Below are positions 1 to 51,310 of a stretch of DNA of 51,310 nt, one piece after another. The position numbers and the translations under genes are program-made. Location of the stretch: contig CATABD010000009.1 in assembly GCA_949494735.1 (NCBI GenBank), forward strand, positions 1 to 51,310, in the 5' to 3' direction. Source of the DNA: an uncultured Oscillospiraceae bacterium. Its GTDB lineage: Bacteria; Bacillota; Clostridia; Oscillospirales; Oscillospiraceae. Numbering within the stretch: position 1 is the stretch's first letter; each line of letters opens with the position of its first letter. The notes beneath the pieces were generated by a model. That model ran no database searches. It was not told the DNA's origin and worked only from the letters and a program-made list of their open reading frames with translations.

Positions 1-13
1 CGGCGTGGGCCTG

Positions 14-37
14 GCCCCGCCCGCGGGCGGGGCTTTT
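14..37 (+). terminator. Rho-independent terminator of an upstream gene
   Basis: A perfect GC-only hairpin has arms GCCCCGCCC (14-22) and GGGCGGGGC (25-33), followed by TTTT. It would end a plus-strand transcript from a gene left of the window. No coding sequence is visible between here and 155. Confidence 0.7.
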
Positions 38-155
38 CCGAGCGGTATCCAGATAATTTGCCGGACAGTTTATGTTGTGTATCAATTTACACACTGTTTC
101 TCCAAAAGAAAAGGCCCGATGCGTATGAACATACACATCGGGCGGCTCCTGCCCA

Positions 156-452
156 TTATTCATCTTGCAATGCCCGCAAAAAATCAAGAACACCTGCATC
201 ATTAACAACGTCAGGTTCTTCCACTGTCTCTGTTGATCGTTGCAGCGAAACGTGCCTTAATTCCTCTTGAAGCACTTTACGGAGCGTATCTTCCAAGGTC
301 TTTTGTTCATGAAAACCACAGATTGCCTCGCAGACAGCGCTGGTCTTATTTTTTTCCTGAGTGAGGATTTCCCATGCCTCCCGCTGCCTGGGATTGTCCA
401 GTGACAGAACAATATGGAGACGGCGTTTTCGGCCGCTGCGTTCAGTTTTCAT
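156..452 (-). CDS. ParR-like small DNA-binding partition protein
   Basis: A 98-residue basic protein. The N-terminal part (RKRRLHIVLSLDNPRQREAWEIL) resembles plasmid ParR-type ribbon-helix-helix centromere binders: a beta-strand, then 'DNP..REAWE', then a helix ending 'AVCEAI'. The C-terminal half is acidic and probably binds a partner. The open frame extends upstream inside the ParB-like gene, but the Met at 452 is the natural start because it overlaps the end of that gene by 11 bp, which indicates translational coupling. Function is inferred from the N-terminal pattern and from the ParB-like neighbour. No ParM or ParA ATPase is visible in the window, which is unusual for a partition locus, so a regulator of the ParB-like protein is an alternative. 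Confidence 0.5.
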   Translation of the reverse strand: MKTERSGRKRRLHIVLSLDNPRQREAWEILTQEKNKTSAVCEAICGFHEQKTLEDTLRKVLQEELRHVSLQRSTETVEEPDVVNDAGVLDFLRALQDE

Positions 453-1353
453 CCAAACACACCTCTGACTGCCGATTTCTACACAAAATTTCATCTTTGA
501 GTAAATCTCCAATAACCTGAAACGTCCGGGCAAGTTCATAGGACTCCTGCACAGAGTCCTCAATTTCATCCCGCTTCATGCGGGTACACTCCACCCAACA
601 GCGCACATTTTCCAAAGTTGGTGTCAAAATGACAGCTTTTTCATAGGCTTTGCAGAACTGTGCTGCAATTTTGTGTCTACGATTAGCTTCCATATCCAGC
701 TGGTCAATTTCCCGCACAGCCGACAGCATCTCGGCGGCGGCAGAATCCTGTTCCTCCGGCGGCAGTTGCTGGACAGCTTTTAGGATTTTCCACCCCCGGT
801 TGATAGACACTTCTTTGTTTCCCAGAGCCTCTTTCAGAGACAAGGGAGCACTTTCGGCTAGTTGCGCAATCCTGCCCATAGCCTGTTCCCCAATGCCAAC
901 GATCTGGGCGATTTCCTTGCGGGTGTCTGTGGGGCAGTAACTTTTCGGTGAATTCACCGAAAGGTCGGTGCGGCTCCCCTGGTTTGCCCTTGCCCTGGCT
1001 TCAATCTCCGATTTCAGCTTTAGTGCGATCTGACCTAATTCCCAGAGGGACAAATTCCTGCGGCCTCGCTGGGTGTTCAGCGCCCACTGCTTGGCTTCAA
1101 GCGGATCGGCAAATGAAAACACCAACATTTTAAACGGCAAACTGTGTTTTTCACAGATACGGAACCGGTTATGTCCATCTACAATATCCATATCCTCGTT
1201 GACAATAATAGGGTTGTAACAGCCATTTTCCAGAATATCCTCTTCTAATGCAGAAAACTGCTCCGCACTCAACGGTGGGAGCAGTTGTTCCATCTCCGGC
1301 AGGACGACAGGCGTCCGTTCAGAACTGTTGTATTCAACTTTTTTGTTTTGCAA
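442..1353 (-). CDS. ParB/Spo0J-family protein (ParB N-terminal domain)
   Basis: A protein of about 303 residues. The ParB/Srx-like fold is recognisable from 'LEEDILENGCYNPIIV' through 'DIVDGHNRFRIC', where the DGHNR motif takes the place of the GxRR box of chromosomal ParB. A helix-turn-helix-like stretch follows (KEIAQIVGIGEQAMGRI). I chose TTG at 1353 because GAAAGGA lies 8 nt upstream; the frame itself opens at 1410 without a ribosome site. DGHNR-type ParB proteins are common on mobile elements and may act as CTP switches or regulators rather than as segregation proteins. The gene is expressed from a consensus promoter about 300 bp upstream and is coupled to the ParR-like gene. The C-terminal third is helical and not assigned. 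Confidence 0.75.
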   Translation of the reverse strand: MQNKKVEYNSSERTPVVLPEMEQLLPPLSAEQFSALEEDILENGCYNPIIVNEDMDIVDGHNRFRICEKHSLPFKMLVFSFADPLEAKQWALNTQRGRRNLSLWELGQIALKLKSEIEARARANQGSRTDLSVNSPKSYCPTDTRKEIAQIVGIGEQAMGRIAQLAESAPLSLKEALGNKEVSINRGWKILKAVQQLPPEEQDSAAAEMLSAVREIDQLDMEANRRHKIAAQFCKAYEKAVILTPTLENVRCWVECTRMKRDEIEDSVQESYELARTFQVIGDLLKDEILCRNRQSEVCLDEN

Positions 1354-1727
1354 GTCACCATTCCTTTCAGTTTGTTTTGAGCTTCTGCTGAGATTTGCCG
1401 TTCTACCCAATCCGGTTCCTGACAGGCAACCCTGCTCGGCGCTGTGTCGTATGGCTTCTCTTGGCCCGCTCTCTCAAACTGAAATCATGGCAGGCTTCCC
1501 CGAAAAAGTATCCGATTGGACGGTCATTTACTTTTGCCCCAGACATAAAAGTGCCTGGAGTACAGCGATAGGCCTGTAAATGATATCCAATCTCTTTCGA
1601 GAAAGCCCATACGAACAAAACAAGACAATAATTTCTAATAATATCGCCGTAAATTAAGTATAACATCTACGGAAAATTTTGTCAAGAATATTCTTTGTGG
1701 CACTATTCGATAATATTAAACATATAT
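1354..1727 (-). other. Long leader region of the parB-like operon
   Basis: About 370 bp without a convincing gene. The consensus promoter at 1657-1685 reads toward the ParB-like gene and would give a leader of about 300 nt. An open frame at 1403-1546 (47 residues from an internal Met) has no good ribosome site, and I do not call it a gene. The segment 1420-1570 could be a regulatory RNA, but I found no clear stem. Confidence 0.35.
1657..1685 (-). promoter_or_regulatory. Consensus sigma-A promoter for the parB-like operon
   Basis: On the minus strand there is a perfect TTGACA (1685-1680), a 17-nt spacer and TATACT (1662-1657). It points at the ParB-like gene. Confidence 0.75.
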
Positions 1728-2258
1728 TTAATCATCTTGATTAGTAGATAACGCATTTTTCAACAATGCGAGAATATTATTAATGCGATTATCTTCGTGA
1801 GTGTCAGCGATTTCGTCTTGTGTCCTAAGAACTAACTGCTGATACAAAAATTCTGTTCCGCCCCGGACGTAAGAGTTGAACAGCTCCATATTTGCTTCAT
1901 ACTCTTCTTTGGACTCCGGATTACGGAATGCACTTTCAATTCTTTGTTCAGCATTTAATCCACGGCTGTCATCCAGCAATAAGATTAATTTCATAATCGG
2001 TATGAGCGTTTGATGCAATGTAGCAATCTGAGTTAACTGTACTGTACGCTTTTTGGGATCTTCCGTGCTTTCTGCCGGAAGGCGACGATGTATCCTAAGG
2101 CCTATAACTGCTGCTATCGCATAGAGATCAACAAGTCTCGCAAAGTAGGAGTCATTAATTTGATTTTGTGTCCACATCTTTTCGATATATTCGCGCAGAG
2201 AACCAGTAAAATAGAAATCAGACATTTTGAAATATTCATAAACTCTTGTTTCTGGCAT
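1728..2258 (-). CDS. Hypothetical protein, helical
   Basis: A 176-residue protein that I do not recognise. It looks like a fully helical soluble protein: alternating amphipathic segments, no signal peptide, a Leu/Ile-rich middle (IPIMKLILLLDD) and an acidic C-terminus. The Met at 2258 is preceded by GGTGAG; a GTG one codon upstream is equally possible. The coding strand is more AT-rich than the recombinase genes to its right. It stands alone, between the parB-like operon and the remains of a tyrosine-integrase element, as accessory or anti-mobile-element genes often do. No function is proposed. Confidence 0.6.
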   Translation of the reverse strand: MPETRVYEYFKMSDFYFTGSLREYIEKMWTQNQINDSYFARLVDLYAIAAVIGLRIHRRLPAESTEDPKKRTVQLTQIATLHQTLIPIMKLILLLDDSRGLNAEQRIESAFRNPESKEEYEANMELFNSYVRGGTEFLYQQLVLRTQDEIADTHEDNRINNILALLKNALSTNQDD

Positions 2259-2317
2259 CACATCTCACCATCCTTCATCAGCGAAGAACTAGCTGACCTA
2301 CCGGCGTACATATCCGG

Positions 2318-2737
2318 TTGACCCGTGAGGACTTTGTCAGCGAGGAAGAATTTCTCCGCTGGAAGGTCTGGTCCGACGGCGACTACTACGACACCGAAAA
2401 AGACGGGCGCGGCTTCTATGACAACGGTATCCCCCTGGACCCCCGTGTGGACAAGCTGGGAGCGGTCCCTTCCGTCGAGGCGGACATCCTCACTATGTTG
2501 GACGCTGCCGAGGCCAGCGCGGAGCAGGCCCGGAGGACCACCGACTTGATCGAGCAAATCAAGAACTGCCTGACCGGAACGCAGTACCGCCGTCTGTGGA
2601 TGCTCTACGCCCGGAAAATGAACGTGACCGCCATTGCCAAGGCGGAGGGCATCTCAAAAGCGAGTGCATCCAGGTCCATCAGCGCCGCGCTGAAAAATAT
2701 TTCTGCTTTTTTCCCGGAAGGGGGCGAAAATAGGTAA
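2318..2737 (+). CDS. Sigma-70 region 4-like protein, 5' end doubtful
   Basis: A 139-residue acidic protein of the type that precedes excisionase and integrase genes in Firmicute elements. The C-terminal 60 residues form a sigma region-4-like helix-turn-helix (QYRRLWMLYARK, then TAIAKAEGISKASASRSI). The only available start is TTG at 2318, with no ribosome site, and an in-frame stop lies at 2294. Homologues I remember have a short extra N-terminus before 'TREDF', so the 5' end may have been lost at a recombination junction. It probably regulated the excision genes downstream. The domain call is fairly sure; that the gene is intact is not. Confidence 0.6.
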   Translation: MTREDFVSEEEFLRWKVWSDGDYYDTEKDGRGFYDNGIPLDPRVDKLGAVPSVEADILTMLDAAEASAEQARRTTDLIEQIKNCLTGTQYRRLWMLYARKMNVTAIAKAEGISKASASRSISAALKNISAFFPEGGENR

Positions 2738-3224
2738 CAAACACCCCTCTTTTTTGTGTTAGGTGAAAGGTGCGTTTCCCCCTATCACCTTCACGAACCT
2801 TAAAAATTGAATACACGGTATTGCAGGCACAAAATCCATGTGAACAGCGGTAAAAGGTGCGCCGCCAAGACACCAGCTTTAGGAGGTGAATGGACAAGCT
2901 GGCCGAGCGATCTACACACACTTTCAACCGGCTCTGGCAGGCCGGGACGCGACGACAGCATGGAGGACAATGAGACTTGCTCACGCCCGCTCACAGACTT
3001 GAAGCGGAACCCTGCGGCGCACGTTCAGAACGACGCTGTGGAGTTATGACAGCTGTGCCAACAGCGGCCTGCAATATCCCCCTCGCCGGGGGCGCGTGGC
3101 AAATACGGCGAGTTTGAAAGCAGCTAAAACCGAATCAGCCGCGCCGGAATACCGCCCGCCTTATGTTATGCGGACACAGCATTTTCCGGCGCGGCTGTCC
3201 TGTTTCAAAGGAGGATACAGGACT
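2738..3224 (+). other. Intergenic region before the excisionase
   Basis: About 490 bp with no large gene. It holds a T-rich hairpin just after the sigma-like gene (around 2760-2790, AGGTGA paired with TCACCT), a possible 27-codon frame at 2890-2973 (start MDKLAERSTH) whose AGGAGGTGA abuts the ATG, and the inverted repeat at 3136-3197. The tiny frame could be a leader peptide; evidence is weak. Confidence 0.35.
3136..3197. repeat. 14-bp perfect inverted repeat upstream of the excisionase
   Basis: The arms are CAGCCGCGCCGGAA (3136-3149) and TTCCGGCGCGGCTG (3184-3197), with a 34-nt loop, ending 28 bp before the excisionase start. It could be an RNA stem or a paired protein-binding site. The same GCCGCGCCGG core recurs in an inverted repeat at 12403-12452 ahead of the second ParB-like gene. 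Confidence 0.55.
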
Positions 3225-3497
3225 ATGCGTAATGCGATCATTCAGCTGCCGAACAGCGGGTGCGCCCCGGCTGTGCAGTCCCTTGGGGCTGGGAAACTCG
3301 GCATGACGATAGACGAGGCCGCCGACTGTACCGGCATTGGCCGGAACACCCTTCGGAAGCTGGTCTCCTGGGGAAAAATCCCCGTCCTGCGGATCGGGCG
3401 CAAGACCATCATCCGCGTCGATGTCATCAGCGCCTTTATGGAGATCAACCAGGGGTGCGATTTGCTGGACTGCGCCCAGGTGCAGCAAGTGACCTGA
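3225..3497 (+). CDS. xis: Excisionase-family DNA-binding protein
   Basis: A 90-residue protein. A MerR/Xis-type winged helix spans about residues 25-75: 'MTIDEAADCTGIGRNTLRKLV', then the wing 'IPVLRIGRKTIIRVD'. The family bends DNA at attachment sites and directs tyrosine integrases toward excision. The Met at 3225 was chosen because AAAGGAGG (3207-3214) sits 10 nt upstream; the open frame extends further back without a ribosome site. The integrase follows 105 bp downstream behind its own promoter. Because that integrase is truncated, the excisionase is probably functionally orphaned unless an intact integrase acts in trans. Confidence 0.8.
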   Translation: MRNAIIQLPNSGCAPAVQSLGAGKLGMTIDEAADCTGIGRNTLRKLVSWGKIPVLRIGRKTIIRVDVISAFMEINQGCDLLDCAQVQQVT

Positions 3498-3519
3498 CTT
3501 GAATATACGGACGGCATGT

Positions 3520-3548
3520 TTGCAACGGCTGTGGCTCTCTGTTATAAT
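3520..3548 (+). promoter_or_regulatory. Promoter of the tyrosine integrase
   Basis: TTGCAA (3520-3525), a 17-nt spacer and a perfect TATAAT (3543-3548). It lies about 54 bp before the integrase start. Confidence 0.7.
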
Positions 3549-3601
3549 GTGACCATCACATCACGACAGCGACCTTTGCCGCCATCGAAAGGAGTACAGC
3601 T

Positions 3602-4768
3602 ATGGCAAAAGGTTCTGTTAGAAGAAAGGGAAAGAAGTGGTACTACCGCTTTTACGTCGAGGACGCCAGCGGCAACCGCATCCAGAAGGAGTTTCCCGGA
3701 ACGGAGAGCAAAAGCGAAACGGAGTCCCTGCTCCGCAAGGCGATGGAGGACTACGAGACCAAGATGTTTCTCGCGGAGGCCAAGAACATCACCCTGGGCG
3801 ATATGCTGGACATGTGGGTGGAGGAGGACTTAAAGCCCGGCTCTCTGAGCAACGGAACGGTCATGGCCTATCAGTCCGCCGTCAGCCGGATCAAGCAGCA
3901 TCCCATCGGCAAGCGCAAGCTGAAAACTGTCACCGCTGACCATCTGCAAGCCTATATGGACCTGTTGAGCTTCGGCGGCACGAATCCTGACGGCACACCG
4001 GCAAAGGCGCTGAGTGTTGGGTACATCCGTCTGTACTCTGCCGTCCTTCACAATTCCTTCCGCTTCGCGGTCTTTCCCAAGCGCCTGATTACCTTCAATC
4101 CCATGCAGTATGTGGTCCGCCGGTCCAAGGGCGATGACTACGACCTGTTTGAGAGCGGGGCCGATCAGGAGGGCGCGGTTCCTACCATCACCCATGAGCA
4201 GTATCAAAGCCTGACCGATTTCCTAAAAGCCAAAAACAACCCCGCGCTTCTCCCCATCCAGATCGCCTATTACACCGGGCTGCGGATTGGCGAGGTCTGT
4301 GCGCTGACATGGCAGGACATTGATCTGAAAGAACAGTGTCTGACGGTCCGCCGCATTATGCGCTACAACGGGACGCGGCACAAGCTGGAAGTCGGGGCCA
4401 CCAAGCGAAAGAAAATCCGAACCGTGGACTTCTGCAACACCCTGGCGGATATTCTCCAGCAGGCGAAGCGGGAGCAGGCTCGGAACAGTCTGAAATATGG
4501 GGCGCTTTACCGGCTCAACTACTGTAAAGAGGTCAAGGAAAAGAACCGCACCTATTACGAGGTCTACATGCTGCCCAGGACGGAGGCCACGCCGGAGACG
4601 GATAAATACCTGTCCTTTGTGTGCCTCCGGCCTGACGGGGCCATCGAAACGCCCAGCACCGTCGGCCTCATGTGCCGGAGGGCAAAGGAGAAGGTCCCCG
4701 GTCTGGAGGACTTCCATTTCCACATGCTGCGCCACCCAAATGTCAAGCCCAAGACAAAAAGTTTTTGA
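3602..4768 (+). CDS. Tyrosine integrase, C-terminally truncated
   Basis: A 388-residue reading frame. It has an N-terminal AP2-like arm-binding region (KGSVRRKGKKWYYRFYVED), a SAM-like core-binding domain (about 65-160) and the catalytic domain with the first Arg in 'YYTGLRIGEVCALTW'. The HxxR box is reached at 'HFHMLRH' (about residue 377), and the frame then turns into unrelated sequence (PNVKPKTKSF) and stops. The second half of the active site, with the H/W box and the nucleophilic Tyr, is missing, so the enzyme cannot work. AAAGGAG precedes the ATG. The break lies next to the serine-recombinase operon, which suggests that another element inserted here. The missing 3' end is not elsewhere in the window. 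Confidence 0.85.
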   Translation: MAKGSVRRKGKKWYYRFYVEDASGNRIQKEFPGTESKSETESLLRKAMEDYETKMFLAEAKNITLGDMLDMWVEEDLKPGSLSNGTVMAYQSAVSRIKQHPIGKRKLKTVTADHLQAYMDLLSFGGTNPDGTPAKALSVGYIRLYSAVLHNSFRFAVFPKRLITFNPMQYVVRRSKGDDYDLFESGADQEGAVPTITHEQYQSLTDFLKAKNNPALLPIQIAYYTGLRIGEVCALTWQDIDLKEQCLTVRRIMRYNGTRHKLEVGATKRKKIRTVDFCNTLADILQQAKREQARNSLKYGALYRLNYCKEVKEKNRTYYEVYMLPRTEATPETDKYLSFVCLRPDGAIETPSTVGLMCRRAKEKVPGLEDFHFHMLRHPNVKPKTKSF

Positions 4769-4823
4769 GGTTTTTTAGAAATTTTTTCATGGTCGCACTT
4801 CACGCTCCCACCTGGGGCGTTTT
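4733..4823. other. Probable left junction of the serine-recombinase element
   Basis: The integrase family similarity ends at about 4735, directly after the HMLRH codons. The following 85 bp are AT-rich and unlike integrase, and end at the recombinase operon. By analogy with large-serine-recombinase elements, attL should lie here. The exact core cannot be set without the other end. Confidence 0.45.
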
Positions 4824-4826
4824 TTA
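4802..4826 (+). terminator. Rho-independent terminator
   Basis: The stem ACGCTCC (4802-4808) pairs with GGGGCGT (4814-4820) through one G-T pair, with the loop CACCT and then TTTTTT. It would terminate plus-strand transcription from the broken integrase. Confidence 0.6.
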
Positions 4827-5204
4827 TTGCTCGATTATCTTACGGAGCATAGCGGCAACGCTCAAATCCACTTCGCCGCTGTTGGCCGTATGGACGCTGA
4901 CATTGAGATCACGAAGCAGATACCAGTATTGCAAGGTCCTGTCCAAATCTCGGCCCAGGCAAGAGAGGTCACAGACCAGCAGAATGTCAACATCTCCATC
5001 CACCGCCCCATTGCGAAACTCCAGCAGACCGGGGCGGTGGCCGAATTTCAGCCCGCTTGCTATATCGCTGGAAGTGCCAACGACTTCAAAGCCATGCTCC
5101 TTTGCGTAGGCTCCCAGCCTGTTCCGTTGTGCCGAAAGGATCGACGCGCTGTCCGGCCCGTTGTGCGCCACACGGCAGTAAATCCACGCCTTTTTCTGTC
5201 CCAT
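4824..5204 (-). CDS. Resolvase-domain protein with dead active site
   Basis: A 126-residue protein that is only a serine-recombinase N-terminal domain. The fold signature is clear (AWIYCRVAHNG, SAQRNRLGAYAKEHGFEVV, LSCLGRDLDR), but the catalytic Ser of the 'RVS' box is Ala, and the conserved Asp-Arg of the 'DRLGR' box has become Ser-Cys. It should not cleave DNA. It is the last gene of the recombinase operon; its ATG overlaps the stop of the preceding gene (TGATG) and GGAGGC lies upstream. It has no HTH or zinc-ribbon domain. A structural partner or directionality factor for the active recombinases is a plausible role, which is inference. Degeneration is the alternative, although the intact frame and the coupling argue against it. 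Confidence 0.75.
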   Translation of the reverse strand: MGQKKAWIYCRVAHNGPDSASILSAQRNRLGAYAKEHGFEVVGTSSDIASGLKFGHRPGLLEFRNGAVDGDVDILLVCDLSCLGRDLDRTLQYWYLLRDLNVSVHTANSGEVDLSVAAMLRKIIEQ

Positions 5205-6754
5205 CACGCTGCCTCCATGCAGAAGTCTTTCATCCTCCAGACGATCTCCACCTGATTATTCGGATAGACATATACCCGTTCAATCAGCGTGTCAGCCAGC
5301 CCAGCCGTCAGGCCACCAGCCCCCACTACCTCCTGCGCCAGCTCAGCCCTGGCGCGTTTCGCTTTTTCGTCCATCTCCATCTGCGAGGTCTGCGCCCGCA
5401 AATTGGAGTGGATCTCCCGCAGCCGGTCAAGCTCACTGTCAACAGCGGCCTTTTGGATTTTATAATCCTCCATGGTGATCTGCTTCAAAATGAACCGCTC
5501 ATACAGTGCCCGCTTCTGATCCAGACAGCGATTGATCTGCTTGTCATACTCGGCCTGTTCCGCAAGCTGAACATCCAGCATCCCGGCGTTGGAGAGGTCA
5601 GCCACATTCAAAATGACCTGCGCCTGTTTGGAAAGGATTTCGTACAGCGCCTTTTCCAGCTCCGCTTCCATAACCGTCATGCCATGGCAGGGGGCAGACT
5701 TATCCACCTTGCTGTGCCGACACAGGAAGTAGTGGTTTTTATTTGCCGTCCGGGGCATAGCGTGGCGGCAGCAGCCACAGAACACTTTGTTCCGCAAGGG
5801 GTAGGTGTTGGCGTTCTTCTTAGGTGCCTTAAACCTGGGCCGCTGGGCCTGCACCTGATCGAACAATTCTTTGCTGATGATTGCCTGATGATGGTCAGGA
5901 ATTTTGATCCACTGGCTCTCATCCTTCATCCGAACCCGGTGCCCGCCTACCTCCGTCACTTCCCGCTTGCCCATGATATAGGTGCCGGTGTAGCGTTCAT
6001 CGTCCAGAATACGGATCACCGAGGCTGTGGACCATATTCCACAGCACCGAGAAATATCGTGACCATGGAAGCCATGGGCCGCTTTGTACTCGGCAGGGGT
6101 GGGGATGTGGCGCTCAAACAGGGCCTTGACAATCTCGTTCGGAGTGCGCCCATCCCGTGCCAATTCAAAGATCATCTGAACAATGGGGGCGGTTTCCTCA
6201 TTCGGCTCCATGCGGCCATTTGCGCCTTTTCGGTAGCCGTAGGGACAGGTCTTGCTCTGATACTCGCCCCGCCGGAACTTCACATATTTGGCGCTTTTGT
6301 ATTTGATGGACAGGTCCCGGCTGTAAAACTCGCTGACCAGATACTTGAACGCCACATTGATGCCGCCCGTGTCGCCGTGGAGAGTGTCGCTGTCAAAATT
6401 GTCGTTGATGGAGATGAATCGGACACCGTACAAAGGGAAAACCATTTCCATAAAGTATCCAACTTCAATGCTGTTGCGCCCGAACCGGGTGAAGTCCTTC
6501 ACAACGATGCAGTTGATTTTGCCCTCCCGTATCTGGTCAAGCAATTCCTGGACGGCGGGCCGCTCGAAGTTGGTCCCGCTGTACCCGTTGTCGATGAACT
6601 CCAAGACCTCTACATTCTTAAGGCCCTCCATAGCATCAACGTATTGGTGGAGCGCGTTTTTCTGGTTCTCAATGCTGAAACTGCCCACCTTGCTGTCCTC
6701 GGTGGAGAGCCGGATATAGAGGGCGATCACATAGGGAATCAGACCGCTACTCAT
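5204..6754 (-). CDS. Large serine recombinase 1
   Basis: A 516-residue large serine recombinase. The resolvase catalytic domain (about 8-155) has the nucleophilic Ser in 'YIRLSTEDS' and the Arg box 'FTRFGRN'. It is followed by the recombinase domain (about 170-280), a zinc ribbon (FCGCC...FLCRH) and a C-terminal coiled coil (about 400-490). Such enzymes integrate and excise elements at short att sites without a homologous core. The start overlaps the previous recombinase by 8 bp and has GGAGGTG upstream. Three non-identical paralogues are encoded in a row, so excision may need a heteromer or each may act on different sites. Confidence 0.9.
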   Translation of the reverse strand: MSSGLIPYVIALYIRLSTEDSKVGSFSIENQKNALHQYVDAMEGLKNVEVLEFIDNGYSGTNFERPAVQELLDQIREGKINCIVVKDFTRFGRNSIEVGYFMEMVFPLYGVRFISINDNFDSDTLHGDTGGINVAFKYLVSEFYSRDLSIKYKSAKYVKFRRGEYQSKTCPYGYRKGANGRMEPNEETAPIVQMIFELARDGRTPNEIVKALFERHIPTPAEYKAAHGFHGHDISRCCGIWSTASVIRILDDERYTGTYIMGKREVTEVGGHRVRMKDESQWIKIPDHHQAIISKELFDQVQAQRPRFKAPKKNANTYPLRNKVFCGCCRHAMPRTANKNHYFLCRHSKVDKSAPCHGMTVMEAELEKALYEILSKQAQVILNVADLSNAGMLDVQLAEQAEYDKQINRCLDQKRALYERFILKQITMEDYKIQKAAVDSELDRLREIHSNLRAQTSQMEMDEKAKRARAELAQEVVGAGGLTAGLADTLIERVYVYPNNQVEIVWRMKDFCMEAA

Positions 6755-8396
6755 TTCCCAACACCTCCATCACACGGTCAAAGCCGCTTTCAAAGGCAAA
6801 GTCGATGGAAACATCCTCCGGGCCGTTCACCGTGACCCGCCCAATCAGTTGATTTACCAGCCGGGCGGAGAGAGCCGTGTCCTTGTCTACCGCCGCCAGC
6901 TTGTCGGCCATGCTGGTGTACCGTGCCACCTGCCGCTCCAATTCGGATTGCCAGGTCTGAAGCTGCTGAACACGCTCCACCGCACCGCAGATTTTCTGAC
7001 TGTAATCTTCCTGCATTTCCAGGTACTCCGCCCTAGTGAGGATTCCTTTGACGAAACTCTCATAGAGGCCAGCGCGGAGAGCCTTGTATTTCTGCATCTC
7101 CCGCCCCAGCTCGACAATCTTCTGATCCACCTGGGCCTTCTGCGCGGCAATCTTGCCGTCACAATGTTTCAACCGCAGGGCTTCTCCCATCACGATCTCC
7201 GCTTTCTGCCGGATGATGGTCAGAATCATATCAAACAATTCCGGCTCCGGCAGGCGGTGAACGCCGCCGGTACAAGACCCCTCCCCCATGCGGTCATTGG
7301 AAATACAGCGGTAGAAGTAATGCCCGTGACTTCTCTGCCGATGAAGGTTCTTGCCACAGTGGGCGCAGAACACACGCCCCCGCAGAATATTCTCGCTGTA
7401 AGGGACTTTCATGGTCCTGGTGTATTTTGCCGCCATCTGTTCCCGGACAGCCTGGGCCTTTGCAAATACCTCCCGGCTGACCAGCGGTTCATGGGTGTTG
7501 CGTACCACGATCCAGTCCTCCGGCTTGGTAACAACCTGCTTATGACCGATATTGGTGTGTTTGCCCTGTACCATATCGCCGGTGTAGACCTGATCCGCCA
7601 GAATCTTCCCCACGGTCCAGGTCTGCCACTTGCCGCTGCCAGCCAGTTTGTTGTCATAGCTGAACAGGCCGCAGGAAGCATGATAGTAGCCAGGGGTCAT
7701 AACGCCGCTCTCGTTCAGCCGTTTCACGATCACGTTCAGCGCAACGCCGTCAAGCGTCCACTGGAAAATCTGCCGGACAATAGGGGCCGTGTCCTCGTTG
7801 ACCAGCAGGCGGTGGCAGTTGTCCGGGGCCTTCCGGTAGCCATAGGGTGGACGCGCCCCCACAAACTCCCCGTTCCGCATGGCCTGATTCTGCTGTGCCC
7901 GAACCTTCTTGCTGATGTCGGCGGCGTAAGCCTCGTTAATCATATTTTTCAAGGGCACAATCAGGTGATTGCCGCTGTTTTCTGAATCCTCACTGTCAAA
8001 TTGGTCGTTGACAGCGATAAACCGTACACCATGGAGAGGAAAATACTTTTCGATATAGTACCCGGTGTCGATGGTGTTCCGGCCCAGCCGGGAGAGGTCC
8101 TTTACCACGATGCAGTTGATTTTCCCGGTCTCAATGTCGCCTAACATCCGCTGAAAGGCTTCCCGCTCAAAGGTTCGGCCCGTTGTACCGTTGTCGGTGT
8201 AGATCTCCGTAATCTCAATATCCGGGCACAAAGCGATATACGCCTCCATGATCTGCCGCTGTGTTTCCAGCGAATCGCCCTTTTTGCCGTTGAACTCCAC
8301 CGACAGCCGGATATAGAGCGCCGCCTGCCAGATTTTCATGGCAGCTTTTTTCGGTGTTGCCAAAGCGGTAGTGTCCTTCCTGCTTTTCCGTGCCAT
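6747..8396 (-). CDS. Large serine recombinase 2
   Basis: A 549-residue large serine recombinase. The catalytic Ser is in 'YIRLSVEFN' and the Arg box is 'LSRLGRNT'. The zinc ribbon has 'FCAHCGKNL' and 'YRCISND', and the long C-terminal coiled coil is typical of the family. It has a 20-residue basic N-terminal extension before the catalytic domain. ATG directly follows the stop codon of recombinase 3, and GGAGGCGG overlaps that end, so translation is coupled. All catalytic residues look intact. Confidence 0.9.
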   Translation of the reverse strand: MARKSRKDTTALATPKKAAMKIWQAALYIRLSVEFNGKKGDSLETQRQIMEAYIALCPDIEITEIYTDNGTTGRTFEREAFQRMLGDIETGKINCIVVKDLSRLGRNTIDTGYYIEKYFPLHGVRFIAVNDQFDSEDSENSGNHLIVPLKNMINEAYAADISKKVRAQQNQAMRNGEFVGARPPYGYRKAPDNCHRLLVNEDTAPIVRQIFQWTLDGVALNVIVKRLNESGVMTPGYYHASCGLFSYDNKLAGSGKWQTWTVGKILADQVYTGDMVQGKHTNIGHKQVVTKPEDWIVVRNTHEPLVSREVFAKAQAVREQMAAKYTRTMKVPYSENILRGRVFCAHCGKNLHRQRSHGHYFYRCISNDRMGEGSCTGGVHRLPEPELFDMILTIIRQKAEIVMGEALRLKHCDGKIAAQKAQVDQKIVELGREMQKYKALRAGLYESFVKGILTRAEYLEMQEDYSQKICGAVERVQQLQTWQSELERQVARYTSMADKLAAVDKDTALSARLVNQLIGRVTVNGPEDVSIDFAFESGFDRVMEVLGNE

Positions 8397-10064
8397 TTAC
8401 GCCGCCTCCTTTTCCATGGCCGTCAGGCTGTTCAAAATATCCTTCAAATCGGGCGGGAGCTTTCCCATCTCGTCCAGGCGTTTCAGCACCTTGACGTATT
8501 CAATGTGATAGCGGAGGGTAATGACCAGATCATCCTTGGCTTTCACCCGAATGGACTGGACCAGAGCGATCACCGCCCGCCGGTCCAGGGTGGTCATGGC
8601 GGAGAACTCCTTGAAGTGCTGGGTCCACCGCAGGCGGGAACTGCTGTTGTTCGTCACCAGCTCCATCTCGGCCCGCAGACGGTCAATGGCCTCCTGCGCC
8701 TGCTCCGCCCGCTCGGTGTAGAGGTTCTTCAAATCCTGATAGTCCTTTTTACTGATAAGGTTGGCGATAAAATTCTCATACAGCGTGGCCTTGAACTGCC
8801 GGGCTTCTTCCAGCTTCACCTCATTGTCCGCAATCTGCGCTTTGAACTTGGCGATTTCCTCCTGGTTGATCTGTTCCTCGCTGATACTGTCCAAAACCTC
8901 ATCCAGCGAGACAATGTGTCGGATATGAGCCTGGAGACTGACCAGAACACAGTCGATCAGATCAGCCTCTTTCAGCATGACCGGATGAGTGCAGCCCTTT
9001 TTCTTCCCGGTGGGACAATGATAATAGACGTACTTTCTGCCCTTGACCGTGTTGGTTTTCCGGGTCATGCGTCCGCCGCAGCAGCCACATACCAGCAGGC
9101 CGGAGAACAGATAGACCGCCTCGCCGTCCGGGGCTGTCCGGGTGTCCAGACTGGAAATCTTCTGAACAAGGTCAAAATCCCGCTTCTGGATGATCGGTTC
9201 ATGTGCGTTTTCAATGCGGACCCATTCCTCGGCTGGCTTGTGGATGATATTCTTCAGCTTGTGGTTATGGGTTTCCTGCCGCCCCTGCAACAGAACGCCG
9301 GTATAGGTTTCCTCCTGCAAGATGCGGATCACCGCACGGGCGGACCACTTGGCGTCCGGCACATCCGCGAAGCCGCCGGTGGGGTGGGGCAGGCCCCGGC
9401 TGTCCTTGTAGGCCATGGGGGAGAGGACACCCAGCCGGTTCAATTCCTCCGCGATATGCTTGGCGCTGGCCCCGTCAATGCGGCGGCGGTAAATGTCCCG
9501 CACCACACGGGCAGGGTATTCATCAATAATGAGATGATTCTTGTTTTCCGGGTCCTTCCGGTAGCCATAGATGGGGCAGGAGCCTACATAGTCCCCGTTC
9601 TGCCGCTTGGTCAGCAGGGCGCTCCGGGTTTTCACAGAAATATCGTGGGAATAGGTGTCGTTCAGCAGATTTTTCAGCGTGATATGGAGATCATCGCCGT
9701 TCTGCTCGTTGGCGGTGTCGATGCCGTCATTGACGGAGATAAACCGAACGCCGTAGGTGGGAAAGACCTGCCGGAGATAGCGGCCAGTCTCAATGTACTC
9801 CCGGCCCAGGCGGGACAAGTCCTTGACGATCACGCAGTTGATCTTGCCGGAAACAATGTTGTTCATCATTTCCTGGAACGCCGGACGGTCGAACAGAACA
9901 CCGCTGTAACCGTCGTCCACCCGCTCCGATACCAGCTCGATGTCCGGGTGAGCGGCTACGAAGTCCTCGATGAGCTTCTTCTGGTTGGCAATACTGTCAC
10001 TCTCTACGCTGTGGTCGGCAGAGTAGGACAGGCGCAGGTATGCGTCGCCGCGATATTTAGGCAT
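8397..10064 (-). CDS. Large serine recombinase 3
   Basis: A 555-residue large serine recombinase, the first gene of the operon. The Ser nucleophile is in 'AYLRLSYSAD' and the Arg box is 'LSRLGREY'. The zinc ribbon has 'LVCGCCGGRM' and 'YHCPTGKKKGC', and a coiled coil precedes the C-terminus. I chose the Met at 10064 because AAAGGAG lies 10 nt upstream; the frame opens eight codons earlier. A strong promoter at 10151-10179 serves the operon. Its position at one end of a long conjugative element is where integration genes are expected. Confidence 0.9.
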   Translation of the reverse strand: MPKYRGDAYLRLSYSADHSVESDSIANQKKLIEDFVAAHPDIELVSERVDDGYSGVLFDRPAFQEMMNNIVSGKINCVIVKDLSRLGREYIETGRYLRQVFPTYGVRFISVNDGIDTANEQNGDDLHITLKNLLNDTYSHDISVKTRSALLTKRQNGDYVGSCPIYGYRKDPENKNHLIIDEYPARVVRDIYRRRIDGASAKHIAEELNRLGVLSPMAYKDSRGLPHPTGGFADVPDAKWSARAVIRILQEETYTGVLLQGRQETHNHKLKNIIHKPAEEWVRIENAHEPIIQKRDFDLVQKISSLDTRTAPDGEAVYLFSGLLVCGCCGGRMTRKTNTVKGRKYVYYHCPTGKKKGCTHPVMLKEADLIDCVLVSLQAHIRHIVSLDEVLDSISEEQINQEEIAKFKAQIADNEVKLEEARQFKATLYENFIANLISKKDYQDLKNLYTERAEQAQEAIDRLRAEMELVTNNSSSRLRWTQHFKEFSAMTTLDRRAVIALVQSIRVKAKDDLVITLRYHIEYVKVLKRLDEMGKLPPDLKDILNSLTAMEKEAA

Positions 10065-10150
10065 AAAAAAGTCACTCCTTTGCATCACGGACTTACCCCG
10101 CGATGCAGCGAGTGGCTGGTTTATCCTATTGAATTCTTTTTCCAGTCACA

Positions 10151-10179
10151 AGCATAGCACATTTTCACGGATAAGTCAA
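10151..10179 (-). promoter_or_regulatory. Promoter of the serine-recombinase operon
   Basis: On the minus strand there is TTGACT (10179-10174), a 17-nt spacer and TATGCT (10156-10151), about 87 bp ahead of the recombinase 3 start. Confidence 0.7.
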
Positions 10180-10191
10180 CACGCTAAAGCG

Positions 10192-10407
10192 CTAAATCAA
10201 GATTTGCTTCAAGCAGTCCTCCAGGGACACGCCGTTGTCAGCAAACCGCACCCGGACGGTGAATTTGCCGCACTTGAAGCAGTAGGGGTTTTTGATCTGC
10301 CGGAGAAATTCGGCAATGCGCTCCTCCTTGGGGAGCTCCGGGTCCACGGATACCTCCCGGATATCAGCCAGGGGCGTTCCCGCAGGGGAAAGGGCTTGAT
10401 GTTCCAA
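10192..10407 (-). CDS. DUF6870-like small protein
   Basis: A 71-residue acidic protein of a family found beside ParB-like genes in Firmicute conjugative elements; I remember it as DUF6870. A conserved 'ADIREV' start region is followed by 'EERIAEFLRQIKNPYCFKCGKFTVRVRFAD'. The Cys pair (CFKC) may bind metal, but there is no second pair. It starts with TTG at 10407, with GGAGG upstream. It is the last gene of the minus-strand set 12299-10192, just ahead of the recombinase promoter. Function is unknown. Confidence 0.65.
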   Translation of the reverse strand: MEHQALSPAGTPLADIREVSVDPELPKEERIAEFLRQIKNPYCFKCGKFTVRVRFADNGVSLEDCLKQILI

Positions 10408-10476
10408 TTCTCGTACCTCCTACAACAAACAGAGCCGCCGCAGACCGTTTCCAGCCTGCGGCGGTATGTATTCAGA

Positions 10477-11328
10477 TCAGCCCTTGAAGCGGTAGGGGAG
10501 CTTGCGGCCCCCGCGCTGCTGGCTGTTGTATTTGCCCAGGATCACCCGGGCGAACCGCAGAGCGGCCTTGTTGGTGGAGAAGTCGGCTTTGCCCCGACGC
10601 AGAATCTCCTCCGGGTCCACGGCGGACAGCCACTTGATGAACACCTCATCGTCCAGCTCCGTCTCGTAGGTTTTGAGGAACAGGGCCATGCCGGAGAGGA
10701 AGGACGCCTTCACCGAGCCAGGAGAGCCGTGCCACGTTTGGGCGGTGAGCTCCAGCATCCGGGAGAAGGCCGCGCCGCCCAGCAGACGGTAGGCATTGAT
10801 GACGGCGCGGGTAGCCTCCACCTCAAAGGGTTCCCCGGTGGGCTTGTCCAGCGCCCACACAAAGCCCGCGCCCTCCAGCAGACGCTTGATCTCGATGATC
10901 TCCGCGTCCGCCCCGGATTCCACCAGAGCTTTGGTGGCGTGGGACAGCCGCAGATGGCCTTTGGCCCGGTCCAGTTTGTAATACAGTTCCGCCTCCTGCT
11001 CGTAGGTCAGGCCGTGGTAAACCCGGCACAGAGCGGTCACATCCTTGCCGCCGTTTTTCTTGCGCATGGCGCACACCCGGTGCTGGCCGTCCACCAGATT
11101 GTAGCGGCCCTCCCGGTGGCTGACCACCAGCGGGGTGAGCAGGCGAGGGTCCCACTCCCGGACCAGCTTGTCCACCGTCCGATCCAGCACGGGGCGCTGG
11201 TAGGGCTGGCCGGAGTACAGCTCCCCGGTGGAGAGCAGCTCCTCCACGCCCTGAAGATCGGCGTTCATGCCGGTGAGCACGGTCTGCCTCGGATTGGCAG
11301 GGGCGCGTTTTTTCTTGCGGTAGCTCAT
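10477..11328 (-). CDS. DUF6551-like, ParB-related protein
   Basis: A 283-residue protein with an N-terminal ParB/sulfiredoxin-like fold. 'YQRPVLDRTVDKLVREWDPRLLTPLVVS' and 'YNLVDGQHRVCAM' correspond to the nucleotide-binding GxxR box of ParB-type domains. The rest is helical and unlike partition ParB. I remember this family as DUF6551; it sits in conjugative elements next to a second ParB-like gene. The ATG overlaps the upstream stop (ATGA), so the two are co-translated. It may be a CTP- or DNA-binding regulator. No nuclease motif is evident. Confidence 0.7.
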   Translation of the reverse strand: MSYRKKKRAPANPRQTVLTGMNADLQGVEELLSTGELYSGQPYQRPVLDRTVDKLVREWDPRLLTPLVVSHREGRYNLVDGQHRVCAMRKKNGGKDVTALCRVYHGLTYEQEAELYYKLDRAKGHLRLSHATKALVESGADAEIIEIKRLLEGAGFVWALDKPTGEPFEVEATRAVINAYRLLGGAAFSRMLELTAQTWHGSPGSVKASFLSGMALFLKTYETELDDEVFIKWLSAVDPEEILRRGKADFSTNKAALRFARVILGKYNSQQRGGRKLPYRFKG

Positions 11329-12299
11329 TTTTGCGACATCCTTTCCATTTTGTGAAATAAACCGTCTAAAGCGGTGTGAACGGACTGTATCTCGTCACGG
11401 AGTTGTCCCAACTGTTCCCGCGTCAGCGCCGGAAAAACTGCCTCGTGCTCCGGGGTGGCGTAGTTAGCGACCTCCGCGCAAATCTTTTGCAGGAAAAAGG
11501 AAAACGTCATAAGGAAGGTGTCCGGGGTGCGCCTGCGGTCTTTGTCCGGGTTCTTCAGATCGTCCACGGAATCTTTAATCGTGGGATAGCAGATCTCTGC
11601 TGCCTGGGATGTAGGGGCTGGGGACTCTGGCTGTTCCGGGTTCGTTGGTTCTGCTGGAGTTGGATGATATTCGTCCACTGAACGGATATCGCCCGCCGCC
11701 AGTTGGGTAGCGGCATCCTCCTGCTGCTCCGGGGGCAGACGGGAGATCTTCAGTGCATTTTTGAAGCCAATGTCATTGCGCTTAACAATTCCCTTGGCCT
11801 CTGGCGTCAAGTTTTTCGCAATTTGAACCTTACGCTCGACAGTACGCGGTGTAACGCCAATTTTTTCAGCTGTATCTTGAGCGAAGGATTTTGTTTCTAA
11901 AACCGACCCCGTGTCGGTTTTAGAAGTCTGTCCATTGCGTTTGCCGCGCCGTGTTTCTGGATGGAGCATTTCATAGATTTCTTTGCGACGGGCCAACTGT
12001 TCCCCCTCATCTACGCAGTCAAAATCTTGGCGGACAAGATTTTCGTCGATTTCCGCCAATTCTGCCAGCAAACCGCTTAAATTACTGACCGTACACTTGA
12101 TCTCCGTCCAACCCAGCCGCTTTGCCGCCTCCAGCCGGTGCAACCCGGCAATTAGGGTGTACTCCTGGTCCACGGTGATGGGGTTCAGTAGCCCCACCTT
12201 GGAAATGCTGTCCGCCAGCTTTTGCACGGCGTCCTGGTCGGCCTCCCGCCGCCCAGCGTTGACGTTGATTTGGTAAATCGGAATCTGCGTTTTAGTCAC
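11325..12299 (-). CDS. ParB/RepB/Spo0J-family protein
   Basis: A protein of about 324 residues. The ParB N-terminal domain is clear: 'VQKLADSISKVGLLNPITVD', then 'YTLIAGLHRLEAAKRLGW', then 'IDENLVRQDFD'. An HTH follows (AEKIGVTPRTVERKVQIAKNL). After a Pro-rich linker (about 220-250) the C-terminus is helical. The start is uncertain. GTG at 12299 fits where the family begins but abuts GGGGAG with no spacing; the frame stays open to ATG at 12389 through sequence that looks non-coding and hairpin-rich. The likely job is DNA segregation or regulation during the element's extrachromosomal phase, with the two ParB-like partners downstream. Confidence 0.75.
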   Translation of the reverse strand: MTKTQIPIYQINVNAGRREADQDAVQKLADSISKVGLLNPITVDQEYTLIAGLHRLEAAKRLGWTEIKCTVSNLSGLLAELAEIDENLVRQDFDCVDEGEQLARRKEIYEMLHPETRRGKRNGQTSKTDTGSVLETKSFAQDTAEKIGVTPRTVERKVQIAKNLTPEAKGIVKRNDIGFKNALKISRLPPEQQEDAATQLAAGDIRSVDEYHPTPAEPTNPEQPESPAPTSQAAEICYPTIKDSVDDLKNPDKDRRRTPDTFLMTFSFFLQKICAEVANYATPEHEAVFPALTREQLGQLRDEIQSVHTALDGLFHKMERMSQK

Positions 12300-12814
12300 C
12301 TCCCCGGACCGTTTTGTTATTTGCCCTCGCCGGATGAAACACCCAACACCACAGGAAAGCCCTGCGGTGCCGGGTCTTGCATCCCGCAAGTGGGGGGAGG
12401 GCCGCGCCGGTCATGTTAGCGCCCTCATACTGTGAGGAAATTGACCGGCGCGGGTGCCTCTCCCATGCCCTATATGTGAACGTGTGCCGTATTATCGGGC
12501 GGCATGACCGCCCTGCTGCTCCCCCCGGCACGGGAATATGTAAGCCCGCCTTTGGCGTGGCGGCGCGATACCGGCAGACGGTGGCGGCAGTTGACTAAGC
12601 TGCCCAGGCCGTTCCCCCAGTACCTCCCTTTTACCCTGCGATACGGGTGTTTGCGGTGCGTCCCGCGTCTGCGGCGTTACCAACGCCGGACAGCCGCCCA
12701 GGTGTCGCTCGTGCCTTTGATGCTATCGTTTTGACGGGCAGGGAACGAGGATCCACCCCCTTTCGTTCATCCCCGGCCCGCAGGCAGTCTTGGCGATTGG
12801 ATGGCTGATGCAGG
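12300..12814 (-). other. Structured intergenic region upstream of parB
   Basis: About 515 bp without a supported gene. It contains successive stem-loops: CACCACAGG with CCCTGCGGTG near 12350-12371, CTTGC with GCAAG near 12377-12391, and the longer pair at 12403-12452. It may hold the promoter and leader of the ParB-like operon or binding sites for its product. No consensus -35/-10 pair was found. Confidence 0.4.
12403..12452. repeat. 11-bp GC-rich inverted repeat
   Basis: The arms are CGCGCCGGTCA (12403-12413) and TGACCGGCGCG (12442-12452), perfect over 11 bp. It shares the CGCGCCGG core and a long loop with the inverted repeat ahead of the excisionase at 3136-3197. Confidence 0.5.
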
Positions 12815-12901
12815 ATGCAGCACTTACATATTGATTATGAACAGGAGCTTGTCCCGTTGTTTGTCAAGGTGCGTGAACAATATGTTCAGGGAGAGAATTG
12901 A
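12815..12901 (+). CDS. Possible 28-residue small protein
   Basis: A short plus-strand frame (start MQHLHIDYEQ, end REQYVQGEN). Its amino-acid make-up looks like a real soluble protein rather than random sequence, with many charged and aromatic residues. An in-frame stop lies shortly upstream, and the ribosome site is weak. It overlaps the 3' end of the convergent DeoR-like gene by 16 bp. It could be the remnant of a longer gene. Low confidence. Confidence 0.25.
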   Translation: MQHLHIDYEQELVPLFVKVREQYVQGEN

Positions 12902-13218
12902 AGGAGAATGCTGTTAAGCGTGTCCAGGTCATCGCCCGCAAGCTGGCCGCGCAGCCTTTTGAGCAGGGCGGTCTGCTTGGGAGAAAGGACATTACGAGCT
13001 GGGATCCGGCGGTTTAGATAAAATCCATCCGCAACCCTGACGCCGCCCCCATAACGACCACAAACTGTTTCAATCGGGTAAGAGCACATGAGTGCCGCGA
13101 TGTCTCGCCGAATCGTCATTTTGGAAACGTTAAATTCATGCGCCAGGTTGTCGTATGTATCGTGCCGCCTGCGGCACAACACTTCAAGGATTTCCTGACG
13201 GCGTTCAACAGGGTTCAT
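12886..13218 (-). CDS. DeoR-like winged HTH regulator
   Basis: A 110-residue protein. A DeoR-type N-terminal HTH occupies about residues 1-65: 'RRQEILEVLCRRRHDTYDNLAHEFNVSKMTIRRDI'. The effector-binding sugar-phosphate domain of true DeoR proteins is missing, so this is a short, ligand-free regulator of the type seen in conjugative elements. ATG overlaps the stop of a small upstream frame (ATGA), and a G-rich ribosome site precedes it. It probably regulates the ParB-like/recombinase side or the flagellin cassette. A structured leader RNA lies upstream. Confidence 0.75.
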   Translation of the reverse strand: MNPVERRQEILEVLCRRRHDTYDNLAHEFNVSKMTIRRDIAALMCSYPIETVCGRYGGGVRVADGFYLNRRIPARNVLSPKQTALLKRLRGQLAGDDLDTLNSILLQFSP

Positions 13219-13334
13219 GCGCTCACACCCCCCTTCTCTGCTCTACAGGGCCTATCATAAACCTCAACGTGTTCTGCCCAGGAACACGTTAGAAAAATAT
13301 TTACGGAAAATTTCTGAAGTGCGATATTGCGCAT
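13215..13334 (-). CDS. Possible 39-residue leader protein upstream of the DeoR-like gene
   Basis: A small frame (start MRNIALQKFS, end EKGGVSA) whose ATG has GGAGGT six bases upstream and whose TGA overlaps the ATG of the DeoR-like gene. The strong ribosome site and the coupling support translation, possibly as a leader peptide that sets the level of the regulator. No family recognised. Confidence 0.4.
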   Translation of the reverse strand: MRNIALQKFSVNIFLTCSWAEHVEVYDRPCRAEKGGVSA

Positions 13335-13380
13335 ATCATTACCTCCAAAACTAAATTTTTTTAATTTTGGAGGGTGGCCC

Positions 13381-13445
13381 ACGGGCGGTATGCGCATATA
13401 TGTGGCGGCATAGTAAAGAGATGCCACCGTCTGACAACCGCCCGT
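13381..13445 (-). ncRNA. Structured leader RNA of the DeoR-like operon
   Basis: Two nested stems. The outer arms, ACGGGCGGT (13381-13389) and ACCGCCCGT (13437-13445), are perfect. The inner arms, at 13404-13411 and 13421-13428, pair with one G-U wobble only if the RNA is read from the minus strand; on the plus strand the same position is a C-A mismatch. That direction fits the small frame and regulator downstream. A cis-regulatory element is plausible; the class is not recognised. Confidence 0.45.
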
Positions 13446-13498
13446 ATAAATTCCAGGGAATATTTGCAGATTGGCGTCGAACCTTGTCGAAAAAGGAG

Positions 13499-13534
13499 AA
13501 GGCCACAAGTTCCCCGGAGGGAACTTGTGGCCTT
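13499..13534 (-). terminator. Strong hairpin, probable terminator after fliB
   Basis: A 16-bp perfect stem has core arms GGCCACAAGTTCCC (13501-13514) and GGGAACTTGTGGCC (13519-13532) and a 4-nt loop. On the minus strand it is followed by a T-rich run (TTCTCCTTTTTC). It lies 225 bp after the end of fliB and would close the flagellin operon. The 13535-13759 stretch also has an 8-bp inverted pair, CCAAGAGC at about 13620 and GCTCTTGG at about 13664, but no gene. Confidence 0.6.
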
Positions 13535-13759
13535 TGAAAAATATTGGGCAGAACAGCGCTCCGCCATTGTCGGGCACCGCTATGCGACACAAAAGGGCTC
13601 CGCATAGGTAGATCACCTGCCAAGAGCTTTTACGACTAAGCCAGCACGATCACGACTTCTACCGCTCTTGGTTCGGGTAGGGCTGATTTGGGGCTTGTCG
13701 GACAATTTTTTATCAATGTTTATACAGGTTCCAAAATATTACAACTAAGCAAAAAAGAA

Positions 13760-15022
13760 TTAGCCACTAAGCAAAATTGCCATATGCGCTAACGTGGAGC
13801 TGTCATGCTGAAATAGTTCCTCCTGGAAACCGTTGAAGCGTACGCTGTCATGCAGTGTGGCCCGACTTGCCACGACAATCATGTGGAACAGCCGCTCCTT
13901 TGTTTGGTCCTCCTTACAGCCCAGGACCGATACAAAGCGGTAAAAGCTGTACAGATTACACAGGGAAACATAGCCTTCCCACAGCTTCTCTTTGCTATCC
14001 AAAGCAGGGAAGCCCATATGCAACGCCGCAGCCACCATCAAATTTTCAAAGAAATATTCACGGTCCGAAAAAGCAGCCTGGAATTTCTCCAGTGCGTCCT
14101 CATAGGCTTTTTTCGAGAAGCTTGTCATAAGTTGGATATTCCGTTCCGACACGCCATCCACAGTTGATGCCAATGTAAACTTACGTTTAACATTCACTGC
14201 CTTGTAAAGCTCAGTGGGCCACCCCATTTGTCCTTTGGAAATTGCGTCCAACACCTGTAAGTTCTGCATGAGATACATATCCCGGTTCCCTGGGATATTC
14301 GCTGTCATATCCTTGATTGTGTCCACATCAGTCTGCGCCGTCACCTGCTTTGTCCAAACATCTGGGTCAAAAATGTCCCAGTTCTCCTTCTGTAGCCGTT
14401 GAAGGACTACGCCCAGATAGAGCATACGCTCGGTTAGCGATAATGCACGGTTTTGTAGGATGTCGATGAATAACGACCGAATAGGTTCAAAACAGATCAG
14501 CAGGTTATTACCTCGAGGAATATCTGCTGTTGCTTGCTCCGCTGAGGACAGGGGATCCTCCACAAATCCCACACCCTCTGGCAAATCCCAAAGCTGCTGA
14601 AGCACACCCTCGCAGGACGGAGAGAGGGAATACTCCTTAGCGGCGGGGGTGTAACCGACCCTTCTCGGATAGGTTCTGCATACCTCAGGCAGGGCTTTCT
14701 CCCCACACTCCAGCTGGAGACGGCACAGGCCTTCTTTGGTGTGGAATGCGCAGCGTCCCGAATCGGTGATATGGAACTCAGCATACATCCCGTCATGCTC
14801 CCGCTTTCTAAGACGGCGCATCCCTTGAGATACCAACGCTTGAAGCTTTTCATTTTGCTCTACAGCTCTCTTAACCGCAAGATAGTCCTTTTTGCTGAAT
14901 TCAATTTTCCAGCCGTCATCACAGCAGTTATCCTGACAAGCACCCATCAGGCAGCGGAAGTTTTTATAGAAGATAGGGATCAGTGCGGATCGGATAGGTA
15001 GCTTGATTTTCTCATCAGCCAT
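13760..15022 (-). CDS. fliB: Flagellin lysine-N-methylase
   Basis: A 420-residue protein matching the FliB family, which methylates lysine side chains of flagellin. The N-terminal half holds the family's cysteine clusters: C24, C29, C33 and C34 in 'CLMGACQDNCC', further Cys in 'GRCAFHTKEGLC', and 'EVCRTYPRR'. The Cys pattern suggests a metal or Fe-S site. The C-terminal half is helical. GTGAGG precedes the ATG. It lies 88 bp after the flagellin gene on the same strand, with only a hairpin between, so the flagellin is the natural substrate. Methylation changes surface hydrophobicity and antigenicity in other bacteria. Here it is part of a cassette inside a mobile element. Confidence 0.88.
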   Translation of the reverse strand: MADEKIKLPIRSALIPIFYKNFRCLMGACQDNCCDDGWKIEFSKKDYLAVKRAVEQNEKLQALVSQGMRRLRKREHDGMYAEFHITDSGRCAFHTKEGLCRLQLECGEKALPEVCRTYPRRVGYTPAAKEYSLSPSCEGVLQQLWDLPEGVGFVEDPLSSAEQATADIPRGNNLLICFEPIRSLFIDILQNRALSLTERMLYLGVVLQRLQKENWDIFDPDVWTKQVTAQTDVDTIKDMTANIPGNRDMYLMQNLQVLDAISKGQMGWPTELYKAVNVKRKFTLASTVDGVSERNIQLMTSFSKKAYEDALEKFQAAFSDREYFFENLMVAAALHMGFPALDSKEKLWEGYVSLCNLYSFYRFVSVLGCKEDQTKERLFHMIVVASRATLHDSVRFNGFQEELFQHDSSTLAHMAILLSG

Positions 15023-15047
15023 AATATAACCTCACGATAGTTGAAAT

Positions 15048-15073
15048 GGGGGACGAGCCGAAGCCCGCCCCCC
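15048..15073 (-). terminator. Hairpin between flagellin and fliB
   Basis: On the minus strand, GGGGG plus CGGGC pair with GCTCG plus CCCCC around a TTCG tetraloop. There is one G-U pair and one mismatch. No T-run follows, so it is more likely a leaky attenuator or an mRNA-end stabiliser that lowers fliB expression relative to flagellin than a full terminator. Confidence 0.5.
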
Positions 15074-15110
15074 AAGGTTAAGAAGTCTATGCGATTTTGC
15101 CAAGAGCAGT

Positions 15111-17888
15111 TTACTGCAACAGCTGCAGTACGCCTTGGGGAACCTGGTTGGCCTGGGCCAGCATGGCCTGGGCGGACTGGATCAGGATGTTGTTCTTGGT
15201 GTACTCCATCATCTCGGCGGCAACGTCGGTGTCGCGGATGGTGGACTCGGCATCCTGGATGTTCTCGGTCATCACGGACAGGTTGTTGATGGTGTGATCC
15301 AGGCGGTTCTGGGTGGCACCCAGAGTGCCGCGAACATCGGAAACGTAGTTGATGGCGGACTTAATCACATCAATGGCCTTACCGGCGCTGTCCTGATCAG
15401 CAATGGAAATGCCGTCAATGCCCATGGCATTGGTGTGCATATCGCTCAGTTTCACTTTCAGCTGGTTGTAGCTGTCAGAGGTATCGCCAATCTGGAGAAC
15501 CAGGTTGTTCTCCCAGGTGACGGTGGGATCGGCGATGGTGCCGTTCTCAGCCTCAGCGCCCCGCAGTGTGACCTTGCCATTGTTATCCACGGTGGCGGTG
15601 CCGTTCTTCACCACGTTGGCGAAAGCATCGCCCAGTTCCTTGGCGGAAGCCTTGGAGGGGTTGTCAACCTCGATGGCGACAGCGCCCTCGTTGCTCACCT
15701 CGCCGCCCTTCTTGACGAACTCGTAGGTGTTGCCGCCGAACTCCAGGATGGAGCCTTCCTTGACCGCCTTGGGGTCGAAGGTAAAGGAAGCGGTCTTGAT
15801 CTTGTCGCCATAGGGCGTGGTCACGGACAGGGCCTTCTGGTCGCTGCCGATCTTGTCGCTGCTGACGGTGACGGTGCCGCCGTTGCTGGTGGCGGTGTAG
15901 CTGCCCTTCTCGTTGGCGCTGATGGCGTCGGCAATTGCCTTGGCGACAGCCTTGCTGTCGGTGGGGTCGGCCACCACGATGGCGGTGTTGTTGCGGTTGG
16001 AGGTGTCGCGGGCATCCTTGACGATCTCATAGGTGTGGTCGCCCACCTTGATGGCCGCGCCGTAGTCCAGCTTCTCGTCCAGGGTGAACGTGGACTCGGC
16101 GGCGGTCTGGGCATCGGCCAGGTTCCGGGTCAGCGGGGCATCCACAGCCTTCAGGGGAACGGCTACCAGGCTGTCAATCGTGCTGGCATTGCCGTTGCCC
16201 GCCGTGCCGTCGTACTTGGATTCGATGGTGAGCGCACCGGCGTTTGCCGTAACGGTAAATTCGCCCTTGGCGCCGAACAAATCCTCGCCGGTCATCGTGC
16301 TGACATTCCCGTCCGCATCCGTGACCTTGACGGTCACATCCTTGGAGCTAAAAGCATCCTTCAGATTGTTGACGGTATTGGTGACAGCGGTGGCAACCGT
16401 CGCGTTCTTGTCAACCTCAAAATCTTTACCGGCCTCCAGCACCACCTCGAAGGTGCGGCCGTCGGCCAGGGTGCCGGTGGCCTTGACTTTATCGCCGGCG
16501 GTGTAGTTCACAGTGTTCACTGCGGCGGCAACTGCCTTGTCCTTCGCGGTAGTCGAATTCTTGGCAGCGGTCGTATTGGTATCGGCAGTCGCGTTGAAGG
16601 TGGTCTTGGCCCCGTTGCGGTTGATGGTGAAGGAATTTGCCTTGGCAATGGCGGTGCTGCCCGCATTTTTAGCTACAACGTTAATGGAGCCGTAGGCTGC
16701 GGCATCACCCTTGGCGTTTTTGTTGGCCGTAAAGGTAAAGAGGTCGCTCACCTTGATCTGGCTCTCGTCAATGCCGGTGGTATTACCATCGTCATTGAAG
16801 TAGGCCTTGTTCAGCGCGTCCACAATGGCCTTGGTGGCGGTCTCGGCATCGGCGTTGGCCATCTCCTGGGTGGCGGTGATCTCGGCGGTCAGGGTTGTAC
16901 CGCGGCCGGTGGTGAACTCGAAGGATAGTTTGTCGCCCACCTCAATGTTGCCGGAAGCTCCGGCGTTAACACCGCCGAGGACTTCCAGAACGCCCTTCCA
17001 AGCTGTGCCAGCAGTTTCAGCGCCGGCAGTGTCCGTAACAGCGCCCAAGTAAGAGGTGCTGTTATCAGTGACTGTGGCCGCAGTGATCTGCGCAGCCTCG
17101 ACGCCCTCGGCCTTTGCGGTCATGGTGATCTTGCTGCCCTCGGCCTTGATATCGAAGTAAGCGCCAAAGTCTGCGGTCATCTTGTTCACCAGGTCGGTGG
17201 CCTGCGCATCAGCCGTATCACCGTAGAAGTTGGCGGTGCCCGCGGCAGTGGTCAAGGTATAGGTCTTGGCAGCGCCGCCAATGGTATTGCCATCCTTATC
17301 CACGCCGGTAATGGAAATGGTGTCGCCAAAGCTGAACTTCTCGTTCAGGTCGATGACGAACTCGCCCTTGGAACCATTGCCGTTGTTCACGGAATCCACG
17401 GTGATACCCGCAGTGGTGGAGATGGAATCGTACTCCACGGGCAGTGTGGACAGGCGACCGGAGCCGCTCATGCCGTCCAGCAGCTTGATGCCGTTGAAGT
17501 TGGCGCTGTCTGCGATGCGGTTGATCTCCTCTTTCAGCTGGTTCATTTCTTTCTGCAGCTGATAGCGGTCGGTGTCATTGTCATAAGTGCCGTTGGCGGA
17601 CTGGGTGGCCAGCTCGACCATGCGGTTGAGCATATCGTGAACCTCGGTCAGGGCGCCCTCGGCGGTCTGCACCAGGCTGATGCCGTCCTTGGCGTTCTTC
17701 TGAGCGGTCTCCAGGCCGGTGATCTGGGCGCGCATCTTCTCGCTGATGGCGAGGCCGGCGGCGTCGTCGCCCGCGCGGTTGATCTTGTAGCCGCTGGACA
17801 GCTTCTCCAGGTTCTTCTTCATTGCGGAGACGTTATTGGTGTAGTTGCGGTACGCCCCCATGGCCATGATGTTATGTTGGATCCTCAT
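15111..17888 (-). CDS. fliC: Giant flagellin
   Basis: A 925-residue flagellin. The N-terminal D0/D1 (about 1-145, starting [15 protein letters not shown]) and C-terminal D1/D0 (about 795-925, ending [11 protein letters not shown]) are typical. Between them lies an unusually long, roughly 650-residue variable region rich in Ala, Thr, Asp and Lys, with repeated beta-rich modules resembling Flagellin_IN units (for example around 'YEIVKDARD' and 'YEFVKKGGE'). Ordinary flagellins are 270-500 residues. R89 and L93 in '[10 protein letters not shown]' and E114 correspond to the TLR5-contacting residues of Salmonella FliC. The many surface Lys are potential FliB substrates. The start has AGGAGG in a hairpin loop (see 17889-17907). 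csrA-like and TnpB-like genes lie upstream on the same strand. Confidence 0.95.
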
Positions 17889-17907
17889 TTTATAGTCCTC
17901 CTATAAA
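17889..17907 (-). promoter_or_regulatory. CsrA-type hairpin over the flagellin Shine-Dalgarno
   Basis: The mRNA reads TTTATAG (17907-17901), GAGGA (17900-17896), CTATAAA (17895-17889), then ATG. This is a perfect 7-bp stem whose 5-nt loop displays GGA and also contains the Shine-Dalgarno. That is the classical form of a CsrA binding site, like the one that represses hag in Bacillus. A second GGAGGA (17932-17927) lies about 30 nt upstream, so two sites could be bridged by a CsrA dimer. Confidence 0.75.
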
Positions 17908-18059
17908 TAAAATGATTGCCGGGGTTTCCTCCACTGTGCTTTCACCTGTTCCATGGATTCGACACAATAAAGGGTGCGCTTTGCCTGTTTTTCCGTGGCC
18001 TTTGGAACATTGGCTCGGCGCTGTATTTCAACCAGCTCGTCAGCCGGAAGAAACCGATT

Positions 18060-18434
18060 TTATTTTGGAGCATAAATCGTCTCATTGGACGCGAACTCGG
18101 GTGGGAACAAAAAGTCCAGCTGGCGGCGCAGATCCTTCACATGATCGTCCCCGCCGTCCATTTGAGCGAGCAGCCGCCGCATGGCGATCAGCGCCTGGGT
18201 CTTGTTCCGATTCCAGGACGGGCCCGATCCCGACCAGCGTGAACGCGCCGTTTCTATCACGCATTCCGGGCGCTCCGCCCCGGCGCGTTCCAGCAGCTCG
18301 CCCCGCATGACAGGGACTTCCCTGGGGGCTTCGATCATCAGCTTGCAGCGGTTGCCGGAAACATCATTCAGCTGAACGATCACATCGCCGCCAATGGTCA
18401 TGTATTCTCCTGTTTTGAGTTGAAGGAACAGCAT
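18060..18434 (-). CDS. csrA: CsrA-like RNA-binding regulator with C-terminal extension
   Basis: A 124-residue protein. Residues 1-55 align without gaps to CsrA: MLFLQLKTGEYMTIGGD, then 'IEAPREVPVMRGELLER'. The RNA-contacting residues Leu4 and Arg44 of E. coli CsrA are both conserved at the same positions. CsrA dimers bind GGA in hairpin loops and, in Firmicutes, repress flagellin translation, antagonised by FliW. Normal CsrA has 60-75 residues; the extra 65 residues here (from about 58) are charged and helical and have no match I know. AAAGGAG precedes the ATG. The gene lies 171 bp ahead of the flagellin, whose leader carries a matching site, so autogenous cassette control is likely. No FliW is encoded in the window. 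Confidence 0.85.
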   Translation of the reverse strand: MLFLQLKTGEYMTIGGDVIVQLNDVSGNRCKLMIEAPREVPVMRGELLERAGAERPECVIETARSRWSGSGPSWNRNKTQALIAMRRLLAQMDGGDDHVKDLRRQLDFLFPPEFASNETIYAPK

Positions 18435-18454
18435 GGCAAACTCCTTTCGCCTGC

Positions 18455-18654
18455 TTTTTCATCGTCATAATGTTTTGGACGCCCCGGAGGGCTTCAGCCG
18501 CGATCCCAGAAGAAAGACGGCCTCTCGTTTCCCACTCAACGGTTTCGGAAACGCTGAGTGAAGCAGAACAGGGTGGTTCCGTTTCACTCAACGCTCCCAG
18601 CCGGAATCATGGGCTTTCACCGGCGTCCCGACCGGCAAACTGGGGTGTTATGCG
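18455..18654 (-). ncRNA. Putative guide RNA of the TnpB-like protein
   Basis: The RNA of TnpB proteins overlaps and follows the 3' end of the gene. Here the 220 bp between the TnpB-like stop and csrA has no gene but is highly structured. 'GCCGGTGAAAGCCC' resembles omega-RNA scaffolds. A stem pairs 18583-18593 with 18552-18562 through a G-U that exists only on the minus strand. The block ends in a short GCCC...GGGGC hairpin (18492-18481). By analogy the guide would start just after it, around 18479, with the sequence AAAACATTATGACGAT within it. The boundaries are inference. Confidence 0.5.
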
Positions 18655-19839
18655 TCAGGCGCTTTCGCGCCATTCCTGATAACCGAAATACTGGTCAAGA
18701 CCCTGGGCCTTGACGTTTTTCGCGGCGTTGACCTCCCGATTATGTACCGTGCCGCACTTGGGGCATCGCCAGCTGCGGTGCCTGTAGCTCACCTCATCGT
18801 CCCGCACCAGCCCGCAGACGGCGCAGGTACGGGTGGTGGGCGTATACCGATCCACCACGATCAGCGGTTTGCCCTGCCGCGCCAGCTTATAGCGCAGGCA
18901 CTCCCGGAAGGTTCCGAACCCGGCCTCCAGCGCGTTCCCGCGCTTCACGAGCTGAGAAATCTCCGACATGGAATCGCCCCTCACGCACACGGCGTCCCAA
19001 GCGTTGGCTATCCGCCGGGATTCCTTGTGGATGAAGTCGCGCCGCTGGTTGGCAATGTGCTCATGAAGCTCACGGTACTTTTGCACTGCTTCCTGATAGT
19101 TTTGGGAACCAGGCTGCATTCGGTTAAGCTGCCGCTGGACCTTCGCCAGCTTCTCCTGGGACTGTTTCAACCAATGGGGAGCATCGGCCATCGCGCCGTT
19201 GTCAGCTACATAGAAATGGGGCATGGAGTATTTCAATCCCAGCGTGGTCTCCGCCATTGGAATAACAGTCTCCGGCGCTTTCACGCAGCACTCATACAAA
19301 ATGTAGCAGTAATATTTACCCGAACGGGTCTTCTCCACAGTGATTCGCCTGAGCTTCCAGCCGTTTCGCGGACGGCGGGGAAATTTGGCCCGGACGATCC
19401 CCGCCTTGGTCATGCGGATGCCGTCTTTCGTGATATAAATGGTGGGGCCGGATTCAAAAACATGATTGCAGGCCGTAAAGGAATCCCGGTCGGTTTTTTT
19501 CCTTTTGAAGTTGGGATAGCCGAAATGCGAGGGGTCTTTGAAGAACACCCGGAACGCCTGGGAGAGCTTGTTATGCTCCTGGATGAGCGCTTGGTTATCG
19601 ACCTCTTTCAAGAACGGCGCTTCTTTTTTGTACTTGGCAGGCGTAGGGATAAAGTGTTTGTCGGTTTCCAGATAGAACCGCTGCTGGTCGGCCAGCATAT
19701 GGTTCCAGATATAACGGCAGCAACCGAAGGTGTTCTCAAACAGCTCCGCCTGGACCTCGGTGGGATAGAGCCGCGCTTTGATGGTGTTGTACTGGACAAC
19801 TTGCCCATCACCACATGGGATTTTTGATTTTCGCGGCAC
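18655..19839 (-). CDS. tldR: Nuclease-dead TnpB homologue (TldR-like RNA-guided repressor)
   Basis: A 394-residue TnpB-family protein of full length. The N-terminal wedge/REC part (about 14-190) and the C-terminal zinc ribbon (C339, C342, C359, C362) are intact. The RuvC active site is not. The box usually reading 'LGLDYSM' is 'LGLKYSM' (K203), the 'VCVED' box is 'VCVRG' (R287), and 'HDRDVNAA' is 'HNREVNAA' (E369). All three acidic residues are changed while the surrounding sequence is kept, which argues for selected loss of cleavage with retained RNA-guided binding. TnpB-like nuclease-dead repressors linked to flagellin genes are known, and I recall csrA-linked clostridial ones as well. GTG start after a G-rich ribosome site, 24 bp after the preceding gene, followed by a putative guide RNA and csrA. 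Confidence 0.85.
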   Translation of the reverse strand: MPRKSKIPCGDGQVVQYNTIKARLYPTEVQAELFENTFGCCRYIWNHMLADQQRFYLETDKHFIPTPAKYKKEAPFLKEVDNQALIQEHNKLSQAFRVFFKDPSHFGYPNFKRKKTDRDSFTACNHVFESGPTIYITKDGIRMTKAGIVRAKFPRRPRNGWKLRRITVEKTRSGKYYCYILYECCVKAPETVIPMAETTLGLKYSMPHFYVADNGAMADAPHWLKQSQEKLAKVQRQLNRMQPGSQNYQEAVQKYRELHEHIANQRRDFIHKESRRIANAWDAVCVRGDSMSEISQLVKRGNALEAGFGTFRECLRYKLARQGKPLIVVDRYTPTTRTCAVCGLVRDDEVSYRHRSWRCPKCGTVHNREVNAAKNVKAQGLDQYFGYQEWRESA

Positions 19840-19863
19840 GGCGATCCACCCCCCTTTGCTATG

Positions 19864-20322
19864 TCAAACAGCCGCATTCCTGTCCTGCTTTTTCTTGCGC
19901 ATCCTGTAGAACCCTTTCCTTGAAAGGCCACAGGCCGCAGCCGCGTCTGTGGCTGTCATATCACCGTTCAGCCACGCCTCGTAGCATTCGTCAAAATTGT
20001 CGGGTAGTGGTTTCGGATCCGCGCCAAACCGCACACCACGGGCGCGCGCCGCCGCGATACCCTCGGCCTGCCGCTGGCAGCGGAATTCCTGGCGTTCCCG
20101 ATCCGAAACGGAGAGGAACAAATCGGAAACGAAGACACCCAGCAGCTCCTTGCTCTGATTCAGCTCCAACGTGGAAAGGCCGGACGCGATTACCTTCGCA
20201 AGCTCCCGCAGTTGGGTTTGAAGCTCCTCCCGCGTCCCAGTGGGATCAAATTGAACCCTGGCAGCGGCAAGCTGGATGACCCGCTCCTCCCCGGTGCGCT
20301 GTGCTTTTGCTTTTCTTGGCAA
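19864..20322 (-). CDS. Resolvase-like DNA-binding protein lacking the catalytic domain
   Basis: A 152-residue protein. The C-terminal half (about 77-150) is like the end of a Hin/resolvase-type serine recombinase: 'RERQEFRCQRQAEGIAAARARGVRFGADP', then an HTH (ATDAAAACGLSRKGFYRM). The first 75 residues are not a resolvase domain; the catalytic Ser and Arg boxes are missing. It therefore probably binds DNA without recombining it. TTG start with AAGGGGTG upstream. It is the first gene of the run leading to the TnpB-like protein, csrA, flagellin and fliB, and may regulate that operon. Both proteins that would make an IS607-type transposon have thus lost their catalytic parts here. A remnant of a decayed transposase is the alternative. 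Confidence 0.65.
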   Translation of the reverse strand: MPRKAKAQRTGEERVIQLAAARVQFDPTGTREELQTQLRELAKVIASGLSTLELNQSKELLGVFVSDLFLSVSDRERQEFRCQRQAEGIAAARARGVRFGADPKPLPDNFDECYEAWLNGDMTATDAAAACGLSRKGFYRMRKKKQDRNAAV

Positions 20323-20396
20323 TGCGGTTCACCCCTTCCCAGGGAATACCAGCAGTCCGCAAACTCCACCGGGTGTGGTCGAAACGCGCTGTCGGC

Positions 20397-20428
20397 TTTG
20401 TTACAAAAACTATGATTTTTGTAACAAA
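20397..20428. repeat. Palindrome P1
   Basis: The arms TTTGTTACAAAAA (20397-20409) and TTTTTGTAACAAA (20416-20428) flank a 6-nt centre. It shares the outer 9-bp TTGTTACAA/TTGTAACAA arms and the 30-bp core span with P2. Confidence 0.6.
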
Positions 20429-20460
20429 AGGGCGAATCCAGAATTTTTTCCGAATAAGGC

Positions 20461-20490
20461 TTAATTCCGCAAAAAAGGTGCCGATATAAT
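20461..20490 (+). promoter_or_regulatory. SigD/sigma-28-like promoter motif
   Basis: TTAA (20461-20464), 15 nt and GCCGATAT (20480-20487) fit the flagellar sigma consensus TAAA-N15-GCCGATAT. A sigma-A TATAAT overlaps at 20485-20490. It faces right, away from the flagellin cassette, and no plus-strand gene follows. It may be fortuitous or may make an antisense RNA. Confidence 0.3.
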
Positions 20491-20523
20491 GGGTGTAAGC
20501 CATCAGGAAGCCTGCTGTCAGCG

Positions 20524-20553
20524 TTGTTACAAGGGGTATACTCTTTGTAACAA
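20524..20553. repeat. Palindrome P2
   Basis: TTGTTACAA (20524-20532) and TTGTAACAA (20545-20553) around 12 nt. It has the same arms and spacing as P1, 126 bp away. Confidence 0.6.
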
Positions 20554-20567
20554 GCGGAGCATGGCTT

Positions 20568-20603
20568 TTGTTATTAAAATCCCGGCGTTCGGGGTAATAA
20601 CAA
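20568..20603. repeat. Palindrome P3
   Basis: The arms TTGTTATTA (20568-20576) and TAATAACAA (20595-20603), plus an inner CCC/GGG pair. It starts with the same TTGTTA as P1 and P2. Confidence 0.5.
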
Positions 20604-20678
20604 TTACTTTTTTGAGTGCTTTTTTGCTGAGAGTGGCCGCTTTTTTCAGGGAAACGGCTTTTGGCCGGTATGAGATGC

Positions 20679-20726
20679 AAAAAAACAGCGTCCGTCTCCC
20701 CCAATTTGAGGGAAACGGATGCTGTT
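20679..20726 (-). terminator. Terminator of the resolvase gene
   Basis: On the minus strand there is an 18-bp imperfect stem, AACAGCATCCGTTTCCC with GGGAGACGGACGCTGTT, followed by seven T. It lies about 50 bp after the resolvase stop. Confidence 0.8.
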
Positions 20727-20740
20727 CCATATCCTGTTCA

Positions 20741-20775
20741 CTGTGACAAAACCTTTGCCGGACTTTTTGTCACAG
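20741..20775. repeat. Palindrome P4
   Basis: The arms CTGTGACAAAA (20741-20751) and TTTTGTCACAG (20765-20775), perfect over 11 bp with a 13-nt centre, end 2 bp from the resolvase stop codon. The sequence differs from P1-P3, but the layout is similar. Confidence 0.5.
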
Positions 20776-20777
20776 CC

Positions 20778-21383
20778 TTATCCGATGGGGGGAACCTCCT
20801 TCGCCCGACGCAGGAAGGTTTGATAGGAAACCCCCAGCTCCCTGGCAGCGTCCCTGGACGAAATGCCGCCCTCCTGCCACAGCTGCGCAAACAAAAGAAA
20901 ATTCTCCGGGAGTTCCAACCGCTCACGTCCAAACCGGACGCCCCGCTCCTTTGCCGCCGCGATGCCCTCCGCCTGCCGCTGGCGGATGCTTTCCCGCTCC
21001 GTCTGGGCCACATAGCTGAGAAGCTGGAGCACGATGTCCGAAATCAGCGTCCCGGTGAGATCCCGGCCCTGCCGGGTGTCCAGCAGGGGCATATCCAGCA
21101 CCACAATGGCCGCGTCCTGCTTTTTGGTAATGAACGCCCACTGTTCCAAAATCTCCGTGTAATTCCGTCCCAGCCGGTCGATGCTTTTGACCACCAGCAC
21201 ATCCCCCGCCCGCAGCCCGTCCACTAACTGCTGATAGAGCGGCCGCTTGAAATCGCGCCCGGACTGCTTTTCGATGATGATGTTTTCATCCTCCACGCCA
21301 AACTCCCGCATGGCCGCAAGCTGACGGGCCTCGTTCTGCACCTGTGTGGATACCCGCACATAGCCGTAAGTATTGCGCTCCAT
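20778..21383 (-). CDS. Serine resolvase/invertase
   Basis: A 201-residue serine recombinase of the small resolvase/invertase type. The nucleophile is in 'YGYVRVSTQVQNEARQ' and the 'SIDRLGRNY' box is intact. The catalytic domain ends with 'RESIRQRQAEGIAAAKERGVRFGRE', and a short C-terminal HTH follows (SSRDAARELGVSYQTFLRRAKEV). It is closely similar in its C-terminal half to the catalytically headless protein at 19864-20322, which probably arose from a relative. It resolves or inverts DNA between short palindromic sites; palindromes P1 and P2 beside it are candidate sites. ATG start, own terminator. Widespread on clostridial mobile elements. Confidence 0.85.
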   Translation of the reverse strand: MERNTYGYVRVSTQVQNEARQLAAMREFGVEDENIIIEKQSGRDFKRPLYQQLVDGLRAGDVLVVKSIDRLGRNYTEILEQWAFITKKQDAAIVVLDMPLLDTRQGRDLTGTLISDIVLQLLSYVAQTERESIRQRQAEGIAAAKERGVRFGRERLELPENFLLFAQLWQEGGISSRDAARELGVSYQTFLRRAKEVPPIG

Positions 21384-21510
21384 ACACCGGCCCCCTTCTG
21401 TAAAATGATAGAAAATGCAACCTACATTTTAACGGAAAAAGGGCCGGTTGAAACATTGTAAAGATGAGATGTGGATTTTTATCGGAAATTTCCGTCTTGA
21501 AACTGTGCGT

Positions 21511-21540
21511 TTGACATAGGAAACGCCGCCTTCCTATAAT
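21511..21540 (+). promoter_or_regulatory. Orphan consensus promoter
   Basis: A perfect TTGACA (21511-21516), an 18-nt spacer and a perfect TATAAT (21535-21540). No plus-strand gene follows; the transcript would run through the hairpin array and antisense to the end of the GPR-type gene. Confidence 0.6.
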
Positions 21541-21662
21541 TTCTGTCCCGATCACTTTCAGCCGAGCATTCGCCGGAATCCCGCCTTGTTTGCCCCCTTT
21601 TGCGAGAAACTGCCGAACAACCAGCGCCGGGTGAAAAGTTCCGATAACATGGGCAAGCAATG

Positions 21663-21808
21663 AGCGGCGATATCCTTTTGGATTTCGCCGCTCGCTTGTT
21701 GGGGTTCCCCCAAGCCCCGGACTGGCCGCTCCGCGTCCAGTCGAACACGCCTTGCGGCGTGGCTTTTCCGCTCCCGTTGGTCGCTTCTTCCCGCACCTCC
21801 GCGCGGGA
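21663..21808. other. Array of five hairpins (possible oriT or ncRNA)
   Basis: Stems: AGCGGCGA/TCGCCGCT with ATCC/GGAT (21663-21692); TTGGGG/CCCCAA (21699-21713); ACTGG/CCAGT (21721-21741); CACGCC/GGCGTG followed by TTTT (21746-21767); TCCCGC/GCGGGA (21789-21808). Dense inverted repeats are typical of transfer origins, but the relaxase is 2.5 kb away. Confidence 0.4.
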
Positions 21809-21835
21809 CATATAAAGCGGGCATACAGACTTGGT

Positions 21836-22681
21836 TTACAGCAACGAATAGTCCGCGATCATCATGCTGGTGCTGTGATCCAGTTCTGGATAGGCCACCC
21901 GCATAATTGCGCAGGCGATCATCAGCGAGGCCCTTCTTACCACAGCTTGAATATTGGAAACAGTCAAAAACTCTTGATTGGACGCCTCCATCTCCGGCAC
22001 TAAGTCCTTGACAGAGATTACAGCCGGGATTCCGATAGAAATGACCGGCACACCAATCGTGGATTGCGATAATTCCTCTCCGCTGTAATAAATCCGTATT
22101 CCAGCGTCCGTCAACTGTATACTGCGGCAGAGCCGGGAATATTCCGTGCAATTTGTGGAATCGACCAGCAGCACACAGGCCGCGTCTACTGCGGATGATG
22201 CGCTGGCGATTAAGGCGCTTCCGCTGATGTTTGTTTCGCCGCTCACACCTGGAGCCAGCACCGTCAGTTTTTCAAACACAGACTTCATCGGAACGTGGGT
22301 AAAAATCCTTTTTGCGGTTTCTGGCCCAATGGAATCAGCCGGGAAATCCCGGTTCCCTATTCCGCAGACCAGCAGCGTTTTTCCCTTGTAAGGAGACAGG
22401 TAGCGGTCCAGCTCCTCGGTCAAACAGGCGCAGACATTTTCCAGATCGTCATAGTCGCCCAGCGGCCCCGTCTGAAGGGTGGAATATTGCCCAACAGCCT
22501 TGCTCAAAAGACCCGCCATATCTTCATCCTTGATGTTCACGCGCTGGACAGGAATACCGTGGGCTTCGGTTTCGATGAAATCCACATATTCCGCGATCCA
22601 GTCACCGTTTTCTGACAGCGACCCTTTTTTGAACAGCCCTTCCAATGCCTTGCCAATTTCAGGCGGCAGATTTGCAGCCAT
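21836..22681 (-). CDS. gpr: GPR-family spore protease-like endopeptidase
   Basis: A 281-residue protein with the GPR signature. 'VCGIGNRDFPADSIGPETAKRI' matches the 'GLGN...PDALGP' box, 'LAPGVSGETNIS' matches 'IAPGVMGQTG', and there follow 'SIQLTDAGIRI' and 'TIGVPVISIGIPAVI'. GPR degrades small acid-soluble proteins on spore germination and is made as a zymogen. The fit covers the whole length. GGGGG lies upstream of the ATG. It sits in the cargo part of a mobile element beside a SLOG-fold gene, not in the usual chromosomal position near holA/rpsT. It could therefore be a second, mobile GPR with a different substrate; sequence divergence in the boxes supports that. Active-site residues cannot be confirmed by eye. 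Confidence 0.8.
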   Translation of the reverse strand: MAANLPPEIGKALEGLFKKGSLSENGDWIAEYVDFIETEAHGIPVQRVNIKDEDMAGLLSKAVGQYSTLQTGPLGDYDDLENVCACLTEELDRYLSPYKGKTLLVCGIGNRDFPADSIGPETAKRIFTHVPMKSVFEKLTVLAPGVSGETNISGSALIASASSAVDAACVLLVDSTNCTEYSRLCRSIQLTDAGIRIYYSGEELSQSTIGVPVISIGIPAVISVKDLVPEMEASNQEFLTVSNIQAVVRRASLMIACAIMRVAYPELDHSTSMMIADYSLL

Positions 22682-22701
22682 AATGAATCCCCCTTGTTTT
22701 T

Positions 22702-23235
22702 TCAGCTTAGATTTCTACTGTTAGCAAGCGTCGGGGTAAGTGGGTCGATCATAATAATCTCCCGCCCCGCCTTTTGCGCGTAGCGCACAGTCGCCGCCGT
22801 TCCTCCGCGCCGCTCCCCATTATACACCGCCAGCAGGATTCCGGCCTGATCCACCAAACGCCGGTTGCGTGCCAGCATACATCCATCATAGTATTTCCGG
22901 CTCACATAGTCCACAAAATCGGCCCGCGCTACAATCATGTGATACCGCTCCCGCGCTGAATCGCTCCATCTGTCCGCCTGCCCCTCGCAGGGCAGGACAC
23001 AGTGGAGGTTCAGCGCGGGGTTTTTTCTGCGCAGGTCAAGAACGATCTGCGCACAGTAGGTGTCGGTTCCTTCCGCCATGCCGCTGAAAAAATCCGTTAC
23101 ACCGACTTCCGCCAGTTTTGATATCTGCCCGGTCAGTTCCTCTTTCAGCGCCACACACCGGCTGTCCGTTTCGTCATATCTCCATGGGAATTTGCTGGGG
23201 CGGTGGCCGGTGAACGCGCAAGCGGTGTTCATCAT
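22702..23235 (-). CDS. SLOG-domain (DUF1273/YpsA-like) protein
   Basis: A 177-residue Rossmann-like protein of the DUF1273 type in the SLOG superfamily: 'CAFTGHRPSKFPWRYDE', 'FFSGMAEGTDTYCA', 'HCVLPCEGQADRWSD' and 'GILLAVYNGERRGGTAATVRYA'. SLOG proteins bind or make nucleotide-derived ligands, and some act as sensors in phage defence. AAGGAGA precedes the Met at 23235; the open frame continues upstream into the promoter. It is transcribed divergently from the XRE regulator from overlapping promoters, so it is probably its target. The stop is 20 bp from the GPR-type gene, so the two may form one operon. Substrate unknown. Confidence 0.8.
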   Translation of the reverse strand: MMNTACAFTGHRPSKFPWRYDETDSRCVALKEELTGQISKLAEVGVTDFFSGMAEGTDTYCAQIVLDLRRKNPALNLHCVLPCEGQADRWSDSARERYHMIVARADFVDYVSRKYYDGCMLARNRRLVDQAGILLAVYNGERRGGTAATVRYAQKAGREIIMIDPLTPTLANSRNLS

Positions 23236-23248
23236 AATTTGTGTCTCC

Positions 23249-23298
23249 TTGATACATATAATTATATGTATTATACATGAATGAATGGGTGAAATCAA
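23249..23298. promoter_or_regulatory. Divergent promoters with a 20-bp palindromic operator
   Basis: The minus promoter is TTGATT (23298-23293), 17 nt, TATAAT (23275-23270), reading to the SLOG gene. The plus promoter is TTGATA (23249-23254), 17 nt, TATACA (23272-23277), reading to the XRE gene. The exact palindrome ATACATATAATTATATGTAT (23252-23271) fills the plus spacer and follows the minus -10. It is the likely operator of the XRE protein. Confidence 0.7.
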
Positions 23299-23348
23299 TA
23301 CACACTATCCTATGTATGGTACGCTTCCTAAAAAGGAGGGGGACCGCT

Positions 23349-23711
23349 TTGAAAAATGTGATGGACTTACTTCGGGAACTGCGGGAAGATCATGACTATT
23401 CGCAGAGCGATATAGCGTCAGTTTTGGGTATCTCTCAGCAGCACTATTCCAAATACGAAAAAGGAGAATATGAGCTTCCTCTCCGGCATTTCATCACGCT
23501 GGCAGAGCATTATGGCGTATCTGCCGATTATCTGATTGGCCGATGTTCCTACGATGAAAAGAAGCCATTGGAAATGGTGTACGTCACTCGTGATTGCTCC
23601 TGTGAAAAGCTGGTAAAGGACACGCTATCTTTAAGTGAGCATGGGAGAATGTCGGTTGTGGAATATATAGAACTCCAGAAATTGAAAGAAAAACAATGGA
23701 GCGCATCATGA
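23349..23711 (+). CDS. XRE-family repressor
   Basis: A 120-residue protein. A Cro/C1-type HTH spans about residues 3-62: 'LLRELREDHDYSQSDIASVLGISQQHYSKYEKGEYELP', then 'YGVSADYLIGR'. The C-terminal half is probably for dimerisation. TTG at 23349 was chosen because GGAGGGGG precedes it at good spacing; ATG at 23358 is an alternative. A 20-bp palindrome lies within its own promoter, so autoregulation and control of the divergent SLOG gene are likely. The next gene overlaps by ATGA. Confidence 0.85.
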   Translation: MKNVMDLLRELREDHDYSQSDIASVLGISQQHYSKYEKGEYELPLRHFITLAEHYGVSADYLIGRCSYDEKKPLEMVYVTRDCSCEKLVKDTLSLSEHGRMSVVEYIELQKLKEKQWSAS

Positions 23712-24259
23712 TGAAAAAGCATCGACCCTCACTTGCCTACAAAAGACAGATGCAGCCCAATAGAACCTATGGAGACTTGCGGCAGAAGCATAAAGCCAAA
23801 ATTGCTGATTGGATGTTCAAATCCGTGTGCGAATACTATCGGGAGCATGGAGAAATGCCCCAAGGCGCGGCGGTGTCCGCGATCACGGATAAGGTATATG
23901 AGAAAATAGTCTCCACTTGCATATGGGTCCCCTATGACGAGGTTCACCAGGAGCTTCTCTCCAAGCTGCCCCAATACGAAATTCGCATTCAAGAGGACGG
24001 GCTTCCAGATAAGCCGCAACCGTCCCCAAATCCTCCGTCCGTGCCCAAAAAGAAAGGGAGCTGCGGTAAAGTCTGCCCAGCGTGTGGTAGAAAAATGAAA
24101 CAGCAGTTTATAGGGCTGAAGCATTGCAAATGCGGCATGAGCTGGCAGAGGGGCAAGGGCTTCTTTGAACGCACCAATGATATGGTATTTGCGCTGGAAC
24201 GGCGGAAAAGCGGGAAGAAAGTCAAGCAAATTCCTGTGGTCCGTTTCAAAGATGAATAG
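23708..24259 (+). CDS. Zinc-ribbon hypothetical protein
   Basis: A 183-residue basic protein. Residues 1-90 are helical (ADWMFKSVCEYYREHGEMP). A Pro-rich linker follows, then a zinc ribbon from about 120 (CGKVCPACGRKM with HCKCGMSW), and a basic tail. ATG at 23708 overlaps the TGA of the XRE gene, so translation is coupled. No known family is recognised. The zinc ribbon and basic charge suggest nucleic-acid binding, and coupling to a repressor suggests a co-regulator. It ends before a bidirectional terminator shared with the relaxase gene. Confidence 0.65.
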   Translation: MMKKHRPSLAYKRQMQPNRTYGDLRQKHKAKIADWMFKSVCEYYREHGEMPQGAAVSAITDKVYEKIVSTCIWVPYDEVHQELLSKLPQYEIRIQEDGLPDKPQPSPNPPSVPKKKGSCGKVCPACGRKMKQQFIGLKHCKCGMSWQRGKGFFERTNDMVFALERRKSGKKVKQIPVVRFKDE

Positions 24260-24288
24260 CCGACAAACGCTACAGTTGAATGAATATA

Positions 24289-24326
24289 AAAAATTCTCCC
24301 ATACCAAGCGGCATGGGAGAATTTTT
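24289..24326. terminator. Bidirectional terminator
   Basis: The arms AAAAATTCTCCCAT (24289-24302) and ATGGGAGAATTTTT (24313-24326) have a 10-nt loop. It serves the XRE operon (plus) and the relaxase (minus). Confidence 0.85.
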
Positions 24327-24330
24327 GCAG

Positions 24331-25734
24331 TCACCGCTCCGGCTTTTGTTCTCTATTCTGCTCTTGTTCCTCCAGCTCCAGGCCGAGGATTTTGTCCACG
24401 TTCTGCTTCGCTGTCTGATAAGCGATCATGTCCTGACGCGCCGTTCGGTACTCCTCGTATTCCCGCTGCTTCTCCGCCAGCAGCTCGGCGTACTCCTGGG
24501 AAAGCTGGGCCACTTTGGGGATGGGCTTGCCGCCCAGGGCGTCAAAGGCCCTTTTCGCAGCCTCATGCTGGGCGATCTCGGCCCCATGCTCCGCCAGGAA
24601 TTCCTTTTTATGGCGGGACTTCTTATAGGCAGCGTAGACCTCCCGCGTCTTGGAGTAATTGATGATATGGGTCTTTAACTGGGCGACATCGGCCATCCGC
24701 GCCTCTAACTGTTTGATGCGGCGGGAAGCGGCATTGAACCTGTCCCCGGCCTGCACCGCCCGTGCCGCCAGCTCATCATAATCGGTCAGGCCGTTGTCCA
24801 CCAGAAAATTCAGCGTCTTAGCGGCCTCTTTCAGATTAAATATTTTTGCCCAGTGCTCATACCCGGCACCCTTCCCAGCGGCCATCTTCGCTTGAATGTC
24901 GATAAGCAGATTGACCTTCCGGCCATCCCGCTGAAAGGGCTTCTTTGCCCCGGCAGGCCCCCCGCCCCGGACGGCGAAACGCTCCCGCAGGGCTTCCCTG
25001 GTATAATCGCTCCCCAGTTTGGAGGAGCGGGTGAAGCGGTCCCAGCCGGGGGCGCGGAAGGACAGCGTTTTTCCCTCCTTTACCTCATAGCCCTCGGCCC
25101 GCATTTTTGCCAGGAAATCCTCGTAGTCCCGGCTGTTGGGAAGCACCCGGTCAATGGCCTGCCGTAGCTGCTCCTTATGACTGGAGCCGTATTGAGCCGC
25201 CGCCAGTTCTTTCTGTTTCTTTGCGCTGGGCTTTGGATTTTCAATGACTGAATAGCCGTGGGACCTGCACAGATTGTCATTCAGCTCCCGCAGGATGAAA
25301 GCGGAATCCTTAACGTTCTGAAATTTGCCGTCACAGTTAAGATTGGTACTGTTAAACTCAATGTGGGTGTGAATGTGGGCCTTGTCCACATGGGTGGACA
25401 CCACAAATTGGTGCTGGCCTTTGGTGAATTTCATAGCCAGCTCGTAGCCAATGCGGTTGGCCTCCTCCGGGGTGATCTCGCCGGGTTTGAAGGACTGGAT
25501 GATGCGGTACATGAGTATGTCGTGAGCCGGGTCCTGTCTGCGCCCAGTGAGCTGGAAATAGAGCTTTTTGCTGGCCTCAAACTCCTCGGCGGCGGACTCC
25601 GGCAGACACATAAAGGAGGACACCAGCTCGCCGTCGATGGTTTTTTCCGCTTTTTGATCGTAGTCCAGGCGGTCCATCATGAACCGCCTGTGGTTGCGCA
25701 TGGTTTTGCGGGGGTATAGGCTGGAAATCGCCAC
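24331..25734 (-). CDS. MobP-type relaxase
   Basis: A 467-residue relaxase of the MOB-P kind. The N-terminal part has the Tyr in 'LDYDQKAEKTIDGELV', the 'IIQSFKPGEITPEEANRIGYELA' block, and the metal-binding three-His motif 'DKAHIHTHIEFNST' (H-x-H-x-H). It nicks the transfer origin and stays bound to the DNA 5' end. The C-terminal half is coiled coil. I chose GTG at 25734 (start MAISSLYP) because AAAGGAGG lies just upstream; the frame opens 27 codons earlier, within the promoter. The RHH protein diverging from it is the likely accessory factor. As this relaxase is short and a MobC and large conjugation genes are elsewhere, it may mobilise a sub-region, or the whole element may be a composite. 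Confidence 0.85.
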   Translation of the reverse strand: MAISSLYPRKTMRNHRRFMMDRLDYDQKAEKTIDGELVSSFMCLPESAAEEFEASKKLYFQLTGRRQDPAHDILMYRIIQSFKPGEITPEEANRIGYELAMKFTKGQHQFVVSTHVDKAHIHTHIEFNSTNLNCDGKFQNVKDSAFILRELNDNLCRSHGYSVIENPKPSAKKQKELAAAQYGSSHKEQLRQAIDRVLPNSRDYEDFLAKMRAEGYEVKEGKTLSFRAPGWDRFTRSSKLGSDYTREALRERFAVRGGGPAGAKKPFQRDGRKVNLLIDIQAKMAAGKGAGYEHWAKIFNLKEAAKTLNFLVDNGLTDYDELAARAVQAGDRFNAASRRIKQLEARMADVAQLKTHIINYSKTREVYAAYKKSRHKKEFLAEHGAEIAQHEAAKRAFDALGGKPIPKVAQLSQEYAELLAEKQREYEEYRTARQDMIAYQTAKQNVDKILGLELEEQEQNREQKPER

Positions 25735-25752
25735 TTGATCCTCCTTTCTTTC

Positions 25753-25815
25753 GACTATAAAAGTATAGTCTATTAGAACTATATCATTATAATATACTAA
25801 AATCATCTCTGTCAA
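25753..25815 (-). promoter_or_regulatory. Relaxase promoter and inverted repeat
   Basis: On the minus strand there is TTGACA (25815-25810), 18 nt and TATAAT (25791-25786). Downstream, GACTATA and TATAGTC (25753-25770) form a 7-bp inverted repeat around the transcription start, a likely site for the RHH protein or part of oriT. Confidence 0.65.
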
Positions 25816-25847
25816 GCTACACTATAACTATCAGAAGGGGTGGCAGT

Positions 25848-26042
25848 ATGGCAGAGGAAATCAAAATCAAAAAGAAGTCTGCCCGCAGAGGGGACGATGG
25901 GCATAAGGTCGTGTCTGTCCGCATGAGGGATGAACTGATTGAGCGGTTGGACGCTCTGGCGGAAACTGCAAACCGATCCAGAAATGAGATCATCAATTTG
26001 CTTCTGGAATCAGCCGTGGATATTGTGAAGATTGAGGAGTAG
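25848..26042 (+). CDS. Ribbon-helix-helix relaxosome accessory protein
   Basis: A 64-residue CopG/Arc-type protein. A basic N-terminus leads to the strand 'KVVSVRMRDELIERLDALAETANRSRNEIINLLLESAVD'. Such proteins sit at oriT and repress the mobilization promoter. GAAGGGGTGG lies upstream of the ATG. It is divergent from the relaxase, and the intergenic inverted repeat is a natural target. Confidence 0.8.
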   Translation: MAEEIKIKKKSARRGDDGHKVVSVRMRDELIERLDALAETANRSRNEIINLLLESAVDIVKIEE

Positions 26043-26073
26043 TCCCCATTTTATTTCAGTGGTCTTGTTATAA

Positions 26074-26109
26074 AAAATGTGGGTAGGCCATGCGCCCTAC
26101 CCACATTTT
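26074..26109. terminator. Bidirectional terminator
   Basis: AAAATGTGGGTAGG (26074-26087) and CCTACCCACATTTT (26096-26109) with an 8-nt loop, between the convergent RHH and coiled-coil genes. Confidence 0.85.
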
Positions 26110-26112
26110 CTA

Positions 26113-26448
26113 TCATTCCTCAGTTTGAGCTAAACCCAGACGCTCGGCGATCTCCTCCGGCTTCAGCCCGGATTTGCTGGCGGTCTGAATGAGTTCTTGT
26201 ATCTTCTGTTTTTTCGTCTTGCGGGGTTTGCGCGGAGGCTTAGGTGCGAGAATGTCTTTTTTCTGCTGCTCCAGCACCGCAATTCGCTCCTTCACCGCCG
26301 CCGCCTTCGCGTCAAATTCCTGGTTTGCGGCAGTCCGTCTTGCCTCAATGCTTTCCAAATCCTCGTTCAGCTTCTGAATTTTGGCGTCAATGTCAGCAGC
26401 CTTCTGTTCAGCGGTGCGGCGGGGACGCCTTACTTTTTGTTCATCCAT
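26113..26448 (-). CDS. Coiled-coil protein with basic Pro/Lys linker
   Basis: A 111-residue protein. Residues 10-70 are a charged coiled coil (AEQKAADIDAKIQKLNEDLESIEARR). A basic linker (PKPPRKPRKTKKQK) follows, and the end looks like a small HTH (SGLKPEEIAERLGLA). Similar small proteins accompany mobilization genes in Firmicute elements. It may bind DNA through the C-terminus. The start has a GGAG-type ribosome site. Function unknown. Confidence 0.65.
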   Translation of the reverse strand: MDEQKVRRPRRTAEQKAADIDAKIQKLNEDLESIEARRTAANQEFDAKAAAVKERIAVLEQQKKDILAPKPPRKPRKTKKQKIQELIQTASKSGLKPEEIAERLGLAQTEE

Positions 26449-26545
26449 ACCGGCAAAACTCCTTCTATAAATATTTTAAGTAGAACTTTCAAAGAAATTA
26501 TATCCAGCATCACTTTTTTTATAAGGCGGGGTTCTCATTCACGTT

Positions 26546-27214
26546 TCAATTCCCGTGGAGAACGCTGACTGTTGATTCGATAGGATAGCCCAAAAGCAGG
26601 CCGGTGGTAATAAACTCTGCCGTAGTTCCTGCCTGTGAATACGAGAATGGGGCCTTATCTGTTCCATATAATTTCATTTCACAAGCGCAAAGGTGCTCAA
26701 CCTCCTTTTTTTCGGAGGCAGAAACATAATGGCCCAACTTCTCGTAAAACTCGAATACCGTATCAAGGTTGATATAATCCGATATGCTTCCGATCCGGCA
26801 GATGAATGTGTTTAGATACGCTGGTCCTGATTGCTGATCTTCCACATCGGCAAAAATATCCGCAGGCAGAGAATCTTTAAAAATCCGAAATTGGCGTAGT
26901 GCTTCCTCTCGGGTGGGATAGTCAGGAGTATATATATGTTTGAGGGAGTGCGATATGCCCGCAAAGAGTTTCAAACCATTCTGCACAGCGGTATTCAGAT
27001 ACTCCTCGTCATAGGCCCAGCCGCCGCAGCAATCCACATTGGCCCAGGAATTGTATGGGATCTCTATTGGGTCTTGGATAAAGTCAAAACGGTATGTGCG
27101 AATGCAATACTTGTTTTCCGGGAAGCCGCTGTAAACCTTAACTTGGCTGCGCCGCTTGAAATCGTCCCGGACGATTGTAACGCCTTTTGAGTTTTGATGC
27201 AAAATTATGCTCAT
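26546..27214 (-). CDS. Hypothetical protein
   Basis: A 222-residue soluble protein ending in '..LLGYPIESTVSVLHGN', a C-terminal motif that I have seen in unassigned clostridial proteins. It is rich in aromatic residues and Cys (VDCCGGWAYDEEYL, HLCACEMKLYG). The Met at 27214 was chosen because GAGGTTTTAC lies just upstream; GTG at 27229 is less likely. There are no membrane segments. It stands alone between the mobilization genes and the toprim gene, in AT-richer DNA, consistent with acquired cargo. No function is proposed. Confidence 0.65.
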   Translation of the reverse strand: MSIILHQNSKGVTIVRDDFKRRSQVKVYSGFPENKYCIRTYRFDFIQDPIEIPYNSWANVDCCGGWAYDEEYLNTAVQNGLKLFAGISHSLKHIYTPDYPTREEALRQFRIFKDSLPADIFADVEDQQSGPAYLNTFICRIGSISDYINLDTVFEFYEKLGHYVSASEKKEVEHLCACEMKLYGTDKAPFSYSQAGTTAEFITTGLLLGYPIESTVSVLHGN

Positions 27215-27296
27215 GTAAAACCTCACCACAACTCATAAAAATGATGTTTTAGCTTTAATCCAGATTCCATGCTTTTTAACTACCTTTTACAATATA

Positions 27297-28199
27297 TCAC
27301 AAAGCGCATTGATGTTCCACTACTTTTTTCTGTTGTGTGCGCACCTGTGTGCAGAGAAATTCGTTATAGTCCTTCCCATACTCCGCAGGCGGCGGGTTAT
27401 GATAGATCAGTTTTATCCGCTGGGATAGCTCCGGCTCCTCTCGAATGGCCCGCTCCAGCCGTTCCATGCCCTCCATCCCGGCCTTGTCATTGTCAAGGCA
27501 CAAGCTCACTTGGGTAATGCGCGGATGATCGTGCAGAAATTGGAGCATGGCTCGGGGCGCGGTTCCGCCCAGGGAAATGTAGTGGCTGTCCCGCCAGTCG
27601 CCCCCGGCCTGCTTCACCAGCGAGGCCAGGGAGAGGGCGTCAATGGGGCTTTCCGCCACGGCCAGCCTGGGACACGCCGGGTCAGCGGCCAGCAGGGAAA
27701 AACCATATCGCTTGTCGCTGCCCTCCACATCCATCCGAAAGTTGTCCCGCGTCCCCCGCAGGCAGGCGAACCGGGCGCGGCCTGCCGGGTCCCTGCCCAC
27801 AAAGACACAGTTCCGATATTTCCGGCTCTCGTAAAGAGTACCGGCCTGAATACACGCTTGCAGCAGCTCCGGGTGAATGCCCCGGCCTTGCAGATAGGAT
27901 AGCATGGCGGAGGGGAACCGGCTGGCATCTGGGAGCTGGAAGGGCTTCGGGGGCTTTGGCTTTGGCCGTTCCTGGGGCGGCGGGGCACGAGAACCGCACA
28001 GGGTCTCCACCGCCTCCACAAAGGTCATATCCCGCACCTCAATGAGATAATCCAACGCCGTCCGGCCACCGACGCCCCGGCTGTGCCAGCACCATTTCCC
28101 GTTGGAGATTTTGAGGCTGTCATGGGTGCGGGTGCAGTATTCGTTTGGGCCGCACCGTTTCAGCTCATGGGGTTCATAGGTTTGGAGATAGGAAAGCAA
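27297..28199 (-). CDS. DUF3991 and toprim domain protein
   Basis: A 300-residue primase-like protein. The DUF3991 part (about 1-80) has 'GPNEYCTRTHDSLKISNGKWCWH'. The toprim domain (about 155-270) has the 'VAESPIDALSLASL' Glu motif and 'SLCLDNDKAG' (the DxD motif). It probably handles replication primers during transfer. TTG at 28199 is the only usable start in frame, with AAGGAA ahead. The frame, and family similarity (KAKEWD), extend about 12 codons further up, where no start codon exists, so the original start may have been lost by mutation. Promoters for the polymerase gene lie divergently upstream. Confidence 0.8.
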   Translation of the reverse strand: MLSYLQTYEPHELKRCGPNEYCTRTHDSLKISNGKWCWHSRGVGGRTALDYLIEVRDMTFVEAVETLCGSRAPPPQERPKPKPPKPFQLPDASRFPSAMLSYLQGRGIHPELLQACIQAGTLYESRKYRNCVFVGRDPAGRARFACLRGTRDNFRMDVEGSDKRYGFSLLAADPACPRLAVAESPIDALSLASLVKQAGGDWRDSHYISLGGTAPRAMLQFLHDHPRITQVSLCLDNDKAGMEGMERLERAIREEPELSQRIKLIYHNPPPAEYGKDYNEFLCTQVRTQQKKVVEHQCAL

Positions 28200-28302
28200 G
28201 TCCCATTCCTTCGCCTTTTCTATCTGTTCCTTTGTTACGCTTGATATAACATATCATCTCTTTTCATAAAGCCCTATGGGCATTTCTTTTTTGCAACGTC
28301 AT

Positions 28303-28339
28303 CGAACATATGGACAATTGCGCTGATGAAGTGTATAAT
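28303..28339 (+). promoter_or_regulatory. Promoter with degenerate LexA-like box
   Basis: TGGACA (28311-28316), 17 nt and a perfect TATAAT (28334-28339). CGAACATATG (28303-28312) is the first part of a Gram-positive LexA box (CGAAC-N4-GTTCG), but the right half-site is degenerate. SOS control of the polymerase is plausible but weakened. Confidence 0.55.
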
Positions 28340-28381
28340 AGGGATAACCTGTGGTACGCTGAGGTGGGAGGTGAGTCCGGT

Positions 28382-29905
28382 ATGAAAGACAAGGTGTATA
28401 TGGCTATCGACCTCAGAAGTTTTTACGCTTCCGTCGAGTGCATTGAGCGCGGCCTGGACCCCCTAACCACCAATCTTGTGGTGGCGGACAAGAGCCGGAC
28501 AGAGAAAACCATCTGTTTGGCGGTCACACCATCTTTGAAATCCTATGGCATCTCCGGCCGCGCAAGGCTGTTCGAGGTAGTACAGCGGGTGGCGGAGGTG
28601 AACGCCCAACGGCGGCGGAACGCTCCGGGACGGCAGTTCACCGGCTCCTCCTGGTATGACCCGGACGTAAAAGCCCACCCAGAACTGGCCCTGGATTACC
28701 TGGTTGCCCCGCCCAGGATGGCCCATTATATCGAATGGAGCACAAAAATCTACAACGTCTATTTGAAATACGTGGCCCCCGAAGATGTGTTCGCGTATAG
28801 TATCGACGAGGTGCTGATGGATGTGACCAACTACCTGCCCACCTATCAACTCACTCCTCGGGAGCTGGCTCGAAAGATCGTTCTGGACGTGTTGGACACC
28901 ACCGGCATTACCGCCACGGCGGGCATCGGCACCAACTTATATCTGGCGAAGGTAGCCATGGATATCTGGGCCAAGCACACCAAACCGGACAAAAACGGTG
29001 TGCGTGTGGCAGCAATGGACGAGATGAGCTACCGCCGCCTGCTGTGGGATCACCGCCCCCTCACAGACTTCTGGCGGGTGGGACCGGGCTACGCCAAAAA
29101 ACTGGAGGCACAGGGGCTGTACACCATGGGAGATATCGCCCGGTGCTCCATCGGTAATGCCGCCGACTACTACAACGAAGATCTTCTTTACAGGATGTTC
29201 GGCGTGAACGCGGAACTCTTGATCGACCATGCCTGGGGGTACGAGCCGGTAACAATGGCTGACATCAAAGCGTACAAGCCCGAAGCAAAAAGCGTAGGCT
29301 CCGGGCAGGTGCTCACCTGTCCCTATCCCTTCGACAAGGCCCGAATGGTAGCCTGGGAAATGGCGGACCAACTGGCCCTCGAACTGGTGGGCCAGCGGCT
29401 GGTGACGAACCAGCTCACCCTCACCGTGGGCTATGATATCGACAATCTCCGGGACAGTGAGCGCCGCAAGCAATACCACGGCGAGGTCAAAACAGACCGC
29501 TATGGGCGGCAGATTCCCAAACACGCCCACGGCACCGCCAATTTGGAGGAGCACACCGCCTCCTCCAAGCGTATCACAGCGGCGATCCTGGAACTCTTTG
29601 ACCGCACCGTGGATAGAAACCTGCTGATCCGCCGGTTGTACCTTGCCGCAAACCGGGTGACGGATGAAACCACGGTATCTGATGGGCCAGTCATGGAGCA
29701 AATGGACCTGTTCACAGACTACGCAGCCGCTCAGGCAAAAAAGGAAGCTGAAGCGGCGGAGCTGGCACGGGAGCGCAAACTCCAGGAGGCCATGCTGGGC
29801 ATCAAGAACAAGTATGGCAAAAACGCCATCTTAAAGGGGACAAATTTGATTGACGGCGCTACCGCCGCTGACCGCAATGGACGTATCGGGGGGCATAAGG
29901 CTTAA
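28382..29905 (+). CDS. Y-family DNA polymerase (UmuC/DinB-like)
   Basis: A 507-residue translesion polymerase of the UmuC-like type found on Firmicute mobile elements. The catalytic Asp is near residue 10 in 'YMAIDLRSFYASVEC'. The acidic pair is in 'FAYSIDEVLMD' (about 138-147). There follow 'TATAGIGTNLYLAKVA' and the HhH region 'RVGPGYAKKLEAQGLYTM'. The C-terminus (about 320-460) is the little-finger region. I chose the Met at 28382 because GGAGGTGAG precedes it. It is the first gene of an operon with a YolD-like and an IreB-like protein. It may protect the element during transfer-associated single-stranded DNA damage. The LexA-like half-site suggests induction by damage. Confidence 0.9.
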   Translation: MKDKVYMAIDLRSFYASVECIERGLDPLTTNLVVADKSRTEKTICLAVTPSLKSYGISGRARLFEVVQRVAEVNAQRRRNAPGRQFTGSSWYDPDVKAHPELALDYLVAPPRMAHYIEWSTKIYNVYLKYVAPEDVFAYSIDEVLMDVTNYLPTYQLTPRELARKIVLDVLDTTGITATAGIGTNLYLAKVAMDIWAKHTKPDKNGVRVAAMDEMSYRRLLWDHRPLTDFWRVGPGYAKKLEAQGLYTMGDIARCSIGNAADYYNEDLLYRMFGVNAELLIDHAWGYEPVTMADIKAYKPEAKSVGSGQVLTCPYPFDKARMVAWEMADQLALELVGQRLVTNQLTLTVGYDIDNLRDSERRKQYHGEVKTDRYGRQIPKHAHGTANLEEHTASSKRITAAILELFDRTVDRNLLIRRLYLAANRVTDETTVSDGPVMEQMDLFTDYAAAQAKKEAEAAELARERKLQEAMLGIKNKYGKNAILKGTNLIDGATAADRNGRIGGHKA

Positions 29906-29906
29906 C

Positions 29907-30320
29907 ATGGGAGCTTACGATGATATTTTGAATCTGCCCTACCCCATACCGACCAGACATCCCCGTATGCCTATGGCAGACCGGGCGGCGCAGTTCCAGC
30001 CCTTTCAAGCCCTATCTGGTTACGGTTCAGCCATTCAAGAGACAGTCCGTGTTACCGGGGAGCGGGTGGAACTTACTGAGGATGAGAAGGGCGTTCTGGA
30101 CGAGAAGCTGCGGCATCTGTTTGAAACAGGCGAGGAGGGCGTATTCACATATTTTCTGCCCGATGAAAAAAAGAGCGGCGGGACTTATGTCGCCACTATG
30201 GGAAGGATCAGGAAAATTGACCCATTGCAGGGCTGTGTCGTTCTCATGGACGGCACGGCCATCTCTATTGAGGATATTTTAGAAATCAAGGGTGAGGCTG
30301 TTCAAGACAACCCGTTTTAA
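29907..30320 (+). CDS. YolD-like protein
   Basis: A 137-residue protein. The part 'MADRAAQFQPFQALSGYGSAIQETVRVTGERVELTEDEKG' is what I associate with YolD-like proteins next to Y-family polymerases. The rest has a small beta-rich domain (GTYVATMGRIRKIDPLQGCVVLMDGTAISIEDI). It starts one base after the polymerase stop, so it is co-translated. Its role beside the polymerase is not known; accessory or regulatory functions are likely. Confidence 0.65.
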   Translation: MGAYDDILNLPYPIPTRHPRMPMADRAAQFQPFQALSGYGSAIQETVRVTGERVELTEDEKGVLDEKLRHLFETGEEGVFTYFLPDEKKSGGTYVATMGRIRKIDPLQGCVVLMDGTAISIEDILEIKGEAVQDNPF

Positions 30321-30350
30321 CAAGAAACGGTCCCGCCGGGAGAGGGAGCT

Positions 30351-30560
30351 ATGGACCAGATACAGAGAAAAGAAACCATTGGCCGTATTTATGCGGCTTT
30401 AATGGAGCGGGGATACCGCCCCACCGACCAAATCATCGGCTACATTCTGACAGGCGATCCCGCGTACATCACCAACCATAGAGGGGCGCGGTTGCTTATT
30501 ACAGAGGTGGACCGCCACGAATTGCTGCGGGATATATTGCTGGACTATTTCCAAATTTGA
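30351..30560 (+). CDS. IreB-like regulatory protein
   Basis: A 69-residue protein matching the IreB/UPF0297 core: 'YAALMERGYRPTDQIIGYILTGDPAYITNHRGARLLITEVDRHELLRDIL'. IreB of enterococci is phosphorylated by the IreK kinase and affects cephalosporin resistance. Here it is a mobile-element copy, 30 bp after the YolD-like gene, with GGGAGAGGGAGC before the ATG. The N-terminal phosphothreonine segment of host IreB is short or missing, so regulation may differ. Confidence 0.75.
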   Translation: MDQIQRKETIGRIYAALMERGYRPTDQIIGYILTGDPAYITNHRGARLLITEVDRHELLRDILLDYFQI

Positions 30561-30580
30561 TCCCTGAGCAAAAACCTTGA

Positions 30581-30616
30581 AAGGCCAGCGTGAGCAAAAT
30601 TGCCCACGCTGGCCTT
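30581..30616. terminator. Bidirectional terminator
   Basis: AAGGCCAGCGTG (30581-30592) and CACGCTGGCCTT (30605-30616), 12-nt loop, between the polymerase operon and the convergent mobilization operon. Confidence 0.7.
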
Positions 30617-30637
30617 CGAATCCAGTCAGCGCATTTA

Positions 30638-30976
30638 TCACAGCTTCTCAAATTTTTTCAGTAAGACATTGATTCCCTCCCAAACCTGGGCATAGCCCCG
30701 CCGCAGGTCCTCCACGTCCTGGGCATAGAGGTTCCGTGTCTCGTTACAACGGCGGGCGATCTGGTTCACATTGTTGGAAATGGAGCGCAGCAGCTTTACC
30801 AGCTCCACCACGCTGCCCATGTCCAACTGCACGATGTACCCGTCCACCGCCATCTTCCGCAGGTAGGCCCGCAGATTGGTAGTCCCCAGGAGGGCCATCT
30901 TCTGGTCGATCACCTTCTTTTCTTCCGGGGACACTTTCGTATATAGGCCAACCGTCCGGCCCTCGCTGTACCTCAC
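30638..30976 (-). CDS. mobC: MobC-like mobilization protein
   Basis: A 112-residue protein. The N-terminal ribbon-helix-helix (about 10-50, '[36 protein letters not shown]') is followed by the MobC C-terminus '[19 protein letters not shown]'. MobC-type proteins bind oriT beside the nick and help melt it. The GTG start overlaps the stop of the giant helicase gene, so translation is coupled. It is the last gene of the minus-strand conjugation operon. Confidence 0.85.
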
Positions 30977-33900
30977 AGCGCCGCCTCCCCTCGCTGGCCT
31001 TTTTCCACACTGGGAGACACCGGGGCGGGCGGGGTAAACGCACGGATGGCATCTCGGATGGACGGTTTATTCCCCTGGGTGGGTAAGGAAACGGGGTTCT
31101 CCCGTGCGGGTGCCCCACCGTCCTCCAAATTCGGTCTGCCATCACTATTCTGATGCTGATTAACCCCCTTGTTGCTGGGCTTCTCCAGCTCCCGGTTAAG
31201 CTGGGTCAGACGGGCGGATTTCTGCCGAAGCTCCTCCTCCTTGGGGAAGGGGCGTTCGGCCTCCTCCTGGGCGTTTTTCAGTTCGCTTTCCAACCGGGCC
31301 AGCCGGGTTTCGTTCCGTTTCAGATTTTCGGCCATGCCCTCCAAAGCGTTATTGATCCGGGCTACATTGCCCACCGGGTCATCGGACAGCTCCGCCGTGT
31401 AGGTCAAGTGCTGCTTCATCGTTACCTTGAATTTGAACCCATCGCAATGAAGCTGCATGGGGAAGCCCCGGTATTCACCTAAATCCACCACTTTTTCCGG
31501 GTTATCCATCAGCATACACGCCTTCAGAATGGCCTCGCCCGCCGCCTTGCGCTCGGTGAAAACCTGCCCCATGACGGTCATAGTGAACGCATCGTCTTTG
31601 ACGGGATGTGCCTGCACAATGGGCAGATCCTTCCCCAGCGCCTCAATGAACAGCTTTGTCTCGGCCATCTGCTGGGGGTAGTATTTCAGCGCCTTATCCT
31701 GCATTTCATACTGCATGGCGGCGTGGTTGGCTTTCAGCATTTTCAGCTTCGCCACCTGCACATCCAGGTCCATCTTCTCACGAATTCGATCATCCCCGGT
31801 AGCCAGGGCCTTGACCTCGGCGTAGGACAGGGCGGTGGCGTCCACGTCCTCGGCGGACCGGGCGGGGGATTTGCTGGTCATAACCTGTCCGATGAATTTC
31901 TGCTTGTTTTCCACCAGCCCCCAGTTGTAGGCGTCAAAGGTGCCCTTGGTGACGTACTTATACATCCGCACTTTTTTATTCATGTTGCCCTGGCGCAGAG
32001 AACGGCCCGCCCGCTGCTCCAAATCAGCGGGCCGCCACGGGCAGTCCAGGTCATGGGAGGCCACGATGCGGTCCTGGACGTTGGTGCCAGCTCCCATTTT
32101 CTGGGTACTGCCGATGAGCACCCGCACCTGCCCCCGGCGTACCTTGGCAAACAGCTCCGCCTTTTGCGCCTCGGTGTTGGCGTCGTGGATAAACGCGATC
32201 TCCTCCTGGGGAATACCCTGGGCGATGAGTTTTGCCTTGATATCGTCATAGACGTTGAACTTGCCGTCGCCTTTCGGTGTGCTCAAATCGCAAAAAACCA
32301 ATTGGGTCCCCCGGATATCCGTGCTGTCCCGCCATTCCTTGACGATATTCCTGACACAGGCGTTGACCTTGCTGTTGGAATCGTCAGGCAGGAGCGGATT
32401 CTGCAAGCGTTGGTCCAGCGCCAGTTTGCGCCCGTCCGAGGTGATCCGCAGCATATTGTCCACGGACGGTTCCACCTCTCTGTTGCGCACGGCCTCTGCC
32501 CGCTCCCCCAGCTCCGCCACCATCTCCTGCTGAAAAGTGCTGGGTTCGGTGGTGACGGTGATGTACTCAGCCTCCGGGGTGGGGAGGTTCAGCATATCCG
32601 CCGTCTGAATATCGGCGGCTTCCTTCCAGATGCTCATGAGTTCCGGCAGGTTGTAGAACTTGGCGAACCGGGTCTTAGAACGGAACCCCGTCCCCTCCGG
32701 CTTCAGCTCCATGGCCGTCACCTTCTCACCAAAGTCCGCCGCCCAGTTGTCAAAATGACGGTGGCCGTTCTTCACCAGCGTATCAAACTGGAGGTATCGC
32801 ATCATGGTATAAAGCTCAACCATTGAATTGCTGATGGGCGTACCCGTAGCGAAGGTGATGCCCCGGCCCCCGGTGATCTCATCCATATAGCGGCATTTGC
32901 CAAACATATCGCTGGATTTCTGGGCGTCGGTCTGGGCGATGCCCGCCACGCGGCTCATTTTCGTGTGGAGGAACAAATTTTTGAACGCATGGGCCTCATC
33001 CACAAACAGCCGGTCTACGCCCAGCTCCTCAAAGGTCACCACATTGTCCTTTTTCTTGCCCTCGGTCAGCCGTTTCAGCTTGGCCTCCAGATTTTTCTTG
33101 GTTTTTTCCATCTGCTTGATGGTGAACCTGTCGCCGTCCTCCTCCTTTGCCTCCTGGATGGCCTCTATGATCTCGTCGATCTGGTCCTGGATGACGGCCT
33201 TCTGGCGCTCCGGGGACAGGGGAATCTTCTCAAACTGGCTGTGCCCGATGATTACCGCGTCATAGTCGCCGGTGGCGATCCTGGCGCAGAATTTGCGGCG
33301 GCGCTTGGGTTCAAAGTCCTTTTTGGTAGCAACCAGCACCTTCGCGCCGGGGTAGAGGCGCAAAAAATCGCCGCCCCACTGCTCTGTCAAATGGTTGGGG
33401 ACGACGAAAAGGGATTTCTGACACAGGCCCAGCCGCTTGCTCTCCATGGCGGCGGCAACCATCTCATAGGTCTTGCCCGCGCCCACACAGTGGGCCAGCA
33501 GCGTGTTTTTGCCGTAGAGGATATGGGCCACGGCGTTGCGCTGATGGGGCCGCAGGGCAATCTCCGGGTTCATACCCACAAAATTGATGTGGGAGCCGTC
33601 ATACTCCCGGGGCCGAATGTTGTTGAATTTATCGTTGTACTTCCGGCACAGGGTTTCCCGGCGCTCCGGGTCCTTGAAAATCCAGTCCTTGAACGCCTCG
33701 CCGATGGCCTCCTGCTTCTGCTGGGCGATGGCGGTCTCCTTCTCGTTGAGAACGCGGACCTCTTGGCCGTTCTCCCAATGCTTATCAAAAACGCGCACAT
33801 CCCGCTGGTTAAGGGACGCCTCAAACAGCTCGTATGCGTTGACCCGCTTGGTGCCGTAGGTGGTGTAGGCCCTGACGTTATCCTTGCTGTCGGCGCTCTT

Positions 33901-36900
33901 ATTCAATACCCGCCATTCGCCGGATGAATCGGAGTACATCAGCTTGATCTTATCGTCCCGCAGCTTTTCCGGGGTCTGACACAGCTCATACATGAACTGC
34001 TGGTAATATTCCGGATCAATCCAGGACGCGCCAATGCGGACGCTGATCTCCGAGGCGGTGAGGTCCTTGGGCTGCACCTGCTCCAGCTTCTCCACGTTGA
34101 CCGCGAACTCGGGGTGGTCCTCCGCCGCGAGGCGGGCCTGGGCCAGCTTCCAGCGCACATCGCCGGACAGGTATTCGTCCGCCGCCTGCCAGCCCCGCAG
34201 GGCGCTCTCCCTGTCCCCGTCCAGGTCAAAGGGGCCGGTGGCGGGGTCCTTGAAAATGACGCCCTCCAAATCGGCCACGATCTGGGGGATTTTATCGGGC
34301 CCGCCCATCAGACCGGCCATGTACTCCAGGTCCACCCGGGCCTTCTCCCCGATGGACACCGCCAGGGCCTCCACCGCCGTGTCCACGCTGGTGACGGCGC
34401 GGCGGTTCTGGATGGTGCGCTTGGTGAACATATCCGCCTTGCGCTCCAGATTGCCGTCCTCATCCAGCACTTCCAGCGAACACAGCAGGGGATAGGCGGA
34501 ATCCTGTTCAAAGGCCATCTTATTGCCCAAATTGTTCAGCAGGCCGTGTTTTTTGGTAAATTGGTCGTAGAGGCGGTTGAGCTTTTCCTGTTCCGCTTTT
34601 ACCGCGTCGTCCTTGGCGTTTTGCAGTTGGAGGTCGATGAGCTTCCGGGCACAATCCCGAATGGCGATCATGCCCTTGACGCGCTCAGCGGGGGTCTTGC
34701 CCAGCTCCACCCGCGTCATGCGGGAATTTTCGCGGAAATACAGTTTACCCTCATGCAGCGTGTAGCTGAAATTGCGCACGGACGGGTCGGCGGGTATGGA
34801 TTCCAGAGCTTCGCCGGTCTGCTCATCCGCCGCGTCCAGCTCCAGCAGGTCCTTGTCCGGCGGGGTGAGCTTCTGGATTGCCCCGGCAAGCTGCTGGGAA
34901 AGCTCCGCCCCCTCAATGGGGGCTACGGTGTAGTCCTGCCTGCCGTACTGGGTGCTGTCCGAGGTGGGGGTGCCCAGCACCATGTCCGGGTGCTCCAGAA
35001 AATAATTGTTGATATGAAAGCCATCGTCATTTTCGCCTGCTCCCACCCAACTGGGCAGCTCCACGGCGGGCCGGTCCCGCTTTTGCAGGAAAATAATATC
35101 CGACACCACTTCCGTGCCCGCGTTGGCCTTAAAAGCGTTGCTGGGCAGACGGACAGCCCCCAGCAGGTCGGCCCGCTCCGCCAGATATTTGCGCACAGAG
35201 GTATCCTTGCTGTCCATGGTGTAGCGGCTGGTGACAAAGGCCACGATGCCGCCGGGGCGCACCTGATCCAGCGCCTTGGCGAAGAAATAGTTGTGGATGT
35301 TGAAGCCCAGCCTGTTATAGGCGGGGTCGTTGACATGGTATTGCCCAAAGGGCACGTTGCCCACCGCCAGATCGTAGAAATCCCGCCTGTCCGTCTTTTC
35401 AAAGCCGTCCACAGTGATATCGGCGTTCTGGTAGAGCTGTCTGGCAATGCGCCCGGTGAGGCTGTCCAGCTCCACGCCGTATAGCTTGGCCCCGGACAGG
35501 GACTCCGGCAGAAGGCCAAAGAAGTTGCCGATGCCCATGGAGGGCTCCAGCACGGTCCCCGGCTTAAAGCCCATGTTCTCCACCGCCTGATAGACGGCCT
35601 TGATGACGGTGGGGCTGGTATAGTGTGCGTTGAGGACGGTAGAGCGGGCGGAATTGTACTCCTCTGGGGTGAGCAGCTCCTTCAGCTCGGCATACTCCTT
35701 GGCCCACTTGGGGTCGTCCGGGTCAAACGCCTTGGCGATGCCGCCCCAGCCCACATAGCGGGACAATATCTCCTGTTCCTCGGGCGTAGCAAGACGGCCC
35801 GCTGCCTCGATTTGCTTCAAGGTACGAATGGCCGTCACATTGTACTGATATTTGGTTTTCTCACCGCCAGCCCCCAGGTTATCATCGGTGATGTGGAAGT
35901 TGTGCCGCTCCTGGGCGGGCCGGGGGGCTGGCGGTTCCGGCTGGCCGATCTGCCCGCCGTCGATCTCCACCTGTTCCGGATCTGCTTCGGGGAGCTGTAC
36001 GGAATCATCCGCTGCATCATGAGCCGGGGGGCTTGCTTCAACGGACCCTTCCGGCGTTTCCTCCTGTCTGAGCTGGTGCGCCATCTCAGCGGCGATGTAC
36101 TCCTCGCTGGTCAGCACGTCCTCCACAGACTCCCGCACATAGGGGACAGGCGCTGACTGGAAAATGGGAAACCAGCCCCGCAGGTCCAGATCCAGCAGCT
36201 TGACCTCGTTGTTGGCATAGTCCACGCTGTCGATCTTCATGCGCCGCCCATCCATCATCAGCTCCATGCCGATGGGGATATAGTCGGCGGCATCACTCTC
36301 TTGGATGATCTCATAGGGCGCGTCGGGACCGCTCTCCGGGCCGGGGCGGGCCAGCACCACGCTATGCCCGTGCTCCAGCAGCTTTTTAAGCACCGCCTGC
36401 CACGCCTCCCGGCTCCCGGTGGCAGGCGTTTGACCCAGGCCGGGAATGTCCAGTACCGGCGCTTTTGTCCCCAGCGCGGAGGACGCCTCCTCGGCATCCT
36501 TGCCGTAGAACATCATGAACTCTCCCACCCGGACGCCCACCAGCTTGTCCGGGTGCTGGGCTTTCAGATCCCAGTATTTTTCCGCCATAGGCGCGAAGTC
36601 GGGTTCAACGGGGATGGCATCATCGCTTTCCGGCTGCTCCGGCGCACCCGCCCCGGTAGATGCTGGCACCGCCTCCGGCGTTGGGGGTGCCAGGGTATGG
36701 TCCACGTTCTGCTCTGGCTCTGAACGGCCCGCGCTAGAACTTCCGTGGAGAAATCCGTCTAACTGCTCCTGATAGAGTGCGCGGAGGATGGGCACGATCA
36801 AGTTCCAGGTCATAGACATCTTTGTGCCAGATCTGTCGTGGATGTTGACTTCAAAACCGTCCCTGTTAGCGAAATAGGCCGCTTGGTCCCCGGACAGCAG

Positions 36901-39900
36901 CTCCATGTTTTCAGTAGCACCGGCGTAGGTGTCCGCCATGTGCTGGGCGATGCTCAGATTGTCCTCACCAGCCTCAATGTACCCCACAATGGCCGCTTTA
37001 TCTTTCAGCTTCAGCAGACCGCCATTGCCCGCCAGGGCTTCCCGCAAATCAGCGTTCACGTCCGGTAGGTAATCGGTAAGATAGCGGGTCATGGAACTGT
37101 TGCGGAGGTCTTGCAACAGTTGGCGGTTAAACTCTCGCCTGCCCATCATGAAAGACACCGCAGGCGATACGCTTTGGTCCCAAAGCTCCACCTGGGCGTT
37201 AAAGCACCGCCGTATTGTGAAGGGCTTTCCCTCTAAATAGACAGTATCGCCAGCTTTATAAGCCGGGGCCATGGGGTCGCGGATAGATGAAGTGCTGTCA
37301 TGCTGTTCCGTCGCATCTGTGTCGGCGGGTGCCACCGCAGGCCGCTGTATCGTCCCCCTGGCGGTCCATGTCACATACTCGGGCTTGGGCGTAGGGGGCG
37401 CGCCCTTTGCCCACTCTGGGGCATCGGGGCTTCCGGCGTATCGCTCCAGTGCGTCCCGGCTGTCCGGCACATCCTGGTAATTGCGCTCCATCAGATCCTC
37501 GATCAGCCACTCCTGGAATCTTGGCAGGGTGTGGTACGCGGACTGCATATCGGGGTCGCCGGTGGCAATGAAATTAAAGTAGGCGGGCAGTTCCTTGACC
37601 AGCGTGTCTCTGGCGGTATCATAGTCGATGCTGTGGTCCCGCAGGTAATCGTACAGCCAGCCCCGGCTGATCTCCCGGTCCAGCATATCCAGGGCACTTC
37701 GGTAAAGGGTGACGGGGTTGGACAAAGTGATAACGGTAGGATGATCCGCCTCCGTCTGCTCCGGCTGGGTCTGGGAGAGCATGGGATAGGTTTCGCTGAT
37801 GATCTCCTGATGGAGCCGGTTGTGAAACGCGGCGTTGTCATAATACTGCCGCAGAAAATCTGTGTTCTCCGCACCTATAGTAAGCGCCGCCCGTTTGACA
37901 GCCTCGCCGCCCTCCAAATAGGCGTTTTCCTGGTCAGAATTGGCACAGGCGTTTTGATAGGCCGTATCCGCCAGCACCATTTCCTTGACCATGGGCACGT
38001 AGTGCTCGTAAATTTCCTTAACAGTAGGATTCTCGCCCAAAGAATTTTCCACTACCTGTGCGGCGACGGGCTGCACGGCTTTCCCGTCCTCCTCGAAGGA
38101 CAGCCGCACATCCTCGCCGTCCCGGTCCACCACAGCCTCTTTTTTGATGTAGCCCTGCTCGCTGATGTTTTTGAACCAGCCCTGGGCAAAGGTGTTCAAA
38201 TCGCTCCGCAGTCTGGGGACCCATCTGCCGGGTTCCGGGTATACCTCCTGATAAATCTGGATCGAGCCATCCTGCCGGAAGGTCAGCGGTTCCAGCGTCC
38301 CCTTCTCCCGGTCCACTCGGAAGGTCATTTCCGGGTCATACATCAGATCACCGTTCAGCTTATATGTGTGGCTGATGGCCAGCGTGTCCTCATTGAGCCA
38401 TTCCAGGTGCAGGGGCATCATGCTCTCCCCAGCTTCCAGCTTCAGATAGCGATACTCGCCGCTGACCACCTCGGGGAACAGCTTTGCCAGGGCGCGGTAA
38501 TTGAGCTCCGGCTTGGTGCGTCCGGGCTTTCGGGAGGCGGGAGCGGCATATGTGGCCGATACCGCTTTGGTGAGCTCCGTCCTTAACTTGGCGATCAGCT
38601 TTTCAACCGCATCACGGTCAGATTCCGTGAAGCTGAATGTAACGTCGCCATTGTCATGGACAAACTGCGCGTGCTCGATCCCAGCGCCGTCCATGAGCCT
38701 TTTCACCAGCGGGGCCTCCTCCGCCGTTACCGTGGCTTCATAGTTGGGAACCGTGGTTTCAACCGCGCCAGCCTGCATCTGCGCTTCATAGCGGTCAATA
38801 TCCTCCGCCGTCAGCCATTCGGGTTTATCGGGCAGGAGAGCGTACAATTCCCGCATTTTAGCGATCTGTGCCTCTATGTCCCCCTCCGACAAATGCTTCT
38901 GAGCGCGGCCACCTGCCCCCAAAAAATATTCGCAGTCAGATTTCAACGCGCTTAGGCGGCGGTATTCAAACTCAAAATTGCGAGGAACAACATTAGGGCC
39001 ATCGCCGTTCTCCACGGTCTGCCCATGTACCTGCTGGGGCTGGGTTTGCGCTGCGCTGGTGGGCTCCAATGTTTCCACCCGGCGTTCCATGGTCTGCCCA
39101 TCCACAGGCATGAGGGTGACAGCATGATTTTCCCGCAGCTTTTCCACATTCTGATCCAGCATATGGGCAGGGAAGCCGCACAGCTCCACCCGCCCCACGC
39201 CGCCGACAGGCCGGGTGGTGAGGGTCAGCCCCAGCAGGGCGGCGGCGGTTTTGGCATCCTCGCCGTACAGCTCAAAGAAGTCGCCCATCTGATACAGGAT
39301 GAGGCTGTTCGGGTGGGCCTCCCTGACCTCGTTCAGCTCATCCCACCAGGGGGCGCGGGAGCTTTCCTCCTCCTGGGGCACGGCGGACTCCGCTATTGGC
39401 GCGGCGGGTTCAGCGGCAGGGGGGGCGCTGGCCTCCGGGGCCGGTGCGGAGAACAGGTCAAAAGAAATCTGCCCATCATCGTCCTCTGCCACTGGGGGTT
39501 GCATTTTCCGCCTCAGAGCGCGGGCCGCAGCCGCCAGCTTGCCCTCCGGCTCCGTTTGACCCTCCTGCTGGGCTTGGCGGATTTGTCGGGCCTGTTCCGC
39601 TTTCTGGGCCTCGCGTTCGGCCTTTTGGGCCTCCTTCTGTGCCTGCTTTGCCTGACGCTCCACTTCCAGCTCGGCCTCCGACAGCGGTTTGAACAGGGAG
39701 TATTCGCCCCGCCGGAATGCCTCCACATCCCGCAGGACGGGGGCCATGCGCTGGTAGGCTTCGCTGTCCGGGGGCACAGCGGCCAGGATATTGAACATCT
39801 CCTGGGCCAGCCTGCCCCGCGCCACGGGATCGTAAGGCCGCAAAGTGCCGAAAATCAGCTTAACGGCCCCGTCCATATCAAATTTGGGAACTTTTGTCCG

Positions 39901-42381
39901 GTTGGGGTCGGCCTGATAGAACCAATAGATTCTCCGGGCCAGCGTTGTAGCCTCATAATCTGGCAGGCGCTCTCGTTCCTGTTCGCTGAGATAGTTCCCG
40001 CCGTCGATCAGCGCCCGGACGCGCTTCTGCACCTGGTTCCAGTTCAGCCGGATGGTGGCATACCCTTTGAAGCCGGATTCATCATCCTGCCGGGTAAATT
40101 TGATCCCCTTGCTGTCATGCCACTCATCATACCCGGTATAAGAGGAACCGCCGTCGCCGTATGCCTCCCGCAAAAACTTGGTGCACTCCTGGGCGTTGTG
40201 GCCCTGCACAAAATAAGAATAAATGCTGAATTTTCCATCCGCATAGCTGCTGCCCCCCAGGAGCAGGCGGTCAATTTCATCCTCGGTAATAAAGCTGGCC
40301 CTGCCGGGGACAAAGCCCTCCGCCGCGTGAAATTCCTGGCTGGGCGTGAACAGGTTTACTACATCAACCAATAATGCCTGGGGGTCCGGGTGGTGCCTGG
40401 AGCGCAGAAGGCCGGTGTTGCGGTCATAGGAGCCCGCAAACTCGGCCAGCTCCCGCACGATCTGCTGGCGGCTGGCCGGGTCCTTCAGCAGTCCGGCGAT
40501 CTCCTGCGTATCGTCCGGAAAACCCTTGCCTAAGAAATGCTGGGAAACCGTGGGCAGAAGGTTTCGCTCCCGCGCACTGTCGCTGAAATCCTGTCGGAGA
40601 TGCCACAGCTTTCCCGCCAGCTCCCGGTATTCGTTGTCCTCGGCGGCAGCGATCTTCTCCTGGGCGGCAAACTGCCCGTCCCGCAGGAGATTGGATGCCA
40701 TGACGGCGGCGTTTACCCAAGTTACCAGCGTACTGCCTGGGCCGAACGCCGAGCGCCCCTGGGCAATGCGGAACCCCTCCTGGCTGAACCAAAGGGAGTA
40801 GTCCTGCCCGCCGACAGACACGCCCTTGCCGCCCTTGCCAAACTCTTTCTCCATAAAGGACGCGGCGGCGGACCTGGTGGGGTTCTTCTGGAAGAAAGCC
40901 ACGATGCGTTCTATGCTGTGCTGCCTGTTGCCTCCGCAGGTCAGGGCGCGGCCAATGACCGTTTCCGGCACCTGTTCGGCGAGAATGGACATCTGCCGCT
41001 GGGCCTGACGCTCCTCGGTCTGAGCCTGGGCAATGCGCTCCACCTGCTCCTCCACCGGGGGAAACAGGTGAAACGGCGCAGGGGCGGGCCCCTCAGACGA
41101 AGAAACGGCGGGCTGCCCGCCCGCCGTCTGTTCCTCATCCTGATTTATCGGTACACGATCTCGTTCAGCACGATCTCCTCCGCCTGCTGTGTGAAGTTGT
41201 TCACCGCCTGCACCCAGCCCATCTGGTCCCGTGCCTTCATCGCTTCGTCCACGCCGTTCTGCTTCTTCAGATCGGCCACCATCCGGTCCACCTGCTCCCG
41301 CGCCTGCTGGTCGATCTCCCGCAGGTGGGGATCCAGCCGTCCGGTCAGCAGCATCGACGTGTACGTCCCGCTGTGGTGCTCTTGAAGAAAGCTCTCCCTC
41401 ATCCGTCCGTACTTGCCCAGGGGCATTTCCTCCTCGGCGCCCTGCCCGTCCATCACCAGGTCGGGAATCAGGTAATCGCCCACCTTCGTGTAAGTCAGCT
41501 CCATGTTCACCGCTCCTTTCTTTACTTTCACGCTTTACAGTGCTAAATTCCTTTGCATCCTCAGTATAGCCGATATTCTGAGAAAATGCAAGAGGTTTTT
41601 CCAAATTTTTCTTGTTATTTTTCGCCTGCTCCCGGTCCCAGGTCTTGACCGCCCTGCCGATCTCATTGAGCAGTTCCATGGACACCGCGCTGGCGGCATT
41701 GCCCAGGTGGTGGAGGACGGCGGGGGTGGAGAACTCGGTGATCCCCGCCAGATCGCCGTCCTCCATAAACTCGGCGGGGTCCAGGCCGCAGCGGGTGAGG
41801 ACGGCGTACTGGACGCTAGCTGTGAGCACGTCCCGGAAGCGGACTTCCAGATTGAGGTCATCCAACTCCTCCAGCAGACTGTTTTGCACGTCATAAGCCA
41901 AATCGGTCAGGCGGTCCCGGTAGACCTCGTTTACCGCCCGCGCCGCCAGCTCCATGATTTGTTCCCCGATATCCCCATCCCCGGCGGGACCATACCGCCG
42001 TTCCAGCGCGTTCAGCACGGCGGCATGGTGGTCCTCCCGCATTTCCCACAGGTAGGGCGTTTTGGCCCCCTTCACCGGGCGGGTGTCTGACACGTCAAAG
42101 ACGTATTCCAGCGAGGGTCTGCCCCGCTTGTCCTTTCGGATGAGAGCGATCCCCTTGGAACCGGGTTTGACCCACCGCCGCATGGTTTCATTCCACAGCT
42201 CCATGCTGGCGCAGGCGGTGGCGTCCGGGCGCTGGGCGTAGATCAGAAGTTGTTCATCGAAAGGATATTTATAGATTTTGGCACTCGTGTCCAAATACCG
42301 TTTCCAGCCGTCTACGCTGTGCGTGACGGCATGGGCGGTCTGATTTGCCAGCTCTGACACATATTGTAGCTTGTTCGCCAT
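30973..42381 (-). CDS. Giant helicase-methylase of conjugative elements
   Basis: A 3802-residue single frame. An ArdC/LtrC-like N-terminus (about 1-240, '[13 protein letters not shown]') is followed by a low-complexity Gly/Arg linker (about 275-420) and a long middle with two MutS domain I-like modules (about 1025 '[13 protein letters not shown]' and about 1950 '[16 protein letters not shown]'). An N6-adenine methylase-like domain has '[11 protein letters not shown]' near 2280 and 'NVPFG' (instead of NPPY) near 2343. An SNF2-type helicase has Walker A '[12 protein letters not shown]' (about 2965), 'VDEAHAF' (3128-3131) and the C-terminal box '[11 protein letters not shown]' (about 3460). It probably processes or protects transferred DNA. 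AAAAAGGAGG precedes the ATG. The linker overlaps a separate tnpV frame. It is longer than most homologues I know (about 2400-3000). Confidence 0.9.
41145..41504 (-). CDS. tnpV: TnpV-like protein nested in the giant gene
   Basis: A 119-residue protein matching the TnpV family of Firmicute transposons: '[21 protein letters not shown]', '[21 protein letters not shown]', '[26 protein letters not shown]'. AAAGGAG precedes the ATG. It is entirely inside the giant gene, same strand, different frame, and coincides with the low-complexity linker of the giant protein. The giant frame therefore reads through DNA that was laid down as tnpV. Function of TnpV is unknown. Confidence 0.75.
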
Positions 42382-42405
42382 GAAATCCTCCTTTTTCCAA
42401 GATAA

Positions 42406-42452
42406 AAAGCCCGGAAGGAAATCAGCGGTCAGGCTGTTTCCTTCCGGGCTTT
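42406..42452 (-). terminator. Terminator just upstream of the giant gene
   Basis: The 16-bp perfect arms AAAGCCCGGAAGGAAA (42406-42421) and TTTCCTTCCGGGCTTT (42437-42452) are followed on the minus strand by a T-run. It ends only 15 bp ahead of the ribosome site of the giant gene, so transcription must start after it, read through it or be antiterminated. Confidence 0.8.
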
Positions 42453-42465
42453 ATGAGTAATGCAA

Positions 42466-42696
42466 TCAGGCTTTTTCGCCTTTTCCTATGAGAATCCTCA
42501 AATACTTGACCATCAAAGGAATGTATGTGAGCGTGAACACTATGGAGGCGGCGATTCTCACACCCTTTTTACAGCGTTCCGCTATCTGCATCCCGGCCAG
42601 CAGTCCCAAAGACAGCAGGCAGAATTTCAGGACGGCCAAGTCCTTCCAGTCGCTCTCCCTGACAAATTCGTCCGCGCTAGCAAATATTCGCTTCAT
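42466..42696 (-). CDS. Small membrane protein
   Basis: A 76-residue protein. After an amphipathic N-terminus (MKRIFASADEFVRESDWKDLAVLKF) come two hydrophobic segments (LLSLGLLAGMQIA and IAASIVFTLTYIPLMVKYL) separated by a short basic loop, giving a two-pass inner-membrane protein. AAAGGAGGAG precedes the Met at 42696. Such proteins recur in this conjugation operon type; function is unknown. A strong terminator follows. Confidence 0.7.
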   Translation of the reverse strand: MKRIFASADEFVRESDWKDLAVLKFCLLSLGLLAGMQIAERCKKGVRIAASIVFTLTYIPLMVKYLRILIGKGEKA

Positions 42697-42781
42697 AGTG
42701 GCTCCTCCTTTCGACACGGCACAACATTTTACAGAACAATTATAAGCTGATGGACGAAGTTTTGTCAATGGCCGTCAGAAA

Positions 42782-43060
42782 TCAGGTGCTTTTCTGCCTG
42801 CTCTGGTTCATCCTGTCCAGCACCGCCCGCTGGGCCGGAGAGAGAACGCGGGGCGGCGATACCTTCAGCCACTTCTTGGGCAGCTCAAAGGTAAGCCCGC
42901 CCCAGCGGTTGACGTCAGTCTGGCGCACCTGCTCCGGGTGGGTCCGGCACAGCGCCAAAAGCCGCCCCTTCAAAGCCTCGTTGTGGGTGTAGACGCTGGC
43001 GGTACGTTCGGCCTCGTTGAAGTTGATGATCGTTTCCTGTTCAATCTTGGTCAGCTTCAT
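42782..43060 (-). CDS. Conserved hypothetical of conjugation operons
   Basis: A 92-residue basic soluble protein with the pattern 'MKLTKIEQETIINFNEAERTASVYTHN..LKGRLLAL', a Trp-Gly-Gly segment (NRWGGLTFELPKKWLKV) and a C-terminal helix. I know it only as an unnamed member of these operons. GAAGGAG lies upstream; it starts 4 bp after the preceding gene. Confidence 0.65.
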   Translation of the reverse strand: MKLTKIEQETIINFNEAERTASVYTHNEALKGRLLALCRTHPEQVRQTDVNRWGGLTFELPKKWLKVSPPRVLSPAQRAVLDRMNQSRQKST

Positions 43061-43064
43061 GGCG

Positions 43065-43934
43065 TCACCGCTCCTTCTCGGGACCGCAACTGCCGGGGGG
43101 ACCGCCGCCTTGGGAGCGGTCCGCCGCCTCCCGCTGGCACTGCTTCAGATTGTCCCGCAGGGAGGGCTTGGGGGCAGTACCCTCCCCCATTTCCCGCATG
43201 GCGGCGTCCTGTAAGGCTTCCAGTATGTCAAGGGACACAAGCTCCAGAGGAGAAGCGCCTAAAACCGTCCTGCACTCCAAAATATTCTGTGCCGCCAGCC
43301 GGTGGACCTGTTCGGGGGCGTCCCGTATGTCTGCCGCCACCTCCATCCGCCCACCATCCAACTGCCGCATGGTTTTCTTATCATATAGGGTGTAGTCGTA
43401 GGTGGTGTAACAGTCCTCACGGGTATAATTGCGGTCATCCTCGCTGGTTTGGACATGGAGGTATGTGGTCCCGCCCACCAGAAACAGGGCTTCGTCCTCG
43501 GATGCCAGCTCATCGGGTCTGGGGGCGGTGTTGTTGATGATGCCGTCGATCTGGTTACAGTTCTGCTCCATATCCAGCTCGGCGGTTTTCAGAGGGTTTT
43601 CCAGCAGACCACGCAGCCTATTGTAAGCCAACAGGTCCACGGACCAGCACGATAGCGCCCCCGCCTGCTTAAACACAACGATGTCACCGGGCTTTGTGAA
43701 ACCATTGGCCCGGTATTCATTCAGTATGTCAAGGGCATCCACACTACCCATGATCGGGCCGGTGGCGATCAAGGTAAAACCGCTTTCTATGGGGCTTCCC
43801 CCAGACAGCCGCACCCGCTCCAAAGGTATAGAACGGTCAGCTATTTCCCCAGCTGCAAAGCGGTAGACCGCCGCCGCGTCCCCCGGATAGGAAAGAAACC
43901 CGGCTTCCCGTTTCCGGGCCGTTTCTTGATCCAT
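43065..43934 (-). CDS. Hypothetical protein with YodL-like region
   Basis: A 289-residue protein. The first 120 residues (MDQETARKREAGFLSYPGD, then AVYRFAAGE and 'GDIVVFKQAGALSCWSVD') resemble the YodL/LPD domains of mobile-element proteins. The middle is acidic and the end is a Gly-rich tail. AAGGAGG precedes ATG at 43934, which overlaps the XRE gene stop. The domain call is tentative. It probably belongs to the large set of modules also used in the giant gene. Confidence 0.6.
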   Translation of the reverse strand: MDQETARKREAGFLSYPGDAAAVYRFAAGEIADRSIPLERVRLSGGSPIESGFTLIATGPIMGSVDALDILNEYRANGFTKPGDIVVFKQAGALSCWSVDLLAYNRLRGLLENPLKTAELDMEQNCNQIDGIINNTAPRPDELASEDEALFLVGGTTYLHVQTSEDDRNYTREDCYTTYDYTLYDKKTMRQLDGGRMEVAADIRDAPEQVHRLAAQNILECRTVLGASPLELVSLDILEALQDAAMREMGEGTAPKPSLRDNLKQCQREAADRSQGGGPPGSCGPEKER

Positions 43935-44383
43935 CACGAATCCTCCTTGGTCAGGGCGAGGGCCTCCCCGGCAATACGGGAAAGCTGCTCCGCAAGAGGG
44001 AGCACTTCGCCATACACAGCGCACACAGCGCCAATGACCGCCCAGACAGCATCATCCACCGCCGTCAGAACTCCCTCGTTCCCCGAACCAGCCAGCTCCC
44101 GCAGGGCCTCCACCGTTTCCTCACTCAGCCCCAGCCGCGCCACCAGCTCCTCCGCGCTGGGAAACCCATCCCCAACCTCCAGGAACCACTCATAGGGCAT
44201 CCCGAAGTAGTTGGCGATGCTCTGGAACTGATACACGTCCGGGGCGCTGGACCCGTTCAGCCAGCGGTTCACCACCGGCACGGACACACCCAGGTGACAG
44301 GCCAGATCCTCGCGGCGTACCCCGCTGAGAATCAGGATGTTTCGCAGGCGGTAGTCAAAACTTCTGGTGTTTTCCATGTTCAC
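43934..44383 (-). CDS. XRE-family regulator
   Basis: A 149-residue protein. The HTH covers about 10-60: 'NILILSGVRREDLACHLGVSVPVVNRWLNGSSAPD', then 'YFGMPYEWFLEVGD'. The second half is acidic and helical and probably mediates dimerisation. It overlaps both neighbours by a few bases (TopB upstream, the YodL-like gene downstream), so it is expressed with the conjugation operon and may control it. Confidence 0.8.
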   Translation of the reverse strand: MNMENTRSFDYRLRNILILSGVRREDLACHLGVSVPVVNRWLNGSSAPDVYQFQSIANYFGMPYEWFLEVGDGFPSAEELVARLGLSEETVEALRELAGSGNEGVLTAVDDAVWAVIGAVCAVYGEVLPLAEQLSRIAGEALALTKEDS

Positions 44384-46671
44384 GATCCTTTCCTCCTATC
44401 GTTAAATTCCAGCTCAAAGTGGACATATTTCCCGCCGTTGTCCACCATCACCACCGTGGCGTCGTAGAAAACGCCTTTCCGCTCGGAGAACAGGCCGGAC
44501 ACGGCGGCACGCCCATTGTTCAAAAGCGCGGCGGCGATCTTCCTGGTCAGCTCCTTGCGCTTGCTGGTAAAAAAGCGGTTGTTCTTCCACAGGGCAAAGC
44601 CGCAGGGCGGCGTGTCGTAGTAACCCTCGCAGAAAAAGCTCTTTTTGCCCTCCACCACGTTTTTTCCGCACCGGGGGCATTTGCCCACCACCGTCCGCCC
44701 GGAACGGGACAGGGCGGAGGAGGCTACGGCCACGTTGGCATAGCTCTTGACCAGGTTGGTGAGCATATCCACGATCCCGGCCATAAAGTCCTCCGGGGCC
44801 AGCTCGCCCCGTTCCACCGCGCCCAGCCGTTCCTCCCACTCCGCTGTCAGCTTGGCGGATTTGAGCTGATCCGGCATGGTCCAGCACAGGGCCAGCCCCT
44901 TTTCCGTGGGGATCAACTGCCTGCCATTTCGCTCCACATAGCCGGAGCGCACCAGCTTCTCAATGGTGGCGGCGCGAGTGGCTGGAGTGCCTAAACCACG
45001 TCGGGGCAAACTCCACTCCGCTGCGCCCGTCTGATGACGGGCATCCGCTCCATTTCGTTGCCCCTCCTTTTCCCCACGCAACCCGCTTTGCTGGGCTTGC
45101 GTGGGGGACCCCATTTTCACATCCTCCAACTTGGCAAAGTCCTCCGCGCTGGCGTGTTCCATGGCCGCAAGCAGAGTGTCCTCCGTGAAACGCGGCGGGG
45201 GTGTGGTCGTGCCCGATTTCAACAGCGCGTCCCCGCCTGCCAGCGTTTGGCCCTCGGCCAGCTCCGGCAGGGTGAAGGGCACTTCCTTTGGAGCCTTTTT
45301 CAACGTTGCGAGATAGGCCCGCTCCGTTTCCTTCCAGCCCATGGCCGTTTCTGTCCGGCCCCCAGAGGTAAAAGAACCGCCGCCACATTCCAGCGTGACA
45401 GCGGTTTCGGCATAGGTATGAGGTTCGCCCACCGCGCACAGCAGACGGACGGCAATCATATAGAGGATGTTCCGCTCCCCGGTGGGCAGGGCGGCGAGGT
45501 CGGCCCCGGCGATCTCCGCCGTGGAGATGACGGCATGGTGGTCGGTCACCTTGGAGCTGTCCGACACCTGGACGGCGTTCACCGGGAAAGTCAGCCCCTC
45601 CATACAGGGCAGCGCCCCGGCCACCGTTTGGCACAGTGCGGGCAGGCCGTCCGCCATATCCTCCGTCAGATAGCGGCTGTCCGTCCGGGGGTAGGTGGTC
45701 AGCCGCTTTTCGTAAAGACTCTGTAAATAGTCAAGGGTCTCCTGGGCGGTGTAGCCGAACAGCCGATTGGCTTCCCGCTGGAGGGTGGTCAGGTCATACA
45801 GCTTGGGGGGCCGTTCCGTCCGCTCTGTCTGTTCCACACCTGTCACTGTGACAGATGTGCCCAGGCAGGCCCGCCGCAGCTTCTCCGCCTCCGTTTTGGA
45901 CTTGATCCGCCCGCTTACCGCCGTCAGCCCATCCAGCTTCAGCTCCACCGTGTAGAATTTCTCCTTCTTAAAGCTGGTAATGGCCGCTTCCCGCTCCATC
46001 AGGAGGGTCAGCGTAGGGGTCTGAACCCGGCCCACATTCAGCGTTGACCCCTTATAAAGCGTTGAAAAGAGCCGGGTGCCGTTGATGCCCACCAGCCAAT
46101 CCGCCTTGGCGCGGCACAGGGCGGCGGCGTAGAGATTGTCGTAGTTGGCGCTATCCAGCAGATGGTCAAAGCCTTTGCGGATGGCGGTTTCCTCCATAGA
46201 GGAGATCCACAGCCGCTTCACCGGCTTTGTACAGCCGCACAGGTGGTAGACCAGCCGGAAGATCAGTTCACCCTCTCGGCCCGCGTCGGTGGCGCACACG
46301 ATGGATTCCACCCGGCTGTCCTTCATCAGTCCATCCAGAATGTCAAACTGCTTTTTGGTGTCCGGCAGCACCCGGTACTGCCACTCGCTGGGCACGATGG
46401 GCAGGTCGGCATAGTTCCACTTGGAATACTTGGGGTCGTAGGCGTCGGTGGGGGCCAGCTCCACCAGATGGCCGATGCACCAGCTCACCAGCCAGCCGGT
46501 CTCGCCTGTCGGCTCGGTCGGCGCTTCTAAGTGCCCTTGGCACTTAGAGGTCGCCACTGGCGACCCGCGCCCCTCCAGATAGCCGTCCCGTTTCTCCGAG
46601 GCTCCCAGCACCTGGGCGATGGCGCGGGCCACGGACGGCTTTTCAGCGATTACTAATTGTATAAGTCTCAC
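44380..46671 (-). CDS. topB: DNA topoisomerase III
   Basis: A 763-residue type IA topoisomerase as always found in these conjugative elements. The toprim domain (about 1-150) has 'VIAEKPSVARAIAQVLG' and 'CATDAGREGELIFRL'. The catalytic Tyr is in 'LTTYPRTDSRYL'. A zinc ribbon is near the end (CPRCGKNV...CEGYYDTPPCGF). It relaxes or unlinks DNA during transfer. Two in-frame insertions depart from the family pattern: about 20 residues after 'GYLEGRG' (SPVATSKCQGHLEAPTEPTG) and about 35 residues before 'GLGTPATRA'. Both are made of hairpin DNA (see the repeat entries). GTG start with AAAGGAT very close. Confidence 0.9.
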   Translation of the reverse strand: MRLIQLVIAEKPSVARAIAQVLGASEKRDGYLEGRGSPVATSKCQGHLEAPTEPTGETGWLVSWCIGHLVELAPTDAYDPKYSKWNYADLPIVPSEWQYRVLPDTKKQFDILDGLMKDSRVESIVCATDAGREGELIFRLVYHLCGCTKPVKRLWISSMEETAIRKGFDHLLDSANYDNLYAAALCRAKADWLVGINGTRLFSTLYKGSTLNVGRVQTPTLTLLMEREAAITSFKKEKFYTVELKLDGLTAVSGRIKSKTEAEKLRRACLGTSVTVTGVEQTERTERPPKLYDLTTLQREANRLFGYTAQETLDYLQSLYEKRLTTYPRTDSRYLTEDMADGLPALCQTVAGALPCMEGLTFPVNAVQVSDSSKVTDHHAVISTAEIAGADLAALPTGERNILYMIAVRLLCAVGEPHTYAETAVTLECGGGSFTSGGRTETAMGWKETERAYLATLKKAPKEVPFTLPELAEGQTLAGGDALLKSGTTTPPPRFTEDTLLAAMEHASAEDFAKLEDVKMGSPTQAQQSGLRGEKEGQRNGADARHQTGAAEWSLPRRGLGTPATRAATIEKLVRSGYVERNGRQLIPTEKGLALCWTMPDQLKSAKLTAEWEERLGAVERGELAPEDFMAGIVDMLTNLVKSYANVAVASSALSRSGRTVVGKCPRCGKNVVEGKKSFFCEGYYDTPPCGFALWKNNRFFTSKRKELTRKIAAALLNNGRAAVSGLFSERKGVFYDATVVMVDNGGKYVHFELEFNDRRKGS
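45003..45106. repeat. Hairpin-rich in-frame insertion in topB (1)
   Basis: Nested and adjacent inverted repeats: GGGGCAA/TTGCCCC (45003-45064) around GCCCGTC/GACGGGC (45025-45042), then CCCCACGCAA/TTGCGTGGGG (45072-45106). It lies just before the conserved 'GLGTPATRA' box and stays in frame. Confidence 0.65.
46526..46564. repeat. Hairpin-rich in-frame insertion in topB (2)
   Basis: Two back-to-back perfect hairpins: TCTAAGTGCC/GGCACTTAGA (46526-46548) and GTCGCCA/TGGCGAC (46550-46564). They encode the extra residues between 'GYLEGRG' and 'GWLVSWCIGHLV' of TopB. Confidence 0.65.
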
Positions 46672-46679
46672 ATCCTTTC

Positions 46680-47492
46680 TTAACTTACTGCAATACGGTC
46701 AGTAGCGATTTTGCAGTATGCGGGGTTGATCTCAACGCCGGTGAAACTGCGCCCGAGGCGTTTGGCGACAACGCCGGTTGTGCCGCTCCCGGCAAAGGGG
46801 TCCAGCACCATCCCGCCCTCCGGGCACCCGGCCAGTATGCACGGCTCAACCAGCTTTTCCGGGAATACGGCACAGTGAGCGCCTTTGAAATACGTTGGAC
46901 ACAGGCTCCACACGCTCCGCTTGTTACGGGTTTTCCCGTCCCCGCCCGGTTTTAGCGGGCCGTTTGTTTTCCCCGGCTGACGAAACGACCCCTTTTGATG
47001 GGCGATATCCTGCTTCATTCGGGCTATGGTGCTTTCCGCCACCGGCTCCCGGATCGCTGGCCCATTGAAATAGTAGCGGTCAGACTTGGACAGCAAGAAA
47101 ATGTATTCGTGGCTTTTGGTACAGCGGTCCCGAACGCTCTCCGGGATGCACCTGGTTTTGCTCCAGATGATATCCTGCCGCAGATACCAGCCGTCCGCCC
47201 GCAGCGCAAAGGCCAGCATCCAGGGAACCCCGATCAGGTTTTTGCCCCGGTAGCTGTCCCCGATGTTGACCCACAGCGTCCCATCCGGGCGAAGAACGCG
47301 CCGCACCTCCCGAAATACGTCCACCAATTTAGCGATATACTCCTCCGGCGAGGACTCCGCGCCGATCTGTCCCACAGTCCCGTAGTCCCGCAGACCGTAA
47401 TAGGGCGGCGAGGTCACACAGGTTTGAACGCTCTCCGCCGCCAGGGTGCATAACTGTTCCCTCGCGTCGCCACAATGGATCAATTCAGCCAC
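46680..47492 (-). CDS. DNA methyltransferase (N4-cytosine or N6-adenine)
   Basis: A 270-residue beta-class methyltransferase. The catalytic motif IV '[12 protein letters not shown]' comes first and the SAM-binding motif I '[14 protein letters not shown]' comes near the C-terminus, followed by '[14 protein letters not shown]'. SPPY is more common in N4-cytosine enzymes, but N6-adenine cannot be excluded. No restriction gene is next to it, so it is an orphan that may protect the element from host restriction. GTG start after AAAGGGGG, overlapping the small upstream gene by 8 bp. Confidence 0.9.
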
Positions 47493-47673
47493 GGCGAGGC
47501 CCCCTTTTCATCAGATGCCGGTAGCACACCCCGATACAGGGCGCGCCTTTGCTATACGGACAGCCATGGCAGGGATGGCCTGGGTGCCGGACGGGGGGAG
47601 GCGGGGCCTCCCTCCGTCCGGCGGGCACCTGTGTCATAAACAGCTCATAGGGGCTGTCGGTGAATCGCGTCAT
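47485..47673 (-). CDS. Small Cys-rich conserved protein
   Basis: A 62-residue protein beginning '[13 protein letters not shown]' with a Cys/His set ([19 protein letters not shown]) that could bind zinc or an Fe-S cluster. ATG overlaps the TGA of the DUF4366 gene, and GAGGAGG precedes it. It is recurrent in this operon type; function unknown. Confidence 0.7.
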
Positions 47674-48776
47674 TCCTCCTCACCGCCATAGCCCTCGGGG
47701 TAGTCCGGCTCGTCAGGCTCATCCCCGTAGGCGATGCGAGGGGCGGGCGCGGGCAGATCGTCCTCGTTGACCGTGGGTTCCTCCTCGGCCTCCGTCAGTT
47801 CATCCAGGTCCTCCGCGTCGGCCAGATCGTGCTTGGGCTTGTAAATCTTGATGTACCAACCGGCACCGCCCACCGCCAGCGCCGCCAGGAGCACGACAAT
47901 GATTGTTCCGGTTCCGCCGCCGTCAGACTGTTTCTCCGGCTCCGGGTCCGTCTGACCGGGGGCCTCCACCGTGCTGGCACAACCCTGCCAGGACAGGACG
48001 CAGACAGGACAGGCAGCGTTCACCGCGCCGGGGACGCATTTCTGGGTACAGGTGCACACCGGCTCCGGGTCGGGAACGGCGGACTGGGACGGTCCATCGG
48101 CATCCTTCTCCGCCAGCGCCATCAGGTCGGATTCCGTAACGGCGTTGAGGAAGTACACGTTCTCACTGTCCCGCTGCCGGTCGATCACCAGATAAAACAC
48201 GTTTTCATCCGGGGTGGCGATGGTGAAGAACTCCCGCCCGCTCTCCTCCGAGGTGCCGGAAACGTTGTCGATCACCGTTCCCTGGCCTCCGGGCGGGGTG
48301 GTCAGCCCTGCCGAGGGCTGGGGTGCTGGGCTGGGCGTGACAGCGGCATTGGTGCCGCCGGGTGTGGAGGGGACCGGATTCTGGTAGTCGTTGGCGGGGT
48401 CGAAGCAGCAGACAAACTGGGATTTCTCGTAGATGGTGCCGTCCTTGCCCGTCACCCGGACGTAGACGGTGCAGTTTTCCGTGACCTCCACCACGGTGTA
48501 CCAACGGTTTTCCGTCCGCTCCAGTTGGCTGGTCACGTCCTGCCACGTCCCGCCGCCCACCTGGACCTGGGCGCTCTGAAAGCCGGTCCCGGCGTTGTCG
48601 GTGACGCGCACCTCCACCTCCGCCCGCTGAGTGGACCAGCCGCTGGGCGGAGTGATGCGGATGGTGATATCCTGTTCCTTTTCGCTGCCGTCGTAGGCCA
48701 GGGCGGTGCCCGTCAGGGACAGCGCCATCACCAGACACAGCAGAACACAAAAAATATGCCGAAATTTTCTGTTCAA
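47670..48776 (-). CDS. DUF4366 / CD1107-family mobile element protein
   Basis: A 368-residue secreted or membrane-anchored protein. It has a Sec signal peptide (FCVLLCLVMALSLTGTALA), an extracellular beta-rich part (about 30-130), a Pro-rich linker, a Cys-rich segment (CTCTQKCVPGAVNAACPVCVLSWQGC), one membrane segment near 295-315 (TIIVVLLAALAVGGAGWYI) and an acidic cytoplasmic tail. Matches the CD1107-type protein of clostridial conjugative transposons, thought to belong to the transfer apparatus. TTG start with AGGAGGAA upstream. Confidence 0.85.
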   Translation of the reverse strand: MNRKFRHIFCVLLCLVMALSLTGTALAYDGSEKEQDITIRITPPSGWSTQRAEVEVRVTDNAGTGFQSAQVQVGGGTWQDVTSQLERTENRWYTVVEVTENCTVYVRVTGKDGTIYEKSQFVCCFDPANDYQNPVPSTPGGTNAAVTPSPAPQPSAGLTTPPGGQGTVIDNVSGTSEESGREFFTIATPDENVFYLVIDRQRDSENVYFLNAVTESDLMALAEKDADGPSQSAVPDPEPVCTCTQKCVPGAVNAACPVCVLSWQGCASTVEAPGQTDPEPEKQSDGGGTGTIIVVLLAALAVGGAGWYIKIYKPKHDLADAEDLDELTEAEEEPTVNEDDLPAPAPRIAYGDEPDEPDYPEGYGGEEE

Positions 48777-48782
48777 GTTATC

Positions 48783-49034
48783 TTATTCCTCCTTCTGGTC
48801 GGTCAAATTTGTTTGGGGCGGCTCCTGTTCCGCCCGGATCAGGTCCAGCAGCCCCCGCAGTTCCTCCGGGGAGGACGCCACGCCGTGGACGATGCGCAGG
48901 ATCTCCGTGTTCTCCAGCTCGGTGAGCTGCCGCTCAAGGTCTCGGGTGCGGGCCTGCCACTGGCTGGCCTTCTCCCTGGCGTTGGTCAAGTCGGCCCTGA
49001 TCCGCTCCCGCTTGACTTCAAAAGCGTCACGCAT
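48783..49034 (-). CDS. DUF4315 family protein
   Basis: An 83-residue coiled-coil protein (KRERIRADLTNAREKASQWQARTRDLERQ) ending in an acidic tail. It matches the DUF4315 partner of DUF4366 proteins. The Met at 49034 has GGAGGCG upstream and overlaps the radical SAM gene by 8 bp. Confidence 0.8.
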   Translation of the reverse strand: MRDAFEVKRERIRADLTNAREKASQWQARTRDLERQLTELENTEILRIVHGVASSPEELRGLLDLIRAEQEPPQTNLTDQKEE

Positions 49035-49935
49035 GGGCAACGCCTCCCCGCTTATTGGGCACATAGTCTGCGAAAGTAGGCACCGTGCGGAACACCCGCT
49101 TGTTGTTCACCCACCGCTGGAGCTGCCGGGTGATGAGGGGGGCGCTGGGCCGGTCATAGATCATGACGTAGGGGTCGAAGCCCATAGCCCGCAGGGTGTC
49201 CACCCGGTAGAGGTCCTGCTCATGGGTGCTGTTGAAGTTGACGAGTACATACACCCGCAGCCGCCGGAAATCATGGATGTTGGTCAGCTCCAGAAAACGG
49301 CGGAAATCGGGGGTCAGGTCCACATTGGGATTGTCCCAGGCAAAGTGAATCATTTTCGTGCGCACTCGGTTCAACAGGGCGGCGTTGTCTGGGGTGATGA
49401 GCCGGATATCCAGCCCCTGGGTGAAGTCCACCCACGCACGGCTGTCCGCAAGCTGCAAAATGAGCCGCTCATGGTCGGGACAGGCCAGCAGATTGGGGTC
49501 CAGCAGCTTGATCTCCCGCTGGCCGTCCCAGAACTCGGACAGGTCGGCCACCTGACGGCTCCGCCGCCCCTCCTTGCCGCTGACGATACAAAATCCGCAG
49601 TTTCTCGGACAACCTCGGGTCAAAAAGCCGTAGGCTGTGCCTTGAAACTGCGGATATAAGCTGTAGTCCGGGCGGGTGTGTTCCACCGCGTCCGGCAGGT
49701 TGGGACCGGGGCCGTAGCCCGTGCCGCCGCAGATCACATGGGCGGCGTTGGGAATCACCTGGGTGTCCTTGGAATAGGTGTCGGTGAACACCCGGCTCTT
49801 GTAGACCAGATCATAGCTGCCCTTGGGGGACCACATCTCCACACTGTCCCTCCGATTTTTGTGGTGCGCGGACAGCTTCATCAGGCACAGGTTGGGCCAG
49901 TTGTGGCCGTCCACGTCATATAAACCGATTTTCAC
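49027..49935 (-). CDS. Radical SAM protein of conjugative elements
   Basis: A 302-residue protein. An N-terminal B12-binding-like region (KIGLYDVDGHNWPNLCLMKLSAHHK) precedes the radical SAM cluster motif CPRNCGFC (CxxxCxxC) near residue 110, followed by 'DLSEFWDGQREIKLLDPNLLA'. It should bind a [4Fe-4S] cluster and S-adenosylmethionine; the substrate is unknown. GTG start with GGAGG. It is embedded in the transfer operon between the cell-wall hydrolase and DUF4315, so it may modify an envelope or DNA component. Confidence 0.85.
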   Translation of the reverse strand: MKIGLYDVDGHNWPNLCLMKLSAHHKNRRDSVEMWSPKGSYDLVYKSRVFTDTYSKDTQVIPNAAHVICGGTGYGPGPNLPDAVEHTRPDYSLYPQFQGTAYGFLTRGCPRNCGFCIVSGKEGRRSRQVADLSEFWDGQREIKLLDPNLLACPDHERLILQLADSRAWVDFTQGLDIRLITPDNAALLNRVRTKMIHFAWDNPNVDLTPDFRRFLELTNIHDFRRLRVYVLVNFNSTHEQDLYRVDTLRAMGFDPYVMIYDRPSAPLITRQLQRWVNNKRVFRTVPTFADYVPNKRGGVAHA

Positions 49936-49953
49936 GTCATTCCTCCAATCATG

Positions 49954-51310
49954 TTAAGGCTCTGGCAGACGGCCAAATCCATAAAAGTGGCTCTGCCAGT
50001 ATGGTGTATTGATGCTGGTGTAGGAAATGGGGTCGCCGCAATGGATCATCCGTCCACCGCCCACATAGATGCCCACATGGGTGGGCCTGTTGGGATAGGG
50101 CGCGTCATAGGTGCCGATGAAAAACACCAGATCACCGGGCTTCGCGTCAGCAACGGACACCGGGGTGCAGATATCCTCCAGCCCCATCACCCCCAGCCGC
50201 CCGTAGTTCCAGCCGCTGTGATTGATGACCCAGGACACATAGCCGGAGCAGTCAAAGGACGTGGTAGGATTCGTGCCGCCCCAGACATAGGGATAGCCCA
50301 GGTATTGCTCCGCCACGGCCAGCATGGCCTGGAAGCGGTCATCGCCCACAGGCTCCCCGGAGTAGTCTGGGATGATCGGCCCGATGGGTTCGCCGCTGCC
50401 GCCCGTGTCCACGAAATAGTAGGGGTTCAGATATTCCCCGTTCAGCATGACCTCCAGATGGAGGTGGGGCCCGGTGCTGTCCCCGGTACTGCCCACCGCG
50501 CCGATCACGTCCCCGCGCCTGACCTCCTGGCCCGCGCTGACGCTCAGTGTGGAACAGTGGGAGTACCGGGACTGATAGCCCTGATCGTCCTCAATCACCA
50601 CACACAGGCCGTAGCTGCCCGTATCTCCAGCGGAAACCACTTTCCCGTCATGAATAGCCGCAACGGGTGTACCCTGGGCGGCGGCAATGTCCACGCCCCG
50701 GTGCAGATCCTTGACTCCGGTGGTGGGGTGGACCCGGTAACCGTAGGGGCTGGACACATAGCCCAGCCAGGGGAAGTCAAAGGGGTTGGCAAACGCCTGA
50801 CGGTTGCCATAGGTCTGCATATACGCTCCATAGCGGTCTGTCTGCTCCCCTGGGGTGAGGGTTTCAGCCATCAGGTCCGCCCACCGGTGCACGGTGAGGG
50901 TGGTTTTCAACACCTTCCACTGGTAGGGGTCGCCATTCTCATCGTATTTGGTTTCGGTGATGGGCGTCCGGGTAAGCTGATATTTCTCAGAAAACAGCCG
51001 GTCCAACTCCGGCTTCACCTGTTCAAAGGTAAAGGGGTCGTACATGGCGGCAAGATAGGACATCAATTCGTAGGGGTTATGGCTGATCTCGCCCACGCTG
51101 TAGCGGTATTCGTCATAGCCGGGGTGATTGACCTCGGTGCTGTTGATATCCAGTTGCAAATCTGTCTCTAACTCTGTAAAATACAGTTCAGAATTGCAAA
51201 TTTCCTGTTCGTCCGACAGATAGGTGGCGGAGAGGTAAGAAGACTGAGCGCCGGACAGCATGGCGGTGCAGGAGGCCAGCCCCGCCGAGAAAAAGGCGAT
51301 GACCAGCGCC
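49954..51310 (-). CDS. M23 and NlpC/P60 cell-wall hydrolase, CD1108 family (5' partial)
   Basis: The frame continues past the right edge of the window; a membrane segment (LVIAFFSAGLASCTAML) is visible at its start. An M23 peptidase domain has 'HRGVDIAAAQGTPVAA' and 'GPHLHLEVML'. An NlpC/P60 domain follows with the catalytic Cys in 'TTSFDCSGYVSW' and His in 'RPTHVGIYVGGG'. The two domains cut peptide cross-links so that the conjugation pore can pass the wall. It matches the CD1108-family protein of clostridial elements. The stop at 49954 is 18 bp before the radical SAM start. Confidence 0.9.
   Translation of the reverse strand, partial: ALVIAFFSAGLASCTAMLSGAQSSYLSATYLSDEQEICNSELYFTELETDLQLDINSTEVNHPGYDEYRYSVGEISHNPYELMSYLAAMYDPFTFEQVKPELDRLFSEKYQLTRTPITETKYDENGDPYQWKVLKTTLTVHRWADLMAETLTPGEQTDRYGAYMQTYGNRQAFANPFDFPWLGYVSSPYGYRVHPTTGVKDLHRGVDIAAAQGTPVAAIHDGKVVSAGDTGSYGLCVVIEDDQGYQSRYSHCSTLSVSAGQEVRRGDVIGAVGSTGDSTGPHLHLEVMLNGEYLNPYYFVDTGGSGEPIGPIIPDYSGEPVGDDRFQAMLAVAEQYLGYPYVWGGTNPTTSFDCSGYVSWVINHSGWNYGRLGVMGLEDICTPVSVADAKPGDLVFFIGTYDAPYPNRPTHVGIYVGGGRMIHCGDPISYTSINTPYWQSHFYGFGRLPEP

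Follow-up and report, generated by a model that had tools for sequence, protein, structure and literature searches.

A probable phase-variable flagellin-exchange cassette with an RNA-guided repressor, carried as cargo of an integrative/conjugative-type element of an Oscillospiraceae bacterium

A flagellin gene that lies among the genes of an apparent conjugative element raises the question of whether the element carries a system for exchanging its host's flagellin or simply neighbors an ordinary chromosomal flagellin locus. We examined this in contig CATABD010000009.1 of an uncultured Oscillospiraceae bacterium, where the window, the whole stretch of DNA analyzed, is 51,310 nucleotides long. 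In its main text, PMC13418256 describes RNA-guided flagellin replacement in prophages and at loci that it calls chromosomal; it also already reports the csrA-linked TldR core (hin, TldR, guide RNA, csrA, and fliC), in line with the csrA association named in an earlier note on this DNA. At a probability of roughly 0.7, we favor a phase-variable flagellin-exchange cassette, carried as cargo of an integrative/conjugative-type element and working by the mechanism proposed below.

The cassette occupies the minus strand from 20,322 to 13,760, in the order headless serine invertase, TldR, guide RNA, CsrA-like protein, 925-aa flagellin, and FliB. Domain searches and alignment recovered all of these parts on one strand and in the order that the earlier note had described for five genes and a putative RNA, but that description overlooked the full-length hin and a promoter inverton, which belong to the same unit and place its start ∼1 kb further upstream. 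The features, listed from the upstream end, are as follows.

20778-21383, minus strand: full-length Hin-family serine invertase, 201 aa (PF00239, E=3.8e-29)
20397-20553, no strand assigned: promoter inverton whose two hix-like dyads, each ∼30 bp, span 20397-20428 and 20524-20553 (shuffle test; flipped in a sister pair)
20461-20487, plus strand: sigma-28 (FliA/SigD)-type promoter, TTAA-N15-GCCGATAT, within the inverton and facing away from the cassette (OFF as assembled)
19864-20322, minus strand: headless invertase, 152 aa, with the Hin dimerisation-helix region and DNA-binding domain and without the catalytic domain (Hin alignment)
18655-19839, minus strand: TldR, a RuvC-dead TnpB homologue, 394 aa (Pfam; NCBIfam guided_TnpB, 218.6 bits against 100; catalytic residues replaced)
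18478-18635, minus strand: guide-RNA scaffold with a long covarying stem
18460-18477, minus strand: guide region CAAAACATTATGACGATG, its exact start inferred, with the nine-base core AACATTATG at 18466-18474
18060-18434, minus strand: CsrA-like protein, CsrA domain at residues 1-50 and a C-terminal extension of ∼70 aa (PF02599, E=1e-15)
17891-17905, minus strand: hairpin TATAG-GAGGA-CTATA covering the fliC Shine-Dalgarno sequence, a candidate CsrA site (predicted folds)
17859-17876, minus strand: guide-like site within the element's own flagellin, CATAACATCATGGCCATG
15111-17888, minus strand: element flagellin FliC, 925 aa (PF00669, Flagellin_N; PF00700, Flagellin_C)
13760-15022, minus strand: FliB flagellin lysine-N-methylase (NCBIfam NF038110, E=8.4e-54; 183.5 bits against an equivalog cut-off of 85)

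The TnpB-like protein has HTH_OrfB, OrfB, and TNB domains (Pfam), and its RuvC positions are K203, R287, and E369 where all eight distant TnpBs aligned have D/E/D; the description of a nuclease-dead TnpB thus holds. RuvC residues I and II are gone in 72 of 72 aligned relatives and D/E/D occurs in none of them, in an alignment that omitted L077 (internal stop) and matches shorter than 330 residues. The adjacent putative RNA of the earlier note corresponds to a conserved and covarying region (18460-18635) with compensatory changes in 27 of 44 predicted pairs among 32 sequences aligned, out of 43 guide-RNA regions located. TnpB homology, the lost RuvC residues, and this predicted structured RNA place the protein, as judged from sequence, among the TldRs, and the predicted long stem would be the counterpart of the RNase III-split guide RNA of the csrA-associated clade. 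All TldR matches in the plasmid collection are below 60% identity, and the best listed carry TnpB annotation.

The co-occurrence search that had been suggested earlier shows that the core set recurs: among the 59 relatives whose downstream sequence is long enough, 45 have csrA no more than 700 bp from tldR and 57 have fliC no more than 1.5 kb away. Of the 67 with sufficient upstream sequence, 48 have a full hin, on one strand or the other, no further than 1.3 kb from tldR. With csrA and fliC within 3 kb, and hin and a ∼120-bp FliA-promoter inverton upstream, the window appears to belong to the csrA-associated TldR clade.

The promoter within the inverton conforms to the sigma-28 (FliA/SigD)-type consensus, and two such flanking dyads arose in none of 2,000 mononucleotide shuffles of the 455-bp inverton region. 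In the near-identical loci L139 and L048 (∼96%-identical copies in a second backbone lineage) the inverton is present in opposite orientations; inversion itself is seen in this sister pair only, and the window has the one orientation, OFF. Across 79 relatives, the promoter faces toward tldR in 12 and away in 12, and the strict sigma-28 pattern misses the other 55. The headless protein has no Pfam or NCBIfam match and aligns with the C-terminal half of Hin, which agrees with its earlier description as resolvase-like. A distinct headless Hin match is found in 7 of 79 relatives, where loci with less than 600 bp upstream could not show one, and also in L139 and on contig C122 of the same genome as the window.

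A target signal for the guide emerged once relatives were aligned; direct k-mer comparison of 18431-18720 with contigs C122 and C64 gave scattered 11- to 13-base matches only. The guides match the Asn-Ile-Met codons in the His-Asn-Ile-Met start region of other flagellins, and the cassette's own flagellin is recoded there. Over nine bases, another flagellin is matched better in 35 of 42 loci, seven are ties, and the linked flagellin is matched better in none, where "other" does not mean TldR-free (some adjoin a different TldR, namely that on G400:C72, which is the same as G467:C72, and probably also those of L095 and L117). The 42 loci comprise 48 of the 79 plus the window, less two with no guide, two with no own site, and three with no other flagellin; in 29 of them the match to another flagellin of the same genome is perfect. 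The match falls inside the flagellin reading frame at the coding start and not, as the earlier note had expected, at a host flagellin promoter. The target Ile codon is ATA in 12 of 45 linked flagellins; of the 320 Ile codons at other positions in the N-terminal regions, counted in the 43 flagellins of sufficient length, none is ATA. This codon argument uses the linked-flagellin counts only; 20 further stretches, among them L164, which gave no match, were picked by the presence of AATATTATG, a choice that itself sets their target codons.

At position 13, the guide has A in most relatives where the flagellins have G, and the match is therefore imperfect beyond nine bases, as would be expected if the stretch were not a guide and were conserved otherwise, as a site of RNA processing or CsrA binding, for instance. 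This is highly improbable, however, as guide and target change together: in L093 the guide and a flagellin of its genome both read AATATTTTG, and in L044 the guide and another flagellin read AACATCATG and its own flagellin AATATTATG. Moreover, published relatives with the same architecture have TldR targets in fliC ORFs by RIP-seq and ChIP-seq, according to the main text of PMC13418256. A one-mismatch match to the guide/target pattern at C6:39044 was considered as a second guide and rejected, having no surrounding scaffold.

In the window, the core AACATTATG differs at one of nine bases from its own flagellin (AACATCATG) and also at one from that on C122 (AATATTATG), no further canonical flagellin having been found in the assembly, so the core favors neither. 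Silencing of the host flagellin, as earlier suggested, would fit the TldR-like repressor and its guide RNA, but the best resident match is imperfect and no better than that to the element's own gene. Further flagellins may be absent, as the assembly has a completeness of 85%. We note that the mismatch to the own flagellin could even pair as G-U.

This tie, together with the promoter facing away, could indicate a decayed or silent passenger whose guide no longer matches a resident flagellin. We consider this quite unlikely, as the cassette reading frames are intact, the guide-RNA stems also pair in the window's own row of the alignment, the 18-base guide is identical in L039 and L115, and an OFF promoter is nothing unusual in a flip switch, which stands equally often in either direction in the 24 relatives where the promoter could be detected.

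In the CsrA-like protein the CsrA RNA-binding domain is present (PF02599, 57.8 bits against a cut-off of 27), but the protein scores below the NCBIfam csrA equivalog cut-offs (40.5 against 73 bits; 37.3 against 70.1) and is on these scores CsrA-like rather than a CsrA equivalog. Of 45 linked flagellins, the window's included, 17 have a GGA in the loop of a leader hairpin, against 8% in shuffles, and the minimum-energy fold of the other 28 leaders does not show one; in published relatives, CsrA RIP-seq peaks lie in a fliC 5′ UTR (PMC13418256, main text). The flagellin, earlier called giant, is large but not unique, as nine of 56 relatives have at least 926 aa (median, 589 aa; lengths estimated from match ends). 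The element does have its own methylase at equivalog level, but few relatives share a linked FliB (3 of 79 loci, plus L139). The host has FlgK/FlgL-like, FliW, and CsrA genes.

The surrounding genes bear on whether mobility has any part in this system, and the backbone is as follows.

3602-4768: tyrosine recombinase, second integrase candidate
8397-10088, minus strand: large serine recombinase, probably the element's integrase (PF00239, PF07508, PF13408)
10477-11328, minus strand: DUF6551 backbone protein
11325-12389, minus strand: ParB-like backbone protein (PF02195)
12886-13218, minus strand: DeoR-type HTH protein at the downstream edge of the cargo slot (PF08220; same place in sibling elements)
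21836-22681, minus strand: germination-protease-like backbone protein (PF03418)
22702-23298, minus strand: YpsA/SLOG-family protein near the upstream edge of the slot (PF06908; sibling elements 65% and 71% [partial] identical)
24331-25815, minus strand: MobA/VirD2-type relaxase (PF03432, E=6.7e-29)
30638-30976, minus strand: MobC/NikA mobilisation accessory protein (PF21983, PF05713)
30973-42381, minus strand: SNF2/helicase polyvalent element protein, 3,802 aa

TopB was also found among the element genes by domain search, and ParB homologues (E≤1e-40) occur in 10 of 400 family genomes, including its own. The relaxase, mobilisation accessory protein, and predicted integrase are those expected of an integrative/conjugative element. 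There is no type IV secretion ATPase or coupling protein among the window ORFs scanned, the contig ending at 51310, and a TraG P-loop protein is present on the sibling contig G284:C53 only; no tRNA marking an attachment site is present in the window. The element, from an Oscillospiraceae-like gut bacterium, is probably transferable.

An ordinary chromosomal csrA-TldR phase-variation locus beside an integrated element, with mobility playing no part in its function, is an unlikely alternative. It would fit the published clade being called chromosomally encoded (PMC13418256, main text) and the rarity of backbone genes near the 79 loci, with relaxase matches at L078, L096, and L115 and SLOG matches at L048 and L083 in flanks of up to 7 kb. 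However, the cassette lies inside the backbone, between Mob/SLOG and DeoR/ParB/recombinase, as the earlier placement between partition and mobilization genes implied, with ParB on one side and the relaxase on the other. The sibling element on G284:C53 has the same backbone with an MmeI-type restriction enzyme in the cassette's slot, and a second backbone lineage (G402:C2 and L139, ∼96% identical and counted as one) carries the same cassette there.

In the favored cargo-cassette reading, Hin would flip the ∼125-bp promoter segment, and with the sigma-28 promoter facing the cassette, one transcript would span the headless invertase, TldR, guide RNA, CsrA-like protein, flagellin, and FliB. TldR, directed by its guide RNA, would bind competing flagellin genes at their start, over the His-Asn-Ile-Met codons, and block transcription; the window's guide would presumably have such a target. 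The CsrA-like protein would restrain translation by acting on hairpins at Shine-Dalgarno sequences. Changed codons would let the element's own flagellin escape TldR, and methylation of the new filament would fall to FliB. By sitting on the recombination sites or pairing with Hin, the headless invertase may bias the switch or lock it.

Salmonella Hin/FljBA phase variation likewise combines Hin-type inversion of a flagellin promoter with a co-expressed repressor of the other flagellin, whereas the present cassette encodes an RNA-guided repressor and is carried by a conjugative-type element. The Hin part of Salmonella flagellar phase variation is cited in PMC13418256. As described in that paper's main text, the Oscillibacter/Flavonifractor CsrA-associated TldR-fliC loci are closer, with hin upstream, an invertible FliA-type promoter, a RuvC-mutated TldR, the guide RNA downstream of tldR, csrA, fliC, and targets within fliC ORFs; the window cassette adds the conjugative-type backbone, FliB, and the headless invertase. 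Enterobacter flagellin-remodelling prophages (FR-phi; tldR-fliC) are also mobile elements that regulate host flagellin by TldR and supply their own, but they are phages and their guide targets the fliC promoter region, and the passages on them consulted in PMC13418256 do not mention CsrA or a Hin promoter switch. Known FliB (NF038110) is matched at equivalog level adjoining fliC; what differs is that a conjugative-type element carries it here alongside a TldR cassette. The core kit is therefore known (PMC13418256), and its carriage by a probably mobile element, together with further parts, looks new relative to that main text, in which the terms "conjugative," "fliB," "self-target," "synonymous," and "mobile genetic element" do not occur. 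The additions are apparently the conjugative-type cargo slot, the two inverton orientations, the own-flagellin recoding, and the recurrent headless Hin paralog.

A further reading is conjugative flagellar conversion, in which the guide is tuned to the flagellins of prospective recipients, the element's own is spared by recoding, and the headless Hin locks the switch. The window's nine-base core matches flagellins without mismatch in 5 of 8 same-genus genomes with a flagellin site and no TldR match, and in 0 of 12 with TldR. However, completeness is only 64% and 78% for two of the five assemblies, and beyond the genus the TldR-bearing genomes G403, G411, and G436 also have flagellins with the core; we regard this conversion reading as tentative and rather doubtful. 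The recoding points to a simple rule, open to checking, by which an RNA-guided repressor would spare the flagellin that travels with it. If a conjugative-type element does carry RNA-guided flagellin replacement, with a flip switch and a flagellin methylase, the swapping of a recipient's surface antigen by conjugation would be testable in common gut commensals.

The proposed flagellin-exchange cassette of the window, which is the entire contig C9 of an assembly of 214 contigs that is 85% complete, has the following components in cassette order:

21383-20778, minus strand, Hin-type (serine) invertase, first
20322-19864, minus strand, headless invertase, a Hin paralog without the catalytic domain, second
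19839-18655, minus strand, TldR, a nuclease-dead, putatively RNA-guided TnpB relative, third
18635-18460, minus strand, guide-RNA region, fourth
18434-18060, minus strand, CsrA-like protein, fifth
17888-15111, minus strand, flagellin (fliC), sixth
15022-13760, minus strand, FliB, last

The core of this cassette is already known, as the main text of PMC13418256 describes csrA-associated TldRs that have hin and a FliA-dependent promoter within an inversion of ~120 bp, whose guide RNA is split by RNase III and whose target sites lie within fliC open reading frames; the earlier note's mention of csrA-linked TldRs in Clostridia is correct. Apparently new relative to that core are the vehicle, the accessory genes, and the evidence for recoding. 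We found no report of a conjugative element carrying the cassette, of FliB linkage to it, or of recoding of its own flagellin in listings of openly accessible articles or by term searches within the main text of PMC13418256.

In alignment, the RuvC positions of the window TldR are K, R, and E, versus D, E, and D in eight of eight distant TnpBs, and four zinc-ribbon-type cysteines are retained. The full RuvC triad is absent from all 72 aligned closer relatives, none of which has D at position 1 or E at position 2, and four of which have D at position 3. The CsrA-like protein has a C-terminal extension of ~70 amino acids, and the copy on C122, another contig of the same assembly, and many relatives align beyond its 50-residue domain.

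Scanning genome contigs gave 79 related loci. Among the 59 with more than 1.5 kb of downstream sequence, csrA lies within 700 bp in 45 and fliC within 1.5 kb in 57; a full hin is nearby, on either strand, in 48 of the 67 with more than 1.3 kb of upstream sequence. A separate headless invertase gives a match in seven of the 79 and FliB in three (L048, L053, and L114), and both also have matches in L139, a locus from a viral collection. The C122 locus combines hin, csrA, and fliC with the headless protein but lacks TldR, and a genome search gives a single TldR match in total.

Between hin and the headless-invertase gene is a predicted invertible promoter segment (inverton):

20397-20428, dyad 1, ~30 bp
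20461-20487, sigma-28-type promoter between the dyads, directed away from the cassette
20524-20553, dyad 2, ~30 bp

Two such dyads arose in none of 2,000 shuffles. Between L139 and L048 the flanks of the equivalent place are 95.7% and 99.8% identical, but the inter-dyad segment is inverted; its promoter faces tldR in L139 and points the opposite way in L048. Across the 79 relatives the promoter pattern is directed toward the genes in 12, away in 12, and undetected in 55. At the second flagellin locus of the assembly, on C122 (L004, 122-3732), the sigma-28-type promoter is likewise directed away from the genes. The leader of the cassette fliC has a predicted fold, TATAG-GAGGA-CTATA, over the Shine-Dalgarno sequence. 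Of the 45 linked leaders, 17 (that of the window among them) place a start-codon-proximal GGA in a predicted hairpin loop, versus a rate of 8% in shuffles keeping one GGA; the predicted folds of the other 28 do not show it. The hairpin fits a candidate CsrA site in part of the leader set. On contig C1, the host also carries FlgK/FlgL-like genes with FliW and a second csrA next to them.

The window backbone codes on one side of the cassette for a large serine recombinase, DUF6551, ParB, and a DeoR-type regulator, and beyond it for a germination-protease (Peptidase_A25)-like protein (21836-22681), a SLOG protein, relaxase, a Toprim protein, MobC/NikA, and a 3,802-aa SNF2 protein, followed by TopB, a DNA methyltransferase, and an M23/NlpC peptidase. 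Contig C53 of genome G284 is arranged almost identically (TraG P-loop protein, M23, TopB, SNF2, MobC, Toprim protein, Mob, germination-protease-like, SLOG, cargo, DeoR, ParB, DUF6551, and recombinases), with the germination-protease-like and SLOG genes exchanged relative to the window and a cargo of an MmeI-type IIG restriction enzyme, an NYN protein, and a regulator. Contig C2 of G402 reads SLOG, hin, headless, tldR, csrA, fliC, fliB, DeoR, ParB, DUF6551, and recombinases, and L139, which begins at hin, is ~96% identical to it. The L139/L173 contig (IMG/VR 3300027374_000468) is filed as viral, but with ParB, DUF6551, several large serine recombinases, and the flagellin cassette it looks like a conjugative-type element; a 463-aa protein without a Pfam family lies between its fliC and fliB (L139, 6544-7935). 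On contig C13 of G400 (L118, 11908-19504), a weak match to SNF2, then MobC and Mob, precede hin-tldR-csrA-fliC, and the place taken by FliB in the window is occupied by genes for an APS kinase-like protein, methyltransferases, a pyruvyl transferase, and an aminotransferase, with a possible role in modifying a surface structure. A search of the G400 genome for ParB gave no match. From these gene orders, two divergent backbone lineages (ParB identity, 45-48%) have the cassette in one and the same slot, and a third has it by mobilization genes. Most of the 79 relatives have no backbone match within the available flanks.

Alignment of 32 of 43 located guide-RNA regions (211 columns) shows compensatory change in 27 of 44 predicted pairs, the long stem among them. 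Counted 3' of the GT[T/C]C end, where we infer the scaffold/guide boundary, positions 4-12 are AATATTATG or AACATTATG in most relatives and correspond to Asn-Ile-Met codons of flagellins; position 13 is a conserved mismatch, mostly A versus flagellin G. In the more distant TldR relatives L097 and L100 (53-56% identical), a guide-like stretch in a different register, CAACATAAT then ATTAT or GTTAT, resembles the beginning of some flagellins.

In 42 loci a guide and a linked flagellin occur together with one or more further flagellin sites in the genome. The other flagellin, which in some cases adjoins a different TldR, matches the guide better in 35, ties in seven, and is never the poorer match; these counts and their P-values do not reflect independent events, because the loci share descent. 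Perfect nine-base matches number 29 for others versus two for linked flagellins. Linked targets are AACATCATG in 21 of 45 and AACATAATG in eight of 45, and the other targets are AATATTATG in 47 of 54. The telling codon is ATA, because codon bias alone would yield AAC and ATC; ATA occurs at the target in 12 of 45 linked flagellins; in the 43 of sufficient length for counting, the remaining N-terminal sequence has 320 Ile codons, none of them ATA. The cassette would thereby spare its own flagellin through recoding at the guide target. L044 is a natural reciprocal case, with guide AACATCATG and linked flagellin AATATTATG.

The window guide core is AACATTATG, with one mismatch to its own flagellin (AACATCATG) and one to that on C122 (AATATTATG), a tie that counts against the simple silencing of the present host's flagellin proposed in the earlier note. 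A third, partial flagellin-family match is on contig C64. The window's 18-base guide recurs unchanged in L039 and L115. An exact-pattern search places the canonical flagellin site in 20 of 42 genomes of the genus, and TldR matches at E<=1e-80 are present in 12 of the 42. Eight genus genomes have a flagellin site and no TldR match, and in five of these (G443, 64% complete; G444, 78% complete; G448; G454; and G457) the flagellin carries AACATTATG; outside the genus, such flagellins also occur in the TldR-bearing genomes G403, G411, and G436. As judged from these sequence matches, the window guide may fit hosts other than the present one.
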